A stretch of DNA of 45,512 nucleotides from an uncultured Spirochaetaceae bacterium (GTDB taxonomy: Bacteria; Spirochaetota; Spirochaetia; Sphaerochaetales; Sphaerochaetaceae), in contig CAMDZB010000009.1 in assembly GCA_945910645.1 (NCBI GenBank), positions 1 to 45,512 on the forward strand, read 5' to 3'. The first letter of the stretch is position 1, and each line of letters begins with the position of its first letter. The notes below the pieces were generated by a model. That model did no database searches and was not told the DNA's origin. It was given only the letters and a program-made list of their open reading frames with translations. Position numbers and translations under genes: made by a program. This document shows positions 1 through 45,512 of this stretch, one piece after another.

Positions 1-1232
1 CATCTCAAGCCACTATTTATTGATCCGATGAGATTTACAGGTACGCTGAATCTGATTGCACCGCCAACATAATCGTGAATTCCTATTGCAAGCTCTATGC
101 CTGTGCTCATCTCCCACTCGAATGAATTGTTGGATCTGTCGTAGTAATGAGGACCCCATGTTCCTCCCATCTGGAAGAACACACGTCCGTATGGCCTGAA
201 CTCCCAGAGTACCGGACCTGACATTCTGATGTTATGGTTCCAGTAGATTGAGAACGGTTTATCTATGGTCTGTCCTGATATCACACTGAACTTATATCCA
301 CTTCTGAAGTAGTTATTTATATTGCCGTCTTTCCCATCGCTCCACGTTTGGAAGGATCCATAATGATCGAAGGATACGTTTGCGTTATACACAAGACCAA
401 AGAGGTGTTTTCCCGCATTAGACTTAACTATAACAAGCGGTTTAAAGCCGTAGAATACGTTTGCTGCGATTGTGTAGTAGTTTTGAATGTAATACGAGAG
501 CACCAAGGATGTACTCCATCCCCATCTAAGTAGGTTTGTGCTATGCGTGATTCCATACCAGAAGGATGCTCTAAAAGCGCCATCGAATAAAGGCAGAGGA
601 GGATTCTTATATTTGCCATCATCATCTTTTTCTGACGATAGTCTCACATGGTCGACGCCGTGGAATACCCCGATAAACTGGAATGCAAACTCAAAGTTTG
701 GAATTGGGCGTCGAAGCGTAAAGCCTAAGAGGAACTTTGTGTACCATATGGCGTATTTGTCCCTTTTGAGGTAGTCTCCGTATTCCATCACATTTCCATC
801 ATTATCTTTTTCGCCCTCAGGCACCCACATTTCTGTTGATAGATCCTTATATCCTGCACCTGCACCCGCTTCAATTGTGAATGTGTCTGTTATGTTGAAC
901 GAGAGTGCAGGCACAATCCCTATTGAAATACAGTTTCCAATACTTGTGAATCCTATGTGTGCATCAGGAAAGAATGTGTGATGGATAAGCTTACGTTTGA
1001 TACGCTCTGGAGGCAGTTGACCAACCTCATAGTCCTCAATACCGTTATAGATATCAACATTAAGGATAGGCTTTGGTGGCACTATGTTCATCTCAGATAG
1101 CTTTGCTCTTCTAAGCGGGTTGTCTATAAGTTCCTCAGCCCATACTCCCTCTGAGCTACTTGATGTAAATAAGATTATAGTTAGTATTGATGTAAATAGC
1201 GAGAATAGTAAATACTGCCCAAATCGACGCAT
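1..1232 (-). CDS. Outer-membrane beta-barrel-like protein, C-terminus cut off by window edge
   Basis: The frame is open from an ATG at 1232 to the edge of the window, giving 410 codons without a stop, so the 3' end is missing. The first 30 or so residues are a short basic start, a hydrophobic stretch (YLLFSLFTSILTIILF) and a small polar region ending near VWAEE. That looks like an export signal. The rest is rich in aromatic residues and glycine, with alternating polar and apolar short strands. Examples are NITDTFTIEAGAGAGY, FEFAFQFIGVFHGV and GRVFFQMGGTWG. This is the composition of a transmembrane beta-barrel or surface protein. I do not recognise the family. It has its own promoter, with a -10 only six bases from the ATG, and is divergent from the tRNA gene. 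Coding sense is convincing; the barrel call is an inference from composition. Confidence 0.72.
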   Translation of the reverse strand, partial: MRRFGQYLLFSLFTSILTIILFTSSSSEGVWAEELIDNPLRRAKLSEMNIVPPKPILNVDIYNGIEDYEVGQLPPERIKRKLIHHTFFPDAHIGFTSIGNCISIGIVPALSFNITDTFTIEAGAGAGYKDLSTEMWVPEGEKDNDGNVMEYGDYLKRDKYAIWYTKFLLGFTLRRPIPNFEFAFQFIGVFHGVDHVRLSSEKDDDGKYKNPPLPLFDGAFRASFWYGITHSTNLLRWGWSTSLVLSYYIQNYYTIAANVFYGFKPLVIVKSNAGKHLFGLVYNANVSFDHYGSFQTWSDGKDGNINNYFRSGYKFSVISGQTIDKPFSIYWNHNIRMSGPVLWEFRPYGRVFFQMGGTWGPHYYDRSNNSFEWEMSTGIELAIGIHDYVGGAIRFSVPVNLIGSINSGLR

Positions 1233-1238
1233 TGCCCT

Positions 1239-1267
1239 ATTTTAGCATTTTAAATAAAAACTGTCTA
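1239..1267 (-). promoter_or_regulatory. Promoter of the beta-barrel gene, apparently leaderless
   Basis: On the minus strand TAGACA (1262-1267) and TAAAAT (1239-1244) are separated by 17 bases. The -10 is preceded by TG one base upstream, an extended -10. The A of the ATG is the seventh base after the -10, so transcription would begin at or within a few bases of the start codon. I see no separate Shine-Dalgarno sequence beyond AGGG inside that gap. Confidence 0.6.
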
Positions 1268-1306
1268 TCTCATCGATTTTCGCCTTTATTTAGAGGCGTT
1301 TGGAGG

Positions 1307-1336
1307 TAGACCAAAAAAGCAAGATTGTAATATAAT
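1307..1336 (+). promoter_or_regulatory. Promoter of the tRNA-Arg gene
   Basis: A perfect TATAAT lies at 1331-1336, with a weaker TAGACC at 1307-1312 18 bases upstream. The -10 ends 12 bases before the mature tRNA 5' end, leaving a short 5' leader for RNase P. It is divergent from the beta-barrel promoter at 1239-1267. Confidence 0.5.
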
Positions 1337-1348
1337 TGTATCAATAGC

Positions 1349-1422
1349 GCTCCAGTAGCTCAGCAGGATAGAGCACTTCCCTCCTAAGGAAGGGGTCGGA
1401 CGTTCGAATCGTCTCTGGGGCA
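1349..1422 (+). tRNA. tRNA-Arg, anticodon CCT
   Basis: A full 74-nt cloverleaf can be drawn. The acceptor stem pairs 1349-1355 with 1415-1421 in seven pairs (one G-T). The D stem is GCTC/GAGC, the anticodon stem CTTCC/GGAAG with loop CTCCTAA, and the T arm carries TTCGAAT. The anticodon CCT (1383-1385) reads AGG. An A in the D loop at about position 20 and the discriminator A fit arginine identity. CCA is not encoded, so it must be added after transcription. It is the only plus-strand gene in the window. Confidence 0.96.
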
Positions 1423-1708
1423 ATTTGTTGGATTGGAAGAATATTTAAAAATCAAGAAAAAGTCGAAATGTTAAGACAATCAGAGCCGCCATACGTATTT
1501 ATTAAAAATCATTGAAAAGCTTCTTAAAGATAACATCAGAAAATATCGAAACAAACCTTTCTGATCAAACGAGCCCTAGCGAATTTGAGATGCGTGTGCA
1601 AGGTCGAAGTCGAACCCACCCAATTGCGAAACGAGCATACTTTGTGTATGTGAGTGAGCATTGAGGTGGAGAGAGACAAAGAGATTGCCCGCATATCAAA
1701 CGAGCGCA
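1423..1708. other. 286-bp intergenic region with no recognisable gene
   Basis: This lies between the tRNA 3' end (plus) and the stop of the DUF2207 gene (minus). The left part (to about 1560) is AT-rich. The right part is noticeably richer in G and C and contains three copies of an octamer, listed separately. A short frame on the minus strand around 1550-1660 has no ribosome-binding site or recognisable product. A small hairpin, CATAC/GTATG, lies near 1637-1651. I see no strong terminator on either strand. Confidence 0.5.
1567..1705. repeat. Three copies of AAACGAGC in intergenic DNA
   Basis: The octamer AAACGAGC occurs at 1567-1574, 1629-1636 and 1698-1705, spaced by 62 and 69 bases. The first and third share a longer core, ATCAAACGAGC. 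All lie in the non-coding gap next to the tRNA. The role is unknown. They could be protein-binding sites, remnants of a degraded element or a dispersed intergenic repeat. Confidence 0.45.
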
Positions 1709-3445
1709 TCACCAGCGGCCACCCCCACCACCTGCGAACCCACCCCCCGCAAATCCACCGCCAATAGAGCCACCACCCATGTGAAGGCCACCACCGCCCT
1801 GGCCGCGACCTTGAGGGAGTGTGATATTTCTAACCATTGAGCTTGCGGAAAGTAGACGCGAAACATAGAGATACGTAAAGAAACCATCAGCGGAGTTATA
1901 GCCTTCTATGTAGGATGGAGGTGCAATGTTTAAGCCCTCAAACTTCTTTGCCCACTTTTCATCAACATCAAGAGGGATGGCATACTGTAGGGTTTTATAG
2001 AAATATTCACTATCCGTATCAAGAAGCGCTTTAATCTTGTCCTTTTCAACGGTCACAATAAAGTCACGAAGGCCAAGGATCTTACCAAGAATATCCACGT
2101 AATAGTCGGTTTTTTTATTCACATTGTATGCAAAGGCACCGCCTGATACAATGCAGATTAAAGACGTGATAAAACTTACTAGAGCAAGTTTTGGAGTTCC
2201 TACGATAAATGTGTCACTGATCAAAAGGTATGCAATGCCGAGCGTCAATACGATTAGCAATGCATCAAAAACTAGTAGTAATGCAGAGATCACCTTGTTC
2301 TTCTTCTCAAAGATGTTCTTATCACCTGCGTTGTATTTTGCTCTGATCATTGCACCGACGGCCTGTACCTTAAGCTGTAAGGACTCATTAGGAAGGCTTG
2401 TGTCAATCTCAGTAGAGTTTTGAAAGAGAGCATCAAAGATCATCTTCTCTTCCCTTTCGAATGTTGAATCTGCATCCTTAATTTTCTTAAGAATCACCTT
2501 GTCTTTGGAGAGTATGTTTGACTTCTTCTCGTATGAGATTTTTAAAAAACCGCGCTCTGCAAAATTGAGGATTGTTCCGCTTATGGCCTTTGAGTCGAAT
2601 ACGCGCTTATAAAGGTATCTTACATCAAGGGGTGTGTATCCCTTTGGCGGGTATGCACTCACAACTTTAATGAGTAGTTTTTCGCGTCCGAAGACAAGAT
2701 AGCAGATGATAGTTATAAGAAGATATATAACAGATGTTATTAATAGCAGAATCAATAGTGCCCTTCCAACATCAAACGGGTTTTGAGTATCGGTAAAATA
2801 TCCATCCTCAAGCGGGACAAGAATTGTAAGTGCATTACGTGGCGATATGTTACGTGCTGATCCAATAATTGTGTTTCCATCAACTCTGTAAGTGATGTTA
2901 TCAGAACTCAGTGACCCATACTCGCCCTTAAAGAGCTGTATTTGCGATGGATTAATATTTGCATCGGGCGGGAATGTGATTTTAAACGTAAAGTTCAAGA
3001 TTGAGTCCTGCCACTCTGTACCGATTAAATTGAAGTAGAAGGCGTCAAAGCCCTCGTTTTCATCATCGCCTATATTGTACGTATAAAAGATGTTGTAGTA
3101 TTGATCACCTGTTACTCTACGGTCTCTGTTCCCTATAGCATATGTGACAGAATAGCGGTCTTTAGTCTTATTTGCAATGCTTTCTGATGAGGTAAAACTT
3201 TTAATCTCAACCACCTTCTTTCCACCATTTCCACGCGTGTAGAGAGTTCTATAAAAGCCGTGCGTTGGGGATGCAAAGTGATATGTGATATTTTCATTGA
3301 TATTGTAGGTGTTGTTTTTATTGACAACAATGTCAACATCATAGTTCTTAATAAATGACGTATCGTATGCAAAAAGCGTTGATGGTATGGCTATCAAAAG
3401 CGCTATAAAAAGCAACAGTTTAATTAAAGTTCTACTCTTTTGCAT
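1709..3445 (-). CDS. DUF2207 family membrane protein with Gly-rich C-terminus
   Basis: This 578-residue protein matches what I know of the DUF2207 family. It has an N-terminal signal sequence (LIKLLLFIALLIAIPSTLFA) and an extracytoplasmic beta-rich domain of about 200 residues with NENITYHF. A membrane helix follows near 230-250 (ALLILLLITSVIYLLITIIC), then a cytoplasmic segment and a helix pair near 390-440. It ends in a glycine-rich tail of GGG(F/S) units finishing GGGGGRW. Such proteins are commonly encoded with LemA; here lemA is two genes upstream with rsmA in between. The ATG at 3445 overlaps the end of rsmA by 22 bases and has AGAGGA about 12 bases upstream. Biochemical function is not established for the family; an envelope role is inferred. 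Confidence 0.85.
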   Translation of the reverse strand: MQKSRTLIKLLLFIALLIAIPSTLFAYDTSFIKNYDVDIVVNKNNTYNINENITYHFASPTHGFYRTLYTRGNGGKKVVEIKSFTSSESIANKTKDRYSVTYAIGNRDRRVTGDQYYNIFYTYNIGDDENEGFDAFYFNLIGTEWQDSILNFTFKITFPPDANINPSQIQLFKGEYGSLSSDNITYRVDGNTIIGSARNISPRNALTILVPLEDGYFTDTQNPFDVGRALLILLLITSVIYLLITIICYLVFGREKLLIKVVSAYPPKGYTPLDVRYLYKRVFDSKAISGTILNFAERGFLKISYEKKSNILSKDKVILKKIKDADSTFEREEKMIFDALFQNSTEIDTSLPNESLQLKVQAVGAMIRAKYNAGDKNIFEKKNKVISALLLVFDALLIVLTLGIAYLLISDTFIVGTPKLALVSFITSLICIVSGGAFAYNVNKKTDYYVDILGKILGLRDFIVTVEKDKIKALLDTDSEYFYKTLQYAIPLDVDEKWAKKFEGLNIAPPSYIEGYNSADGFFTYLYVSRLLSASSMVRNITLPQGRGQGGGGLHMGGGSIGGGFAGGGFAGGGGGRW

Positions 3446-4278
3446 AGGTTTATTATATCCTCTAGTTTAATCATATTTGGCCTAATCTGTGGATCTATGT
3501 TAACATCTTTTAGAACTTCTTCAGTTTTATCGCCAAATAAGTGTAAAAGGTTGTTCTTTATGGTTTTTCTCTTCATCATAAAGACTGCACGGTTAACCTT
3601 AACAAATGCATCATAATAACTATAGTCAAATGTGTTGTTGTTCTTCTTGTTAAGTACGATCACAGAGCTCTTTACCTTTGGAGATGGCCAGAAGCTCGAT
3701 GGGGATATGTCGAACATCACCTTGCTCTCATACGTAAGCGATGAAAGTATTCCAAGACTTGCCCAGTCTGATGATGTCTCTTTTGCGGCAATTCTTTGCG
3801 CGACTTCTTTTTGAAGCGTAAACACCATGCGATCTGGGAATATCTGATTTTCAAGAAGAGCAGCGATTAGCAGAGTACCCACGTTGTACGGAAGGTTTCC
3901 TGCAATCACCTTTGGAAATTCACTTATCCTTATATTCTTTACTTCATCCTTGATGGTATCAAGCGCATCGCCTTTTACAATTTGGATATTCTCATCTTTA
4001 AAGGCGCTCTCAAGTATGTTAATAAAGCCGTAATCAAGCTCAAATACCTTAACAGTCATCCCCTTCTTTAGAATAAGCGATGTGAGGCTTCCAATACCTG
4101 GTCCCACCTCCCATACATTCTCGCCCTCTCTAAGACAATCGATAATCAGATCTACAATCTTCTTTCTTACGTTGTTATCGATAAGAAAGTTCTGACCGCG
4201 AGCCTTAGTCATCTTAAGGCCGTTTGCTTCAAGTACAAACTTGATTGAGCCTGGTGATGAGTAGTCAAAATCCCACAT
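3424..4278 (-). CDS. rsmA: 16S rRNA (adenine-N6)-dimethyltransferase RsmA/KsgA
   Basis: This 284-residue protein is of normal length for RsmA. The enzyme uses S-adenosylmethionine to dimethylate two adjacent adenines near the 3' end of 16S rRNA during late 30S assembly. The N-terminus has the family signature (K-ARGQNFL-D, residues about 24-33). The SAM-binding motif I is EVGPGIGSLT near 57-66, and the catalytic NLPY motif is in AGNLPYNVGT near 126-135. It lies 3 bp after lemA and overlaps the DUF2207 gene, so it is translated within an envelope-gene operon. There is no clear Shine-Dalgarno, which suggests coupling to lemA. Kasugamycin resistance is the known phenotype of its loss in other bacteria. 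Confidence 0.96.
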   Translation of the reverse strand: MWDFDYSSPGSIKFVLEANGLKMTKARGQNFLIDNNVRKKIVDLIIDCLREGENVWEVGPGIGSLTSLILKKGMTVKVFELDYGFINILESAFKDENIQIVKGDALDTIKDEVKNIRISEFPKVIAGNLPYNVGTLLIAALLENQIFPDRMVFTLQKEVAQRIAAKETSSDWASLGILSSLTYESKVMFDISPSSFWPSPKVKSSVIVLNKKNNNTFDYSYYDAFVKVNRAVFMMKRKTIKNNLLHLFGDKTEEVLKDVNIDPQIRPNMIKLEDIINLCKRVEL

Positions 4279-4281
4279 TGA

Positions 4282-4833
4282 TTAGAACTGGACTTTTATA
4301 TTCTCTCTTTCTTTTTCGTCGATTGAGAGATATTCGCGTCTTGAGAAGTGGAAGAGCGATGCTATAATGTTTGATGGGAATGTCTCACGTGCTGTGTTGT
4401 ATTCTTTCACTACAGCGTTGTAGTACTTTCTTGATGATAGGATGTCATCCTCGATTGATGAAAGTGAATTCTGAAGTGAGATGAAGTTCTCGTTAGCCTT
4501 AAGGCTTGGATAGTTTTCTGCAACAGCGAACAAGCGTCCTAGTGCATGCGACATGGTTTTTGATGCTAAATCCTTCTCCTCAAGGGTTGTTGCACTCATA
4601 CCGCTGTTTCTTGCGTTAATTACGCCTTCAAGAGTTTCTCTCTCGTGATTTGCATAACCTTTTACCGTTTCAACGAGGTTTGGAATTAAATCAAATCTCT
4701 TTTTGAGTGTAGCATCAAGCTGAGCTAACGACTCCTCAATTCTGTTCTTAAGCTTAACAAACTTGTTGTAAGATGAGATTACAATCAAAGCAAGTAAAAT
4801 AACGATTACACAAATTACAATTGCAACTGTCAT
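4282..4833 (-). CDS. lemA: LemA family membrane protein
   Basis: This 183-residue protein has one N-terminal membrane helix (residues 2-20, hydrophobic V/I/L run). The helical LemA core follows with its conserved start: NRIEESLAQLDATLKKR, then DLIPNLVETVKGYA and HERETLEGVINAR. LemA proteins are anchored with a short outside N-terminus and a helical-bundle domain, and often travel with DUF2207 or TPM-domain proteins; that pairing is present here, split by rsmA. The function is not established. The start at 4833 is supported by AGGGGG about seven bases upstream, and pgi ends 21 bp before it. Confidence 0.92.
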   Translation of the reverse strand: MTVAIVICVIVILLALIVISSYNKFVKLKNRIEESLAQLDATLKKRFDLIPNLVETVKGYANHERETLEGVINARNSGMSATTLEEKDLASKTMSHALGRLFAVAENYPSLKANENFISLQNSLSSIEDDILSSRKYYNAVVKEYNTARETFPSNIIASLFHFSRREYLSIDEKERENIKVQF

Positions 4834-4854
4834 TTAAATCCCCCTATATTAAAT

Positions 4855-6426
4855 TTAACTAAGTATACTCTTGAATGCAAGAAGAGATGTATCTTTTGTC
4901 GATCCATCAAGGATAGAAAGCGCAAGTTTCTTACCAAGCTGCACCCCTTCCTGATCAAAGCTGTTGATATTCCAGATGAAGCCTTGGAACATAACTTTGT
5001 TCTCAAAATGCGAGAGTATTGCACCCAGTGTAAACGGCGTAAGCGAGGATGCATAAATGAGCGAGGACGGGCGTCCACCGTCGAAATTCTTATTAAGGTT
5101 TGTATTCTCAAAGCCTTTTGCAAATGCAACCATCTGAGCAATCACGTTTGCTATGAGTTTCTCGTGTGAATCCTCAAGAAGAGCCTTAGACTTATTATCA
5201 TCAGAAATTGCACTGTTACTGTTAAACGCGATAAACTCAAGAGGCGTTATGTCTGTTCCCTGATGAAGATGCTGATAGAATGAATGCTGTGATGATGTGC
5301 CGCTCTCACCGAAGATCACAGGGCCGGTCTTATAGTTTATGCGCTCGTAGTTCAAATTTACGCTCTTTCCGTTCGACTCCATATCAAGCTGTTCAAGATG
5401 AGCGGCAAACCTCTTCATTGCCTCAGAGTATGGAAGGATTGCAAGTGAAGGATACCCAAGAACGTTTCTTTCATATATGCCAATAAGTGCATCAAGAAGC
5501 GCCCTGTTTTTGTAAATGTCAGTCTCAACTGCGTTTTCATCGCCCTCTTTTGCACCATTAAGAAAGTCCTTTGCGGTTTCCGAGCCATATGCGATACTCA
5601 TCACAAGTAAGCCAACTCCGCTTGTTGATGAATAGCGGCCGCCAATGTAATCATCCATATAGAAAGCTTTTAAAACATCATTGCTCTTTGCAAGAGGACT
5701 TGTTGAACTTGTGACGGCAAGTAAGTGCTTTTTAAAGTCGAAATCTGCGCCTGTTGCCTTCATTTTTGAAAGCGCATCAACTATGGTTTTGTTCTGTAAG
5801 GTCTCAAGGGTTGTTCCGCTCTTTGAGACGAGTATAAACAGAGTCGTTTCAGGATCAACCTCGCTCATAACAGAGATGGCATCCTCAGGATCTACATTTG
5901 AGATGAACTTTGGAGTGATGATATCAATCTTGTTTGCTCTGGCGTAGCTTGAGAGTGCAATACACATCGCACGTGGTCCTAAATCAGAGCCGCCGATACC
6001 AATCTGAACAACTGTGTTAATTCTCTTTCCTGTGCTACCCTTAATCGTTCCTTCTCGCACGCTATCTGCAAATTCAAAGATCTTTCTACATTCATTTTTG
6101 TAAAACTCTTCTTTATCCTCGCCATCAAGCGTGACTTTAAAGCCCTTTGGGTTACCCCTGAGAAGGTGATGTAAAACTGCACGGTTTTCAGATATATTCA
6201 CCCTCTTTCCTGAAAGAAGATCATCAAACTTTTCAAATACTTTTGCCTCTTTCACTATGCGCTTGAACACATCAATGTGCTCATCATCCACAGGCGAGCA
6301 TGCGTAGTTGAAGCTCACCTTACCCTTAATGTTACACTTCTTCACCCTTTCTCCGTCGATTTTATGGATGTCGTAGGGCTTTAAGCTCTTAAGATCCTCA
6401 AATGACTTTAACTTATCTGTATCCAT
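4855..6426 (-). CDS. pgi: Glucose-6-phosphate isomerase
   Basis: This 523-residue cytosolic enzyme of glycolysis and gluconeogenesis interconverts glucose 6-phosphate and fructose 6-phosphate. Recognisable motifs are IGIGGSDLGPRA (about 140-152), the sugar-phosphate loop with LFILVSKSGTTLET, GGRYSSTSGVGLL and GTSSQHSFYQHLHQGTD, which carries the active-site His. The C-terminal NINSFDQEGVQLGKKLA is also typical. Length is normal for the long bacterial/eukaryotic type. A strong AAGGAGG lies six bases before the ATG at 6426 and overlaps the end of argR, so it is the second gene of the argR transcript. Confidence 0.97.
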   Translation of the reverse strand: MDTDKLKSFEDLKSLKPYDIHKIDGERVKKCNIKGKVSFNYACSPVDDEHIDVFKRIVKEAKVFEKFDDLLSGKRVNISENRAVLHHLLRGNPKGFKVTLDGEDKEEFYKNECRKIFEFADSVREGTIKGSTGKRINTVVQIGIGGSDLGPRAMCIALSSYARANKIDIITPKFISNVDPEDAISVMSEVDPETTLFILVSKSGTTLETLQNKTIVDALSKMKATGADFDFKKHLLAVTSSTSPLAKSNDVLKAFYMDDYIGGRYSSTSGVGLLVMSIAYGSETAKDFLNGAKEGDENAVETDIYKNRALLDALIGIYERNVLGYPSLAILPYSEAMKRFAAHLEQLDMESNGKSVNLNYERINYKTGPVIFGESGTSSQHSFYQHLHQGTDITPLEFIAFNSNSAISDDNKSKALLEDSHEKLIANVIAQMVAFAKGFENTNLNKNFDGGRPSSLIYASSLTPFTLGAILSHFENKVMFQGFIWNINSFDQEGVQLGKKLALSILDGSTKDTSLLAFKSILS

Positions 6427-6427
6427 G

Positions 6428-6904
6428 CTATGCCTCCTTGCTAATGTCAGGTATTTGACTTTTAAACGACTCTATAAGGTCTTCCTTTACGCATCCCTCA
6501 CGAAGAACAATAAATATCGTATCATCCCCTGCTATTGTTCCAAGGATTTCAGGAATGTTGAAGTAATCCAGGGCTGCTGCAACGCTGTTTGCGTGTCCGA
6601 TGCGTGTTTTGATCACACCAAAGTTTCCTGAAAACTCTATGGATCTTACTCCAAAGTGAACAGCCTTGATGTACTCATCCCTCGTGATGCCTTCCTTGTT
6701 GTTTGATGGAAATGAATAGTAGTAGTTCGACCATCCGTCGCTGATGCGGCTTGCACCAAGTGACTTTAAGTCGCGAGAAAGCGTGGCCTGAGTGATATCT
6801 ATACCGCTCTCCTTAAGACGTGTAAGGAGCGCATCCTGGCTGTCGATCTTTTCAGAGGTGATAATCTCTCTTATTTTGTTTTGACGTTCTTCTTTAGTGC
6901 TCAT
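6428..6904 (-). CDS. argR: Arginine repressor ArgR
   Basis: This 158-residue protein is full length for ArgR, the hexameric arginine-sensing regulator of arginine biosynthesis and catabolism. The N-terminal winged helix holds QATLSRDLKSLG (about 39-50), the DNA-recognition helix. The C-terminal oligomerisation and arginine-binding domain holds GTIAGDDTIFIVLRE (about 122-136), with the paired Asp that contacts arginine. It is the first gene of argR-pgi-lemA-rsmA-DUF2207, a 41-bp gap after the aminopeptidase gene. No arginine biosynthesis gene lies in the window, so its targets are elsewhere. No Shine-Dalgarno is visible in front of the ATG (see promoter). I did not find a convincing ARG box. 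Confidence 0.94.
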   Translation of the reverse strand: MSTKEERQNKIREIITSEKIDSQDALLTRLKESGIDITQATLSRDLKSLGASRISDGWSNYYYSFPSNNKEGITRDEYIKAVHFGVRSIEFSGNFGVIKTRIGHANSVAAALDYFNIPEILGTIAGDDTIFIVLREGCVKEDLIESFKSQIPDISKEA

Positions 6905-6914
6905 CTATTTTATA

Positions 6915-6923
6915 ATTATAACA
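6915..6923 (-). promoter_or_regulatory. Extended -10 promoter of argR
   Basis: On the minus strand TGTTATAAT gives an extended -10 (TG-n-TATAAT, hexamer at 6915-6920). The -35 is poor. The ATG of argR begins ten bases after the hexamer, so the transcript would have a leader of only a few bases. The DNA around it is an AT-only palindrome (TTATAATTATAA), which could also be a binding site. Confidence 0.5.
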
Positions 6924-6944
6924 CAATAACAAAATTTAAGCATT

Positions 6945-8888
6945 TTAAAGTGGCTTTGTGAGCTCTTTAAGATTGGATAGTGTCTCCTCATCGCTCTTTG
7001 ACGAAAGGTATGGAAGAAGCGTGTTGTATACCCTCAGGTGATAATTGTTGATGTAGGTTATCATCTCGTTTGTAAGGGCGCTCTTATCGATAAGGTTCCT
7101 ATCGTACGGGCATAGTGTGAGGCTCTCAAGCGTGTAGAATGCGCTGTACGAGCTCTCCCTCTTTACAACAACTACATTTTCAATTCTGATTCCGTAGTCG
7201 CTTCTTGAGTAAAGTCCTGGCTCTACAGAGAAGATCATGTTCTCTGAAAGTGGGATATCCGTGCCCTTTGAGCGCCTGTTTGAGAGTCGAGGATAAAGGC
7301 CGTGTACATTACCCCAGCAGTCTATGCTGTGCCCAGTGCCATGATCAAAATCAACGCTGTTATTCCACATAGTACAGCGAGCTATGGTATCAAGCATGTA
7401 CGGCGTTGTATGATTGATCTTATAGCGCCCCATAATCACGTTAAGATGAGCCTTGAGTACAAGGGTGTAATCGCGGATCCATTCATCCTTAATGCCATTA
7501 AGTGCAATCGTTCTTGTAAAGTCCGTTGTACCGTACTCGTATTGGCTTCCTACGTCCATTAACATTAGAGTAGGTGCGTTTTTATTCATACTCCTACTTT
7601 CGCCCTTCTTGATGGTATAATGAGGGCATTTTGCATTTGAATCAAAGGCTATTATGGGTTTAAAGCTCTCTGTGATGTAACCATTTATGCGCCTCTTTTC
7701 ATCTTTAAACGATGATGCGATATACTCCTCTGTTAAAGATGGGCTATTGGTGTTATAAAGGCGTGATTTTATCTCATGATTAATGGTTTTATTCAAGAAG
7801 CGTGCAAAGGCTATTCCATCGTTGATGTGAGAAAGCCTCATCCCCTCAACTTCGCCCTCTGATTTGATCGCCATAAAGTCCGATGGAGTTGGAGTTTCAA
7901 TGTCAAAACCGCGGTGTTGACCCTTTGCAAATATGCTCACAAGCGAGAATGGAAGGTTGCCGTTCGACACTCCTATCTTTGCTCCCTTCGGTATCAGCGA
8001 CGGCAGCATCTCATCGATCAGAAAGAAGTCGAATGTATAAATCTTTTCAACGCCGTTTGGGATAGTAGAGCCAATGTTATTAAAGTCCTCAAGCGCCTTA
8101 GGATCAACTGTGGCTGTTGTGAATAGATAAGCCTGATGAGGCATAATCACAAGCGTCGATAGCTCTGTTTGACTGTATCCACCCTCATACGACCTCAGGT
8201 TTAAAAGGTACGCAATCTCATTTGACACGGTCGTAAGATATGCATCTATAGACTGGCTGTTGTTGTTCATGAACGTGGTGATCTTATCAAGCTTTGATCT
8301 CCTACTTTCAAAGATGTACTTACTTGAGTCGTCAAACACGTAATTCTCAACATCTTTAAATTGATGGCGTGCTATCTTAGGCCTATCAGTCCAGATTCGT
8401 CCAAGGATATCTGGCGTCTTTATGCTTGAATTGTTCAGGACTTTGATTGTAAAGCGATCTGGTGTTATGTACTTTCTGATTGTTGCAAATGGCACTGTGG
8501 ATGCATCAAATCCAATGACGATTTTCTCACCATTCGGCTTTCTAAAATCCTGAAAGTTTGCAGCAAAACAGAATGCCTCATCCTGTGGTGTAGGAGTGTG
8601 CTGTAGAGGCACGAGTAAAAAGAGATCCTTACTGATCTCGTTAAAGATGTTATCCGTATAGCGCGAATCTGAAAAGAAAAATGCCCTGTCCTTTGTTACA
8701 AGTACGCTGCCATCCCCTTTGGATGAAAATCCTGAGATGAACTTAAGCGAGTTCCAATGCTCATCGTATGATGATGAAAGCCCAGGATCAAGACCTGTGA
8801 TTATAAAGATCTCGATGCCTTCCTTCTTCATTTCATCCCTTAGCGCATCGAGGCGACACTTGTATTTTAGCGTATCGGATTCATTCAT
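6945..8888 (-). CDS. pepP: Xaa-Pro aminopeptidase (M24B, long three-domain type)
   Basis: This 647-residue metallopeptidase should remove N-terminal residues preceding proline. It has the long architecture of cytosolic aminopeptidase P: two creatinase-like N-terminal domains (about 1-320) and a pita-bread catalytic domain (about 325-580). A C-terminal extension with LESLTLCPYDRNLID follows. The five metal ligands can be placed: Asp in LMDVGSQYEYGTTDFTRT (two Asp), His in HGTGHSIDCWGNVHG, Glu in FSVEPGLYS and Glu in GIRIENVVVV. It starts one base after the trxB stop, so it belongs to the thr-trxB transcript. The substrate is inferred from the family. Confidence 0.93.
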   Translation of the reverse strand: MNESDTLKYKCRLDALRDEMKKEGIEIFIITGLDPGLSSSYDEHWNSLKFISGFSSKGDGSVLVTKDRAFFFSDSRYTDNIFNEISKDLFLLVPLQHTPTPQDEAFCFAANFQDFRKPNGEKIVIGFDASTVPFATIRKYITPDRFTIKVLNNSSIKTPDILGRIWTDRPKIARHQFKDVENYVFDDSSKYIFESRRSKLDKITTFMNNNSQSIDAYLTTVSNEIAYLLNLRSYEGGYSQTELSTLVIMPHQAYLFTTATVDPKALEDFNNIGSTIPNGVEKIYTFDFFLIDEMLPSLIPKGAKIGVSNGNLPFSLVSIFAKGQHRGFDIETPTPSDFMAIKSEGEVEGMRLSHINDGIAFARFLNKTINHEIKSRLYNTNSPSLTEEYIASSFKDEKRRINGYITESFKPIIAFDSNAKCPHYTIKKGESRSMNKNAPTLMLMDVGSQYEYGTTDFTRTIALNGIKDEWIRDYTLVLKAHLNVIMGRYKINHTTPYMLDTIARCTMWNNSVDFDHGTGHSIDCWGNVHGLYPRLSNRRSKGTDIPLSENMIFSVEPGLYSRSDYGIRIENVVVVKRESSYSAFYTLESLTLCPYDRNLIDKSALTNEMITYINNYHLRVYNTLLPYLSSKSDEETLSNLKELTKPL

Positions 8889-8889
8889 C

Positions 8890-9789
8890 TTAGCAATACT
8901 TCTCTATAGCGTATGTTGATGCAATAGCCCCATCTGAGACTGCTGTGACAACTTGACGTAGACGTTTTGATCTCACATCACCTACAACAAACAAACCTGG
9001 AGTCTTAGTCTCCATATCCTCGTTTGTGATGACGTGAGATGAATTATCAAGATCAGCAAGACCTTCAAGGAGCATACTGTTTGGTATCTCTCCAACGGCT
9101 ACAAAAACGCCGCTGGCATCAAGAGTTAGCGTACTTGTTACAATACGCTTTACACTCTTATCGCCTTCAATCCTTAATGGAACTGTGTTGAATACAAATT
9201 CGATGTTGTCCTTTAAAGCACATTTATCAACAAGGCTCTTTGACGCCCTAAACACATCTCTTCTATGAATAACATAGACTTTTTTTGAGAGCTTTGAGAG
9301 TACAAATGCATCAGAGAGTGCTGTATCCCCGCCACCTACTACTGCAACAGTCTTATCCTTAAAGAATGTAGCATCACAGGTTGCACAGTACGAGACGCCG
9401 TGCCCCTTGAACTTCTCCTCACCCTCGATATTTAGAAGCCTATGATGGGTACCAAGGGCATAGATTAGCGTCTTAGATTCGTATACATCACCCTTATCAG
9501 TCTCAGTGATAAAATGATCATCTTCTTTAGCTATTTTTACAACCTTACCCTTTTTGATGTTGCCACCAAGGGATGTTGCATGTTCGATAAATCTATCTCC
9601 AAGATCAAAGCCGTTTATTCCGTTAAGACCAGGATAATTATCAACCTGCTCTGTAAGTGAGATCTGACCGCATCCATAAGGGTTATCCTCGATAAGAAGC
9701 GCCTCTATCCCTCCACGTACCGCATAGATAAGACTTGATAATCCTGCAGGCCCTCCACCAACTATTAATATATCGTACATTTTGTTCAT
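8890..9789 (-). CDS. trxB: Thioredoxin-disulfide reductase
   Basis: This 299-residue flavoprotein should pass electrons from NADPH to thioredoxin. The FAD-binding site is VGGGPAGLSS (about 8-18). The redox-active disulfide is in CATCDATFF (about 135-143), and the NADPH site is VGGGDTALSDA (about 151-161) with HRRDVFRAS. The C-terminal FAD contact is FVVGDVR, followed by VTAVSDGAIAS. The start ATG at 9789 overlaps the thrC stop as ATGA. A second ATG three codons on (MYDILIVGGG) is also possible. Its place between thrC and an aminopeptidase does not suggest a special partner. Confidence 0.95.
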   Translation of the reverse strand: MNKMYDILIVGGGPAGLSSLIYAVRGGIEALLIEDNPYGCGQISLTEQVDNYPGLNGINGFDLGDRFIEHATSLGGNIKKGKVVKIAKEDDHFITETDKGDVYESKTLIYALGTHHRLLNIEGEEKFKGHGVSYCATCDATFFKDKTVAVVGGGDTALSDAFVLSKLSKKVYVIHRRDVFRASKSLVDKCALKDNIEFVFNTVPLRIEGDKSVKRIVTSTLTLDASGVFVAVGEIPNSMLLEGLADLDNSSHVITNEDMETKTPGLFVVGDVRSKRLRQVVTAVSDGAIASTYAIEKYC

Positions 9790-11042
9790 AAAAATAAGTT
9801 CTTATACCCCTTCTCGATATTCTTATAAACCTCATCTCTCTTTAAAAGCTCATCAAGCGAATGAGGAAGATCAGGTTTAACTCCAATTGCCTTATCAATT
9901 ACGTTCTCAAACTTAGCAGGATCTGCTGTGGATACTATAACCGCATTCTTACCCTTAAAATGATCGTCGTATACCTTCTTTGCACACGCGGTATGAGGAC
10001 ATATTATGTAGTTCTCACTCTCATACGTTGATTTGATTGCCCTGAGTATCTCATCATCTGTTACCGAGTATGCATCAACGTGAGCCTTGAATTCATCAAG
10101 AGTTGGGTAGAGGTTAAAGAGGCGTTCAATGTTGCTTGGAGCGCCAACATCCATTGCATTTGCAAGCGTTTTTATGCTTCCACGTGGTGTATAAACGCCG
10201 TCACGGATATAATCGACAACTGGTCTGTTTGCATTCTGTGCAAGCACTATCTTGTCAATTGGTGCACCGATTGTAAGGGCATAATATGCGGCCGTTGCGT
10301 TACCTACGTTTCCTGATGGAATTATGAACAGCGGCTTTACGCCAGTCTTATTAAAGTACAAAACGGATGAGTAGACGTAGTACGTCATCTGAGGAAGAAG
10401 GCGCGCAATGTTAATGCTGTTTGCAGAACTCAAGGCGTATTTCTCTTTGTAATCCTTGTCGTTAAACGCATCCTTTACCATCTTCTGACAGTCATCAAAT
10501 GTGCCGTTTACCTCATAGCTTTCTATGTTTTCACCCCAGATTGTAAGCAGCTTTTTCTGACGTGGTGAGATCCCACCCTTTGGAAAGAGGATTTTAACTC
10601 TTATGCCTTCCCTCTTGTAGAATGCACTTGCAACCGCAGAACCTGTATCTCCGCTTGTTGCAACAAGGATTGTAAGGTGTCCGCCGCGCTTCTTTAAAAG
10701 GGCTTCTGTTGAAAATGCAAGAAAACGTGCACCAAAGTCCTTAAATGCAGCTGTAGGCCCGTGAAATAACTCTAGAGTTGCCGCCTTACCGTCTTTCAAG
10801 AAATGAAGTGGCGAGGTGAAATTGAACGCCTTTTCAATTAAGGAATCAAGTTCATCCTCAAGCTCATCGCCTTTGAAGAACTGTGATAGCGCCTCTTTTG
10901 CAAGAGTTTTATAGTCGTTTGAATTAAAATTCACCTTCGTAAAGCTCTGAGGCACATAGAGTCCACCATCTAGGGCTAACCCCTTGAGTATTGCATTTGA
11001 GAGCGTGTCTTTATCCTTACCACGTGTTGAAATCATCACCAT
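9786..11042 (-). CDS. thrC: Threonine synthase
   Basis: This 418-residue PLP enzyme converts O-phosphohomoserine to threonine, the last pathway step. The PLP lysine is in FHGPTAAFKDFGAR (about 93-106). ATSGDTGSAVASAFY and the glycine-rich IPSGNVGNATAAY cofactor loop are typical. I chose the ATG at 11042 because AGGAG lies seven bases upstream; an earlier ATG at 11066 would overlap thrA by 31 bases and lacks this spacing. The gene overlaps the 3' end of the homoserine dehydrogenase gene by seven bases. Homoserine kinase (thrB) is not in the window. Confidence 0.95.
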   Translation of the reverse strand: MVMISTRGKDKDTLSNAILKGLALDGGLYVPQSFTKVNFNSNDYKTLAKEALSQFFKGDELEDELDSLIEKAFNFTSPLHFLKDGKAATLELFHGPTAAFKDFGARFLAFSTEALLKKRGGHLTILVATSGDTGSAVASAFYKREGIRVKILFPKGGISPRQKKLLTIWGENIESYEVNGTFDDCQKMVKDAFNDKDYKEKYALSSANSINIARLLPQMTYYVYSSVLYFNKTGVKPLFIIPSGNVGNATAAYYALTIGAPIDKIVLAQNANRPVVDYIRDGVYTPRGSIKTLANAMDVGAPSNIERLFNLYPTLDEFKAHVDAYSVTDDEILRAIKSTYESENYIICPHTACAKKVYDDHFKGKNAVIVSTADPAKFENVIDKAIGVKPDLPHSLDELLKRDEVYKNIEKGYKNLFL

Positions 11043-13144
11043 AATGCTGCTCCTAAGTATGAACATAGTCTGAGGATATCTGCAAACACTCCACCTGCTG
11101 TAACCTCAATTCCGGCACCAGGGCCTTTTACCGTGAGTGGCTGCTTAAAATACCTCTCTGTTACAAATGATATAACATTGTCGCTTCCAAGTGAAAGGGC
11201 AAACGCATGAGGGGGTGCAAACTTATCAAGTGCAACGTAGCACGATCCATCCTCGTTGACTCCGCCGACATAGCGAAGCACCTTGCCTTCCTTTTTAGCC
11301 TCATCGTACATCTTCTTCATAGGTTCATCCATAAGCGTGATACGTTTAAGGAATTCCTCTTTTGAGACATCTTTAAGCTCCTCAGGAACAAGGGATGTGA
11401 TCTTGATGTCATCAAGGCTTGCGCTTCTACCAATTTCACGGGCAAGTATTACAGTCTTACGTGCAACATCCATACCAGAGAGATCCTCGCGCGGATCAGG
11501 TTCTGTGTATCCAAGTTCCTTTGCTTTAAGTACAAGCGATGAGAATGGCATAGTTCCATCGTATGTTGAGAATAGCCAGCCGAGGGATCCTGAGAAGATA
11601 CCAGAGATACTCTTAACCTTATCACCTGTATTTACAAGGTCGTTGATTGTCGAGATGATTGGAAGACCGGCGCCCACTGTTGCCTCGTGAAGATACATCG
11701 TTCCAGTCTGTGAACATGTGTTCAATAGCGCCGTGTAGTAGCTATATGGAGTCACTCCTGCCTTCTTATTTGGAGTTACAATGTGTATATTACGCTCAGC
11801 CCACGAGAGATATTTCTTTGGAAGGTCATCTGATGCCGTACAGTCGATTACAAGCGTATGAGGATAAGCATCCGAATCAAGGAAATTCACCATCTTATCA
11901 ACATCAAGTGGCTCTGAGGATGATTTAAACTCATCCATGTATGAATTTAAATCAATGCCACTCTCCTTAAGAAGCATCCTCTTACTGTTTGCAATAGCCC
12001 TTACTCTTATGTCGATTCCTGATTTTAAGAGCTCCTCAGACTGCTTTTGTAGCTGGTCAAGCAGTGCAGTTCCAATGTTTCCAATACCAAACAAACCTGT
12101 TGAAATCGTAAGCTTTGAAAGGTAGAAGTTCGCATAGAGAGCAGAAAGCGCCTTCTTGACATCCTTCTTTGCAATCACAGCAGGAAGCGACTTATCAAGT
12201 GGACTTGCTGTTGTAAGTTTTACTTTTATACGTAAGGATGAAAGAGCTGAGAAGAAGGAGGCAAACACCTTTGTACTTGTGATGGCTGCATCCCCTACAG
12301 CTGCGATAATTGCATTGTCGCTGTCTATGTCTACGCTCTCAACGCTCCCCTCTCTAATCTCATCTGCAAACGCTTCATCGATGGCTGACGCTGCAATTGA
12401 AGCATCGCGAGAGCGTACTACAGCGCTAATTGAACTCTCTGATGCGCCCTGTGATAGCATGAGTATCGAAACGCCATGGGATCCGATTGCTGAGAACATC
12501 CTCGATGCAGTCTGTGGCCTTCCCTGAAGGGATACGCCCTCAAGCGTAATGATGCTCACACCCTCAATCATCTGGAATCCTTTGATCTTACGCTCGAGTG
12601 CCTCTGGTGATGGTTTTTCTGTAATCAGCGTATACTGATCCTCAATTAATGATGCGATGTACACGTTGATCCCTTTTCTTACAGGCTTATAGAACACCTC
12701 AGGATGAACGAGTGCAGAGCCGTAGAATGCAAGGGAGCCTGCCTCAGAGAGTGACATCTCCTCGATTACCTTGCTGTCTGAAATAATGTTTCTATCAACA
12801 ACCGATAGCGGAAGAGCATCCTCGTAGATATATAGCGACTCTGCGTTTAAACGAGTGCTTAAACGGCTTGCAGCGCTCTCCTCAGGGTAATTGCTTGGTG
12901 GAAAAGAGCCTTGAACAAACGTGATGCCATCTTTGATTGAATCGTCGCTTATCTCGTAGAATGGCACCTTATCTGTGTTTATCTTGCTCTTTTTGGCCGC
13001 ATTTACTATTAGATCTTCGTTTTTTTTATTTAAAGTTGATGATACGATCAATACGTTTTTGAGCGACACAACCTTGTCTATAAAGAATTGAGGAAGTGAA
13101 AAGCTCACATCCTTAATCGTCAATGAAATTATATTAAAACCCAT
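11036..13144 (-). CDS. Homoserine dehydrogenase fused to ACT domains and a degenerate aspartokinase
   Basis: This 702-residue protein is laid out like ThrA/MetL but shorter. Residues about 1-180 correspond to a shrunken aspartokinase domain. The lysine motif KFGGTS at the N-terminus and the GRGGSD-type motif are absent, and only the region around MSLSEAGSLAFYGSALVHPE is recognisable. Two ACT regulatory domains follow (about 190-345). The homoserine dehydrogenase part starts at GLFGIGNIGTAL (about 350). It keeps VTPNKKAG, EATVGAGLPIISTIND, and the catalytic region GYTEPDPREDLSGMDVARK. I infer an active, NADPH-using homoserine dehydrogenase and an inactive kinase module that may serve only in threonine feedback. 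AAGGAG before the ATG supports the start. It follows the rpmB terminator directly. Confidence 0.88.
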   Translation of the reverse strand: MGFNIISLTIKDVSFSLPQFFIDKVVSLKNVLIVSSTLNKKNEDLIVNAAKKSKINTDKVPFYEISDDSIKDGITFVQGSFPPSNYPEESAASRLSTRLNAESLYIYEDALPLSVVDRNIISDSKVIEEMSLSEAGSLAFYGSALVHPEVFYKPVRKGINVYIASLIEDQYTLITEKPSPEALERKIKGFQMIEGVSIITLEGVSLQGRPQTASRMFSAIGSHGVSILMLSQGASESSISAVVRSRDASIAASAIDEAFADEIREGSVESVDIDSDNAIIAAVGDAAITSTKVFASFFSALSSLRIKVKLTTASPLDKSLPAVIAKKDVKKALSALYANFYLSKLTISTGLFGIGNIGTALLDQLQKQSEELLKSGIDIRVRAIANSKRMLLKESGIDLNSYMDEFKSSSEPLDVDKMVNFLDSDAYPHTLVIDCTASDDLPKKYLSWAERNIHIVTPNKKAGVTPYSYYTALLNTCSQTGTMYLHEATVGAGLPIISTINDLVNTGDKVKSISGIFSGSLGWLFSTYDGTMPFSSLVLKAKELGYTEPDPREDLSGMDVARKTVILAREIGRSASLDDIKITSLVPEELKDVSKEEFLKRITLMDEPMKKMYDEAKKEGKVLRYVGGVNEDGSCYVALDKFAPPHAFALSLGSDNVISFVTERYFKQPLTVKGPGAGIEVTAGGVFADILRLCSYLGAALW

Positions 13145-13156
13145 GATTTCTCCTTG

Positions 13157-13193
13157 AAAAATAAAAAAAGAGAGCGTCTTTAAGGCTCTCTTT
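13157..13193 (-). terminator. Intrinsic terminator after rpmB
   Basis: On the minus strand AAAGAGAGC (13185-13193) pairs with GCTCTCTTT (13167-13175) around a nine-base loop. A T-rich run (13157-13169) overlaps and follows it. It starts 26 bases after the rpmB stop and ends about 12 bases before the thrA ATG, so it lies just in front of the thrA ribosome-binding site. Confidence 0.85.
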
Positions 13194-13218
13194 CGCTTTT
13201 AACTCCGATTGCTCAGAA

Positions 13219-13449
13219 TTAAACTGTCTTCTCGATGAAGCCTGAACGCAAACATCTTGTGCATACGGTGTATGTGCGTGTAGTGCCATCGATAGTTGTT
13301 TTTACATTTACGAGATTAGGTCTAAATACTCTTTTCTTGGTAACACCAATGTGCTGTCCAACACCCTTATTCTTTTTTGCAAGACCTTTTCTTGGTACTA
13401 TGTTACCAGAAATAGTTCCTTTGCCACAAATTTCACAAACGTGTGCCAT
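13219..13449 (-). CDS. rpmB: 50S ribosomal protein L28
   Basis: This 76-residue ribosomal protein has the L28 pattern: MAHVCEICGKG, then IVPRKGLAKKNKGVG and RVFRPNLV. It keeps two CxxC pairs (CEIC and CTRC), so it is the zinc-binding form; many bacteria also carry zinc-free copies. GGAGATGAG before the ATG serves as ribosome-binding site. It stands alone, with a clear promoter upstream and a strong terminator downstream. Confidence 0.96.
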   Translation of the reverse strand: MAHVCEICGKGTISGNIVPRKGLAKKNKGVGQHIGVTKKRVFRPNLVNVKTTIDGTTRTYTVCTRCLRSGFIEKTV

Positions 13450-13487
13450 ATATTCTCATCTCCATTGTTATTTGCTAAAACATTAGA

Positions 13488-13516
13488 ATATTATTATTTT
13501 TTCATAAATTATTCAA
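13488..13516 (-). promoter_or_regulatory. Promoter of rpmB
   Basis: Minus-strand TTGAAT (13511-13516) and TAATAT (13488-13493) are separated by 17 bases. The start would be about 30 bases before the rpmB ATG, leaving room for its Shine-Dalgarno. The surrounding DNA to 13541 is very AT-rich, and I see no GC-rich terminator for nadE in it. Confidence 0.6.
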
Positions 13517-13541
13517 GTTAAAAACACAAAATTCGAAAAAA

Positions 13542-14510
13542 TTAAAAGTGTAACGATGTAAGAGTCGGATACGGACAGTTAAGGCGCTTGAATCCTTGGG
13601 TTAGGTAGCGCTTTTTAAATACAGAGCCGTAATGGTCTATGTAAGACTTTCCGTTCACGCTTAAACCATCAAAATCCCTCATCGTCTCTTTTGCTCTTAT
13701 TACAGCATCATCTATCTCCATTCCCTTCACGGTCACAAGGTATAAAAGGTAGTCAATAAGGTTGTATGATCCTATGATGTCCTCAGTTTTTTGACTGAAT
13801 TCCTCACCTGGATTTGAGGCAAGGAGCTCAGGCGTAATCGGCGTTTCTGCAATACGTGTAAGGTAAGGCTTCCTCTCATACTTTCCGATTAAACTTAAGG
13901 TTGCTCTTAATAGCGTTTTTGGAAGGAGCGCATTGATATTATACATCGAGATGTTGTCCCCGCCGTATGTACACCATCCAAGTGCGCTTTCGCTAAAGTC
14001 GCCTGTCCCAAGTTCCAGTGCGCCCTCCATATTGGCAAGCGTGAGCAGATACACGGTTCTTAAACGTGCCTGAATGTTTTCAAAGGCTGTGGTTCTATCA
14101 TCCTCATGAAGGTTCAGATCCTTCATTGCAGCTTTCGCAACATCTTTTATATCAATATTTATGTGAGTGGCGTTAACAGACTCAATCAATGCAAGGGAGT
14201 TTGAAAATGTGGTCTTTCCCGTTCCAAAACCCGGGAGAGTTACAAGGATTAGGTTCTTCTCATCATCACCCATCATCTTTAATGCACCACGTGCCGCAAT
14301 TGCAACAAACGATGAATCAAGTCCACCTGAGAGTCCAAGAACAAACTTGTGTGTGTTAATCTTAAGAGCGTAGTCTTTTAAGGCAACACTTGATCTATCA
14401 AGTAGCTCCCTACACTTTTTATAAAGTTCATCCTCGCTCACCTTTTTGTTCTCGTCAAGACCAAGTGATACGTAGAGAAGCTTATCTTTCTCCTCAACTC
14501 TATCAGTCAT
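13542..14510 (-). CDS. nadE: NAD synthetase domain protein lacking the glutaminase domain
   Basis: This 322-residue protein makes NAD from deamido-NAD, ATP and an amide or ammonia nitrogen. The PP-loop is GLSGGLDSSFVAIA. LPGFGTGKTT, ENIQARLRTVYLL and GTGDFSESALGWCTYGGD follow. The last third (QKTEDIIGSYNLIDYLLY and a terminal QGFKRLNCPYP) matches the C-terminal half of the long glutamine-dependent NadE, not the short ammonia-dependent form. The roughly 300-residue nitrilase domain that supplies ammonia in the long form is missing. I chose the ATG at 14510, which overlaps the dksA-like stop (ATGACTGA). An upstream start at 14594 would add residues of low complexity read from the acidic dksA tail. 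Confidence 0.9.
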   Translation of the reverse strand: MTDRVEEKDKLLYVSLGLDENKKVSEDELYKKCRELLDRSSVALKDYALKINTHKFVLGLSGGLDSSFVAIAARGALKMMGDDEKNLILVTLPGFGTGKTTFSNSLALIESVNATHINIDIKDVAKAAMKDLNLHEDDRTTAFENIQARLRTVYLLTLANMEGALELGTGDFSESALGWCTYGGDNISMYNINALLPKTLLRATLSLIGKYERKPYLTRIAETPITPELLASNPGEEFSQKTEDIIGSYNLIDYLLYLVTVKGMEIDDAVIRAKETMRDFDGLSVNGKSYIDHYGSVFKKRYLTQGFKRLNCPYPTLTSLHF

Positions 14511-14964
14511 CGTTTTCGTTATCGCCATCTGATGAGTCATCATCTGACTGTGAGTACTCCTCTGAACTTCTCTGATTTTTATTGATTGCATCAAGGCGGG
14601 CTTTCTTTGTTTCTGTGTCGTTTTTACACGATATGCAAAGAAGTGCCTGTGGCATGGCTCTGAGTCTCTCCTGGCTGATCTTTTTGCCGCATTTCATACA
14701 CTTGCCGTATGTGCCTGCTGAGATTCGCCCAAGCGCATTCTCTATAGCCTTTAGTCTTTTTAAATCGTATGCTCTGAGGCTTGATTCTGTAACTAATTCC
14801 TCAAATTGTGATCTTTGGTCTGCCTCGTCTCCCGAGGTAAAATTAGATGTTTCTTTTTGACTGTCTTGTTTCTCTCTCTCTTTGATACTCTCTAACAACT
14901 TAGCTCTCTCATCTAAGAGAACTTTTTGCATTTCACTTTCAAACTTTGTTAATTCCTTAGCCAT
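14503..14964 (-). CDS. DksA/TraR-type C4 zinc-finger regulator
   Basis: This 153-residue protein has a predicted helical hairpin (about 5-85) and a four-cysteine zinc finger (CMKCGKK then LLCISCK, about 94-118), the DksA/TraR arrangement. The segment SGDEADQRSQFEE corresponds to the coiled-coil tip that reaches into the RNA polymerase secondary channel, with Asp residues conserved. The C-terminus is an unusual acidic tail rich in Asp, Ser and Asn. The family modulates transcription initiation, often with ppGpp; that role is inferred. The start at 14964 is fixed by an in-frame stop three codons upstream and lacks an adjacent Shine-Dalgarno (see leader). nadE overlaps its end. Confidence 0.88.
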   Translation of the reverse strand: MAKELTKFESEMQKVLLDERAKLLESIKEREKQDSQKETSNFTSGDEADQRSQFEELVTESSLRAYDLKRLKAIENALGRISAGTYGKCMKCGKKISQERLRAMPQALLCISCKNDTETKKARLDAINKNQRSSEEYSQSDDDSSDGDNENDD

Positions 14965-14970
14965 AATGTT

Positions 14971-15016
14971 TTAGTTGCCCACATTAAACATCACTACGAG
15001 AGCAACTTCCTCCTTT
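14971..15016 (-). promoter_or_regulatory. Structured leader of the dksA-like gene with displaced Shine-Dalgarno and mini-ORF
   Basis: A strong AAAGGAGGA lies at 15008-15016, more than 40 bases from the ATG at 14964. AGTTGCTC just after it can pair with GGGCAACT (14973-14980) as an 8-bp hairpin. Folding would place the Shine-Dalgarno about nine bases from the ATG. The hairpin loop holds a mini-ORF (GTG/ATG at 14994/14991 to TAA at 14971) that stops six bases before the gene and is in frame with it. TCCTT just upstream could also pair with the Shine-Dalgarno. The rest of the gap to 15171 is AT-rich with no gene. Confidence 0.5.
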
Positions 15017-15171
15017 AAAAGGATTTTTGATGCCTATATATCAATATTATTTTAAATGAAAAAAAGCAAGTGCAAACAGAAAGATTTTGAAATTTTTTCC
15101 GAATGCCATTGCTTCTGATAAAAGTTTAAATTACTAAAAGTTAGCTTAATTTAATCAAAAATCAATCGCTC

Positions 15172-16944
15172 TTAGTCCAACTCCTTAAGACCCATGTAGA
15201 GCTCGTAGTATCGCCCATGCTCTTTAAGTAGATCATCATGGTTCCCTCGCTCTATGATTCTGCCACTCTCCATCACCATGATTGCATCTGCATTTCTCAC
15301 AGTTGAGAGGCGATGTGCAATCATCAGCGTGGTTCTACCTTTCATAAGCGCATCCATACCCTTTTGGATGAGGATCTCACTCTCAGAGTCAACTGAGCTT
15401 GTGGCCTCATCGAGCACCATTACAGGTGGATTCATAACAGCAGCTCGCGCTATGCTTAAGAGCTGTTTCTGCCCCATCGAGAGCTCCGTATCGTTACCCT
15501 TGATGTACGTGTCATATCCATCCTTAAGACGCATGATGAACGAGTCTGCACCTACAAGCTTTGCAGCCTTCTCTACATCCGCATCAGATGCATCAAGATT
15601 GCCGTAGCGGATGTTTTCACGGATTGTTCCTGAGAACAGATATGTATCCTGAAGTATAAGCGCCATTGCCTTCCTTAGAGAGTTCTTCTCGATTGTGTTG
15701 ATGTCGATTCCATCAAATGTAATCTTGCCGCTTTGAATGTCGTAGAAACGGTTTAGAAGGTTTGTAATTGTGGTCTTCCCTGCGCCTGTCGATCCAACAA
15801 ATGCTATCTTCTGACCCTCATCTGCCCAGAGCGATAAATCGTGTAGAATCTCCCTCTTTCCATCGTATGAGAATGTGACGTGATCAAATCTGATGTTACC
15901 CTTTGGGTTTTCAAGTTTTACACCTCCTTTGTTCTCCTCGCTCTTCTCACCCTTGAACTTAAAGATTCTCTCAGCACCTGTACAAGCTCTAACAATCGCT
16001 GTAACGTGGCTTGAGAGGTTGTTAAACGCGCCTGTAAACGAACGTGAAAGCTGAAGGAACATAATTATGGTTCCAACTGTGAGCGATGTCCTATTTGTAA
16101 ACGAGAAGTAAACGCCGATTGATGCAAGCACCACAAAGAGCATATTGCTTATGTTCGCCATAATCGGCATAAAGATATTCGTATACTTATATGCCTTTTC
16201 GCTGTTCTTTGCCCACTTATCGTTAAGTGCCTTAAAGGCCTCCTTGTTCCTCTCCTCATACGAGAACGTCTTAATTACCTTCTCGGCGTTAATACTCTCC
16301 TCAGCGTATCCGTTAAGAGCTGCAATCGACTCTTGGTTTCCACGGAAGTAATAAGCGCTCTTTCTTGAAAGGAAGCGTATAACAAACAGCACAATCACAA
16401 GGTATCCCACCACAAATAGCGTGAGACGTAGGCTTGTTGTAAGCATTGTTACGAATACGATTATTGCAGAGAGCCCCAGACGGAAGAACTCTGGAATTGA
16501 TGTGAGTATCACATCGCTTAAGGTATCCATATCGTTTGTAAATATGCCCATGATCTCGCCATACGAGTGAGTATCAAAGAAGCTTACAGGCAACTCCTGC
16601 ATGTGATCAAACGACTCTTTTCTGAGGTTGTAGAGAATCTTTTCTGTCACTCTTGCAAGTAGCTGCATTGAGACGTATGCAGCAACAACTGCAAATAGCA
16701 TCACAGCGCCGATTTTAATTAAGTAGGACACAACAGGAGAATAATCACTCCCGCCGTTCTGACTCACTTTTACAATATAAACATCCACAAGATCCCTTAC
16801 AAAAATGCTTGAAATGATATCGCCCACTGCAAGTACAATAGAAAGCAAAAATATGATAGTGAATGTCTTTTTGTTGTTGCTAAGCACGTACTTTAGAAGC
16901 GTTGAAAATGTTCTTAGAAAACCTGTATCTTGCTGTCTCTTCAT
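15172..16944 (-). CDS. ABC exporter half-transporter, catalytic partner
   Basis: This 590-residue protein has six predicted membrane helices (about 20-310) and a C-terminal ATPase. It forms a pair with the upstream gene, in the style of LmrCD/TM287-288 multidrug or lipid exporters. The ATPase has canonical residues: Walker A GSTGAGKTT (about 381), Walker B VMVLDEATSSVD with the catalytic Glu, and the switch His in LMIAHRLSTV. Its signature is altered, LSMGQ in place of LSGGQ. I chose the ATG at 16944: AAGGAG lies about seven bases upstream and it overlaps the partner's stop as ATGA. A start at 16968 would add eight residues inside the partner gene. The substrate is unknown. Confidence 0.93.
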   Translation of the reverse strand: MKRQQDTGFLRTFSTLLKYVLSNNKKTFTIIFLLSIVLAVGDIISSIFVRDLVDVYIVKVSQNGGSDYSPVVSYLIKIGAVMLFAVVAAYVSMQLLARVTEKILYNLRKESFDHMQELPVSFFDTHSYGEIMGIFTNDMDTLSDVILTSIPEFFRLGLSAIIVFVTMLTTSLRLTLFVVGYLVIVLFVIRFLSRKSAYYFRGNQESIAALNGYAEESINAEKVIKTFSYEERNKEAFKALNDKWAKNSEKAYKYTNIFMPIMANISNMLFVVLASIGVYFSFTNRTSLTVGTIIMFLQLSRSFTGAFNNLSSHVTAIVRACTGAERIFKFKGEKSEENKGGVKLENPKGNIRFDHVTFSYDGKREILHDLSLWADEGQKIAFVGSTGAGKTTITNLLNRFYDIQSGKITFDGIDINTIEKNSLRKAMALILQDTYLFSGTIRENIRYGNLDASDADVEKAAKLVGADSFIMRLKDGYDTYIKGNDTELSMGQKQLLSIARAAVMNPPVMVLDEATSSVDSESEILIQKGMDALMKGRTTLMIAHRLSTVRNADAIMVMESGRIIERGNHDDLLKEHGRYYELYMGLKELD

Positions 16945-18668
16945 TTTGTAACTCCTTGTACACGGCATAGTGTGCTATAGAACTCGGACTTTTCGATAAG
17001 ATCGTCATGCGTGCCGATGTTTTCAATCTCTCCGTTACGTAGAACTATAATCATATCGCTCTCTTTAACAGAGTTAACCTTGCCTGCGATGATCACCTTT
17101 GTGCATTCCTTATGGTCGTTCCTTAAAGCCTGCTGTAGCGCTCTCTCTGTGGCTGTATCAAGGGCGGATGATGAGTCGTCCATCACTATCACCTTTGGGT
17201 TCTTAAGAAGCGCTCTTGCGATACAGAGGCGCTGTTTCTGGCCTCCTGAGAAGTTATCACCGTTCTGCTCAACAATGTAGTCAAGCTTGTCTTTCTGACC
17301 CTCAATAAAGGTTTTAATCTGTGCAGTTTCAAGAGCGCTATAGATCTCATCATCTGATGCATCAGGGTTACCCCACTTCATGTTGGATCTGATTGTTCCT
17401 GAAAACAGCGTGTTCTTCTGAAGTACAATCGCAACTGCATTACGAAGCGTTGTAAGATCGTAATCCTTGACGTTTACGCCTCCGATGTCAATCTCACCGC
17501 TTGTAACATCATAAAGACGTGCAAATAACGAGATTAGAGAGCTCTTTCCGGATCCAGTTGCACCGATTATTCCAACAACTGATCCCTGAGGAATGTGGAA
17601 CGAAATATTTTTAAGCGCAAGCTTATCCATATTGTTGTAGTATGAGAATGAAACGTTCTTGAGATCAATGCTTCCATCCTTAACTTCCATAATAGGATTA
17701 TCACCGTTCTTGATTGTAATCTCCTCGTTTAACACCTCTTTTACACGGTTATAACAGGCTGCACTCATCACCACCATAGATGTGATCATTGCAAACATCA
17801 TTATTGAAAAGAGAATCTGCGTGTTGTATGAGAACATACTCATAAGGGCACCTGTTGTCATCTGCCCCTTGACTATATCCATAGTTCCGCGGTATGAAAG
17901 AAGGATTAGGCAGATGTAGAGCACAAGGCGAAGCGTAGGACCTCCAAGTGAGATTATCTGATTTGCCTTTCTGAATATCATAAAGTGAAGGTAATTGACT
18001 CTGTCGAACTTTCGCTTTTCCTCATCTTCCCTCACGTATGACTTTACAACCCTCATTGCATGGAGGTTTTCACCTGTGATCTCGTTAGTTTCATCAACTA
18101 TTTTGAATCCTTTAACAAAGAGTGGGATTACAGAGCACATGAGGCTTACCATCACAAGTATCATAAGCGGAAGTACAACACAGTAGATTACTGCAAGGTT
18201 TGGTGCAACATTGAACGACATAATAAGCGCAACAACAACCATAATTGGCAAGCGAATTGCGATACGGATGATCATCTGATACGCCATCTGGATATTTACA
18301 ATGTCCCCAGTAAGTCGAGTTACAAGTCCACTTGGCGAGAACTTATCAATGCTTGAAAACGAGAACTCCTGAATCTTTGAGAACACGGAGAATCTCAGCT
18401 GTTTTGCAAATCCTGAGGCTGCCTTTGATGCAAAGATTGCAGAAAGCACACCCGATGTAAGTGAACAGATTGCAAGGATTACAAGAAGCACTGTCATTCT
18501 CTTAAAGAGCTCGTAGTCTACGTTAGTAAAGCCCGAGTCAATCATAACGCCAATGACGTATGGAATCACAATTTCGAGCACAACCTCAATAATAACACAA
18601 AGGGGCGAGAGCACCATTGGCACCCTATACCCCTTAGTGTACTGGAACAAGTTTGCTTTTTTCTTCAT
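16941..18668 (-). CDS. ABC exporter half-transporter, degenerate-site partner
   Basis: This 575-residue protein has six predicted membrane helices (about 15-305) and an ATPase domain. Walker A is normal (GATGSGKSS, about 368-376), as is the signature FSGGQKQRLCIARAL. The Walker B ends MDDSSSALD, so Asp replaces the catalytic Glu, and the switch region reads IIAGKVNSV, so the usual His is lost. Together with the LSMGQ change in the partner this predicts one active and one degenerate ATP site, the known arrangement of heterodimeric exporters. It starts within the tsaB stop (ATGA) and overlaps its partner in the same way. Confidence 0.93.
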   Translation of the reverse strand: MKKKANLFQYTKGYRVPMVLSPLCVIIEVVLEIVIPYVIGVMIDSGFTNVDYELFKRMTVLLVILAICSLTSGVLSAIFASKAASGFAKQLRFSVFSKIQEFSFSSIDKFSPSGLVTRLTGDIVNIQMAYQMIIRIAIRLPIMVVVALIMSFNVAPNLAVIYCVVLPLMILVMVSLMCSVIPLFVKGFKIVDETNEITGENLHAMRVVKSYVREDEEKRKFDRVNYLHFMIFRKANQIISLGGPTLRLVLYICLILLSYRGTMDIVKGQMTTGALMSMFSYNTQILFSIMMFAMITSMVVMSAACYNRVKEVLNEEITIKNGDNPIMEVKDGSIDLKNVSFSYYNNMDKLALKNISFHIPQGSVVGIIGATGSGKSSLISLFARLYDVTSGEIDIGGVNVKDYDLTTLRNAVAIVLQKNTLFSGTIRSNMKWGNPDASDDEIYSALETAQIKTFIEGQKDKLDYIVEQNGDNFSGGQKQRLCIARALLKNPKVIVMDDSSSALDTATERALQQALRNDHKECTKVIIAGKVNSVKESDMIIVLRNGEIENIGTHDDLIEKSEFYSTLCRVQGVTK

Positions 18669-19339
18669 TTAATAACTCCTGAATGCTCCCTAACATACTT
18701 GGGTCCTTTCTCTGGCTTATCAAAGCCATAGGAGTATGATAAATCTATTAAAGTGAGAGCAGGATTGGTTATAAGGGATGGATGAGCAAATTTTACTCTG
18801 TGTTTTATACCACGTAGTAATTCCTTATCAATCAAGGATAAAATGTTTTTTTCTTCAAGCGGATGGTATACAAATGTGATTTTCTCATCAGTTTTTGAAA
18901 GGATATCCTCAATTTTAAGGTCGCTATCCTCAAGTATTTTCTCACCGTTTTTGAACATAGCGGTATAAAATCTATGCATACGAGCATCAATGAGTGGAAC
19001 AACAACACCCCTTACGTGCCCCTCAAACGAATGATAGAGCACATCAAGCGTTGGAACAGATTTAATCTTGATGTCCTTTGCAAAGGATAAGCCTTTTAAT
19101 GTTGATGATGCGATTCGAAGCGATGTGAACGATCCTGGGCCTTCTGAAAGCGCAAAATACGAGATGTCGTTAAGTGTAGCGCCTGCATATGAAATTATGC
19201 TCTTAATCTCATCAAGAAGCATTGTATCTGTATTCCTAATTGAGATGAAGCTTCGTGATAAAGAGATACCCTCGCCCTTTATGGCAAGATACAATGATGA
19301 TGCTGAGGCATCAACTCCAAGCACAAGATTTCCACTCAT
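18665..19339 (-). CDS. tsaB: tRNA threonylcarbamoyladenosine synthesis protein TsaB
   Basis: This 224-residue protein is the TsaD-binding member of the t6A37 machinery, which modifies tRNAs reading ANN codons. It has an ASKHA fold start (LVLGVDASASSLYLAI) and the hallmark EGPGSFTSLRIASSTLKGL (about 66-84). The length is normal. It overlaps tsaE by four bases, so two of the t6A genes are translated together; tsaC and tsaD are not in the window. An ABC exporter gene follows with another four-base overlap. Confidence 0.95.
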   Translation of the reverse strand: MSGNLVLGVDASASSLYLAIKGEGISLSRSFISIRNTDTMLLDEIKSIISYAGATLNDISYFALSEGPGSFTSLRIASSTLKGLSFAKDIKIKSVPTLDVLYHSFEGHVRGVVVPLIDARMHRFYTAMFKNGEKILEDSDLKIEDILSKTDEKITFVYHPLEEKNILSLIDKELLRGIKHRVKFAHPSLITNPALTLIDLSYSYGFDKPEKGPKYVREHSGVIK

Positions 19340-19773
19340 CTTTTAAAGTCCTCCTTCGTCTCAATCGTTACTCTACGCGCCTTATCCTCATCAATTTCTA
19401 TATTAACATACACTGTATTTATATCGCTGAGGTAGCTCTCAATTAGCTGTGGCCACTCGATACAGATTATACTCTCTGATGAAAGGATGCTCCTTCCGTC
19501 GATGAGTTCAAATTCATCAATTTCGCCAAGCCTATAGAGGTCAAGATGGTAAAGCGGCAGTGTACCATCGTAGTGCTGAACAAGAGTAAATGTTGGTGAA
19601 ATGATGGGCTCACTGATCCCGAGTGCCTCTGCAAGTCCTCTTACAAATACAGTCTTCCCCGCTCCAAGCGTGCCTGTAAGCGATATAACTGTGTTTGGTT
19701 TAAGCGTTTTTGCAAAGGTTGAGCCAAGAGATGTCATCTCATCTTCGTTATGTACAATGTATTCATTTTTCAT
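19336..19773 (-). CDS. tsaE: tRNA threonylcarbamoyladenosine synthesis ATPase TsaE
   Basis: This 145-residue P-loop ATPase binds the TsaB-TsaD complex in t6A formation. Walker A is LTGTLGAGKTVFVRG (about 33-47). ISPTFTLVQHY (switch region) and LYHLDLYRL (Walker B-like Asp) follow, then CIEWPQ. The order and length are typical. Its ATG at 19773 overlaps the stop of the His/Cys-rich TPR gene as ATGA, and it overlaps tsaB by four bases. Confidence 0.96.
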   Translation of the reverse strand: MKNEYIVHNEDEMTSLGSTFAKTLKPNTVISLTGTLGAGKTVFVRGLAEALGISEPIISPTFTLVQHYDGTLPLYHLDLYRLGEIDEFELIDGRSILSSESIICIEWPQLIESYLSDINTVYVNIEIDEDKARRVTIETKEDFKR

Positions 19774-21236
19774 TTTTTTGTAGGCTTCTTTTGTGACTTT
19801 TGTGTAGTTTTAGACTTTGACGTCTTTTGAGCCTTCTCGTGCTCGGTATTATGCTCATGGTCGTGATGATGACCGCATTCGCATTCATGGTCGTGCTCGT
19901 GATGATGACCGCATTCGCATTCATGGTCGTGATCGTGACCGCAACCACACTCATGGTCGTGTTCGTGATCGTGACCGCAACCACATTCATGGTCGTGTTC
20001 GTGATGATGACCGCATTCACATTCATGGTCGTGTTCGTGATGATGACCGCATTCGCATTCATGGCCATGCTCGTGATGATGATCACATCCACACTCGTGC
20101 TCGTCATCTTCGCCTTCAAAGCCGTCAGGATACACAAACTTATCCTTTGAGAGCTGATTGTATACATCAACAAGCATCTTTATGTATGGATCATTCTTAT
20201 CCCTCTCGATAAGTAAATATATTGCCTTCTCGGCCTCTTCTATATCGCTAAGTTCAAAGCACATCATAGCAAGGTTAGACGGATAGATTGTCGACTCATC
20301 ATCGATGTCTACAGCAAGGCTCATGTACTCCTTTGCCCTCTGTTTGTCTCCAATCTCCCACTCAACAAGCGAGAGTTCATTGTAGAGCTCAGCATCGTGT
20401 CCGTCAAGCTTTAGCGCCTTCATCAGGTAGCCCTGTGCCTCATCAAACTTCTTTGCGTTACGAAGCGTCCAGCCGTAGAGAAGGTTGTACTGATAGTCGT
20501 TCTCATGGCTTTTGTAGAGCTTTTTTACCTTCTCTTCAGCCTCATCAAAACGGTTTGTCATCACAAGGTCGTAGATTTCAGATACATTATCCTCATCCTC
20601 GATGTGTTTTTTGCATTTCTGTAGCAGTTTCTCTGCAGGTTTACGCCTTACATCATCATCATCTGCACGTTTTAAGAATGTTTCAAAGTAGTTCTCGGCA
20701 AGTTCAAAGTTGCCCTCTCTAAAATGGAACGATCCAAGCTCAAATGGAAGGTTAACGCTGTCTTTAAATACTGAGTACCCAGCTTTTAGCGTCTCGAGGA
20801 TCAAGGAGTCATACCCATCGTACATCTTCTCATCCTTGTTCTCATACTCCTTGGCTCTATATCCGTATACTGTAGAGAGCATAATGAATGCCTCTTCGAT
20901 CTTTTCAAGGTTAAGCACTGCCTTAAGGAGGGTCTCTGCATTCTCAAAGTCCTTCTTTTCTATGCGTACCTTAGCTGCAAGGAGCATGTTTTTAATAGCA
21001 TCCTCCTCAGAAAGAATTATATCCTTATAATAGTCGAAGTTCTCATCAAGGATGTCATCTTTAAGTCCGCCTTTATGCGAGATTGCATTTATAAGTCCTG
21101 CCTTAATTGATGCTATTGCAACATCGCCGTTCTTCTTATCCTCCTCCGTTCTGATTACAGGAAGAGGTATGGATGGATCTAATGTGAAGTTGCCAATTAC
21201 AAGTGTGCTATCAGGCGGTATTCGTATGTAATCCAT
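19770..21236 (-). CDS. TPR protein with a His/Cys-rich tandem-repeat tail
   Basis: This 488-residue protein has no signal peptide or membrane helix, so it is probably cytosolic. Residues about 85-360 are helical TPR-like repeats (for example AEEKVKKLYKSHENDYQYNLLYGWTLRNA is one helix pair in part). Residues 380-462 are seven units of about 12 residues built on H-E-C-(E/G)-C-G-H-(H/D)-H-(E/D)-H-D. They contain 33 His and 14 Cys. A Lys/Thr/Ser-rich end follows. The tail should bind transition metals; storage, sensing or chaperoning are all possible. I chose the ATG at 21236 (TAATG junction with valS, AGGGAG eight bases upstream) over a GTG at 21245. Partners are unknown. Confidence 0.85.
   Translation of the reverse strand: MDYIRIPPDSTLVIGNFTLDPSIPLPVIRTEEDKKNGDVAIASIKAGLINAISHKGGLKDDILDENFDYYKDIILSEEDAIKNMLLAAKVRIEKKDFENAETLLKAVLNLEKIEEAFIMLSTVYGYRAKEYENKDEKMYDGYDSLILETLKAGYSVFKDSVNLPFELGSFHFREGNFELAENYFETFLKRADDDDVRRKPAEKLLQKCKKHIEDEDNVSEIYDLVMTNRFDEAEEKVKKLYKSHENDYQYNLLYGWTLRNAKKFDEAQGYLMKALKLDGHDAELYNELSLVEWEIGDKQRAKEYMSLAVDIDDESTIYPSNLAMMCFELSDIEEAEKAIYLLIERDKNDPYIKMLVDVYNQLSKDKFVYPDGFEGEDDEHECGCDHHHEHGHECECGHHHEHDHECECGHHHEHDHECGCGHDHEHDHECGCGHDHDHECECGHHHEHDHECECGHHHDHEHNTEHEKAQKTSKSKTTQKSQKKPTKK
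19851..20099 (-). repeat. Seven tandem coding repeats of about 36 bp (His/Cys-rich)
   Basis: Units are 36 bp except one of 30 and one of 39, all in frame, which gives 83 residues. Copies two, three and six encode the same 12 residues. The near identity suggests recent expansion and makes the tract prone to length change. The plus strand is open in two frames here only because of this repetition. Confidence 0.92.
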
Positions 21237-23896
21237 TATTTCCACTCCCTGAGGATTTTAAGTGCAGCCTCAGTCTTTGAAAGCTCCTCCTCAAACTCCT
21301 TCTCTTTCCCACGCTCTTTCTCTTGAGCCTCGGATGATGCCCTCTCAACAAACGATGGGTTTGAGAGCTTTCTCTTTGTGGCATCTAGGCTCTCCTCAAG
21401 CTTAGACTTTTGCTTCTCAAGCTTCCTTACGCGCTCTGTAACATCAATTGTTGATGGAACCTTAATGGAGCATTCGTAGCCCATTTCGCCTGTAAATACG
21501 TAACCTTTCTCAGCTCTTGCATCCTTAAACGTGAGGCAATCAAGATACGATGTCTTAAGGATATACTCCTTCTCACTCTCTACAAATGCACGTGCACTAT
21601 CATTAAGAGTTACGCTTATAATTGCAGATGTCTTCTCACCCTCGTTGATGCCTAACGTTGCCTTTAATGAGCGGATTGATGTGATGATCTTCTCAAGAAG
21701 TTCAACGCTCTCCTCTGCACTCTTATCAATGGCGTTTTCATCCGCTTCCGGATAGTGCTCCTCAATCAGGTAGTTGCACTTTTTATTAGGAAGCGATGCA
21801 TAGATCTCCTCAGTAACAAGAGGAACGATAGGATTCATGAGTATAAGCGTCTTATGAAGCACATCAAGTAGTATGCTTATAGTCTCGTTCACTACCTTTT
21901 TGTCACTGCTCTCTAAAAACAGCTTTGAACGCTCGATGTATACTGAGCAGAAGTCGTTCCAGAAGAAGCTGTAGATTGCGCTTGCAGCATCGTTGATCTT
22001 GTATGAATCGAAGCTGTCCCTCATCACCTTTATTGTCCTATTAAGGCGTGAATAGAGCCACTTTGACCAGGTGTTCTTCTCGATTTTTGACACATCCTGT
22101 AGCTCCTTGCCATCAAGGTTCATAAGAAGATAGCGTGATGCGTTCCATACCTTGTTGCAGAACTTACTTCCAAGTTTGAAGCTGTTCATATCAATCTGAA
22201 TGTCCTGACCCTGGGATGCCATAAAGCCTAGAGTGAACTTCATTGCATCAGAGCCGTACTCATTCACAACCTCGATTGGATCTATGCCGTTTCCGAGACT
22301 CTTTGACATCTTTCTGCCCTTCTTGTCCCTCACAAGCGAGGTGATATAGATGTCTTTAAACGGCACCTCACCTCTGAACTCAAGGCTTGCCATAATCATT
22401 CTAGACACCCAAAAGAAGATGATGTCATATGCTGTAATTAAGGCATTTGTCGGGAAGAACGTCTCAAGATCCTTTGTGTTTTGAGGCCATCCAAGCGTAC
22501 TGAACGGCCAGAGCCATGACGAGAACCATGTATCAAGAACATCCTCATCCTGTTTAAGGTGTGTACTTCCGCAATATGGACATTTGGTAGGATCTTCGCG
22601 TGTTACTATAACCTCGCCGCAGTCGCTACAAGTCCAAGCAGGTATGCGATGCCCCCACCATAGCTGACGTGAAATACACCACGGTCTTATGTTTTTCATC
22701 CAATGGATGTATGTGCTCTCCCACTTTTCAGGATAGAACTTAATGTCGCCTTTCTTTAGTGCATCAAGTGCCTTTTGAGCCATTCCATCCATCTTTACAA
22801 ACCACTGTTTTGAAAGATATGGCTCGATTGTAGTTCCACATCTATAGCAGTGTCCAACCTCGTGTGAAAGTGGCTTTTCTGAAATTAAGAAGCCCTTTTC
22901 TTTAAGTTCCTCAACAACCTTTTTCCTTGCGCTTTCTACATCAAGGTTCTGGTATTCCTTAGGAACATTTGAGTTAAGAGTACCATCAGGATTTAATATG
23001 TTGATCTTCTCAAGGTTATGCCTCTCTGCACATGCGTAGTCATTAGGGTCATGAGCTGGTGTGATCTTAACAGCACCTGTTCCAAACTCAAGGTCCACAA
23101 ATGAGTCTTGTACAATCTCAATCTTTCGTCCAACAAGCGGAAGGATTAGCTTCTTTCCAACAAGGTTCTTATACCTTTCATCCTTAGGATTTACAGCAAC
23201 AGCCACGTCTCCAAACATTGTTTCAGGACGCGTTGTTGATACTGTTACGTATCCACTTCCATCTTCAAGCGGATATCTTATGTCCCAGATGAATGAATCT
23301 ACGTTTGAATACTCAACCTCATCATCAGAGAGTGCAGTTCCGCAGTGTGGACAGTAGTTTACAAGGTACTCACCCTTATAGATGAGCCCTCGCTCATAGA
23401 GTGTTACAAAGCATTCTCTTACGGCCTTTGAAAGCCCCTCATCCATGGTGAAGCGCTCGCGTGACCAGTCGCATGAGGATGCGATCTTTTCAAGCTGTTT
23501 TTTAATAATGTCGTGGTGTCTATCCTTAACGCTCCAGGTCTTTTTTAGGAATTCATCACGCGTCATATCCTTACGGTGCTTTCCTTCCTTCTCAAGTTCA
23601 ACCTCAACAACATGCTGAGTTGCAATACCTGCATGGTCTGTTCCTGGAAGCCAGAGTGCCTTAAATCCTAGCGCTCTTTTATATCGTATGATGATATCCT
23701 GTAGTGAGTTGTTCAAGGCATGCCCCATGTGGAGGATGCCTGTGACGTTTGGTGGTGGCATAACTATGGTAAATGTCTTGCCATTTGTGTCCCTCTGGTT
23801 GTCAGGATTGTAGTAACCTTTGTCTTTTAATTCGTTGTAAATTCGCTCTTCAAAACTCTTTGGAGAATATACCTTCTCAAGCTCAATATTTTTCAT
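21236..23896 (-). CDS. valS: Valyl-tRNA synthetase
   Basis: This 886-residue class I synthetase charges tRNA-Val and edits mischarged threonine. The HIGH-type motif is in PPPNVTGILHMGHALN (about 40-55) and the KMSKS loop is GRKMSKSLGNGIDP (about 515-528). The CP1 editing domain has STTRPETMFGD and GTGAVKITPAHDPND. Zinc-type CxxC pairs are present (CSDCGE, CPYCGS). The C-terminal 70 residues form the usual coiled-coil arm. I chose the ATG at 23896, ten bases after the rpe stop, where the family N-terminus (IELEKVYSPKSFEERIY) begins. An earlier TTG at 23932 would overlap rpe. Its Shine-Dalgarno is weak. Confidence 0.97.
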   Translation of the reverse strand: MKNIELEKVYSPKSFEERIYNELKDKGYYNPDNQRDTNGKTFTIVMPPPNVTGILHMGHALNNSLQDIIIRYKRALGFKALWLPGTDHAGIATQHVVEVELEKEGKHRKDMTRDEFLKKTWSVKDRHHDIIKKQLEKIASSCDWSRERFTMDEGLSKAVRECFVTLYERGLIYKGEYLVNYCPHCGTALSDDEVEYSNVDSFIWDIRYPLEDGSGYVTVSTTRPETMFGDVAVAVNPKDERYKNLVGKKLILPLVGRKIEIVQDSFVDLEFGTGAVKITPAHDPNDYACAERHNLEKINILNPDGTLNSNVPKEYQNLDVESARKKVVEELKEKGFLISEKPLSHEVGHCYRCGTTIEPYLSKQWFVKMDGMAQKALDALKKGDIKFYPEKWESTYIHWMKNIRPWCISRQLWWGHRIPAWTCSDCGEVIVTREDPTKCPYCGSTHLKQDEDVLDTWFSSWLWPFSTLGWPQNTKDLETFFPTNALITAYDIIFFWVSRMIMASLEFRGEVPFKDIYITSLVRDKKGRKMSKSLGNGIDPIEVVNEYGSDAMKFTLGFMASQGQDIQIDMNSFKLGSKFCNKVWNASRYLLMNLDGKELQDVSKIEKNTWSKWLYSRLNRTIKVMRDSFDSYKINDAASAIYSFFWNDFCSVYIERSKLFLESSDKKVVNETISILLDVLHKTLILMNPIVPLVTEEIYASLPNKKCNYLIEEHYPEADENAIDKSAEESVELLEKIITSIRSLKATLGINEGEKTSAIISVTLNDSARAFVESEKEYILKTSYLDCLTFKDARAEKGYVFTGEMGYECSIKVPSTIDVTERVRKLEKQKSKLEESLDATKRKLSNPSFVERASSEAQEKERGKEKEFEEELSKTEAALKILREWK

Positions 23897-23906
23897 AAAG
23901 ATAATC

Positions 23907-24563
23907 TTATATTCTTGAGGACAATTTTTCAACGAAAAGGCGTTTATCTTCAGCTTTTACAAAGGATGAGCCTGTAACAAGGATGTCAGCACCGTTCTTT
24001 TTAAGAATTTCAGCATTGCCCTCGTTAACGCCTCCATCCACGGATATTTTAAAATTATAGTTCTTATCCTTTCTGATCGCATTTAAAAGGGATATCTTAT
24101 CAACGCTGTTATCAATGAACTTCTGCCCGCCATACCCTGGGTTTACGCTCATTACAAGCACAATATCAACCATATCCAACACGGGTAAGAGAGATTGAAC
24201 AGGAGTTGATGGAACTATGCTGATTCCTGCCATCTTATCCTCATCCTTTATCATCATAAGAGCCCTGTTTACATGAACTGTACTCTCAAGATGAATCGTG
24301 ATTGCATCAGAGCCCGAGGATGCAAAATCCTTAATGTGAGTCTCAGGATGATTAACCATAAGGTGAGTGTCAAAAAACAGCCTTGAATACGGACGTGAAT
24401 CCTTGATCAACTGCGCTCCAAACGTGATTGGAGGCACAAAGTTTCCATCCATCACATCAAGATGCACCCATGGCGCTGTACTTTTAGAAATAGTATCCAA
24501 AGCTCTGTTAATATCATTGAACTTAAAAGCAAGAAGTGATGGTGATACTATTATTTTACTCAT
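23907..24563 (-). CDS. rpe: Ribulose-phosphate 3-epimerase
   Basis: This 218-residue TIM-barrel enzyme of the pentose phosphate pathway interconverts ribulose 5-phosphate and xylulose 5-phosphate. Family motifs are VSPSLLAF at the N-terminus, HLDVMDGNFVPPITFG (metal-binding His and Asp), THLMVNHPE, VMSVNPGYGGQKF and the phosphate-binding SVDGGVN and VTGSSF. AAAGGAG lies six bases before the ATG at 24563. It is the first gene of rpe-valS-TPR-tsaE-tsaB-ABC-ABC and is preceded by an unusual short leader. Confidence 0.96.
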   Translation of the reverse strand: MSKIIVSPSLLAFKFNDINRALDTISKSTAPWVHLDVMDGNFVPPITFGAQLIKDSRPYSRLFFDTHLMVNHPETHIKDFASSGSDAITIHLESTVHVNRALMMIKDEDKMAGISIVPSTPVQSLLPVLDMVDIVLVMSVNPGYGGQKFIDNSVDKISLLNAIRKDKNYNFKISVDGGVNEGNAEILKKNGADILVTGSSFVKAEDKRLFVEKLSSRI

Positions 24564-24568
24564 CTTTT

Positions 24569-24612
24569 ACTCCTTTAAAAGAAGGAGTGACTCATCGCCA
24601 CTCCTTTAAAAT
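24569..24612 (-). promoter_or_regulatory. Switch-like leader: duplicated RBS, six-codon ORF and alternative hairpins before rpe
   Basis: The sequence between the giant gene and rpe holds two copies of TTTTAAAGGAGT, each followed by GATGAGT. The second is the rpe start. The first drives a mini-ORF, MSHSFF (24595-24578, TAA at 24577-24575), with five-base spacing; its stop overlaps the rpe Shine-Dalgarno. Inside it CACTCCTT (24582-24589) can pair with the first Shine-Dalgarno (24599-24606, 8 bp). Alternatively ACTCCTT can pair with the second (24569-24575, 7 bp, six-base loop). The first hairpin followed by CTTTT could also be a weak terminator for the giant gene. Confidence 0.6.
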
Positions 24613-27600
24613 TTACTTAAGTTGAGTGTTGCTCAACACAACTGTGTATTTAAGATTACTATTCAAGTTCGGAATAGTATACGTCTTAATTCCAGTTCCT
24701 GAATTGTTGGTACCTTCAAGCGCGAAGAAGAGGTTTGTATTTGGCTTGAGGGCCTCTTTTCCTGAAATCTTGCTATAAAGGTAATTTGCGCTATCCGTTC
24801 CTGTTACTGTGTTATACACATATGGTCCAATTGTTGGAAGACCTGCAGCACTTGAGTACATCAGACCAGTCTGATCAGCAAGTGCATGTGTAGTTGTCGG
24901 AGTTATGGTACTTGCGTGGCGTGGAAGCGTCATCTCAGTTCCATTCTTATAGATGTAGTATGCAGAGTAATCAAGTGATGGAATCTGACGTGTAGGTGTT
25001 GTGTCTGTTGTGATCCATGTGTTGTTGCCATTCAACTTGTATGGAATAACCGTGTTCTTATCAGCAGACAGAAGTACAGCAACACCCCAGTTTCTTACAA
25101 GCTTATCCCATGTAATCTGATTCTCAGGCGTGAGGTTCTTGTTGATTGCAGAAACGATAATTTCCTTAGAATGTGTAACCCTGTTGTTTGCACCCTCTTG
25201 AGATGATGTGATTGTTTTGTAATCTAGAGTAGAAGCATACTCGCTAAGAATAGAGTTGTGGTATTCCTTGATGAACTTGTAGCCGTAGTTTCTCACAAGG
25301 TATGAACCAAATGAGTATCCAAGACCACTTGCTGTGCTACCATAAGAAGTCTCGTTTGCAGGACGGCTTAGGCCTGGAACATAGTCGAGTAGATCGTACC
25401 TCTGGTTTGCTATATAGTCTACAAGAGCACCCTTAGTTGCAAGGTATGATGTATTTGATGTCTCTGTTACATAAGTACCCTTTGATACATCGTTATTACT
25501 TGGACCTGAAATTCCAACAGCCTTTGCAACAAGATCAAATGCAAGTGATTCAAACATATCCTCAACAAATGCATCATAACCTGGTGCTTTCTGTACAATG
25601 TTATTGCTTTCAAGCGTATAACCCTTACTGATCACACGCTGATATGTATGAATAGCCTTTGTAAGCGCTTTGGCCATACCCTCAAGGATCTCACTGTACT
25701 TGCCTTCATCAATATAATTCGTATTGATAATAAAGCAGAGACCCTGGTTTGTATACTTGTATCCTGGCGTATATGTTCCTGCACTATAGTTATTTATAGG
25801 AAGACGTGCATTGTCAAACGAGAAGTACACAGCAGGTGCAGAAGGATAGTTGAGAGGCGTAAAGTATAGAACAAGACCGTTTGTACCGTTGTATGACTGT
25901 GGGTTAGAAACAGCTGTGAACGGTGGAATAAACATACCGTTTGATGAACCACTAACAGCATTCATTGCCTCTGTAGTCCATGCTGATGAGAAGTCGCCCC
26001 ACTCGTTGCCGTACACTGGTGCAATTATGTTGTAGATTGTAGCAAAGTCACGTGCAACCTGTGTAACCTTTATGGCATTGCTTCCTGTACCAAATGATTC
26101 AGTAGTTGAGTTATATGTGTTATTTGGCGTAGGATCAGTCTGCTTATAGTCTACAACCACATAGAGTGTTCTTTCTCTTCCGTCTGCACCTGTTAGTTTT
26201 ATCTTTTCACTTGTATCAGAATCTGTAATTCCAACTTTCTTTGTGCTGTTATAAAGAAGAACAGCTCCTCTCTTCTCAAAGGCGCCTATAGCATCAGTTG
26301 GTGCCCAGAGTCCAACTCCATCGTCTGTCTTTACACCACCAACCTCAGTATATGTTCCAAGGTTAACGCTGTCCCCTACTTTCATAGCTTTACCCTGTAC
26401 AGTATTTCGCTCGTATGGGTTGAACCATCCAATCACAGTACGTGCTCCACTATTTGCATAAGGAATTGGGACTGTCTGTGTTTGAGTGAAGTTGAAGTCT
26501 ATTCCACTTACTGTGCTTGGGGCGCTGAATAGAGACATTGTTGATGATGTAGAAAGGATCGGCGCAGTAATATTGTTATTTGACGTATTTGTAACAACAA
26601 GGTATGGATAAGCTTTACTTGAGCCTAAGTTCACATAGATCTTGTTACCATCATAGTATGCCTTGTCATTTGTGAGACCTGTAGGCGTTACCGTCTCAAG
26701 TGAAGGAAGCTCTTTAAACTGTGCATAAAGAGTTGTAAGAGGATCAATAGGACGCCATGTTGAGTTAATGTACGTCTCTGATTTCTTCTCAAGAGACCAT
26801 CCGAGGAATTTCTTACCAAATTTAAAGACATCCTGATCACTTGTGATAGAAAATTCGGGAGTTTCACTCTTTGTCCATACAAGATCATTTGTTATCCAGT
26901 CTTCTGTTAGAGTCATTGTAAGCCATGGAGAGAGGATATTACCATCCTTATCAATAAACGGCGACTTTATAGCCTGACCTTGAGCATCAGTTGTTGTAAT
27001 TGTATATCCGTCTGATGTCCATGAAGCTGTCATGTTTGCAGGTGGTGTAACTCCCTGCTCCTGAGTGTCAAATGTCACAAGTGCAGTACGCTGAGGAATG
27101 TATGGAAGCTTTGTGATCGGAGTGCCAGCTGCAGCCTCATCTGCATACCACTTACCCTCTCTGTTATAGATCTTAGTTAAGAGCTGTGATGTGTTTGTAG
27201 CAAGGTTAGTCTTGAGCGTCACCGACTTAAACACCCTCACCCAGCGTGGAAGGAGCGTAATATCCTTTGTAGGTCTATACTGTGTGCCAGGTTCAACTAC
27301 GTTAGTTGAGTCAGACTTATCATACCACTCATCGATACGGTAATCTTTGCGTGTAATTAAAGAATCATCTGGCGTTACAATTGCCCTCTGCTCATCAGAC
27401 CAGTCAACTGTAGCCTGAGAATCCACAGTAATTTGACCTATAAAACTACCCTTATCATCAATAACCGTGCTCTTAGCACCAGTTAAGGCATCAGCAATCG
27501 AGTAGCCCTTGAAATCATAGGCTGAGACCTGAGTTGTAGAGAACCCTTCTGGAATCACAACACCATCTGATGTTGAGATTTCATATGTCACCTTGTACTC

Positions 27601-30600
27601 ACGCTTTGGAATATCAATGGCTTTTATTCCATTAGTTGTGGCTCTATCAAGATACCAACCAGTACCCATCTTGTAGTAAACTACGCTTGTGTTACCCGTT
27701 GATGTTGCATAAGGCGTATTGAGTACAAGCTGAAGAATCTTCGGACTCCAGTTTGCATAGAATGTCATATCACTCTTAATGAGGGCGGCAGAATACTCAC
27801 TCCCTTCAAGAATAGAGGTTCCATTTCTATCGGCGTTATCTGACCATCCGATGAATGTGTATCCTGGAGCTCTTGATGAGACAATAGGCATCCTAATGCT
27901 CGATTGGTCACCCCACTTTACGTTGAGAGTGAGGTCGCTTGTGATTCTATATCCTGTCTTGAGTACACCATTTTCATCAATTACTGCATCAGTGTTTGCA
28001 TAATAACCTGTAAATGTGTATGTAGATCTTAAAGGATCAACCGTGCTTGGTGTTGCTATTTCTTTACTCTCCGTTGAGTTTCCATATTCAAGATTGAATG
28101 AGATAACATACTCTCTTCTTGGAGTTACAATGGCCTCAAATGTGCCATCTGCTAACTTTCCAAGAGGCTGAGTCTTTTCCTCATCCTTATACCATCCGCC
28201 TACGATTACACCGTTACGTGGATACTCAGTTTCGTAGTATAGAGCAACTGTTTGATCTGTTGATGTTGCAGTGCCAGATGTGGACAATTCAAGCTTGTAT
28301 GTTGCAGAAGTCCAGATAGCATAGAAGTTGACTTCGTTAGTCTTCCTGTCTTGATCATCCTTAGTTCTGTCGTCATCCTTAACCTGATACTTGCTTTCAA
28401 GCGTTACGTGTGGAGTTGTAGCCTTTGGATCTATATCCCAACCTACATGTTGAAGTCCCTTCTCTGTAAGGTGAGGAAGTGTAAGGTGAGGAAGTGGATT
28501 CTTGTCGTTTTCAACATCGCCCCACTGAACTACGGCAGTGCTATCTTCTTTGATCCTAAGGTTTCTGATCGATGATGAATCGTTGATTGTGACGCTATCA
28601 TCAGGTCCGTTTGTAAGCTTATATCCCTTGAATTCAAATTCAACGCTGACGCTGTCAGGATCTGTTGTGATAATATCTGACTTGTCATCAAGAGACTCAT
28701 AGTACTCCTCAAGGTTTCTATGATACTTCACAGTCCAAACCTTTCTTGGTCTTACAATTGAGACAACCTGTGATGTACAAGCCTCATCTGTATACCACCC
28801 TACGTTGTACTTGTAGTAGATAGCATCAGTAAAGCCTGTGTTTGTTGCATCCACAGCCTCAAGTGTGAGCTTATAAACCTGTGGCTCCCAGATTGCGTAT
28901 AGCGTAATATCTAGTGTTGATGTAGGCTTATATCCACCGCTGATTGCAGTTGTTGCATTTGGAGCTTCTGCCCATCCCTTGAACTTGTAGTACCACCCTG
29001 CAGGAACCTGAGGAATATAGTCAGTAAGTGTCAAGTCAATGGCTGTAGGAGCTGGTGCAAATGTTGCGAGAGCTACAACGTTTGATGTAAGTTCTTCACT
29101 ATCTGGCAAGACTAATACACCTGAGCGCTCAACATATGTTTTACTGCTGTTGCTCTTATCAACATAACCCTGGAATGTCCAGTTCACTTTAGTATCAGGA
29201 ATATTTATGCCTCCGAGAGTTTCATCCTCACCTTTGAGGTTGAGATCGAACTTGATCCTTGTCTGTTTCTTTGGTAGCTTATCAGAATCAATTCTATCAG
29301 TTTCTAAGATAGGATTTCCGCTTTCATCAATACTGTTATACCATCTCTTACTTTGATAATACACTGATGTCTGATATGGATATGTGAGTGCTCCTGTGGA
29401 TGGATCAATCGTTGGGTAGTCTGTTGAGTCAGGGGCTGTGAGAGTTAAAACATATATTGTTGATTTACCCTTAAGGTCATAGATTCTATTCTCACCAACG
29501 TTGTCATCAATAGGTTCATCTGGTAATTTGTTTCCACTTGAGCCCCATTGCCAGCTCATATTCTCAAGACTTTCACCTTGAATTTCTGGGAATTGAGGGA
29601 ATTTGGGGACATCAGATTGTGTATCTGCAAACTTAACGATAAGTGAGGTGTGCTCGGAAATCTCATAGTTCTGCAAGTTAAGACCGCTATCAATTACAAG
29701 CTGCTGTCCAATTGATGAATCAGTAGGAAGAGCGCTATTCTGATCTTGCACAAAGCCTTCAAGAGGATAATTAACATATTTGGTCAAGTCAGAATAAATA
29801 GTATTGTTGTATCTGAACTGAATTGTATATTTTTTCTCAGGAAGGATTGTCAATACATCAGCAACGTTTGTAATATTATTACCACTCACTGCATCTGCTG
29901 CAACTGTCCTGTACCACCCTGTCCCTGTCTTATAGTAGATAGTATATGACGGTTGAACCTCCGTTGTGTTAGTTCTACCAAGGAGGTTGAGATTTAAAGC
30001 ATATACTCCCTTTTCCCAAACGCCATAAAGGTTGAGCACAGCATTTGGTGTTGCAACAGCAGGCTTAAGCTCAAGCCCCTTTTCATATGTGACTCTAGAA
30101 GCACCTTCTTGAGGAGGCGTATCTGACCAGCCTTTGAATATGTATCCTTTCACGCTGTATCTATCTGCGTCAGCTTCTCCTCCTGCCAGTGTGACAGATG
30201 CTTGATCACCCCAGATTGGAGTTACAGTAATATCACTGCTGATTACCTTACTAAGTGTTCCCTTGCCATTTTCATCTATGTAGTTGTCAGATCCGTACAT
30301 CAATCCCCTTATTGGGAATTCAGAGAGTACAGAATCTTCTGTTATAGTTGTTCTTCCAGGAGCCTGTACACTGTAATTGATTGTAATGTACTTACGTGGA
30401 AGCTGAGGAACGATATAGCCATTGCCATCTAATGTACAAGTCTGTGTGCAGGTGGCATCTTTAAACCAGCCCTCACCTGTCTTGTACCAGAGGTTCTGTG
30501 TTCCCTGTTTGATAATGTTTTCATTTTCACCAATTTCGTAAGGAGCACTTATTGTAAGTTTATATACATTAGCCTTCCATGATGCATAGAGTGTTGTAGT

Positions 30601-33600
30601 CTCCTTATTAGGAACAAATGTACCGGTGATACCGATTGTAGCGTTAGCATTTGCAGACCCTATTGGCTGTTGTGTCTCGCTCCAGCCGACAAACTCATAG
30701 CCTGTCCATTCAGGTTTTGGATTTGGAAGAGTTACACCTACTGCATCGCCCCATAGAGCGTATACTGTGGTATTGCCCGAGACTTTAGCACCTGTGGCTA
30801 TAGTTCCATCTGCGTTAATTATATTGCCATAGCCCTTGAAAGTCCTCTTTGTTTCAACAGGAGTATATGTTGGTGCCTGTGTAGTTGTGTATTGCCCGTT
30901 TACATCCTTAGCAGAATTGTAGTTGAATTCAAAATTTACTGTATATTTATCAACAGGAGCACCAAGCGATGTGACAATGTGATTTGCTAATGCTGCATCC
31001 CTATACCACTCTCCGTCTCCTACATTATAATATATCTTGCTAATACTATTGCTATCATCTAATTCATCAGATGGTGTTTCGCCATCTATTGATATTGGTG
31101 GATCTAACTTTACCTCGTATACATTAGGCTTCCAAACAGCATAAAGAGTTGTATCTGTAGACTTAAGGTTGCCAACTTCAGTATCACCGCTGATTGCATC
31201 AGCCTTGTATGTAGGATCATCAAGCTTGTTTGAAGACTCATCCCACCCAAGTAGGTTATATCCAACCCTCTTAATACCATTAATATTAAAGCTTACAGAG
31301 TCGTCAAACTTTGCGTATGCCTTAACATTCGCCTGAAGATTATTTGCCACAATCTCGAGCGTCTTAGTATCATCTGAGTATTTTACATACTCTGTATTTC
31401 CATCCTGCGATGTGAACGCCGTAAGACGAGCCTGACGAGATGGAATCTGTGGAGGATAGATCGTGCTATCCTTTGTGTTAAGCTTTAAGCTGTATGTCTT
31501 TTGAACCACATTAGACTCAACTGTAGTGACAGGATTCTTCAACGTGCTGTCGCTGTAGTACACTCCGTTTTTGTAGTAGAGCGTCTTTTTAAGCGTTGGA
31601 GTGCCAGTTGTGGTGTATTCATCGTAGAGCTCAAGCGTATATGTCTTATACTCCCATACAGGATATATATTAATATTGTTAGATGTAGGAACAAATGAGA
31701 GTGGCTGTTTGATTATGCTTTCCTGATCAAATCCGTTGTCGTTCTTAAGCGACCAGCCTTTAAACACCTTCTGTGATGGATCTTGAGGTACAGCATCTAG
31801 AAGCCCAATAGGCGATGGGGATGTGCTCCATGATGCCTTTACAGTTTCATCCCCTGTTATTGAAAGTCCTACAACACTTCCATCAGCAGGTATGTATGGA
31901 GGATAACCCATGAATGTAAATCTAGACTGATATTGCTTTGTGCCTTTATCACCATCTACAGTATCGTTACCCACGACTGCGTTTACAATCCAGACCTTTT
32001 CAGGAAGTGGACGACCCCTTTTTGGGTCTTCCTCACCATATTCGCCTATAGTTGGGAATCCAGGTTCGTCCGAAGGTAGATAATCGCCATTTTCAGTCCT
32101 TTCATACCATTCCGTTGTACCTGGTTTGTTGTAGATTTCTGTGTATATTCTATCAATGTTAGTTGCGCCGTTTGGGTCGAGCGTGAGCTTTGTGTATGGG
32201 ATTTCCTTCCACCACGCATGAAGAGGAGGATTATCATCTACACCAGGCTTATATGGGAATGTAACAAAATTAGTAACTCTTTCACTAGTATCCCCCTTTG
32301 CTGCTGTCGCCCATCCTTGGAAGATATGGCCATGCCATTCAACCTCTGGGGGTGTTTCAACGCCTACTGAACTATCCTTATCCCAGTTCAATTTTGCAAG
32401 AGAATCCTCATATATTTTTACAGTTGATAATATTGCACCCTTACTGTTGATTACTTCTTCCCCGTTGACCGTATAATTCTTAAACGAATATGTTACTGGA
32501 ATCTCAACATCCGGTTCATCATCTTGACTATCATTATTTTCTTGAGCAGCATCAGGTTCACTCTCAACAAGTGCTCCACCATCTATAAAGAATTTGACAT
32601 TAAATGTTTGCGATTGAATATCTGAGAGTGAAATGAAAGGTGTTGATGCTTCTTCTTCTTTAAACCAGCCTGCGTCAGTTTTATACCATATCTTGTATGG
32701 ATTGCCGCTTTCATCAACAGTATTTTCAAGTGTTAATGCAGAGACTTTTGCCACCCAATTTGGATATAAAATAATGTCTTTATTCTCAGTGGATACGAGT
32801 TCTACAGCCTCGTCAATTGATGTGACTATATTTACTCCGTTTGCTGTTTTCCATGATTCGTATTTATAACCCTTTGTAGATGCTAGAACTACACTTTCAT
32901 CAGGAAGACCTTCATCGTAAGTGCCATCTACACTAAATACTGGTTTTGCGGTGCAAGACTCTGTAATTTTAACATCATCTTTGATACTTCCGTCTGCGTT
33001 TGTTAAATCATGTCCGTCCTCACCATATATATACTTCTCAAAAGCATAGTTAACTATAACATCATTAAAGGCGCTACTATCAAGAAGGTTTGGATATGTG
33101 TCGTTTGGATCTTTGAGAGCAAAGTAAATTGTATATTCTTTCTTAGGAAGTGTTTCTTCAACTCCAGTTGAAGAATCTACAACAGACGTTAAAATTGATG
33201 TTATCTTATCTCCTATGCAGTCTGCATTTGTATACCAGCCGTCGTTTGTCCTATACCAGATAGCCTTGAGTGTGTTATCTTTTGTTGCATCCCCTTTCTC
33301 AAGTGACACCTTATATACATTTGGAGTCCAGTATGCATAGTATTCAAGATCGCTTTCAGGCTGTTCTTTGGTGATATCAACGATTGTTGAACTTGCAGTT
33401 GGATTTACATCCGTAGTCCATCCCACAAATGTATATCCACTTATTGTTAGTTCATCGCTTGTATATGCGCCCTTAAGTGGAGAGCCGCTCTGCCATTGTG
33501 CTACAGCTTGGTTAGACTCTTCAACGCGATGCTCCTCTATTGAAATAGAGCCACCCATGAATTTACCATCTCTTGAGATAAACTCTTTTCCATCAAGCGT

Positions 33601-35754
33601 ATGCCCATAATATGCTTTAGAGTATATTTCTTCTTTTGTATCTTGTATATTTACTTCAGCTTTTACTGCTTCTGGAACATTTAAGTGATATGTTACTGTA
33701 TATGAGACAGGATCTAATGATAGACCACTTTCACTATTAAATATTGGCTCATTGTTATTAATCACATTACTAGAGTTGTCGTCATCAAAAAACCATCCGT
33801 TGTTTTTAGAATAATACAGATAGCCAGGTGTATTACTTGCATCCTTCACTCTATCAAGTTTTAACATAAGAAGATCCGTTCGTACCCAAACTGCTTCATA
33901 GTAAACAATGTAGTTCTCTTCAACCCACTTACCTACATCCTTAGCAGGTTTTTTTACAGACGCATCTGCTGCGTTCCAATTGCTCTTAATTTTCCAGTTG
34001 TCGCCATCAAGAATAGTTTTAGCATCTTTAGGGACATAAGCATTCCATTCAACAAATGTTGAGGAGGTCTTGCCTATGGCCATGTTTTCAACATAACCTG
34101 GAATGTCGATAGCATAATAATCTTTCCATACTGCATTAAGAGTATATGGACTTGTACCATTTGCGACGATGCTATTAACAGTGCTGTTGGATGCAAGGTA
34201 TCCGTCCGCTCTGACAATAACTGTTTGGTTTTCATCTGTAGCCTTATATGACTCGAATGTGTATGTGTAGTCTATTTTTCTGTGCTTCGATGTATCAGGA
34301 ACGCCTTGAAGATTGTAGTTGAAGACTGATGTATACACCTTTGTTGGCAGTTCAATCTTTTCAATCTTATTCTCAGCGCCTAGATTCTTGTCACTATACC
34401 AGCCGTGATCTTTCCAGTAGTAAGCAGTAGTTGTGCCTTTTTCTGAATTTTCTGTATTTGGAGTGAAATTGAATTCATATACCTGGCTCGACCAGACAGC
34501 CTTGAATGTTATTGTGTCGTTTTGTACATCTGTATCTTCAGGATCAGGTGTATATGAACCTTTTAAGTTTGTGCTGTCTTCTTTTCCTACTATTTTCCAA
34601 CCCTCAAATGTATATCCGTTTGGGACGATAGGTTCTGGCAATGTTAATGGCGATGCCGTCCAAGATGCCACTAGTGTAACATCCTCCATTATTGTCTCCA
34701 CAAGTTTACCAGCTCTATCTATAGCGATGACATCAGGAGCGCCTTTTTTATAAAAACCCTCAAGGGTAAATGAGTATGAAGTCTTTTCTTTTCCTTGGAA
34801 ATTCTTCTTTGTTTCATAGAAGTCATTGCCGCTGAACTCAGGAACATTCAAGTCAAAGTTGATTGTTCTTTTCTTTGCGACTTTGTTTACATCAACAACT
34901 GTATCGCCTGAAAGTTTATTACTTTCCTCAACATCTTTTGACCAAGAATTATTGCTTGTGTTGTAGTAAAGAGTGATATAAGACATCGATGTTGCATTTT
35001 TGTAGTCAAACGTAACCTTGTGATTGCTGCCCGATTTAAGCATTGCTGTTAGTGTAACAACTGATTTTTTTGGCTCATATATTCCAGTTGCAGAAACTGC
35101 CTCTGTTAAACCACCATCCAAAGACCAGCCTACAATCTGGATAACCGATGTAGAACCTGAAGTGCTCGAATCAAGGCCTGCCTCTTTAACGACCTTACTA
35201 AGATCGATAGCACTTCCCTCATTAATTGGCATGGATAAAACTGCCTCAACTTTTACAGGAGAAGCACTTTTTGGTTCATTTATTTTTGCTCTCTGAGTAT
35301 CAATCTTACCATCAGCCTGAATATACTTTACTCCGTTTACTGAGTAACCTTGGAATGTGTAATCAGCGTTCGTAAGAGTTCTAGGAGCTGGTTTTTTTGC
35401 TGTTGACAATGGAATTGCAAATGAAATCGTATTGCTTTTTTCAGGAAGTGTGATTGCGCTTGTCGCTGGCTTGGTTCCCTTTGCATCAGTATACCAAACG
35501 CCAGGCTTGCTCTCATCAACATCGCCGTTTTCCTGATAAACAGGCTTGTAGTACAAAGCTCTTGTACCCTGCTTGGTGACGTTCTCATCATCTGACGTGA
35601 GAATAAGCATGTGTATTCCTGAACCTTTTTCTGGCTCCTGAAGCGAAGCTCCAGATCCATTATTGCCAGAGTCTTTCCCGCCTTCTGTGTTACAGCTAAA
35701 CAAAAGAGTTGCGACAAGTAAAAGTGGTAGAATGTATTTTGCGATTCTTTTCAT
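24613..35754 (-). CDS. Giant lipoprotein with about 16 InlB-type repeats and an M30-peptidase-like C-terminus
   Basis: This 3713-residue protein begins with a lipoprotein signal (KRIAKYILPLLLVATLLFSC, Cys 21 the lipidation site). About 16 divergent composite repeats of some 185 residues fill residues 47 to about 3015. Each has a GY-F-GW module ending in Y-A-W, and a module with YYK-G-GWY-D, P-K-YT and F-GY. These resemble the InlB B-repeat (Listeria-Bacteroides) family, small beta domains on surface proteins. From about 3195 to 3560 the sequence recalls M30 peptidases (LYVVVDYKQ, FATIYNIIAPVYG, SFGSYLVRNYG). The HExxH position reads TKAIH (3365-3369), so catalysis is doubtful. It has its own promoter. 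AGGAG is 11 bases from the ATG, and a nearer out-of-frame ATG competes. A role in adhesion or as a surface scaffold is inferred. Confidence 0.85.
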   Translation of the reverse strand: MKRIAKYILPLLLVATLLFSCNTEGGKDSGNNGSGASLQEPEKGSGIHMLILTSDDENVTKQGTRALYYKPVYQENGDVDESKPGVWYTDAKGTKPATSAITLPEKSNTISFAIPLSTAKKPAPRTLTNADYTFQGYSVNGVKYIQADGKIDTQRAKINEPKSASPVKVEAVLSMPINEGSAIDLSKVVKEAGLDSSTSGSTSVIQIVGWSLDGGLTEAVSATGIYEPKKSVVTLTAMLKSGSNHKVTFDYKNATSMSYITLYYNTSNNSWSKDVEESNKLSGDTVVDVNKVAKKRTINFDLNVPEFSGNDFYETKKNFQGKEKTSYSFTLEGFYKKGAPDVIAIDRAGKLVETIMEDVTLVASWTASPLTLPEPIVPNGYTFEGWKIVGKEDSTNLKGSYTPDPEDTDVQNDTITFKAVWSSQVYEFNFTPNTENSEKGTTTAYYWKDHGWYSDKNLGAENKIEKIELPTKVYTSVFNYNLQGVPDTSKHRKIDYTYTFESYKATDENQTVIVRADGYLASNSTVNSIVANGTSPYTLNAVWKDYYAIDIPGYVENMAIGKTSSTFVEWNAYVPKDAKTILDGDNWKIKSNWNAADASVKKPAKDVGKWVEENYIVYYEAVWVRTDLLMLKLDRVKDASNTPGYLYYSKNNGWFFDDDNSSNVINNNEPIFNSESGLSLDPVSYTVTYHLNVPEAVKAEVNIQDTKEEIYSKAYYGHTLDGKEFISRDGKFMGGSISIEEHRVEESNQAVAQWQSGSPLKGAYTSDELTISGYTFVGWTTDVNPTASSTIVDITKEQPESDLEYYAYWTPNVYKVSLEKGDATKDNTLKAIWYRTNDGWYTNADCIGDKITSILTSVVDSSTGVEETLPKKEYTIYFALKDPNDTYPNLLDSSAFNDVIVNYAFEKYIYGEDGHDLTNADGSIKDDVKITESCTAKPVFSVDGTYDEGLPDESVVLASTKGYKYESWKTANGVNIVTSIDEAVELVSTENKDIILYPNWVAKVSALTLENTVDESGNPYKIWYKTDAGWFKEEEASTPFISLSDIQSQTFNVKFFIDGGALVESEPDAAQENNDSQDDEPDVEIPVTYSFKNYTVNGEEVINSKGAILSTVKIYEDSLAKLNWDKDSSVGVETPPEVEWHGHIFQGWATAAKGDTSERVTNFVTFPYKPGVDDNPPLHAWWKEIPYTKLTLDPNGATNIDRIYTEIYNKPGTTEWYERTENGDYLPSDEPGFPTIGEYGEEDPKRGRPLPEKVWIVNAVVGNDTVDGDKGTKQYQSRFTFMGYPPYIPADGSVVGLSITGDETVKASWSTSPSPIGLLDAVPQDPSQKVFKGWSLKNDNGFDQESIIKQPLSFVPTSNNINIYPVWEYKTYTLELYDEYTTTGTPTLKKTLYYKNGVYYSDSTLKNPVTTVESNVVQKTYSLKLNTKDSTIYPPQIPSRQARLTAFTSQDGNTEYVKYSDDTKTLEIVANNLQANVKAYAKFDDSVSFNINGIKRVGYNLLGWDESSNKLDDPTYKADAISGDTEVGNLKSTDTTLYAVWKPNVYEVKLDPPISIDGETPSDELDDSNSISKIYYNVGDGEWYRDAALANHIVTSLGAPVDKYTVNFEFNYNSAKDVNGQYTTTQAPTYTPVETKRTFKGYGNIINADGTIATGAKVSGNTTVYALWGDAVGVTLPNPKPEWTGYEFVGWSETQQPIGSANANATIGITGTFVPNKETTTLYASWKANVYKLTISAPYEIGENENIIKQGTQNLWYKTGEGWFKDATCTQTCTLDGNGYIVPQLPRKYITINYSVQAPGRTTITEDSVLSEFPIRGLMYGSDNYIDENGKGTLSKVISSDITVTPIWGDQASVTLAGGEADADRYSVKGYIFKGWSDTPPQEGASRVTYEKGLELKPAVATPNAVLNLYGVWEKGVYALNLNLLGRTNTTEVQPSYTIYYKTGTGWYRTVAADAVSGNNITNVADVLTILPEKKYTIQFRYNNTIYSDLTKYVNYPLEGFVQDQNSALPTDSSIGQQLVIDSGLNLQNYEISEHTSLIVKFADTQSDVPKFPQFPEIQGESLENMSWQWGSSGNKLPDEPIDDNVGENRIYDLKGKSTIYVLTLTAPDSTDYPTIDPSTGALTYPYQTSVYYQSKRWYNSIDESGNPILETDRIDSDKLPKKQTRIKFDLNLKGEDETLGGINIPDTKVNWTFQGYVDKSNSSKTYVERSGVLVLPDSEELTSNVVALATFAPAPTAIDLTLTDYIPQVPAGWYYKFKGWAEAPNATTAISGGYKPTSTLDITLYAIWEPQVYKLTLEAVDATNTGFTDAIYYKYNVGWYTDEACTSQVVSIVRPRKVWTVKYHRNLEEYYESLDDKSDIITTDPDSVSVEFEFKGYKLTNGPDDSVTINDSSSIRNLRIKEDSTAVVQWGDVENDKNPLPHLTLPHLTEKGLQHVGWDIDPKATTPHVTLESKYQVKDDDRTKDDQDRKTNEVNFYAIWTSATYKLELSTSGTATSTDQTVALYYETEYPRNGVIVGGWYKDEEKTQPLGKLADGTFEAIVTPRREYVISFNLEYGNSTESKEIATPSTVDPLRSTYTFTGYYANTDAVIDENGVLKTGYRITSDLTLNVKWGDQSSIRMPIVSSRAPGYTFIGWSDNADRNGTSILEGSEYSAALIKSDMTFYANWSPKILQLVLNTPYATSTGNTSVVYYKMGTGWYLDRATTNGIKAIDIPKREYKVTYEISTSDGVVIPEGFSTTQVSAYDFKGYSIADALTGAKSTVIDDKGSFIGQITVDSQATVDWSDEQRAIVTPDDSLITRKDYRIDEWYDKSDSTNVVEPGTQYRPTKDITLLPRWVRVFKSVTLKTNLATNTSQLLTKIYNREGKWYADEAAAGTPITKLPYIPQRTALVTFDTQEQGVTPPANMTASWTSDGYTITTTDAQGQAIKSPFIDKDGNILSPWLTMTLTEDWITNDLVWTKSETPEFSITSDQDVFKFGKKFLGWSLEKKSETYINSTWRPIDPLTTLYAQFKELPSLETVTPTGLTNDKAYYDGNKIYVNLGSSKAYPYLVVTNTSNNNITAPILSTSSTMSLFSAPSTVSGIDFNFTQTQTVPIPYANSGARTVIGWFNPYERNTVQGKAMKVGDSVNLGTYTEVGGVKTDDGVGLWAPTDAIGAFEKRGAVLLYNSTKKVGITDSDTSEKIKLTGADGRERTLYVVVDYKQTDPTPNNTYNSTTESFGTGSNAIKVTQVARDFATIYNIIAPVYGNEWGDFSSAWTTEAMNAVSGSSNGMFIPPFTAVSNPQSYNGTNGLVLYFTPLNYPSAPAVYFSFDNARLPINNYSAGTYTPGYKYTNQGLCFIINTNYIDEGKYSEILEGMAKALTKAIHTYQRVISKGYTLESNNIVQKAPGYDAFVEDMFESLAFDLVAKAVGISGPSNNDVSKGTYVTETSNTSYLATKGALVDYIANQRYDLLDYVPGLSRPANETSYGSTASGLGYSFGSYLVRNYGYKFIKEYHNSILSEYASTLDYKTITSSQEGANNRVTHSKEIIVSAINKNLTPENQITWDKLVRNWGVAVLLSADKNTVIPYKLNGNNTWITTDTTPTRQIPSLDYSAYYIYKNGTEMTLPRHASTITPTTTHALADQTGLMYSSAAGLPTIGPYVYNTVTGTDSANYLYSKISGKEALKPNTNLFFALEGTNNSGTGIKTYTIPNLNSNLKYTVVLSNTQLK
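25077..26170 (-). other. M30-like (pseudo)peptidase domain of the giant lipoprotein
   Basis: Residues about 3195-3560. The order of elements follows my memory of M30/hyicolysin-type proteins: a strand LYVVVDY, a helix with FATIYNIIAPVYG, then FIINTNYI, the would-be zinc helix ALTKAIHTYQRV, and a second helix EDMFESLAFDLV. YSFGSYLVRNYGYKFIKEY comes last. Only the second His of HExxH is retained (His 3369); Glu 3402 sits where a third ligand could be. Assignment rests on pattern memory, not a search. Confidence 0.45.
26708..35615 (-). repeat. About 16 divergent InlB-type protein repeats
   Basis: Boundaries are approximate. I counted the marker (Y/W)Y-x-(K/N)...W(Y/F) about 16 times, beginning with LYYKPVYQENG and ending with KIYNREGKWYADE. 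The copies differ strongly in sequence and in insert length, so the array is old and not a recent DNA-level duplication. A near-copy motif, WGD followed by a GY-F-GW module, marks most joins. Confidence 0.85.
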
Positions 35755-35802
35755 ACAGCATAGTTCTCCTAGATTAAACCAAGATCAAGATACATATTTA
35801 TA

Positions 35803-35831
35803 AATATATATAATTACAAGCAAATTGTAAA
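35803..35831 (-). promoter_or_regulatory. Promoter of the giant lipoprotein gene
   Basis: Minus-strand TTTACA (35826-35831) and TATATT (35803-35808) are 17 bases apart in a very AT-rich stretch. The start would be about 40 bases before the ATG. The remaining gap to the upstream transporter gene (35832-35891) has only a weak AAAAGA/TCTTTT palindrome and no strong terminator. Confidence 0.6.
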
Positions 35832-35891
35832 CAATTTTGGGGATCTGTGCGTTGAGAAAAGAGGTCTTTTTAGGGCAAATTACGCTGTTTC

Positions 35892-37589
35892 TTACTTGCT
35901 GAGCTTTGCGTAAGTCTGAGCAATGTTAGTGCAGAAGTCGCCGATGTGTTCAAGCTGACGCGTCATATCAAAGAGAAGAAGCTCCTTTTGTATGTTTTCG
36001 CTCGTCTCCTTCATTCGCTTTTCAACGTAGGAAACAAGGTTGGACCTCTCCTTGTTGATCCTATTTTCAAACTCATATGACTTCATCAGATCCATCTCTT
36101 TGACGTTAGTCTTGATGTGCACGCTGATAAACTCAAGGTAAGATGTCACCATGTCGATATAGTACACGATGCGGCTCTCAGCCTCTGATGAGAACACATA
36201 GCCTTCCCTTGAGCGCTTCTCTGCATCGCATACGAGGGTATAACAGCTGTCTGTGATGGACTCAAGCTCGTCAATTCCACGTATGTAACCTGTAAGGTTA
36301 TTAACAATGCTGCTCGATGGAGACTGCTTCATAAGGTCAACGCAGATTGATGTTAACACCTCCTGCATCTCATCGGCATAGTTCTCATCATCCTTCATCT
36401 TTTGAACAAGGCTCTTAAGCTCATCCCCGTGGAGGAACAAGGAGCTCTTAAAGCTCTCAAGCATCTTGAGCGCAACCTCAGAGAGATGCCAAACCTCATC
36501 CTTAACAGCGCCAAGGTAGAGTTCAGGCGCCTGGGAGTACGAGATTGCAGATGAGATTGAAAAGGCGTACTTCTTGTGTCCCGTATCGCTCTCTTTTTCA
36601 GGGATCATACGTTCAATGAGGCGCGAAAGCTGATTTACAAACGGGAAGAAGATAACCGTATTAAGTAGGTTGAACACAGTATGGAACATAGAGAGGAAGA
36701 ACGGAAGGTTATGGGCAAGGCTCGCCCCTGACTCTGTAAAGATGTTTCCCGGCGTGATGTAGTTCACAAGAATCATCAGCGGCTTTAGGAAGATTAGTGC
36801 TATCACGCTTCCTATCACGTTAAAAAGCATATGAGCCATAGCCGCCCGCTTTGCATTCACATTCGTGCCGATTGATGAGAGCATGGCTGTGACTGTGGTA
36901 CCTATGTTTTGCCCAAGACAGAGCGAGGCTGCCGCATAGGGGCCAATCCACCCATTGAACGCAAGCATGATGGTAAGCGTCATTGTGGCTGCAGACGACT
37001 GTATTATCGCGGTGAGGGCAAAGCCTATAAGCGTACAGAGTATCATGTTGATCACGGTAGGCTCACCTATCCGCCGTGTAAATGAGAAGAAATCCACGTT
37101 TGTATCAGGGCTCGGGATGGCACCTTGAATAAAGTACATGCCTAAAAACAAGAGCCCTAACCCTACGAACACATCCGTGAGGTTCAGAAGCTTATCCTTC
37201 TTTGCAAAGAGAAGCGGAAATGATATAAAAAGCAACAAAAATGCGCAAAGTGTGAGGTCAAATTTAACCCCGAAGATGGAAACAATCCATGCAGAAACTG
37301 TGGTTCCTATGTTTGCACCCATTATCACGCTGATGGCCTGGGGCAATGTGATAAAACCCGCATTTGAAAAGCCAACAACCATCACAGTAGTTGCAGACGA
37401 GGATTGCACAAACGCTGTGATTACAAGGCCTGTAAGAACGCCCGTAATTCTATGTTTAGTCATAAGATGGAGAATGTTCTCCATCTTCTTTCCCGCAACC
37501 TTCTGAAGACCACCGGAAAGGAGCCTCATGCCGTAAATAAAAAGGCCAATGCTACCAAGAAACTGAAGGACTGACGCAATAACTTTCAC
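35892..37589 (-). CDS. Na/Pi cotransporter II family protein with PhoU-like domain
   Basis: This 565-residue inner-membrane protein has about ten membrane helices (residues 1-320) with the two inverted family signatures: QSSSATT (62-68) and QSSAATMT (about 197-204). These form the substrate and sodium site in the NptA/SLC34 family. Residues about 350-565 are a helical cytosolic PhoU-like tail ending in a typical LLFDMTRQLEHIGDFCTNIA helix. It probably takes up or balances phosphate with Na+. It starts 17 bp after the coaD stop and may share that transcript. The giant gene follows after 137 bp with its own promoter. Substrate is inferred from the family. Confidence 0.92.
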   Translation of the reverse strand: MKVIASVLQFLGSIGLFIYGMRLLSGGLQKVAGKKMENILHLMTKHRITGVLTGLVITAFVQSSSATTVMVVGFSNAGFITLPQAISVIMGANIGTTVSAWIVSIFGVKFDLTLCAFLLLFISFPLLFAKKDKLLNLTDVFVGLGLLFLGMYFIQGAIPSPDTNVDFFSFTRRIGEPTVINMILCTLIGFALTAIIQSSAATMTLTIMLAFNGWIGPYAAASLCLGQNIGTTVTAMLSSIGTNVNAKRAAMAHMLFNVIGSVIALIFLKPLMILVNYITPGNIFTESGASLAHNLPFFLSMFHTVFNLLNTVIFFPFVNQLSRLIERMIPEKESDTGHKKYAFSISSAISYSQAPELYLGAVKDEVWHLSEVALKMLESFKSSLFLHGDELKSLVQKMKDDENYADEMQEVLTSICVDLMKQSPSSSIVNNLTGYIRGIDELESITDSCYTLVCDAEKRSREGYVFSSEAESRIVYYIDMVTSYLEFISVHIKTNVKEMDLMKSYEFENRINKERSNLVSYVEKRMKETSENIQKELLLFDMTRQLEHIGDFCTNIAQTYAKLSK

Positions 37590-37606
37590 TTAAAACACTA
37601 CTCCTT

Positions 37607-38101
37607 TCACTTATCACCTTTTTTAAACTTCTCTTTCATCGCTATGTTCACAGATTGGGGCACAAAGAAAGAGACATCATGGCCGTGGAACGCAAGCTCC
37701 CTGACTATAGATGAACGAATCACTCTGTACTGTTCCTTTGCAGGGAGAAATACTATCTCAAGATCGCTGTTAAGTATCCTGTTTGTAAGGGCAATTTCAG
37801 ACTCGTAGTCGTAGTCTGATGAGTTTCTCACTCCCCTTACAATCGTGTCGATATTATGCTCTTTTGCATAGAGTGCAACAAGGCTGTCTGTGGTATCAAC
37901 GACAACGTTTTTTAAGTGTTTAAGACAGTCCTCTAAAAGGACTCGCCGCTCCTCTGATGTAAAAATTGCGTTTTTTGCGCTATTTTGCGCTACCACCACT
38001 CTTACAGTATCAAAGAGTGCACTTGCACGTGTTATGATGTCTATATGTCCGTTTGTGGGTGGATCGAATGAACCAGGGATCATAGCGTCGACTGTTTTCA
38101 C
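37607..38101 (-). CDS. coaD: Phosphopantetheine adenylyltransferase
   Basis: This 164-residue nucleotidyltransferase makes dephospho-CoA from 4'-phosphopantetheine and ATP, the penultimate step of coenzyme A synthesis. GSFDPPTNGHIDII is the ATP-binding (T/H)xGH motif near the N-terminus; VRGVRNSSDYDYE and the C-terminal IRSSIVRELA are typical. Length is normal. The start is a GTG at 38101 that overlaps the upstream stop as GTGA, with GAGG about ten bases away. An ATG six codons on (MIPGSFD) is an alternative, but the usual N-terminus makes that equally acceptable. Confidence 0.96.
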   Translation of the reverse strand: MKTVDAMIPGSFDPPTNGHIDIITRASALFDTVRVVVAQNSAKNAIFTSEERRVLLEDCLKHLKNVVVDTTDSLVALYAKEHNIDTIVRGVRNSSDYDYESEIALTNRILNSDLEIVFLPAKEQYRVIRSSIVRELAFHGHDVSFFVPQSVNIAMKEKFKKGDK

Positions 38102-38607
38102 TGACGCAAATCCTCAACCATGGTTTTGATGCTATCGAATTGTTCTTTTGACTCAAAAATCATCTCTTCTACAATCTTAAACTCAAATACATTTTTGTTT
38201 CGTCTAAGGCGCTCGTCAAAGACGTTTTCATTTTTTAGAATCGACACCTTAGCAAAACGGCCTGACCCCATGTATGACACCTTCTCCTTGTCCGACGGAT
38301 TAAGTTTTTTTCTGGCCTCATCAAGGGCGCAGTCGAAGTGTACATAGCCATCGTCATACGAGAGAGCCTCTGCGATATACGCAATGGGCTTACCGCATAA
38401 CTTACATGTGTTTTCAGGTTCTTTTACGTGTAGATCTTTATTATCCTCAGGAGAGAGGGATATATATTTTTTCTTGATGTTTTTTCGTGTTGTATACGGT
38501 GTAAAAGCTAACAACTCGCCCCGATTCTTACTTTTCTTTTGAAGACTCTGGGAGCGAGTTTGCTTGTCGCGAAGTTTAAAACGATTGTCTTTATTATTTG
38601 GATACAC
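38098..38607 (-). CDS. Unrecognised basic protein with a CxxC...HxxC zinc-type motif
   Basis: This 169-residue protein has a very basic N-terminus (about 1-50, many Lys, Arg and Gln), probably disordered. A motif C-K-L-C then H-F-D-C follows (about 67-90), spaced C-x2-C-x18-H-x2-C, which should bind one zinc. After it come a basic segment ([25 protein letters not shown]) read here in part, and an acidic helical end. I do not recognise the family. Its place between rplS and coaD, in a run of ribosome and tRNA-modification genes, suggests an RNA- or ribosome-associated role; this is inference. The GTG at 38607 lies inside the rplS end, with AGGAG four bases before it. Confidence 0.8.
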
Positions 38608-38953
38608 TTGCTCCTATCTTCTCTTTGACCTTTGCACCCTTTCCAACCTTGCCACGTAGATAGTAGAGCTTTGCTCTTCTTACTTTACCGTGACGAGTAA
38701 CTTCAACCTTTTCTACTCTTGGGCTTGAAAGTGGGAATATTCTCTCAACTCCAACGCCGTATGATATCTTTCTTACTGTGAAGGTTCTTCTAATTCCTGA
38801 GTTATTAAGAGCGATAACAGTGCCTTCAAAAATCTGAATTCTCTCTGTTGTACCCTCCACTATCTTGAAGTAGACCTTAACTGTATCACCAATAGAAAAC
38901 GTCTCTTTTTCTGGTGTTGATTGTTCGTTTTCAATCTTCTTAATGTAATCCAT
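38594..38953 (-). CDS. rplS: 50S ribosomal protein L19
   Basis: This 119-residue protein has the L19 pattern: [51 protein letters not shown] and the basic end [14 protein letters not shown]. It sits at the 30S-50S interface. It follows trmD by four bases, the common trmD-rplS order, and its end overlaps the start of the unrecognised zinc-motif gene by 14 bases. Confidence 0.97.
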
Positions 38954-38957
38954 TATA

Positions 38958-39656
38958 TCACCCTTTTACACTTAACTTTGATTTTTTGAATTTTCTATAT
39001 AAGTCTATACGATTCGCTCTTGTTTTTTCAAGTCTTTTTGTATTTCTCCACTCTTTAATTTTAGCATGGTCTCCAGAAAGGAGGATATCGGGCACCTTTT
39101 GCCCCTCATACTCGTATGGGCGTGTGTAGAGCGGATACTCCAAAAGTCCGTTAACAAAGCTCTCCTCATCAAGGCTTTCTGGAGTAATCACTCCTTCGAT
39201 TAAGCGATATATTGCATCTATCATCACAAGGGTTGCAGTTTCGCCTGATGATAGTACGTAGTCGCCAATGGAGAGTTCATCTGTTACAAACGTATCGATA
39301 ACGCGCTGATCCATCCCCTCGTAGTGGCCTGCGATAAAGATGAGCTCATTCTCCTTTGAAAGCTCGTATGCCTTATCCTCTGTAAATAGCTTACCAGACG
39401 GCGTTGGATAGATCACACGCTTATTTTCAGCCTTGATTGAGTGAAGTGCCTTAAACAGCGGCTCAGGCTTTAGGATTAACCCAGCGCCTCCTCCATATGG
39501 CTCATCGTCACATTTATGATGTTTATCCTCTGCAAACTTCCTAAAATCAAGGTACTTTACGCTTATTAGTTTTTTATCGATTGCTCGCGACGGGATGGAT
39601 GTTGAGAAGAAGCCCTTAAATACCTTTGGAAATAGCGTTAGAATTGTGATTTTCAT
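38958..39656 (-). CDS. trmD: tRNA (guanine-N1)-methyltransferase TrmD
   Basis: This 232-residue enzyme methylates G37 next to the anticodon and so prevents frameshifting. It has the knotted SPOUT fold. Motifs include [16 protein letters not shown], the SAM-contacting [25 protein letters not shown] and [13 protein letters not shown]. Length is normal. It follows rimM by seven bases and precedes rplS. The Shine-Dalgarno is poor, which suggests coupling to rimM. Confidence 0.97.
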
Positions 39657-39663
39657 GATAGTT

Positions 39664-40173
39664 TTATAACTCTAAAAGTTCCCCGTTTAGAAGTTCAATT
39701 GTTCCTTTTTCTATGTCCACATCTCCAACAAACACCTTCATGTATGGAAGTAAAAAGCGCTTCTTGTCGCCTCGTTCTATCTCTAAAAGCAGGCTCTGAG
39801 CGCCATCGATTAGGCTTACGCATTTTCCTACATTCAAGCCGTTGTATTCAACCTCGAGTCCAATTAAATCTGATGTGTAAATCTCGCCTTTCTCAAGCTT
39901 ATGAGCCTTTGAGCGTGGGGTATAGACTTTGGATGAGGAATACTTCTTTGCATCCTCTGGTGTGTTGATGTTTTTAAAATGGATTAGAGTTGTAAATGAC
40001 TGATTTCCAGAAACGTCCTTGATACTATCAACCTCTTCCTCAGTAACAGTGCCGTTCTTCTTTACAATCTTGAGGCGGTCGCCCTTACGAATGTGCTTAG
40101 AGCTTCCGCTGAAAAAGAAAGCCTTGATGGTTCCATCAAGGCCATATGAAGAGTTTAATGTTGCTGTTAACAA
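39664..40173 (-). CDS. rimM: 16S rRNA processing protein RimM, TTG start
   Basis: This 169-residue 30S assembly factor binds S19. The N-terminal domain keeps the family start (ATLNSSYGLDGTIKAFFFS) and a PRC-barrel C-terminal domain follows, with LIGLEVEYNGLNVGKCVSL. The start is a TTG at 40173. An in-frame stop lies five codons upstream, and the family N-terminus begins just after, so little choice remains. GAGGAG directly abuts the TTG with no spacer, an unusual arrangement that suggests low initiation or coupling with khpA, whose stop is eight bases away. Confidence 0.92.
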   Translation of the reverse strand: MLTATLNSSYGLDGTIKAFFFSGSSKHIRKGDRLKIVKKNGTVTEEEVDSIKDVSGNQSFTTLIHFKNINTPEDAKKYSSSKVYTPRSKAHKLEKGEIYTSDLIGLEVEYNGLNVGKCVSLIDGAQSLLLEIERGDKKRFLLPYMKVFVGDVDIEKGTIELLNGELLEL

Positions 40174-40181
40174 CTCCTCTT

Positions 40182-40415
40182 TCAGTCAATAATCTCCAAT
40201 ATTGCATGCTTACCTGATTTTACAGAAACAGCTGAAAGTAATGTGCGGATAGATTTTGCAATGCGCCCCTGTTTACCAATGACCTTACCAATGTCTTCTG
40301 GTGCTGTGCGCAGTTCAATAACAATGGACTTCTCACCTTCAACCATTTTTACATCGACCTGGTCTGGTGAATCTACAAGCTTCTTTGCTATAAATTCAAT
40401 CAACTCTTTTTCCAT
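40182..40415 (-). CDS. khpA: KH-domain RNA-binding protein KhpA
   Basis: This 77-residue single KH-domain protein carries the GxxG loop in IGKVIGKQGRIAKSIRTLL (about 42-60). It is the small RNA-binding protein commonly found between rpsP and rimM, and in some bacteria it acts with KhpB. GGAGAAG lies before the ATG, and rpsP ends three bases upstream. Confidence 0.94.
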   Translation of the reverse strand: MEKELIEFIAKKLVDSPDQVDVKMVEGEKSIVIELRTAPEDIGKVIGKQGRIAKSIRTLLSAVSVKSGKHAILEIID

Positions 40416-40418
40416 ATA

Positions 40419-40667
40419 TTACTTCTCCATTTGTATTCCGTTTTTGTTAAGGATCTTCTTTACTGTCTCGGAAGGCTTGGCACCTTTTTTAAGCCAGTCC
40501 TTTATTCTGTCCTCCTTAAGAAAAACTTGGTTATCTTTTTCTACAGGATGATAATATCCTAATTCTTCAATAGCGGCTGCAGTTCTAGAGAGCCTGGAAT
40601 CTGATACAATAATTCTGTAATAAGGTCGCTCTTTCTGACCCATTCGCTTCAATCGCATACTTACCAT
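40419..40667 (-). CDS. rpsP: 30S ribosomal protein S16
   Basis: This 82-residue protein has the S16 signature: MRLKRMGQKERPYYRIIVSDSR near the start (given here in part), then ELGYYHP and DRIKDWLKKGAKPSETV. It begins MVSMRLKR at an ATG at 40667. AGGAG is about 12 bases upstream, rather far; an ATG three codons on is possible, but the family usually starts three residues before the RLKR. It is the first of the ribosomal block after ffh. Confidence 0.96.
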   Translation of the reverse strand: MVSMRLKRMGQKERPYYRIIVSDSRLSRTAAAIEELGYYHPVEKDNQVFLKEDRIKDWLKKGAKPSETVKKILNKNGIQMEK

Positions 40668-40698
40668 ACGAATTTAATTCTCCTATACCTTTTAAAAG

Positions 40699-42036
40699 TT
40701 ACCCTAACATTCCAAATTTTTCAAGTAGGGCGGCTTGTATTTTCTTATTTTTGGTTACTTTCTTCATAGTTAGTTTGATTTTTTCAAACTTTCGTATAAA
40801 TCTATCCACATCCGATACGCTCACGCCTGCTCCCTTTGCAATTCGCTTTCGTCGTGGAGGTCCAATAAGGCGGTAGTTATCCCGTTCCTTTTTGGTCATT
40901 GAATAGATGATGGCCTTCTCTTTTTTAAAATCATCAAGGTTGAGCGCATCTGTATCGACTGTACTCATTCCCGGAATCATCGAGATGAGCTTCTTTGCCC
41001 CTCCCATCTTGTTTACACTCTCAAGCTGCATAAGGTAGTCGGCAATCGAAAACGTGGATGACTCAAGGCGCTTTTGAAGCTTCTCGGCCTCCTCTTCATT
41101 AATCACGCTCTCTGCTTTCTCAACAAGGCTTACCACGTCTCCCATGCCAAGGATTCTTGATGCGGCTCTCTCAGGATAGAACTGTTCAAGATCCTCCTTC
41201 TTCTCACCAACACCGACAAACTTGATGCTCCTATGCGTTACAGATGCAATTGATAGCGCAGCTCCTCCCTTTGTGTCCGAGTCGAACTTTGTTAATATAA
41301 CACCTGTTATACCCACCTTTTCATCAAACACCTTTACTATGTTTGCCGCTTCTTGGCCTAATGACGCATCAGATACAAATATCTTTTCATCAGGATGTAC
41401 ACTTGATGTGATCCTAGAAAGTTCATCCATAAGCTCATCATCAAGCGATAGGCGGCCTGCTGTATCAACAATCATTACGTTGTATTGATTCTTCTTTGCA
41501 AACGCTAATGCATCGTTTACAACGCTGACTACATCATCTGTGTTCTCGTTTGCAAATACAGGAACTCCTGCATCCTCGCCCACTATTTTTAACTGTGTGA
41601 TTGCAGCGGCTCTCTTTAAGTCTGCAGCAACAAGGAGTGGGCGCTTCCCGTCTTTCTTAAGCTTGTATGCAAGCTTTCCTGCTGTGGTGGTTTTACCATT
41701 ACCCTGAAGACCCATCAGCACTATTGTTGATACGACATCCGGACCTTTTAACTTAAGGGTAGGCTCATCGTCCCCCTTAAGCATTGCTATGATCTTGTCG
41801 TTGACTATTTTAATAAACTGTTCGCGAGGGTTGATGCTCTTTAGTACCTTCTCACCCTTTGCCTCTTCAAGCGTTGAGTTTACAAAGCGGCGCAGGACTC
41901 TTAGGTTTACATCTGCATCAAGAAGGGCGTTTTTTATCTCCTCAACTGCCTCTTCTACATTCCTTTCTGTGATCTTTGAGTTTCCACTGAGTTTTTTAAA
42001 GACTTCCGAAATTCTCTTACTGGTATTTTCAAACAT
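40699..42036 (-). CDS. ffh: Signal recognition particle GTPase Ffh
   Basis: This 445-residue protein is the SRP54 homologue that binds 4.5S RNA and signal sequences at the ribosome. The N domain is about 1-90. The GTPase has GLQGNGKTTTAGKLA (P-loop, about 110-124), DTAGRLSLDDELM, and TKFDSDTKGGAALS. The M domain from about 300 has the RNA-binding GPPRRKRIAKGAGVSVSDV. Length is normal. No Shine-Dalgarno precedes the ATG. A strong promoter ends just before it, so the mRNA is probably leaderless. rpsP follows after 31 bases, consistent with one ffh-to-coaD transcript. Confidence 0.97.
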   Translation of the reverse strand: MFENTSKRISEVFKKLSGNSKITERNVEEAVEEIKNALLDADVNLRVLRRFVNSTLEEAKGEKVLKSINPREQFIKIVNDKIIAMLKGDDEPTLKLKGPDVVSTIVLMGLQGNGKTTTAGKLAYKLKKDGKRPLLVAADLKRAAAITQLKIVGEDAGVPVFANENTDDVVSVVNDALAFAKKNQYNVMIVDTAGRLSLDDELMDELSRITSSVHPDEKIFVSDASLGQEAANIVKVFDEKVGITGVILTKFDSDTKGGAALSIASVTHRSIKFVGVGEKKEDLEQFYPERAASRILGMGDVVSLVEKAESVINEEEAEKLQKRLESSTFSIADYLMQLESVNKMGGAKKLISMIPGMSTVDTDALNLDDFKKEKAIIYSMTKKERDNYRLIGPPRRKRIAKGAGVSVSDVDRFIRKFEKIKLTMKKVTKNKKIQAALLEKFGMLG

Positions 42037-42043
42037 AGTTATA

Positions 42044-42072
42044 AATATATTCTATATGCGTTTTTTTGACAA
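42044..42072 (-). promoter_or_regulatory. Leaderless promoter of ffh
   Basis: Minus-strand TTGTCA (42067-42072) and TATATT (42044-42049) are separated by exactly 17 bases. Seven bases lie between the -10 and the ATG at 42036, so the first transcribed base should be the A of the start codon or one base before it. Confidence 0.68.
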
Positions 42073-42104
42073 CTTAAAGGCAGTAAGAGATGCAATAATG
42101 ACTG

Positions 42105-42743
42105 TCAGTTCATACCTTTTTTTCTAAGAAGTATGTTCTCTGAGTACTTTGTTACAAATACAAGATTAGACGGGCGGAATGGGATTGTGATTCGCTTCTC
42201 CTTCTCACCGTACATGTTACCCACAATCTCGGTTTCCTTTCTAGATGAGTTGTAGCATACGATCGTCACATTTTCATCATACCTTATGTTAGGCGATGAG
42301 ATTGTGTACACTCCACCGTTTACGCGTAAAACTGTTGTTTGATTAAACCAATCCGGCACTTTTACATCCGTTTCTGTTGGTGCGTTAATTTCAACCTTTA
42401 AGTTAACATCTTTATCAGAGCGTGAGACGCGTAAACTCCATTCACCTTCGATGTAATATGGCAGTATGATGTCAGGAATCGTAAAGTAGTGTTTAACGCC
42501 GTCTGTTGCCTTAACTGCGATGCTTTCCCACGATAAGAGTCCATCGGGAGACGTGAGCGTGACAAGAAGTTCATCGTTTTCTGAATTTGAGTGAAAGCTT
42601 AGGTTCAAGATGATGGATGGATCCGACACATCCTTGACGTAGAACACCTCAATCTCATCGATAATAAGGTCTGTGGATGTACACGAAAATATGAGACTTA
42701 AAAAGATTAGCAATAAAACAACAAGTGCCCGCCTCTTTCTCAT
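42105..42743 (-). CDS. Small lipoprotein of unknown function
   Basis: This 212-residue protein starts MRKRRALVVLLLIFLSLIFSC, a lipoprotein signal with the lipidation Cys at 21. The rest is mainly predicted beta structure (for example LNLSFHSNSENDELLVTLTS and EGEWSLRVSRSDKDVNLKVE in part), so one or two immunoglobulin-like domains are possible. I do not recognise the family. The ATG at 42743 is chosen because it gives a proper signal peptide and falls just after the acyltransferase stop; an in-frame start at 42779 would add 12 residues within that gene. It probably shares a transcript with the two upstream genes. Confidence 0.75.
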   Translation of the reverse strand: MRKRRALVVLLLIFLSLIFSCTSTDLIIDEIEVFYVKDVSDPSIILNLSFHSNSENDELLVTLTSPDGLLSWESIAVKATDGVKHYFTIPDIILPYYIEGEWSLRVSRSDKDVNLKVEINAPTETDVKVPDWFNQTTVLRVNGGVYTISSPNIRYDENVTIVCYNSSRKETEIVGNMYGEKEKRITIPFRPSNLVFVTKYSENILLRKKGMN

Positions 42744-42744
42744 C

Positions 42745-43905
42745 TTACTCAATATCACCGTAGATGAGCTTTGACTCAACAGGCGCGGCGTACGACTTTA
42801 ACACCTGGCTGCTTACGGCAAGCTTCTGTGTTTTGAAGCGCTTTTCATCCTCCTGGCTCTCAAGTGAGGTGTACTTGCTCTTGAATCTGTCCGTTTTGTT
42901 TACCTTGTCGTATGCATAGTAGTCAAACGGATAGAGCGTATAGTTGAGTCTGATTCTCTTCTCTATCTCAAGAGCCGCATCATCTGGTTTTTCAAAGTCT
43001 GATGTTATCTCCTCACCAAATGCGATTGTAACCCTGCCCTTAGGCTTAGAAATGCCCCTTGTGATCGACATAAGATCATCAAGTGGCTTCTTTTTGTATG
43101 AGCCGTGAAGAAGCGAAAGGAGTATCTCCTTTGCCATGCTGACATCGTTTGGGTTCTTCTCGTATGAGATGGATACAGGAATGATCGAGAGCTCCTTTAA
43201 AAGCGATGAGAAATCTCCATCCTTTCGCTTTGATAGCACCATCATTTTGATGATTGCAGGCACAACCCTATCAACACCGTCTTTACTACGTCCTGCGTTT
43301 CCTGCAATCCAAACTGAGTCTTTACCCTCACGGATTGTATCAAATATATATGATGAAAGGTTTAGAGACGCCTCGTACTCCTCTCTTAGGTTTAAGCCTC
43401 TGAACACTTTTACGCATCCTAAGAGCCCAAAGTATGCTGATGCCTGCTTATTCATATAGAGGTTTGACCCTGCTGCAGCCTTTACACACTGGCCGTTCTT
43501 ACTCATAAGCGAATGTACAAGGAAGGCGCTGTCAAGGATAATATCCCTGTGATTTGATATAAAGACGTGCGAGCGTGATAGATCAAGTTTTTCAAGCCCT
43601 TTAACATAAAACCCATCAGTAGACCCCTCTATCACAAGCGGCATAATGAGGTTTGTAACAAGCGTTCGCTGAAAATCACGCCAGCTCTCTACGCTCCCGA
43701 GAAGGTAGTAGAAGTTACGAACAACATCGTCATCCCTCTTAAAGCTCTTGATAAACTCAGAGTCTGAGCGTTTTCTTAGCGCAGCCCTGTAGAGCCCCTT
43801 TAGCGTGTGTTCAAGAAAGATTGGGTTGTCTTTAATATAGGCTGCAGCCTTGATTGCATCCTCGCCCTCGAATGGCGCGATTGCCTTGTACTTTTCGTTA
43901 TCCAT
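42745..43905 (-). CDS. Glycerophospholipid acyltransferase (PlsB/PlsC superfamily)
   Basis: This 386-residue protein carries the acyltransferase block I motif in ISNHRDIILDSAFL (H-x4-D, about 115-128). A later motif, WIAGNAGRSKDGVDR, replaces the usual EGxRS-type phosphate-binding motif. I recall similar acyltransferases with NHRDI(V/I)LDSA in diderms such as Bacteroidetes. It probably acylates a lysophospholipid or glycerol phosphate at the inner membrane; which one cannot be told. No clear membrane helix is visible. It starts at the stop of the phosphoesterase gene (TAATG), with AGGAAG upstream. Confidence 0.82.
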   Translation of the reverse strand: MDNEKYKAIAPFEGEDAIKAAAYIKDNPIFLEHTLKGLYRAALRKRSDSEFIKSFKRDDDVVRNFYYLLGSVESWRDFQRTLVTNLIMPLVIEGSTDGFYVKGLEKLDLSRSHVFISNHRDIILDSAFLVHSLMSKNGQCVKAAAGSNLYMNKQASAYFGLLGCVKVFRGLNLREEYEASLNLSSYIFDTIREGKDSVWIAGNAGRSKDGVDRVVPAIIKMMVLSKRKDGDFSSLLKELSIIPVSISYEKNPNDVSMAKEILLSLLHGSYKKKPLDDLMSITRGISKPKGRVTIAFGEEITSDFEKPDDAALEIEKRIRLNYTLYPFDYYAYDKVNKTDRFKSKYTSLESQEDEKRFKTQKLAVSSQVLKSYAAPVESKLIYGDIE

Positions 43906-45512
43906 TATCGCTTCCTCTTGTCCTCTATGAGTTCATTTGCCTTCTTGAGTCTCTTTCTTTCCCTTCTTCTTCTGATCTTCTTCTTGATCTTTACTATAAG
44001 TATGATTATGACCACAACGATCACGATTACAACTATTATCAGTATAAGTAGGATCACAGAGAACATGTTCCATGACACAAAGAGTTCTGATGGCCTAATG
44101 TTTGAGTGGATGTCTCTTCTGCCATCTGGAGCATAGAATCTTTCGTTGATAAGAGGAATATCCCCGCTTCCCTTGCTGAACGTCTTTGCAAGGTAGATTG
44201 GAGCTACCCAGGCTTTCATTTCTGCACCATTTTCAAGATAAACTATGCTGTTGTCGAAGTTTATGATCGGGTTCTTATCCTTATCGCATGGCGTCAGCTT
44301 AATCAATCCCTTTGAGAGGGATGAAACTGTGCCAATCATCCTAAGCGAGTATAGATCTGTTACAATCTTGTAGTACTTATCTTTATCAACCTTGTTCCAA
44401 ACACCATCCTCGAATATCTCTACATCGTAAACCTTATTTAGGATCATCCTGTTCTTATTTGCCTTAAAGCGTAGCCCTGAGAACTGAAGATTTGCAGAAG
44501 ACATGTACTTTGAAAGCGATACTGCAACTTCTACTGCAGATACAACCTCATTACCCTTTATATATAGCGTGCATACAGGGTACCCTGCTCTGCCGTCAGG
44601 TCCATTACCAAGCGAGTTGATGCTAAATATATCGTTTACTGTAATGTCACCTTTGTAAAATGTCCTTCTGATAAGTCCTACAGGCAACACAGCGATTTGA
44701 GCCTTATCCTCTTTTGTATTGTTGTTGTACATATAAAGGAGCGAGTCTACAAGGAAGTTGCTAAGGTTTGTCTCTTTAACCTTGTAGTTCCATGTATCCT
44801 TCTCTGATGCAAAATTGATTGGACTTCTCATAATAACATCATCGCTCTTTACGTTAAATGCGTTAAGATAAGTGTTGTTGATCTTCTCCTTCCACTCTCT
44901 GATCATCGGTTGGAGAGCCTCATCCTCACGTAGAGCAGTTGTGATTGGATGAAGCTTATATGTTACGAGTTTCCAGCTATCGTCATTGTCATCCTTCTCG
45001 AGGCGCAATATACCAAGGTAAACCCCGTATGAGCCTGCTGATGCGATAACCGTGTTATTCACAACAATAGGCTCCTTAAGGCTTGTATGAGTGTGTCCTG
45101 AGATGATGAGGTCTATGCCATCTACGTTTGCAGCAAGTAGTTCATCCTCAGACTCCTTCTTATTCTTGCTTGTTCCTGTGTGCGAAAGACAGACGATTAG
45201 ATCCGGATTCACCTCGCTCTTGATCCTCTTAACCATTGCATCTGCGCTCTTGATCATCGGTAAGAACTCAAGATCGGTCTCTGGAGTGTAACGCTGCGCA
45301 TCAAGCCCCATAAGGGCAAATATTGCAACTCTCACGCCTCCCTTATCAACCACAACGTAATCATCAAGGTTAAGGGAGTTAAGTGAGCTCTTTGTGTAAT
45401 CTGCGTTTGCAATCTTAACAAGTGGAACTTTATACTCATCGCCCCTCTTCTTGATAAGAGTATTGTACATATTTGTGATGCTGTCATCGCCAAAGTCAAA
45501 CTCGTGATTTCC
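43905..45512 (-). CDS. 5'-nucleotidase-like metallophosphoesterase, N-terminus cut off by window edge
   Basis: 535 codons are present. The frame remains open to the window edge and its first visible residues are GNHEFDFGDD, the classic calcineurin-type metal motif, so the true start lies outside; the internal ATG at 45470 is not the start. SHTGTS and ISGHTHTSL (about 110-155) are further metal-ligand motifs. The C-terminal substrate domain follows (NFLVDSLLYMY, FSINSLGNGPDG). Near the end a membrane helix (VILLILIIVVIVIVVVIII) precedes a very basic tail, so the enzyme is probably held to the outer face of the inner membrane. It should release nucleosides or phosphate from nucleotides. The acyltransferase gene follows. 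Confidence 0.88.
   Translation of the reverse strand, partial: GNHEFDFGDDSITNMYNTLIKKRGDEYKVPLVKIANADYTKSSLNSLNLDDYVVVDKGGVRVAIFALMGLDAQRYTPETDLEFLPMIKSADAMVKRIKSEVNPDLIVCLSHTGTSKNKKESEDELLAANVDGIDLIISGHTHTSLKEPIVVNNTVIASAGSYGVYLGILRLEKDDNDDSWKLVTYKLHPITTALREDEALQPMIREWKEKINNTYLNAFNVKSDDVIMRSPINFASEKDTWNYKVKETNLSNFLVDSLLYMYNNNTKEDKAQIAVLPVGLIRRTFYKGDITVNDIFSINSLGNGPDGRAGYPVCTLYIKGNEVVSAVEVAVSLSKYMSSANLQFSGLRFKANKNRMILNKVYDVEIFEDGVWNKVDKDKYYKIVTDLYSLRMIGTVSSLSKGLIKLTPCDKDKNPIINFDNSIVYLENGAEMKAWVAPIYLAKTFSKGSGDIPLINERFYAPDGRRDIHSNIRPSELFVSWNMFSVILLILIIVVIVIVVVIIILIVKIKKKIRRRRERKRLKKANELIEDKRKR

Follow-up and report, generated by a model that had tools for sequence, protein, structure and literature searches.

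The 11-kb gene described here encodes a 3713-residue lipoprotein that, on the reading we prefer and to which we give an even chance, is a lipid-anchored stalk that carries a non-catalytic head, derived from an M30 peptidase and binding a ligand, within a lineage-specific repertoire of stalks and interchangeable heads. The gene lies in a window of 45,512 nucleotides, which is the entire contig C9 of a 1.15-Mb genome (G000; 33 contigs, 96% complete) of an uncultured Spirochaetaceae bacterium. The features of the locus, all placed in window coordinates, are as follows.

24613–35754, minus strand: InlB-array lipoprotein gene with a degenerate M30 C-terminal domain; single open frame of 11,142 nt, 3713 codons, ATG start
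35692–35754, minus strand: lipoprotein signal peptide and lipobox, LLFS followed by C (C21); direct sequence reading
35620–35691, minus strand: short Gly/Asn/Ser tether, aa 22–45 (~25 residues); direct sequence reading
26716–35619, minus strand: 16 composite InlB-type units, aa 46–3013; segmentation, PF09479 and TIGR02543
24616–26667, minus strand: M30 (hyicolysin-type) peptidase-like C-terminal domain, aa ~3030–3713; homology to a sister-species lipoprotein
25657–25671, minus strand: zinc-motif position, HEFQH in relatives and KALTK here (aa 3362–3366); 37-sequence alignment
25558–25560, minus strand: conserved downstream Glu (WxNE) replaced by Asp (aa 3399); alignment
35803–35831, minus strand: promoter-like TTTACA-17-TATATT (10/12) upstream of the giant gene
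35766–35769: Shine-Dalgarno-like GGAG, suitably spaced from the giant-gene ATG
24576–24606, minus strand: intrinsic-terminator-like hairpin followed by UCUUUU, after the giant-gene stop (-15.9 kcal/mol, z -4.1)
35892–37589, minus strand: Na/Pi cotransporter-type gene, the upstream flank in transcription order; its 69% identical orthologue lies directly upstream of rpe in the sister species G001
23907–24563, minus strand: rpe-like gene, the downstream flank in transcription order, with a 67–68% identical orthologue in G001

The N-terminus of the giant protein, MKRIAKYILPLLLVATLLFSC, carries a lipobox signal in which MKRIAKYILPLLLVATLLFS precedes C21 of the 3713 residues; the lipobox itself (LFS and C, aa 18–21) was identified by eye. 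A plus-strand reading of 24613–35754 contains many stops and was rejected. The initial annotation had described, with no strand given, a 3713-residue lipoprotein with about 16 InlB-type repeats, standing alone with its own promoter among housekeeping genes. The open frame, the lipobox at C21 and a count of exactly 16 units agree with the first part of this description. The second part holds at the locus, where housekeeping flanks, a promoter-like site and a terminator-like hairpin are present, but not genome-wide, where at least four other arrays occur. Promoter-like sites in the region are at chance level (29 observed versus 30.8 in shuffles). The GC3 of the giant gene is 0.34 versus 0.42–0.56 in seven neighbours; the other array genes of the genome also lie low, at 0.32–0.42, so the low value is partly a trait of this gene class.

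Segmentation at a recurrent closing strand (LYAxW) divides aa 46–3013 into exactly 16 units of 169–202 aa (~186). Their InlB-type character, previously proposed from the letters, was borne out by profile searches: PF09479 (List_Bact_rpt/InlB-type) matched the whole protein at E 2.4e-17 (63.2 bits, cut-off 27) and TIGR02543 at E 6.9e-7 (29.5 bits, cut-off 20.95), while 12 of the 16 units matched PF09479 singly at E<=1 (best 7.5e-8), the Pfam model spanning ~40–65 aa of each ~186-aa composite unit. The units are divergent, as had also been stated, with pairwise identities of 14–29% (mean 21%), and the best match of most of them is a unit of G001 and not another unit of the same protein, which suggests that their divergence predates the species split. 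The absence of DNA-level tandem repeats within the gene, apart from one 15-nt pair, indicates that the array is old and not a recent tandem expansion. The two-unit AlphaFold model is all-beta (mean pLDDT 75, pTM 0.59) and gave no significant Foldseek match in the PDB; the InlB B-repeat 2y5p (E 1.5) and MucBP 3nz3 (E 0.3) were among the weak matches. Sequence searches of the PDB returned nothing useful, and an initial scan of public genomes with the whole giant protein found no matches.

The array is followed by a non-repeat domain of ~684 aa. Only one relative of this domain was found in the 101 genomes searched, in the sister species G001 (35% identity, E 3e-22). It is a 637-aa lipoprotein that matches Peptidase_M30 (PF10460) at 2.5e-20 and carries AHEFQHAIHYY...WVNEM; the homology extends over ~650 aa, and in the alignment the corresponding stretch of the window protein reads MAKALTKAIHTY...FVEDM. 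PF10460 was not reached by the window protein alone, and no PF10460 match was found in the window genome. Scanning named genomes for M30 relatives recovered 80 loci, the majority in Spirochaetota, Campylobacterota and Chloroflexota, and a profile built from the named relatives scores the window head at E 1e-89, with the window protein itself included in that alignment. A Pfam search with the C-terminus alone gave EF-G-binding_N at sub-threshold level only, which was rejected as a chance match.

H353, E354, H357 and E390 are nearly invariant in the 37-sequence alignment, and all four are replaced in the window protein: the two zinc histidines by lysines, the general-base glutamate by alanine and the downstream glutamate by aspartate. 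HExxH is kept in every complete relative recovered, the exceptions being the window protein and fragments (contig ends, broken frames), in a sample that is not fully unbiased since the HExxH motif fell within one of the two search patterns, which nevertheless allowed the K/A/K version as well. The contrast between these relatives and KALTK plus Asp implies that the head is a pseudo-protease of M30 descent. By contrast with the four catalytic residues, G240, A352, I359, H360, Y462, G474 and R479 (P0004 numbering) are strictly invariant, the window protein sharing them by definition. Since these positions are retained and 3713 codons remain open, the fold rather than the catalysis appears to have been kept, and the residue pattern is that of a pseudo-enzyme rather than of a decaying gene. 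In the AF2 model of the head (pTM 0.70, pLDDT 61), the segments that align with the HExxH helix and the next helix of M30 relatives are helical; Foldseek against the PDB gave no significant match, with several zinc metallopeptidases among the weak ones. The fold of both array and head thus rests on sequence homology. The earlier view of the protein as a mere repeat fibre is not borne out, as the chain ends in a degenerate protease domain.

The giant protein has company. At least four other lipoproteins with InlB arrays are encoded in the window genome, and three of them have recognisable tips. These, together with a related gene of the sister species, are listed below.

G000 C1, 5.6–17.4 kb: array lipoprotein, 3912-aa frame, BspA LRR end (LRR_5 4.9e-16)
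G000:C11, L160:1079-7963, minus strand: array lipoprotein, 2295 aa, six InlB-type units and then long BspA LRRs (7.7e-73)
G000 C3: array lipoprotein, 1478 aa, FGE/SUMF1-like (sulfatase-modifying-factor-like) end (2.6e-6)
G000, C1 end and C7 start (L015, L012): array lipoprotein split over the two contigs, with an exact 55-nt overlap and units 60–74% identical
G001:C17, L115:3023-7204, minus strand: 1394-aa lipoprotein combining a single InlB-type unit with an M9-collagenase-like zincin at the C-terminus (HEYTH intact, 8e-7)

The exact overlap suggests that C1 and C7 are probably adjacent and that the gene was broken by the assembly within near-identical repeats. G001 has further array lipoproteins, with FGE tips at 4.8e-18 and 7.1e-10, and the M9-type head of its 1394-aa lipoprotein is apparently an active enzyme, as judged from its intact motif. 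Full-length unit matches at E<1e-20 were confined to G000 and G001 among 139 family genomes; at E<=1e-3, 40 of the 139 had unit matches, including these two, beyond which the matches were only weak, at the level of Flg_new. The InlB-array lipoproteins therefore look like a lineage-specific set of stalks with interchangeable heads, and the presence of at least four more stalks with other end domains in the same genome makes the giant protein look like one entry in a modular surface display set.

The sister genome G001 is collinear with the window across ~12 genes (44–84% identity). The giant gene is absent from the collinear site there: only ~10 nt separate the stop codon of the transporter gene from the start of rpe, so the locus is not conserved. 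Either the 11-kb gene is thus an addition to this site in G000, or G001 has lost it. The transporter-rpe adjacency was not found outside the genus in 30 loci examined, so that other genera do not favour either gain or loss. In G001 the M30 lipoprotein gene sits between clpB and leuS; no M30 gene was found at the leuS region of G000. An assembly artefact was considered and rejected, because gene order on both sides matches an independent assembly, in which homologues of array and head alike occur, and the open frame is accordingly taken as genuine. The occurrence of the same repeat type in other genes of that assembly, with most units closer to those of the sister species, further supports an old repeat family. 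Between the giant gene and rpe (window 24545–24613) the ribosome-binding site and start of rpe recur in nearly identical form (TTTTAAAGGAGTggcGATGAGT / TTTTAAAGGAGTaaaaGATGAGT). The terminator hairpin includes the first copy, and the near-duplication could be the footprint of a gene gain or loss event.

Omp85, a diderm marker, is present in the window genome, and the host is thus a diderm. Flagellin was looked for in the same genome and was not found; aflagellate spirochaetes reportedly exist, as in Sphaerochaeta (Caro-Quintero 2012, cited in PMC5595309). The host's family includes genome G018, which matches the deposited Spirochaetales bacterium SM3-B16.1. Two other proteins of the host were recorded. 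A TPR-type protein (window 19770–21245, minus strand) has a His/Cys/Glu-rich tail, HECxCGHHHEHD..., with 36-nt tandem repeats (tandem-repeat tract 19861–20104); the residues of the tail look metal-binding, and the collinear orthologue in G001 is shorter (open frame of 419 versus 495 aa). A long ORF on G000:C1 (L129:6683-9499, minus strand) has HEVVH near the start of its visible part; its repeats resemble beta-propellers and its C-terminus that of outer-membrane proteins, a combination that would fit a possible peptidase-plus-barrel surface protein.

If the giant protein is exported and lipidated, the array would act as a stalk that extends to something like 100 nm (a very rough figure, assuming 6–8 nm per unit) and holds the head off the outer membrane for surface display. 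The head would no longer cut and would still bind: the retained M30 substrate cleft or a neighbouring surface may hold a protein or peptide ligand from the host mucosa, a diet particle or neighbouring cells. The stalks of the genus differ in their C-terminal heads (BspA-type LRR, sulfatase-modifying-factor-like, M9-type zincin), which would make the tips exchangeable. Surface exposure is reported as the default for Borrelia lipoproteins, though not as a general rule among diderms (PMC11784454). The long lipid-anchored surface fibre in a diderm that the initial annotation had suggested is thus upheld in part: the lipobox, Omp85 and the transcription-unit features are consistent with it, with surface location predicted, but the M30-derived head makes the protein more than a fibre.

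The main rival to a stalk with a binding head assigns adhesion to the repeats. Each unit would weakly bind a glycan or a host or diet surface, the array would provide avidity, and the M30 relic would be a passive cap without function. Proteins of the Flg_new/List_Bact_rpt type are over-represented in bacteria and archaea associated with the gut, and an adhesin-like role has been proposed for them (PMC9723798); moreover, the wide divergence of the units suits multi-specific binding, and sister-species genes pair the repeats with other tips. However, several array genes of the genus carry recognisable C-terminal domains, which suggests that the tip matters, and many conserved positions are kept in the M30 tip, so that we consider the explanation rather unlikely. 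Still less probable, in our judgement, is a periplasm-facing scaffold or spacer reaching from the outer membrane to the peptidoglycan or the inner membrane. While a lipobox was seen with no surface-export signal, and many diderm lipoproteins do face the periplasm, an extended chain of 16 units is probably far longer than the periplasm is wide, and the known examples of InlB-type repeats and BspA LRRs are mostly on cell surfaces.

The loss of the catalytic residues, together with the absence of the gene from the site in the sister species, could also be taken as decay, the gene being a fusion of InlB array and M30 protease, now without function and in the course of elimination. This is highly improbable in view of 11.1 kb free of frameshift or stop, an intact terminator-like hairpin, retained non-catalytic conserved positions and the recurrence of the same gene class in the genome with open frames. 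A head that remains enzymatic, through an unusual metal site or a different chemistry, would fit the homology retained along the domain and the altered ligands of a few zincin-like families; yet replacement of the zinc histidines and the general base by Lys, Lys and Ala, and of the downstream Glu by Asp, makes this scarcely credible. Returning to the lipid-anchored stalk with a non-catalytic head, its parts can be compared with known systems.

Adhesin-like proteins of gut microbes with PF09479/TIGR02543 repeats resemble the giant protein in being extracytoplasmic and built of tandem copies, and the Flg_new signature occurs in most units here; in contrast to them, the window units are composite (~186 aa) and present in 16 copies with a putative pseudo-protease tip, and the anchor is a lipobox instead of cell-wall or archaeosortase sorting. 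M30 (PF10460) lipoproteins of Spirochaetota and Campylobacterota share whole-domain homology over the C-terminal 684 aa and, in many cases, a lipobox-like motif, whereas the window head lacks HExxH and the downstream Glu and is placed after a 3000-aa array; the closer complete M30 relatives recovered measure ~530–880 aa, and none matched the array profile. With BspA-type LRR surface proteins (PF13306) the connection runs through the sister stalks of the window genome, which share the stalk design and end in an LRR domain; the window protein itself has no LRR. Pseudoproteases such as the iRhoms (PMC6451368, PMC3149277) are likewise relatives of proteases that have lost catalytic residues and for which a binding role is proposed, but the window head has an unrelated fold and a different membrane setting, in a bacterial stalk protein, and its role here is a prediction.

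Tentatively, and at somewhat below an even chance, a single genus of spirochaetes, in which the window genome is small and flagellin-negative, would possess a modular InlB-array display platform with interchangeable LRR, SUMF1-like, apparently active zincin and dead zincin heads, and here a former protease head would serve as a pseudo-protease receptor at the end of a 400-kDa lipid-anchored stalk. Such a protein would show concretely how heads can be exchanged, and an enzyme turned into a binder, on giant bacterial stalks; architectures of this kind are usually studied in sortase and autotransporter systems, and the window stalk lies outside both. For ORFs of this type, the plain-repeat-fibre reading would be corrected by the information in the non-repeat tip. 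It also becomes testable which part of an InlB-array protein binds, and how a diderm without flagellin may hold its position.
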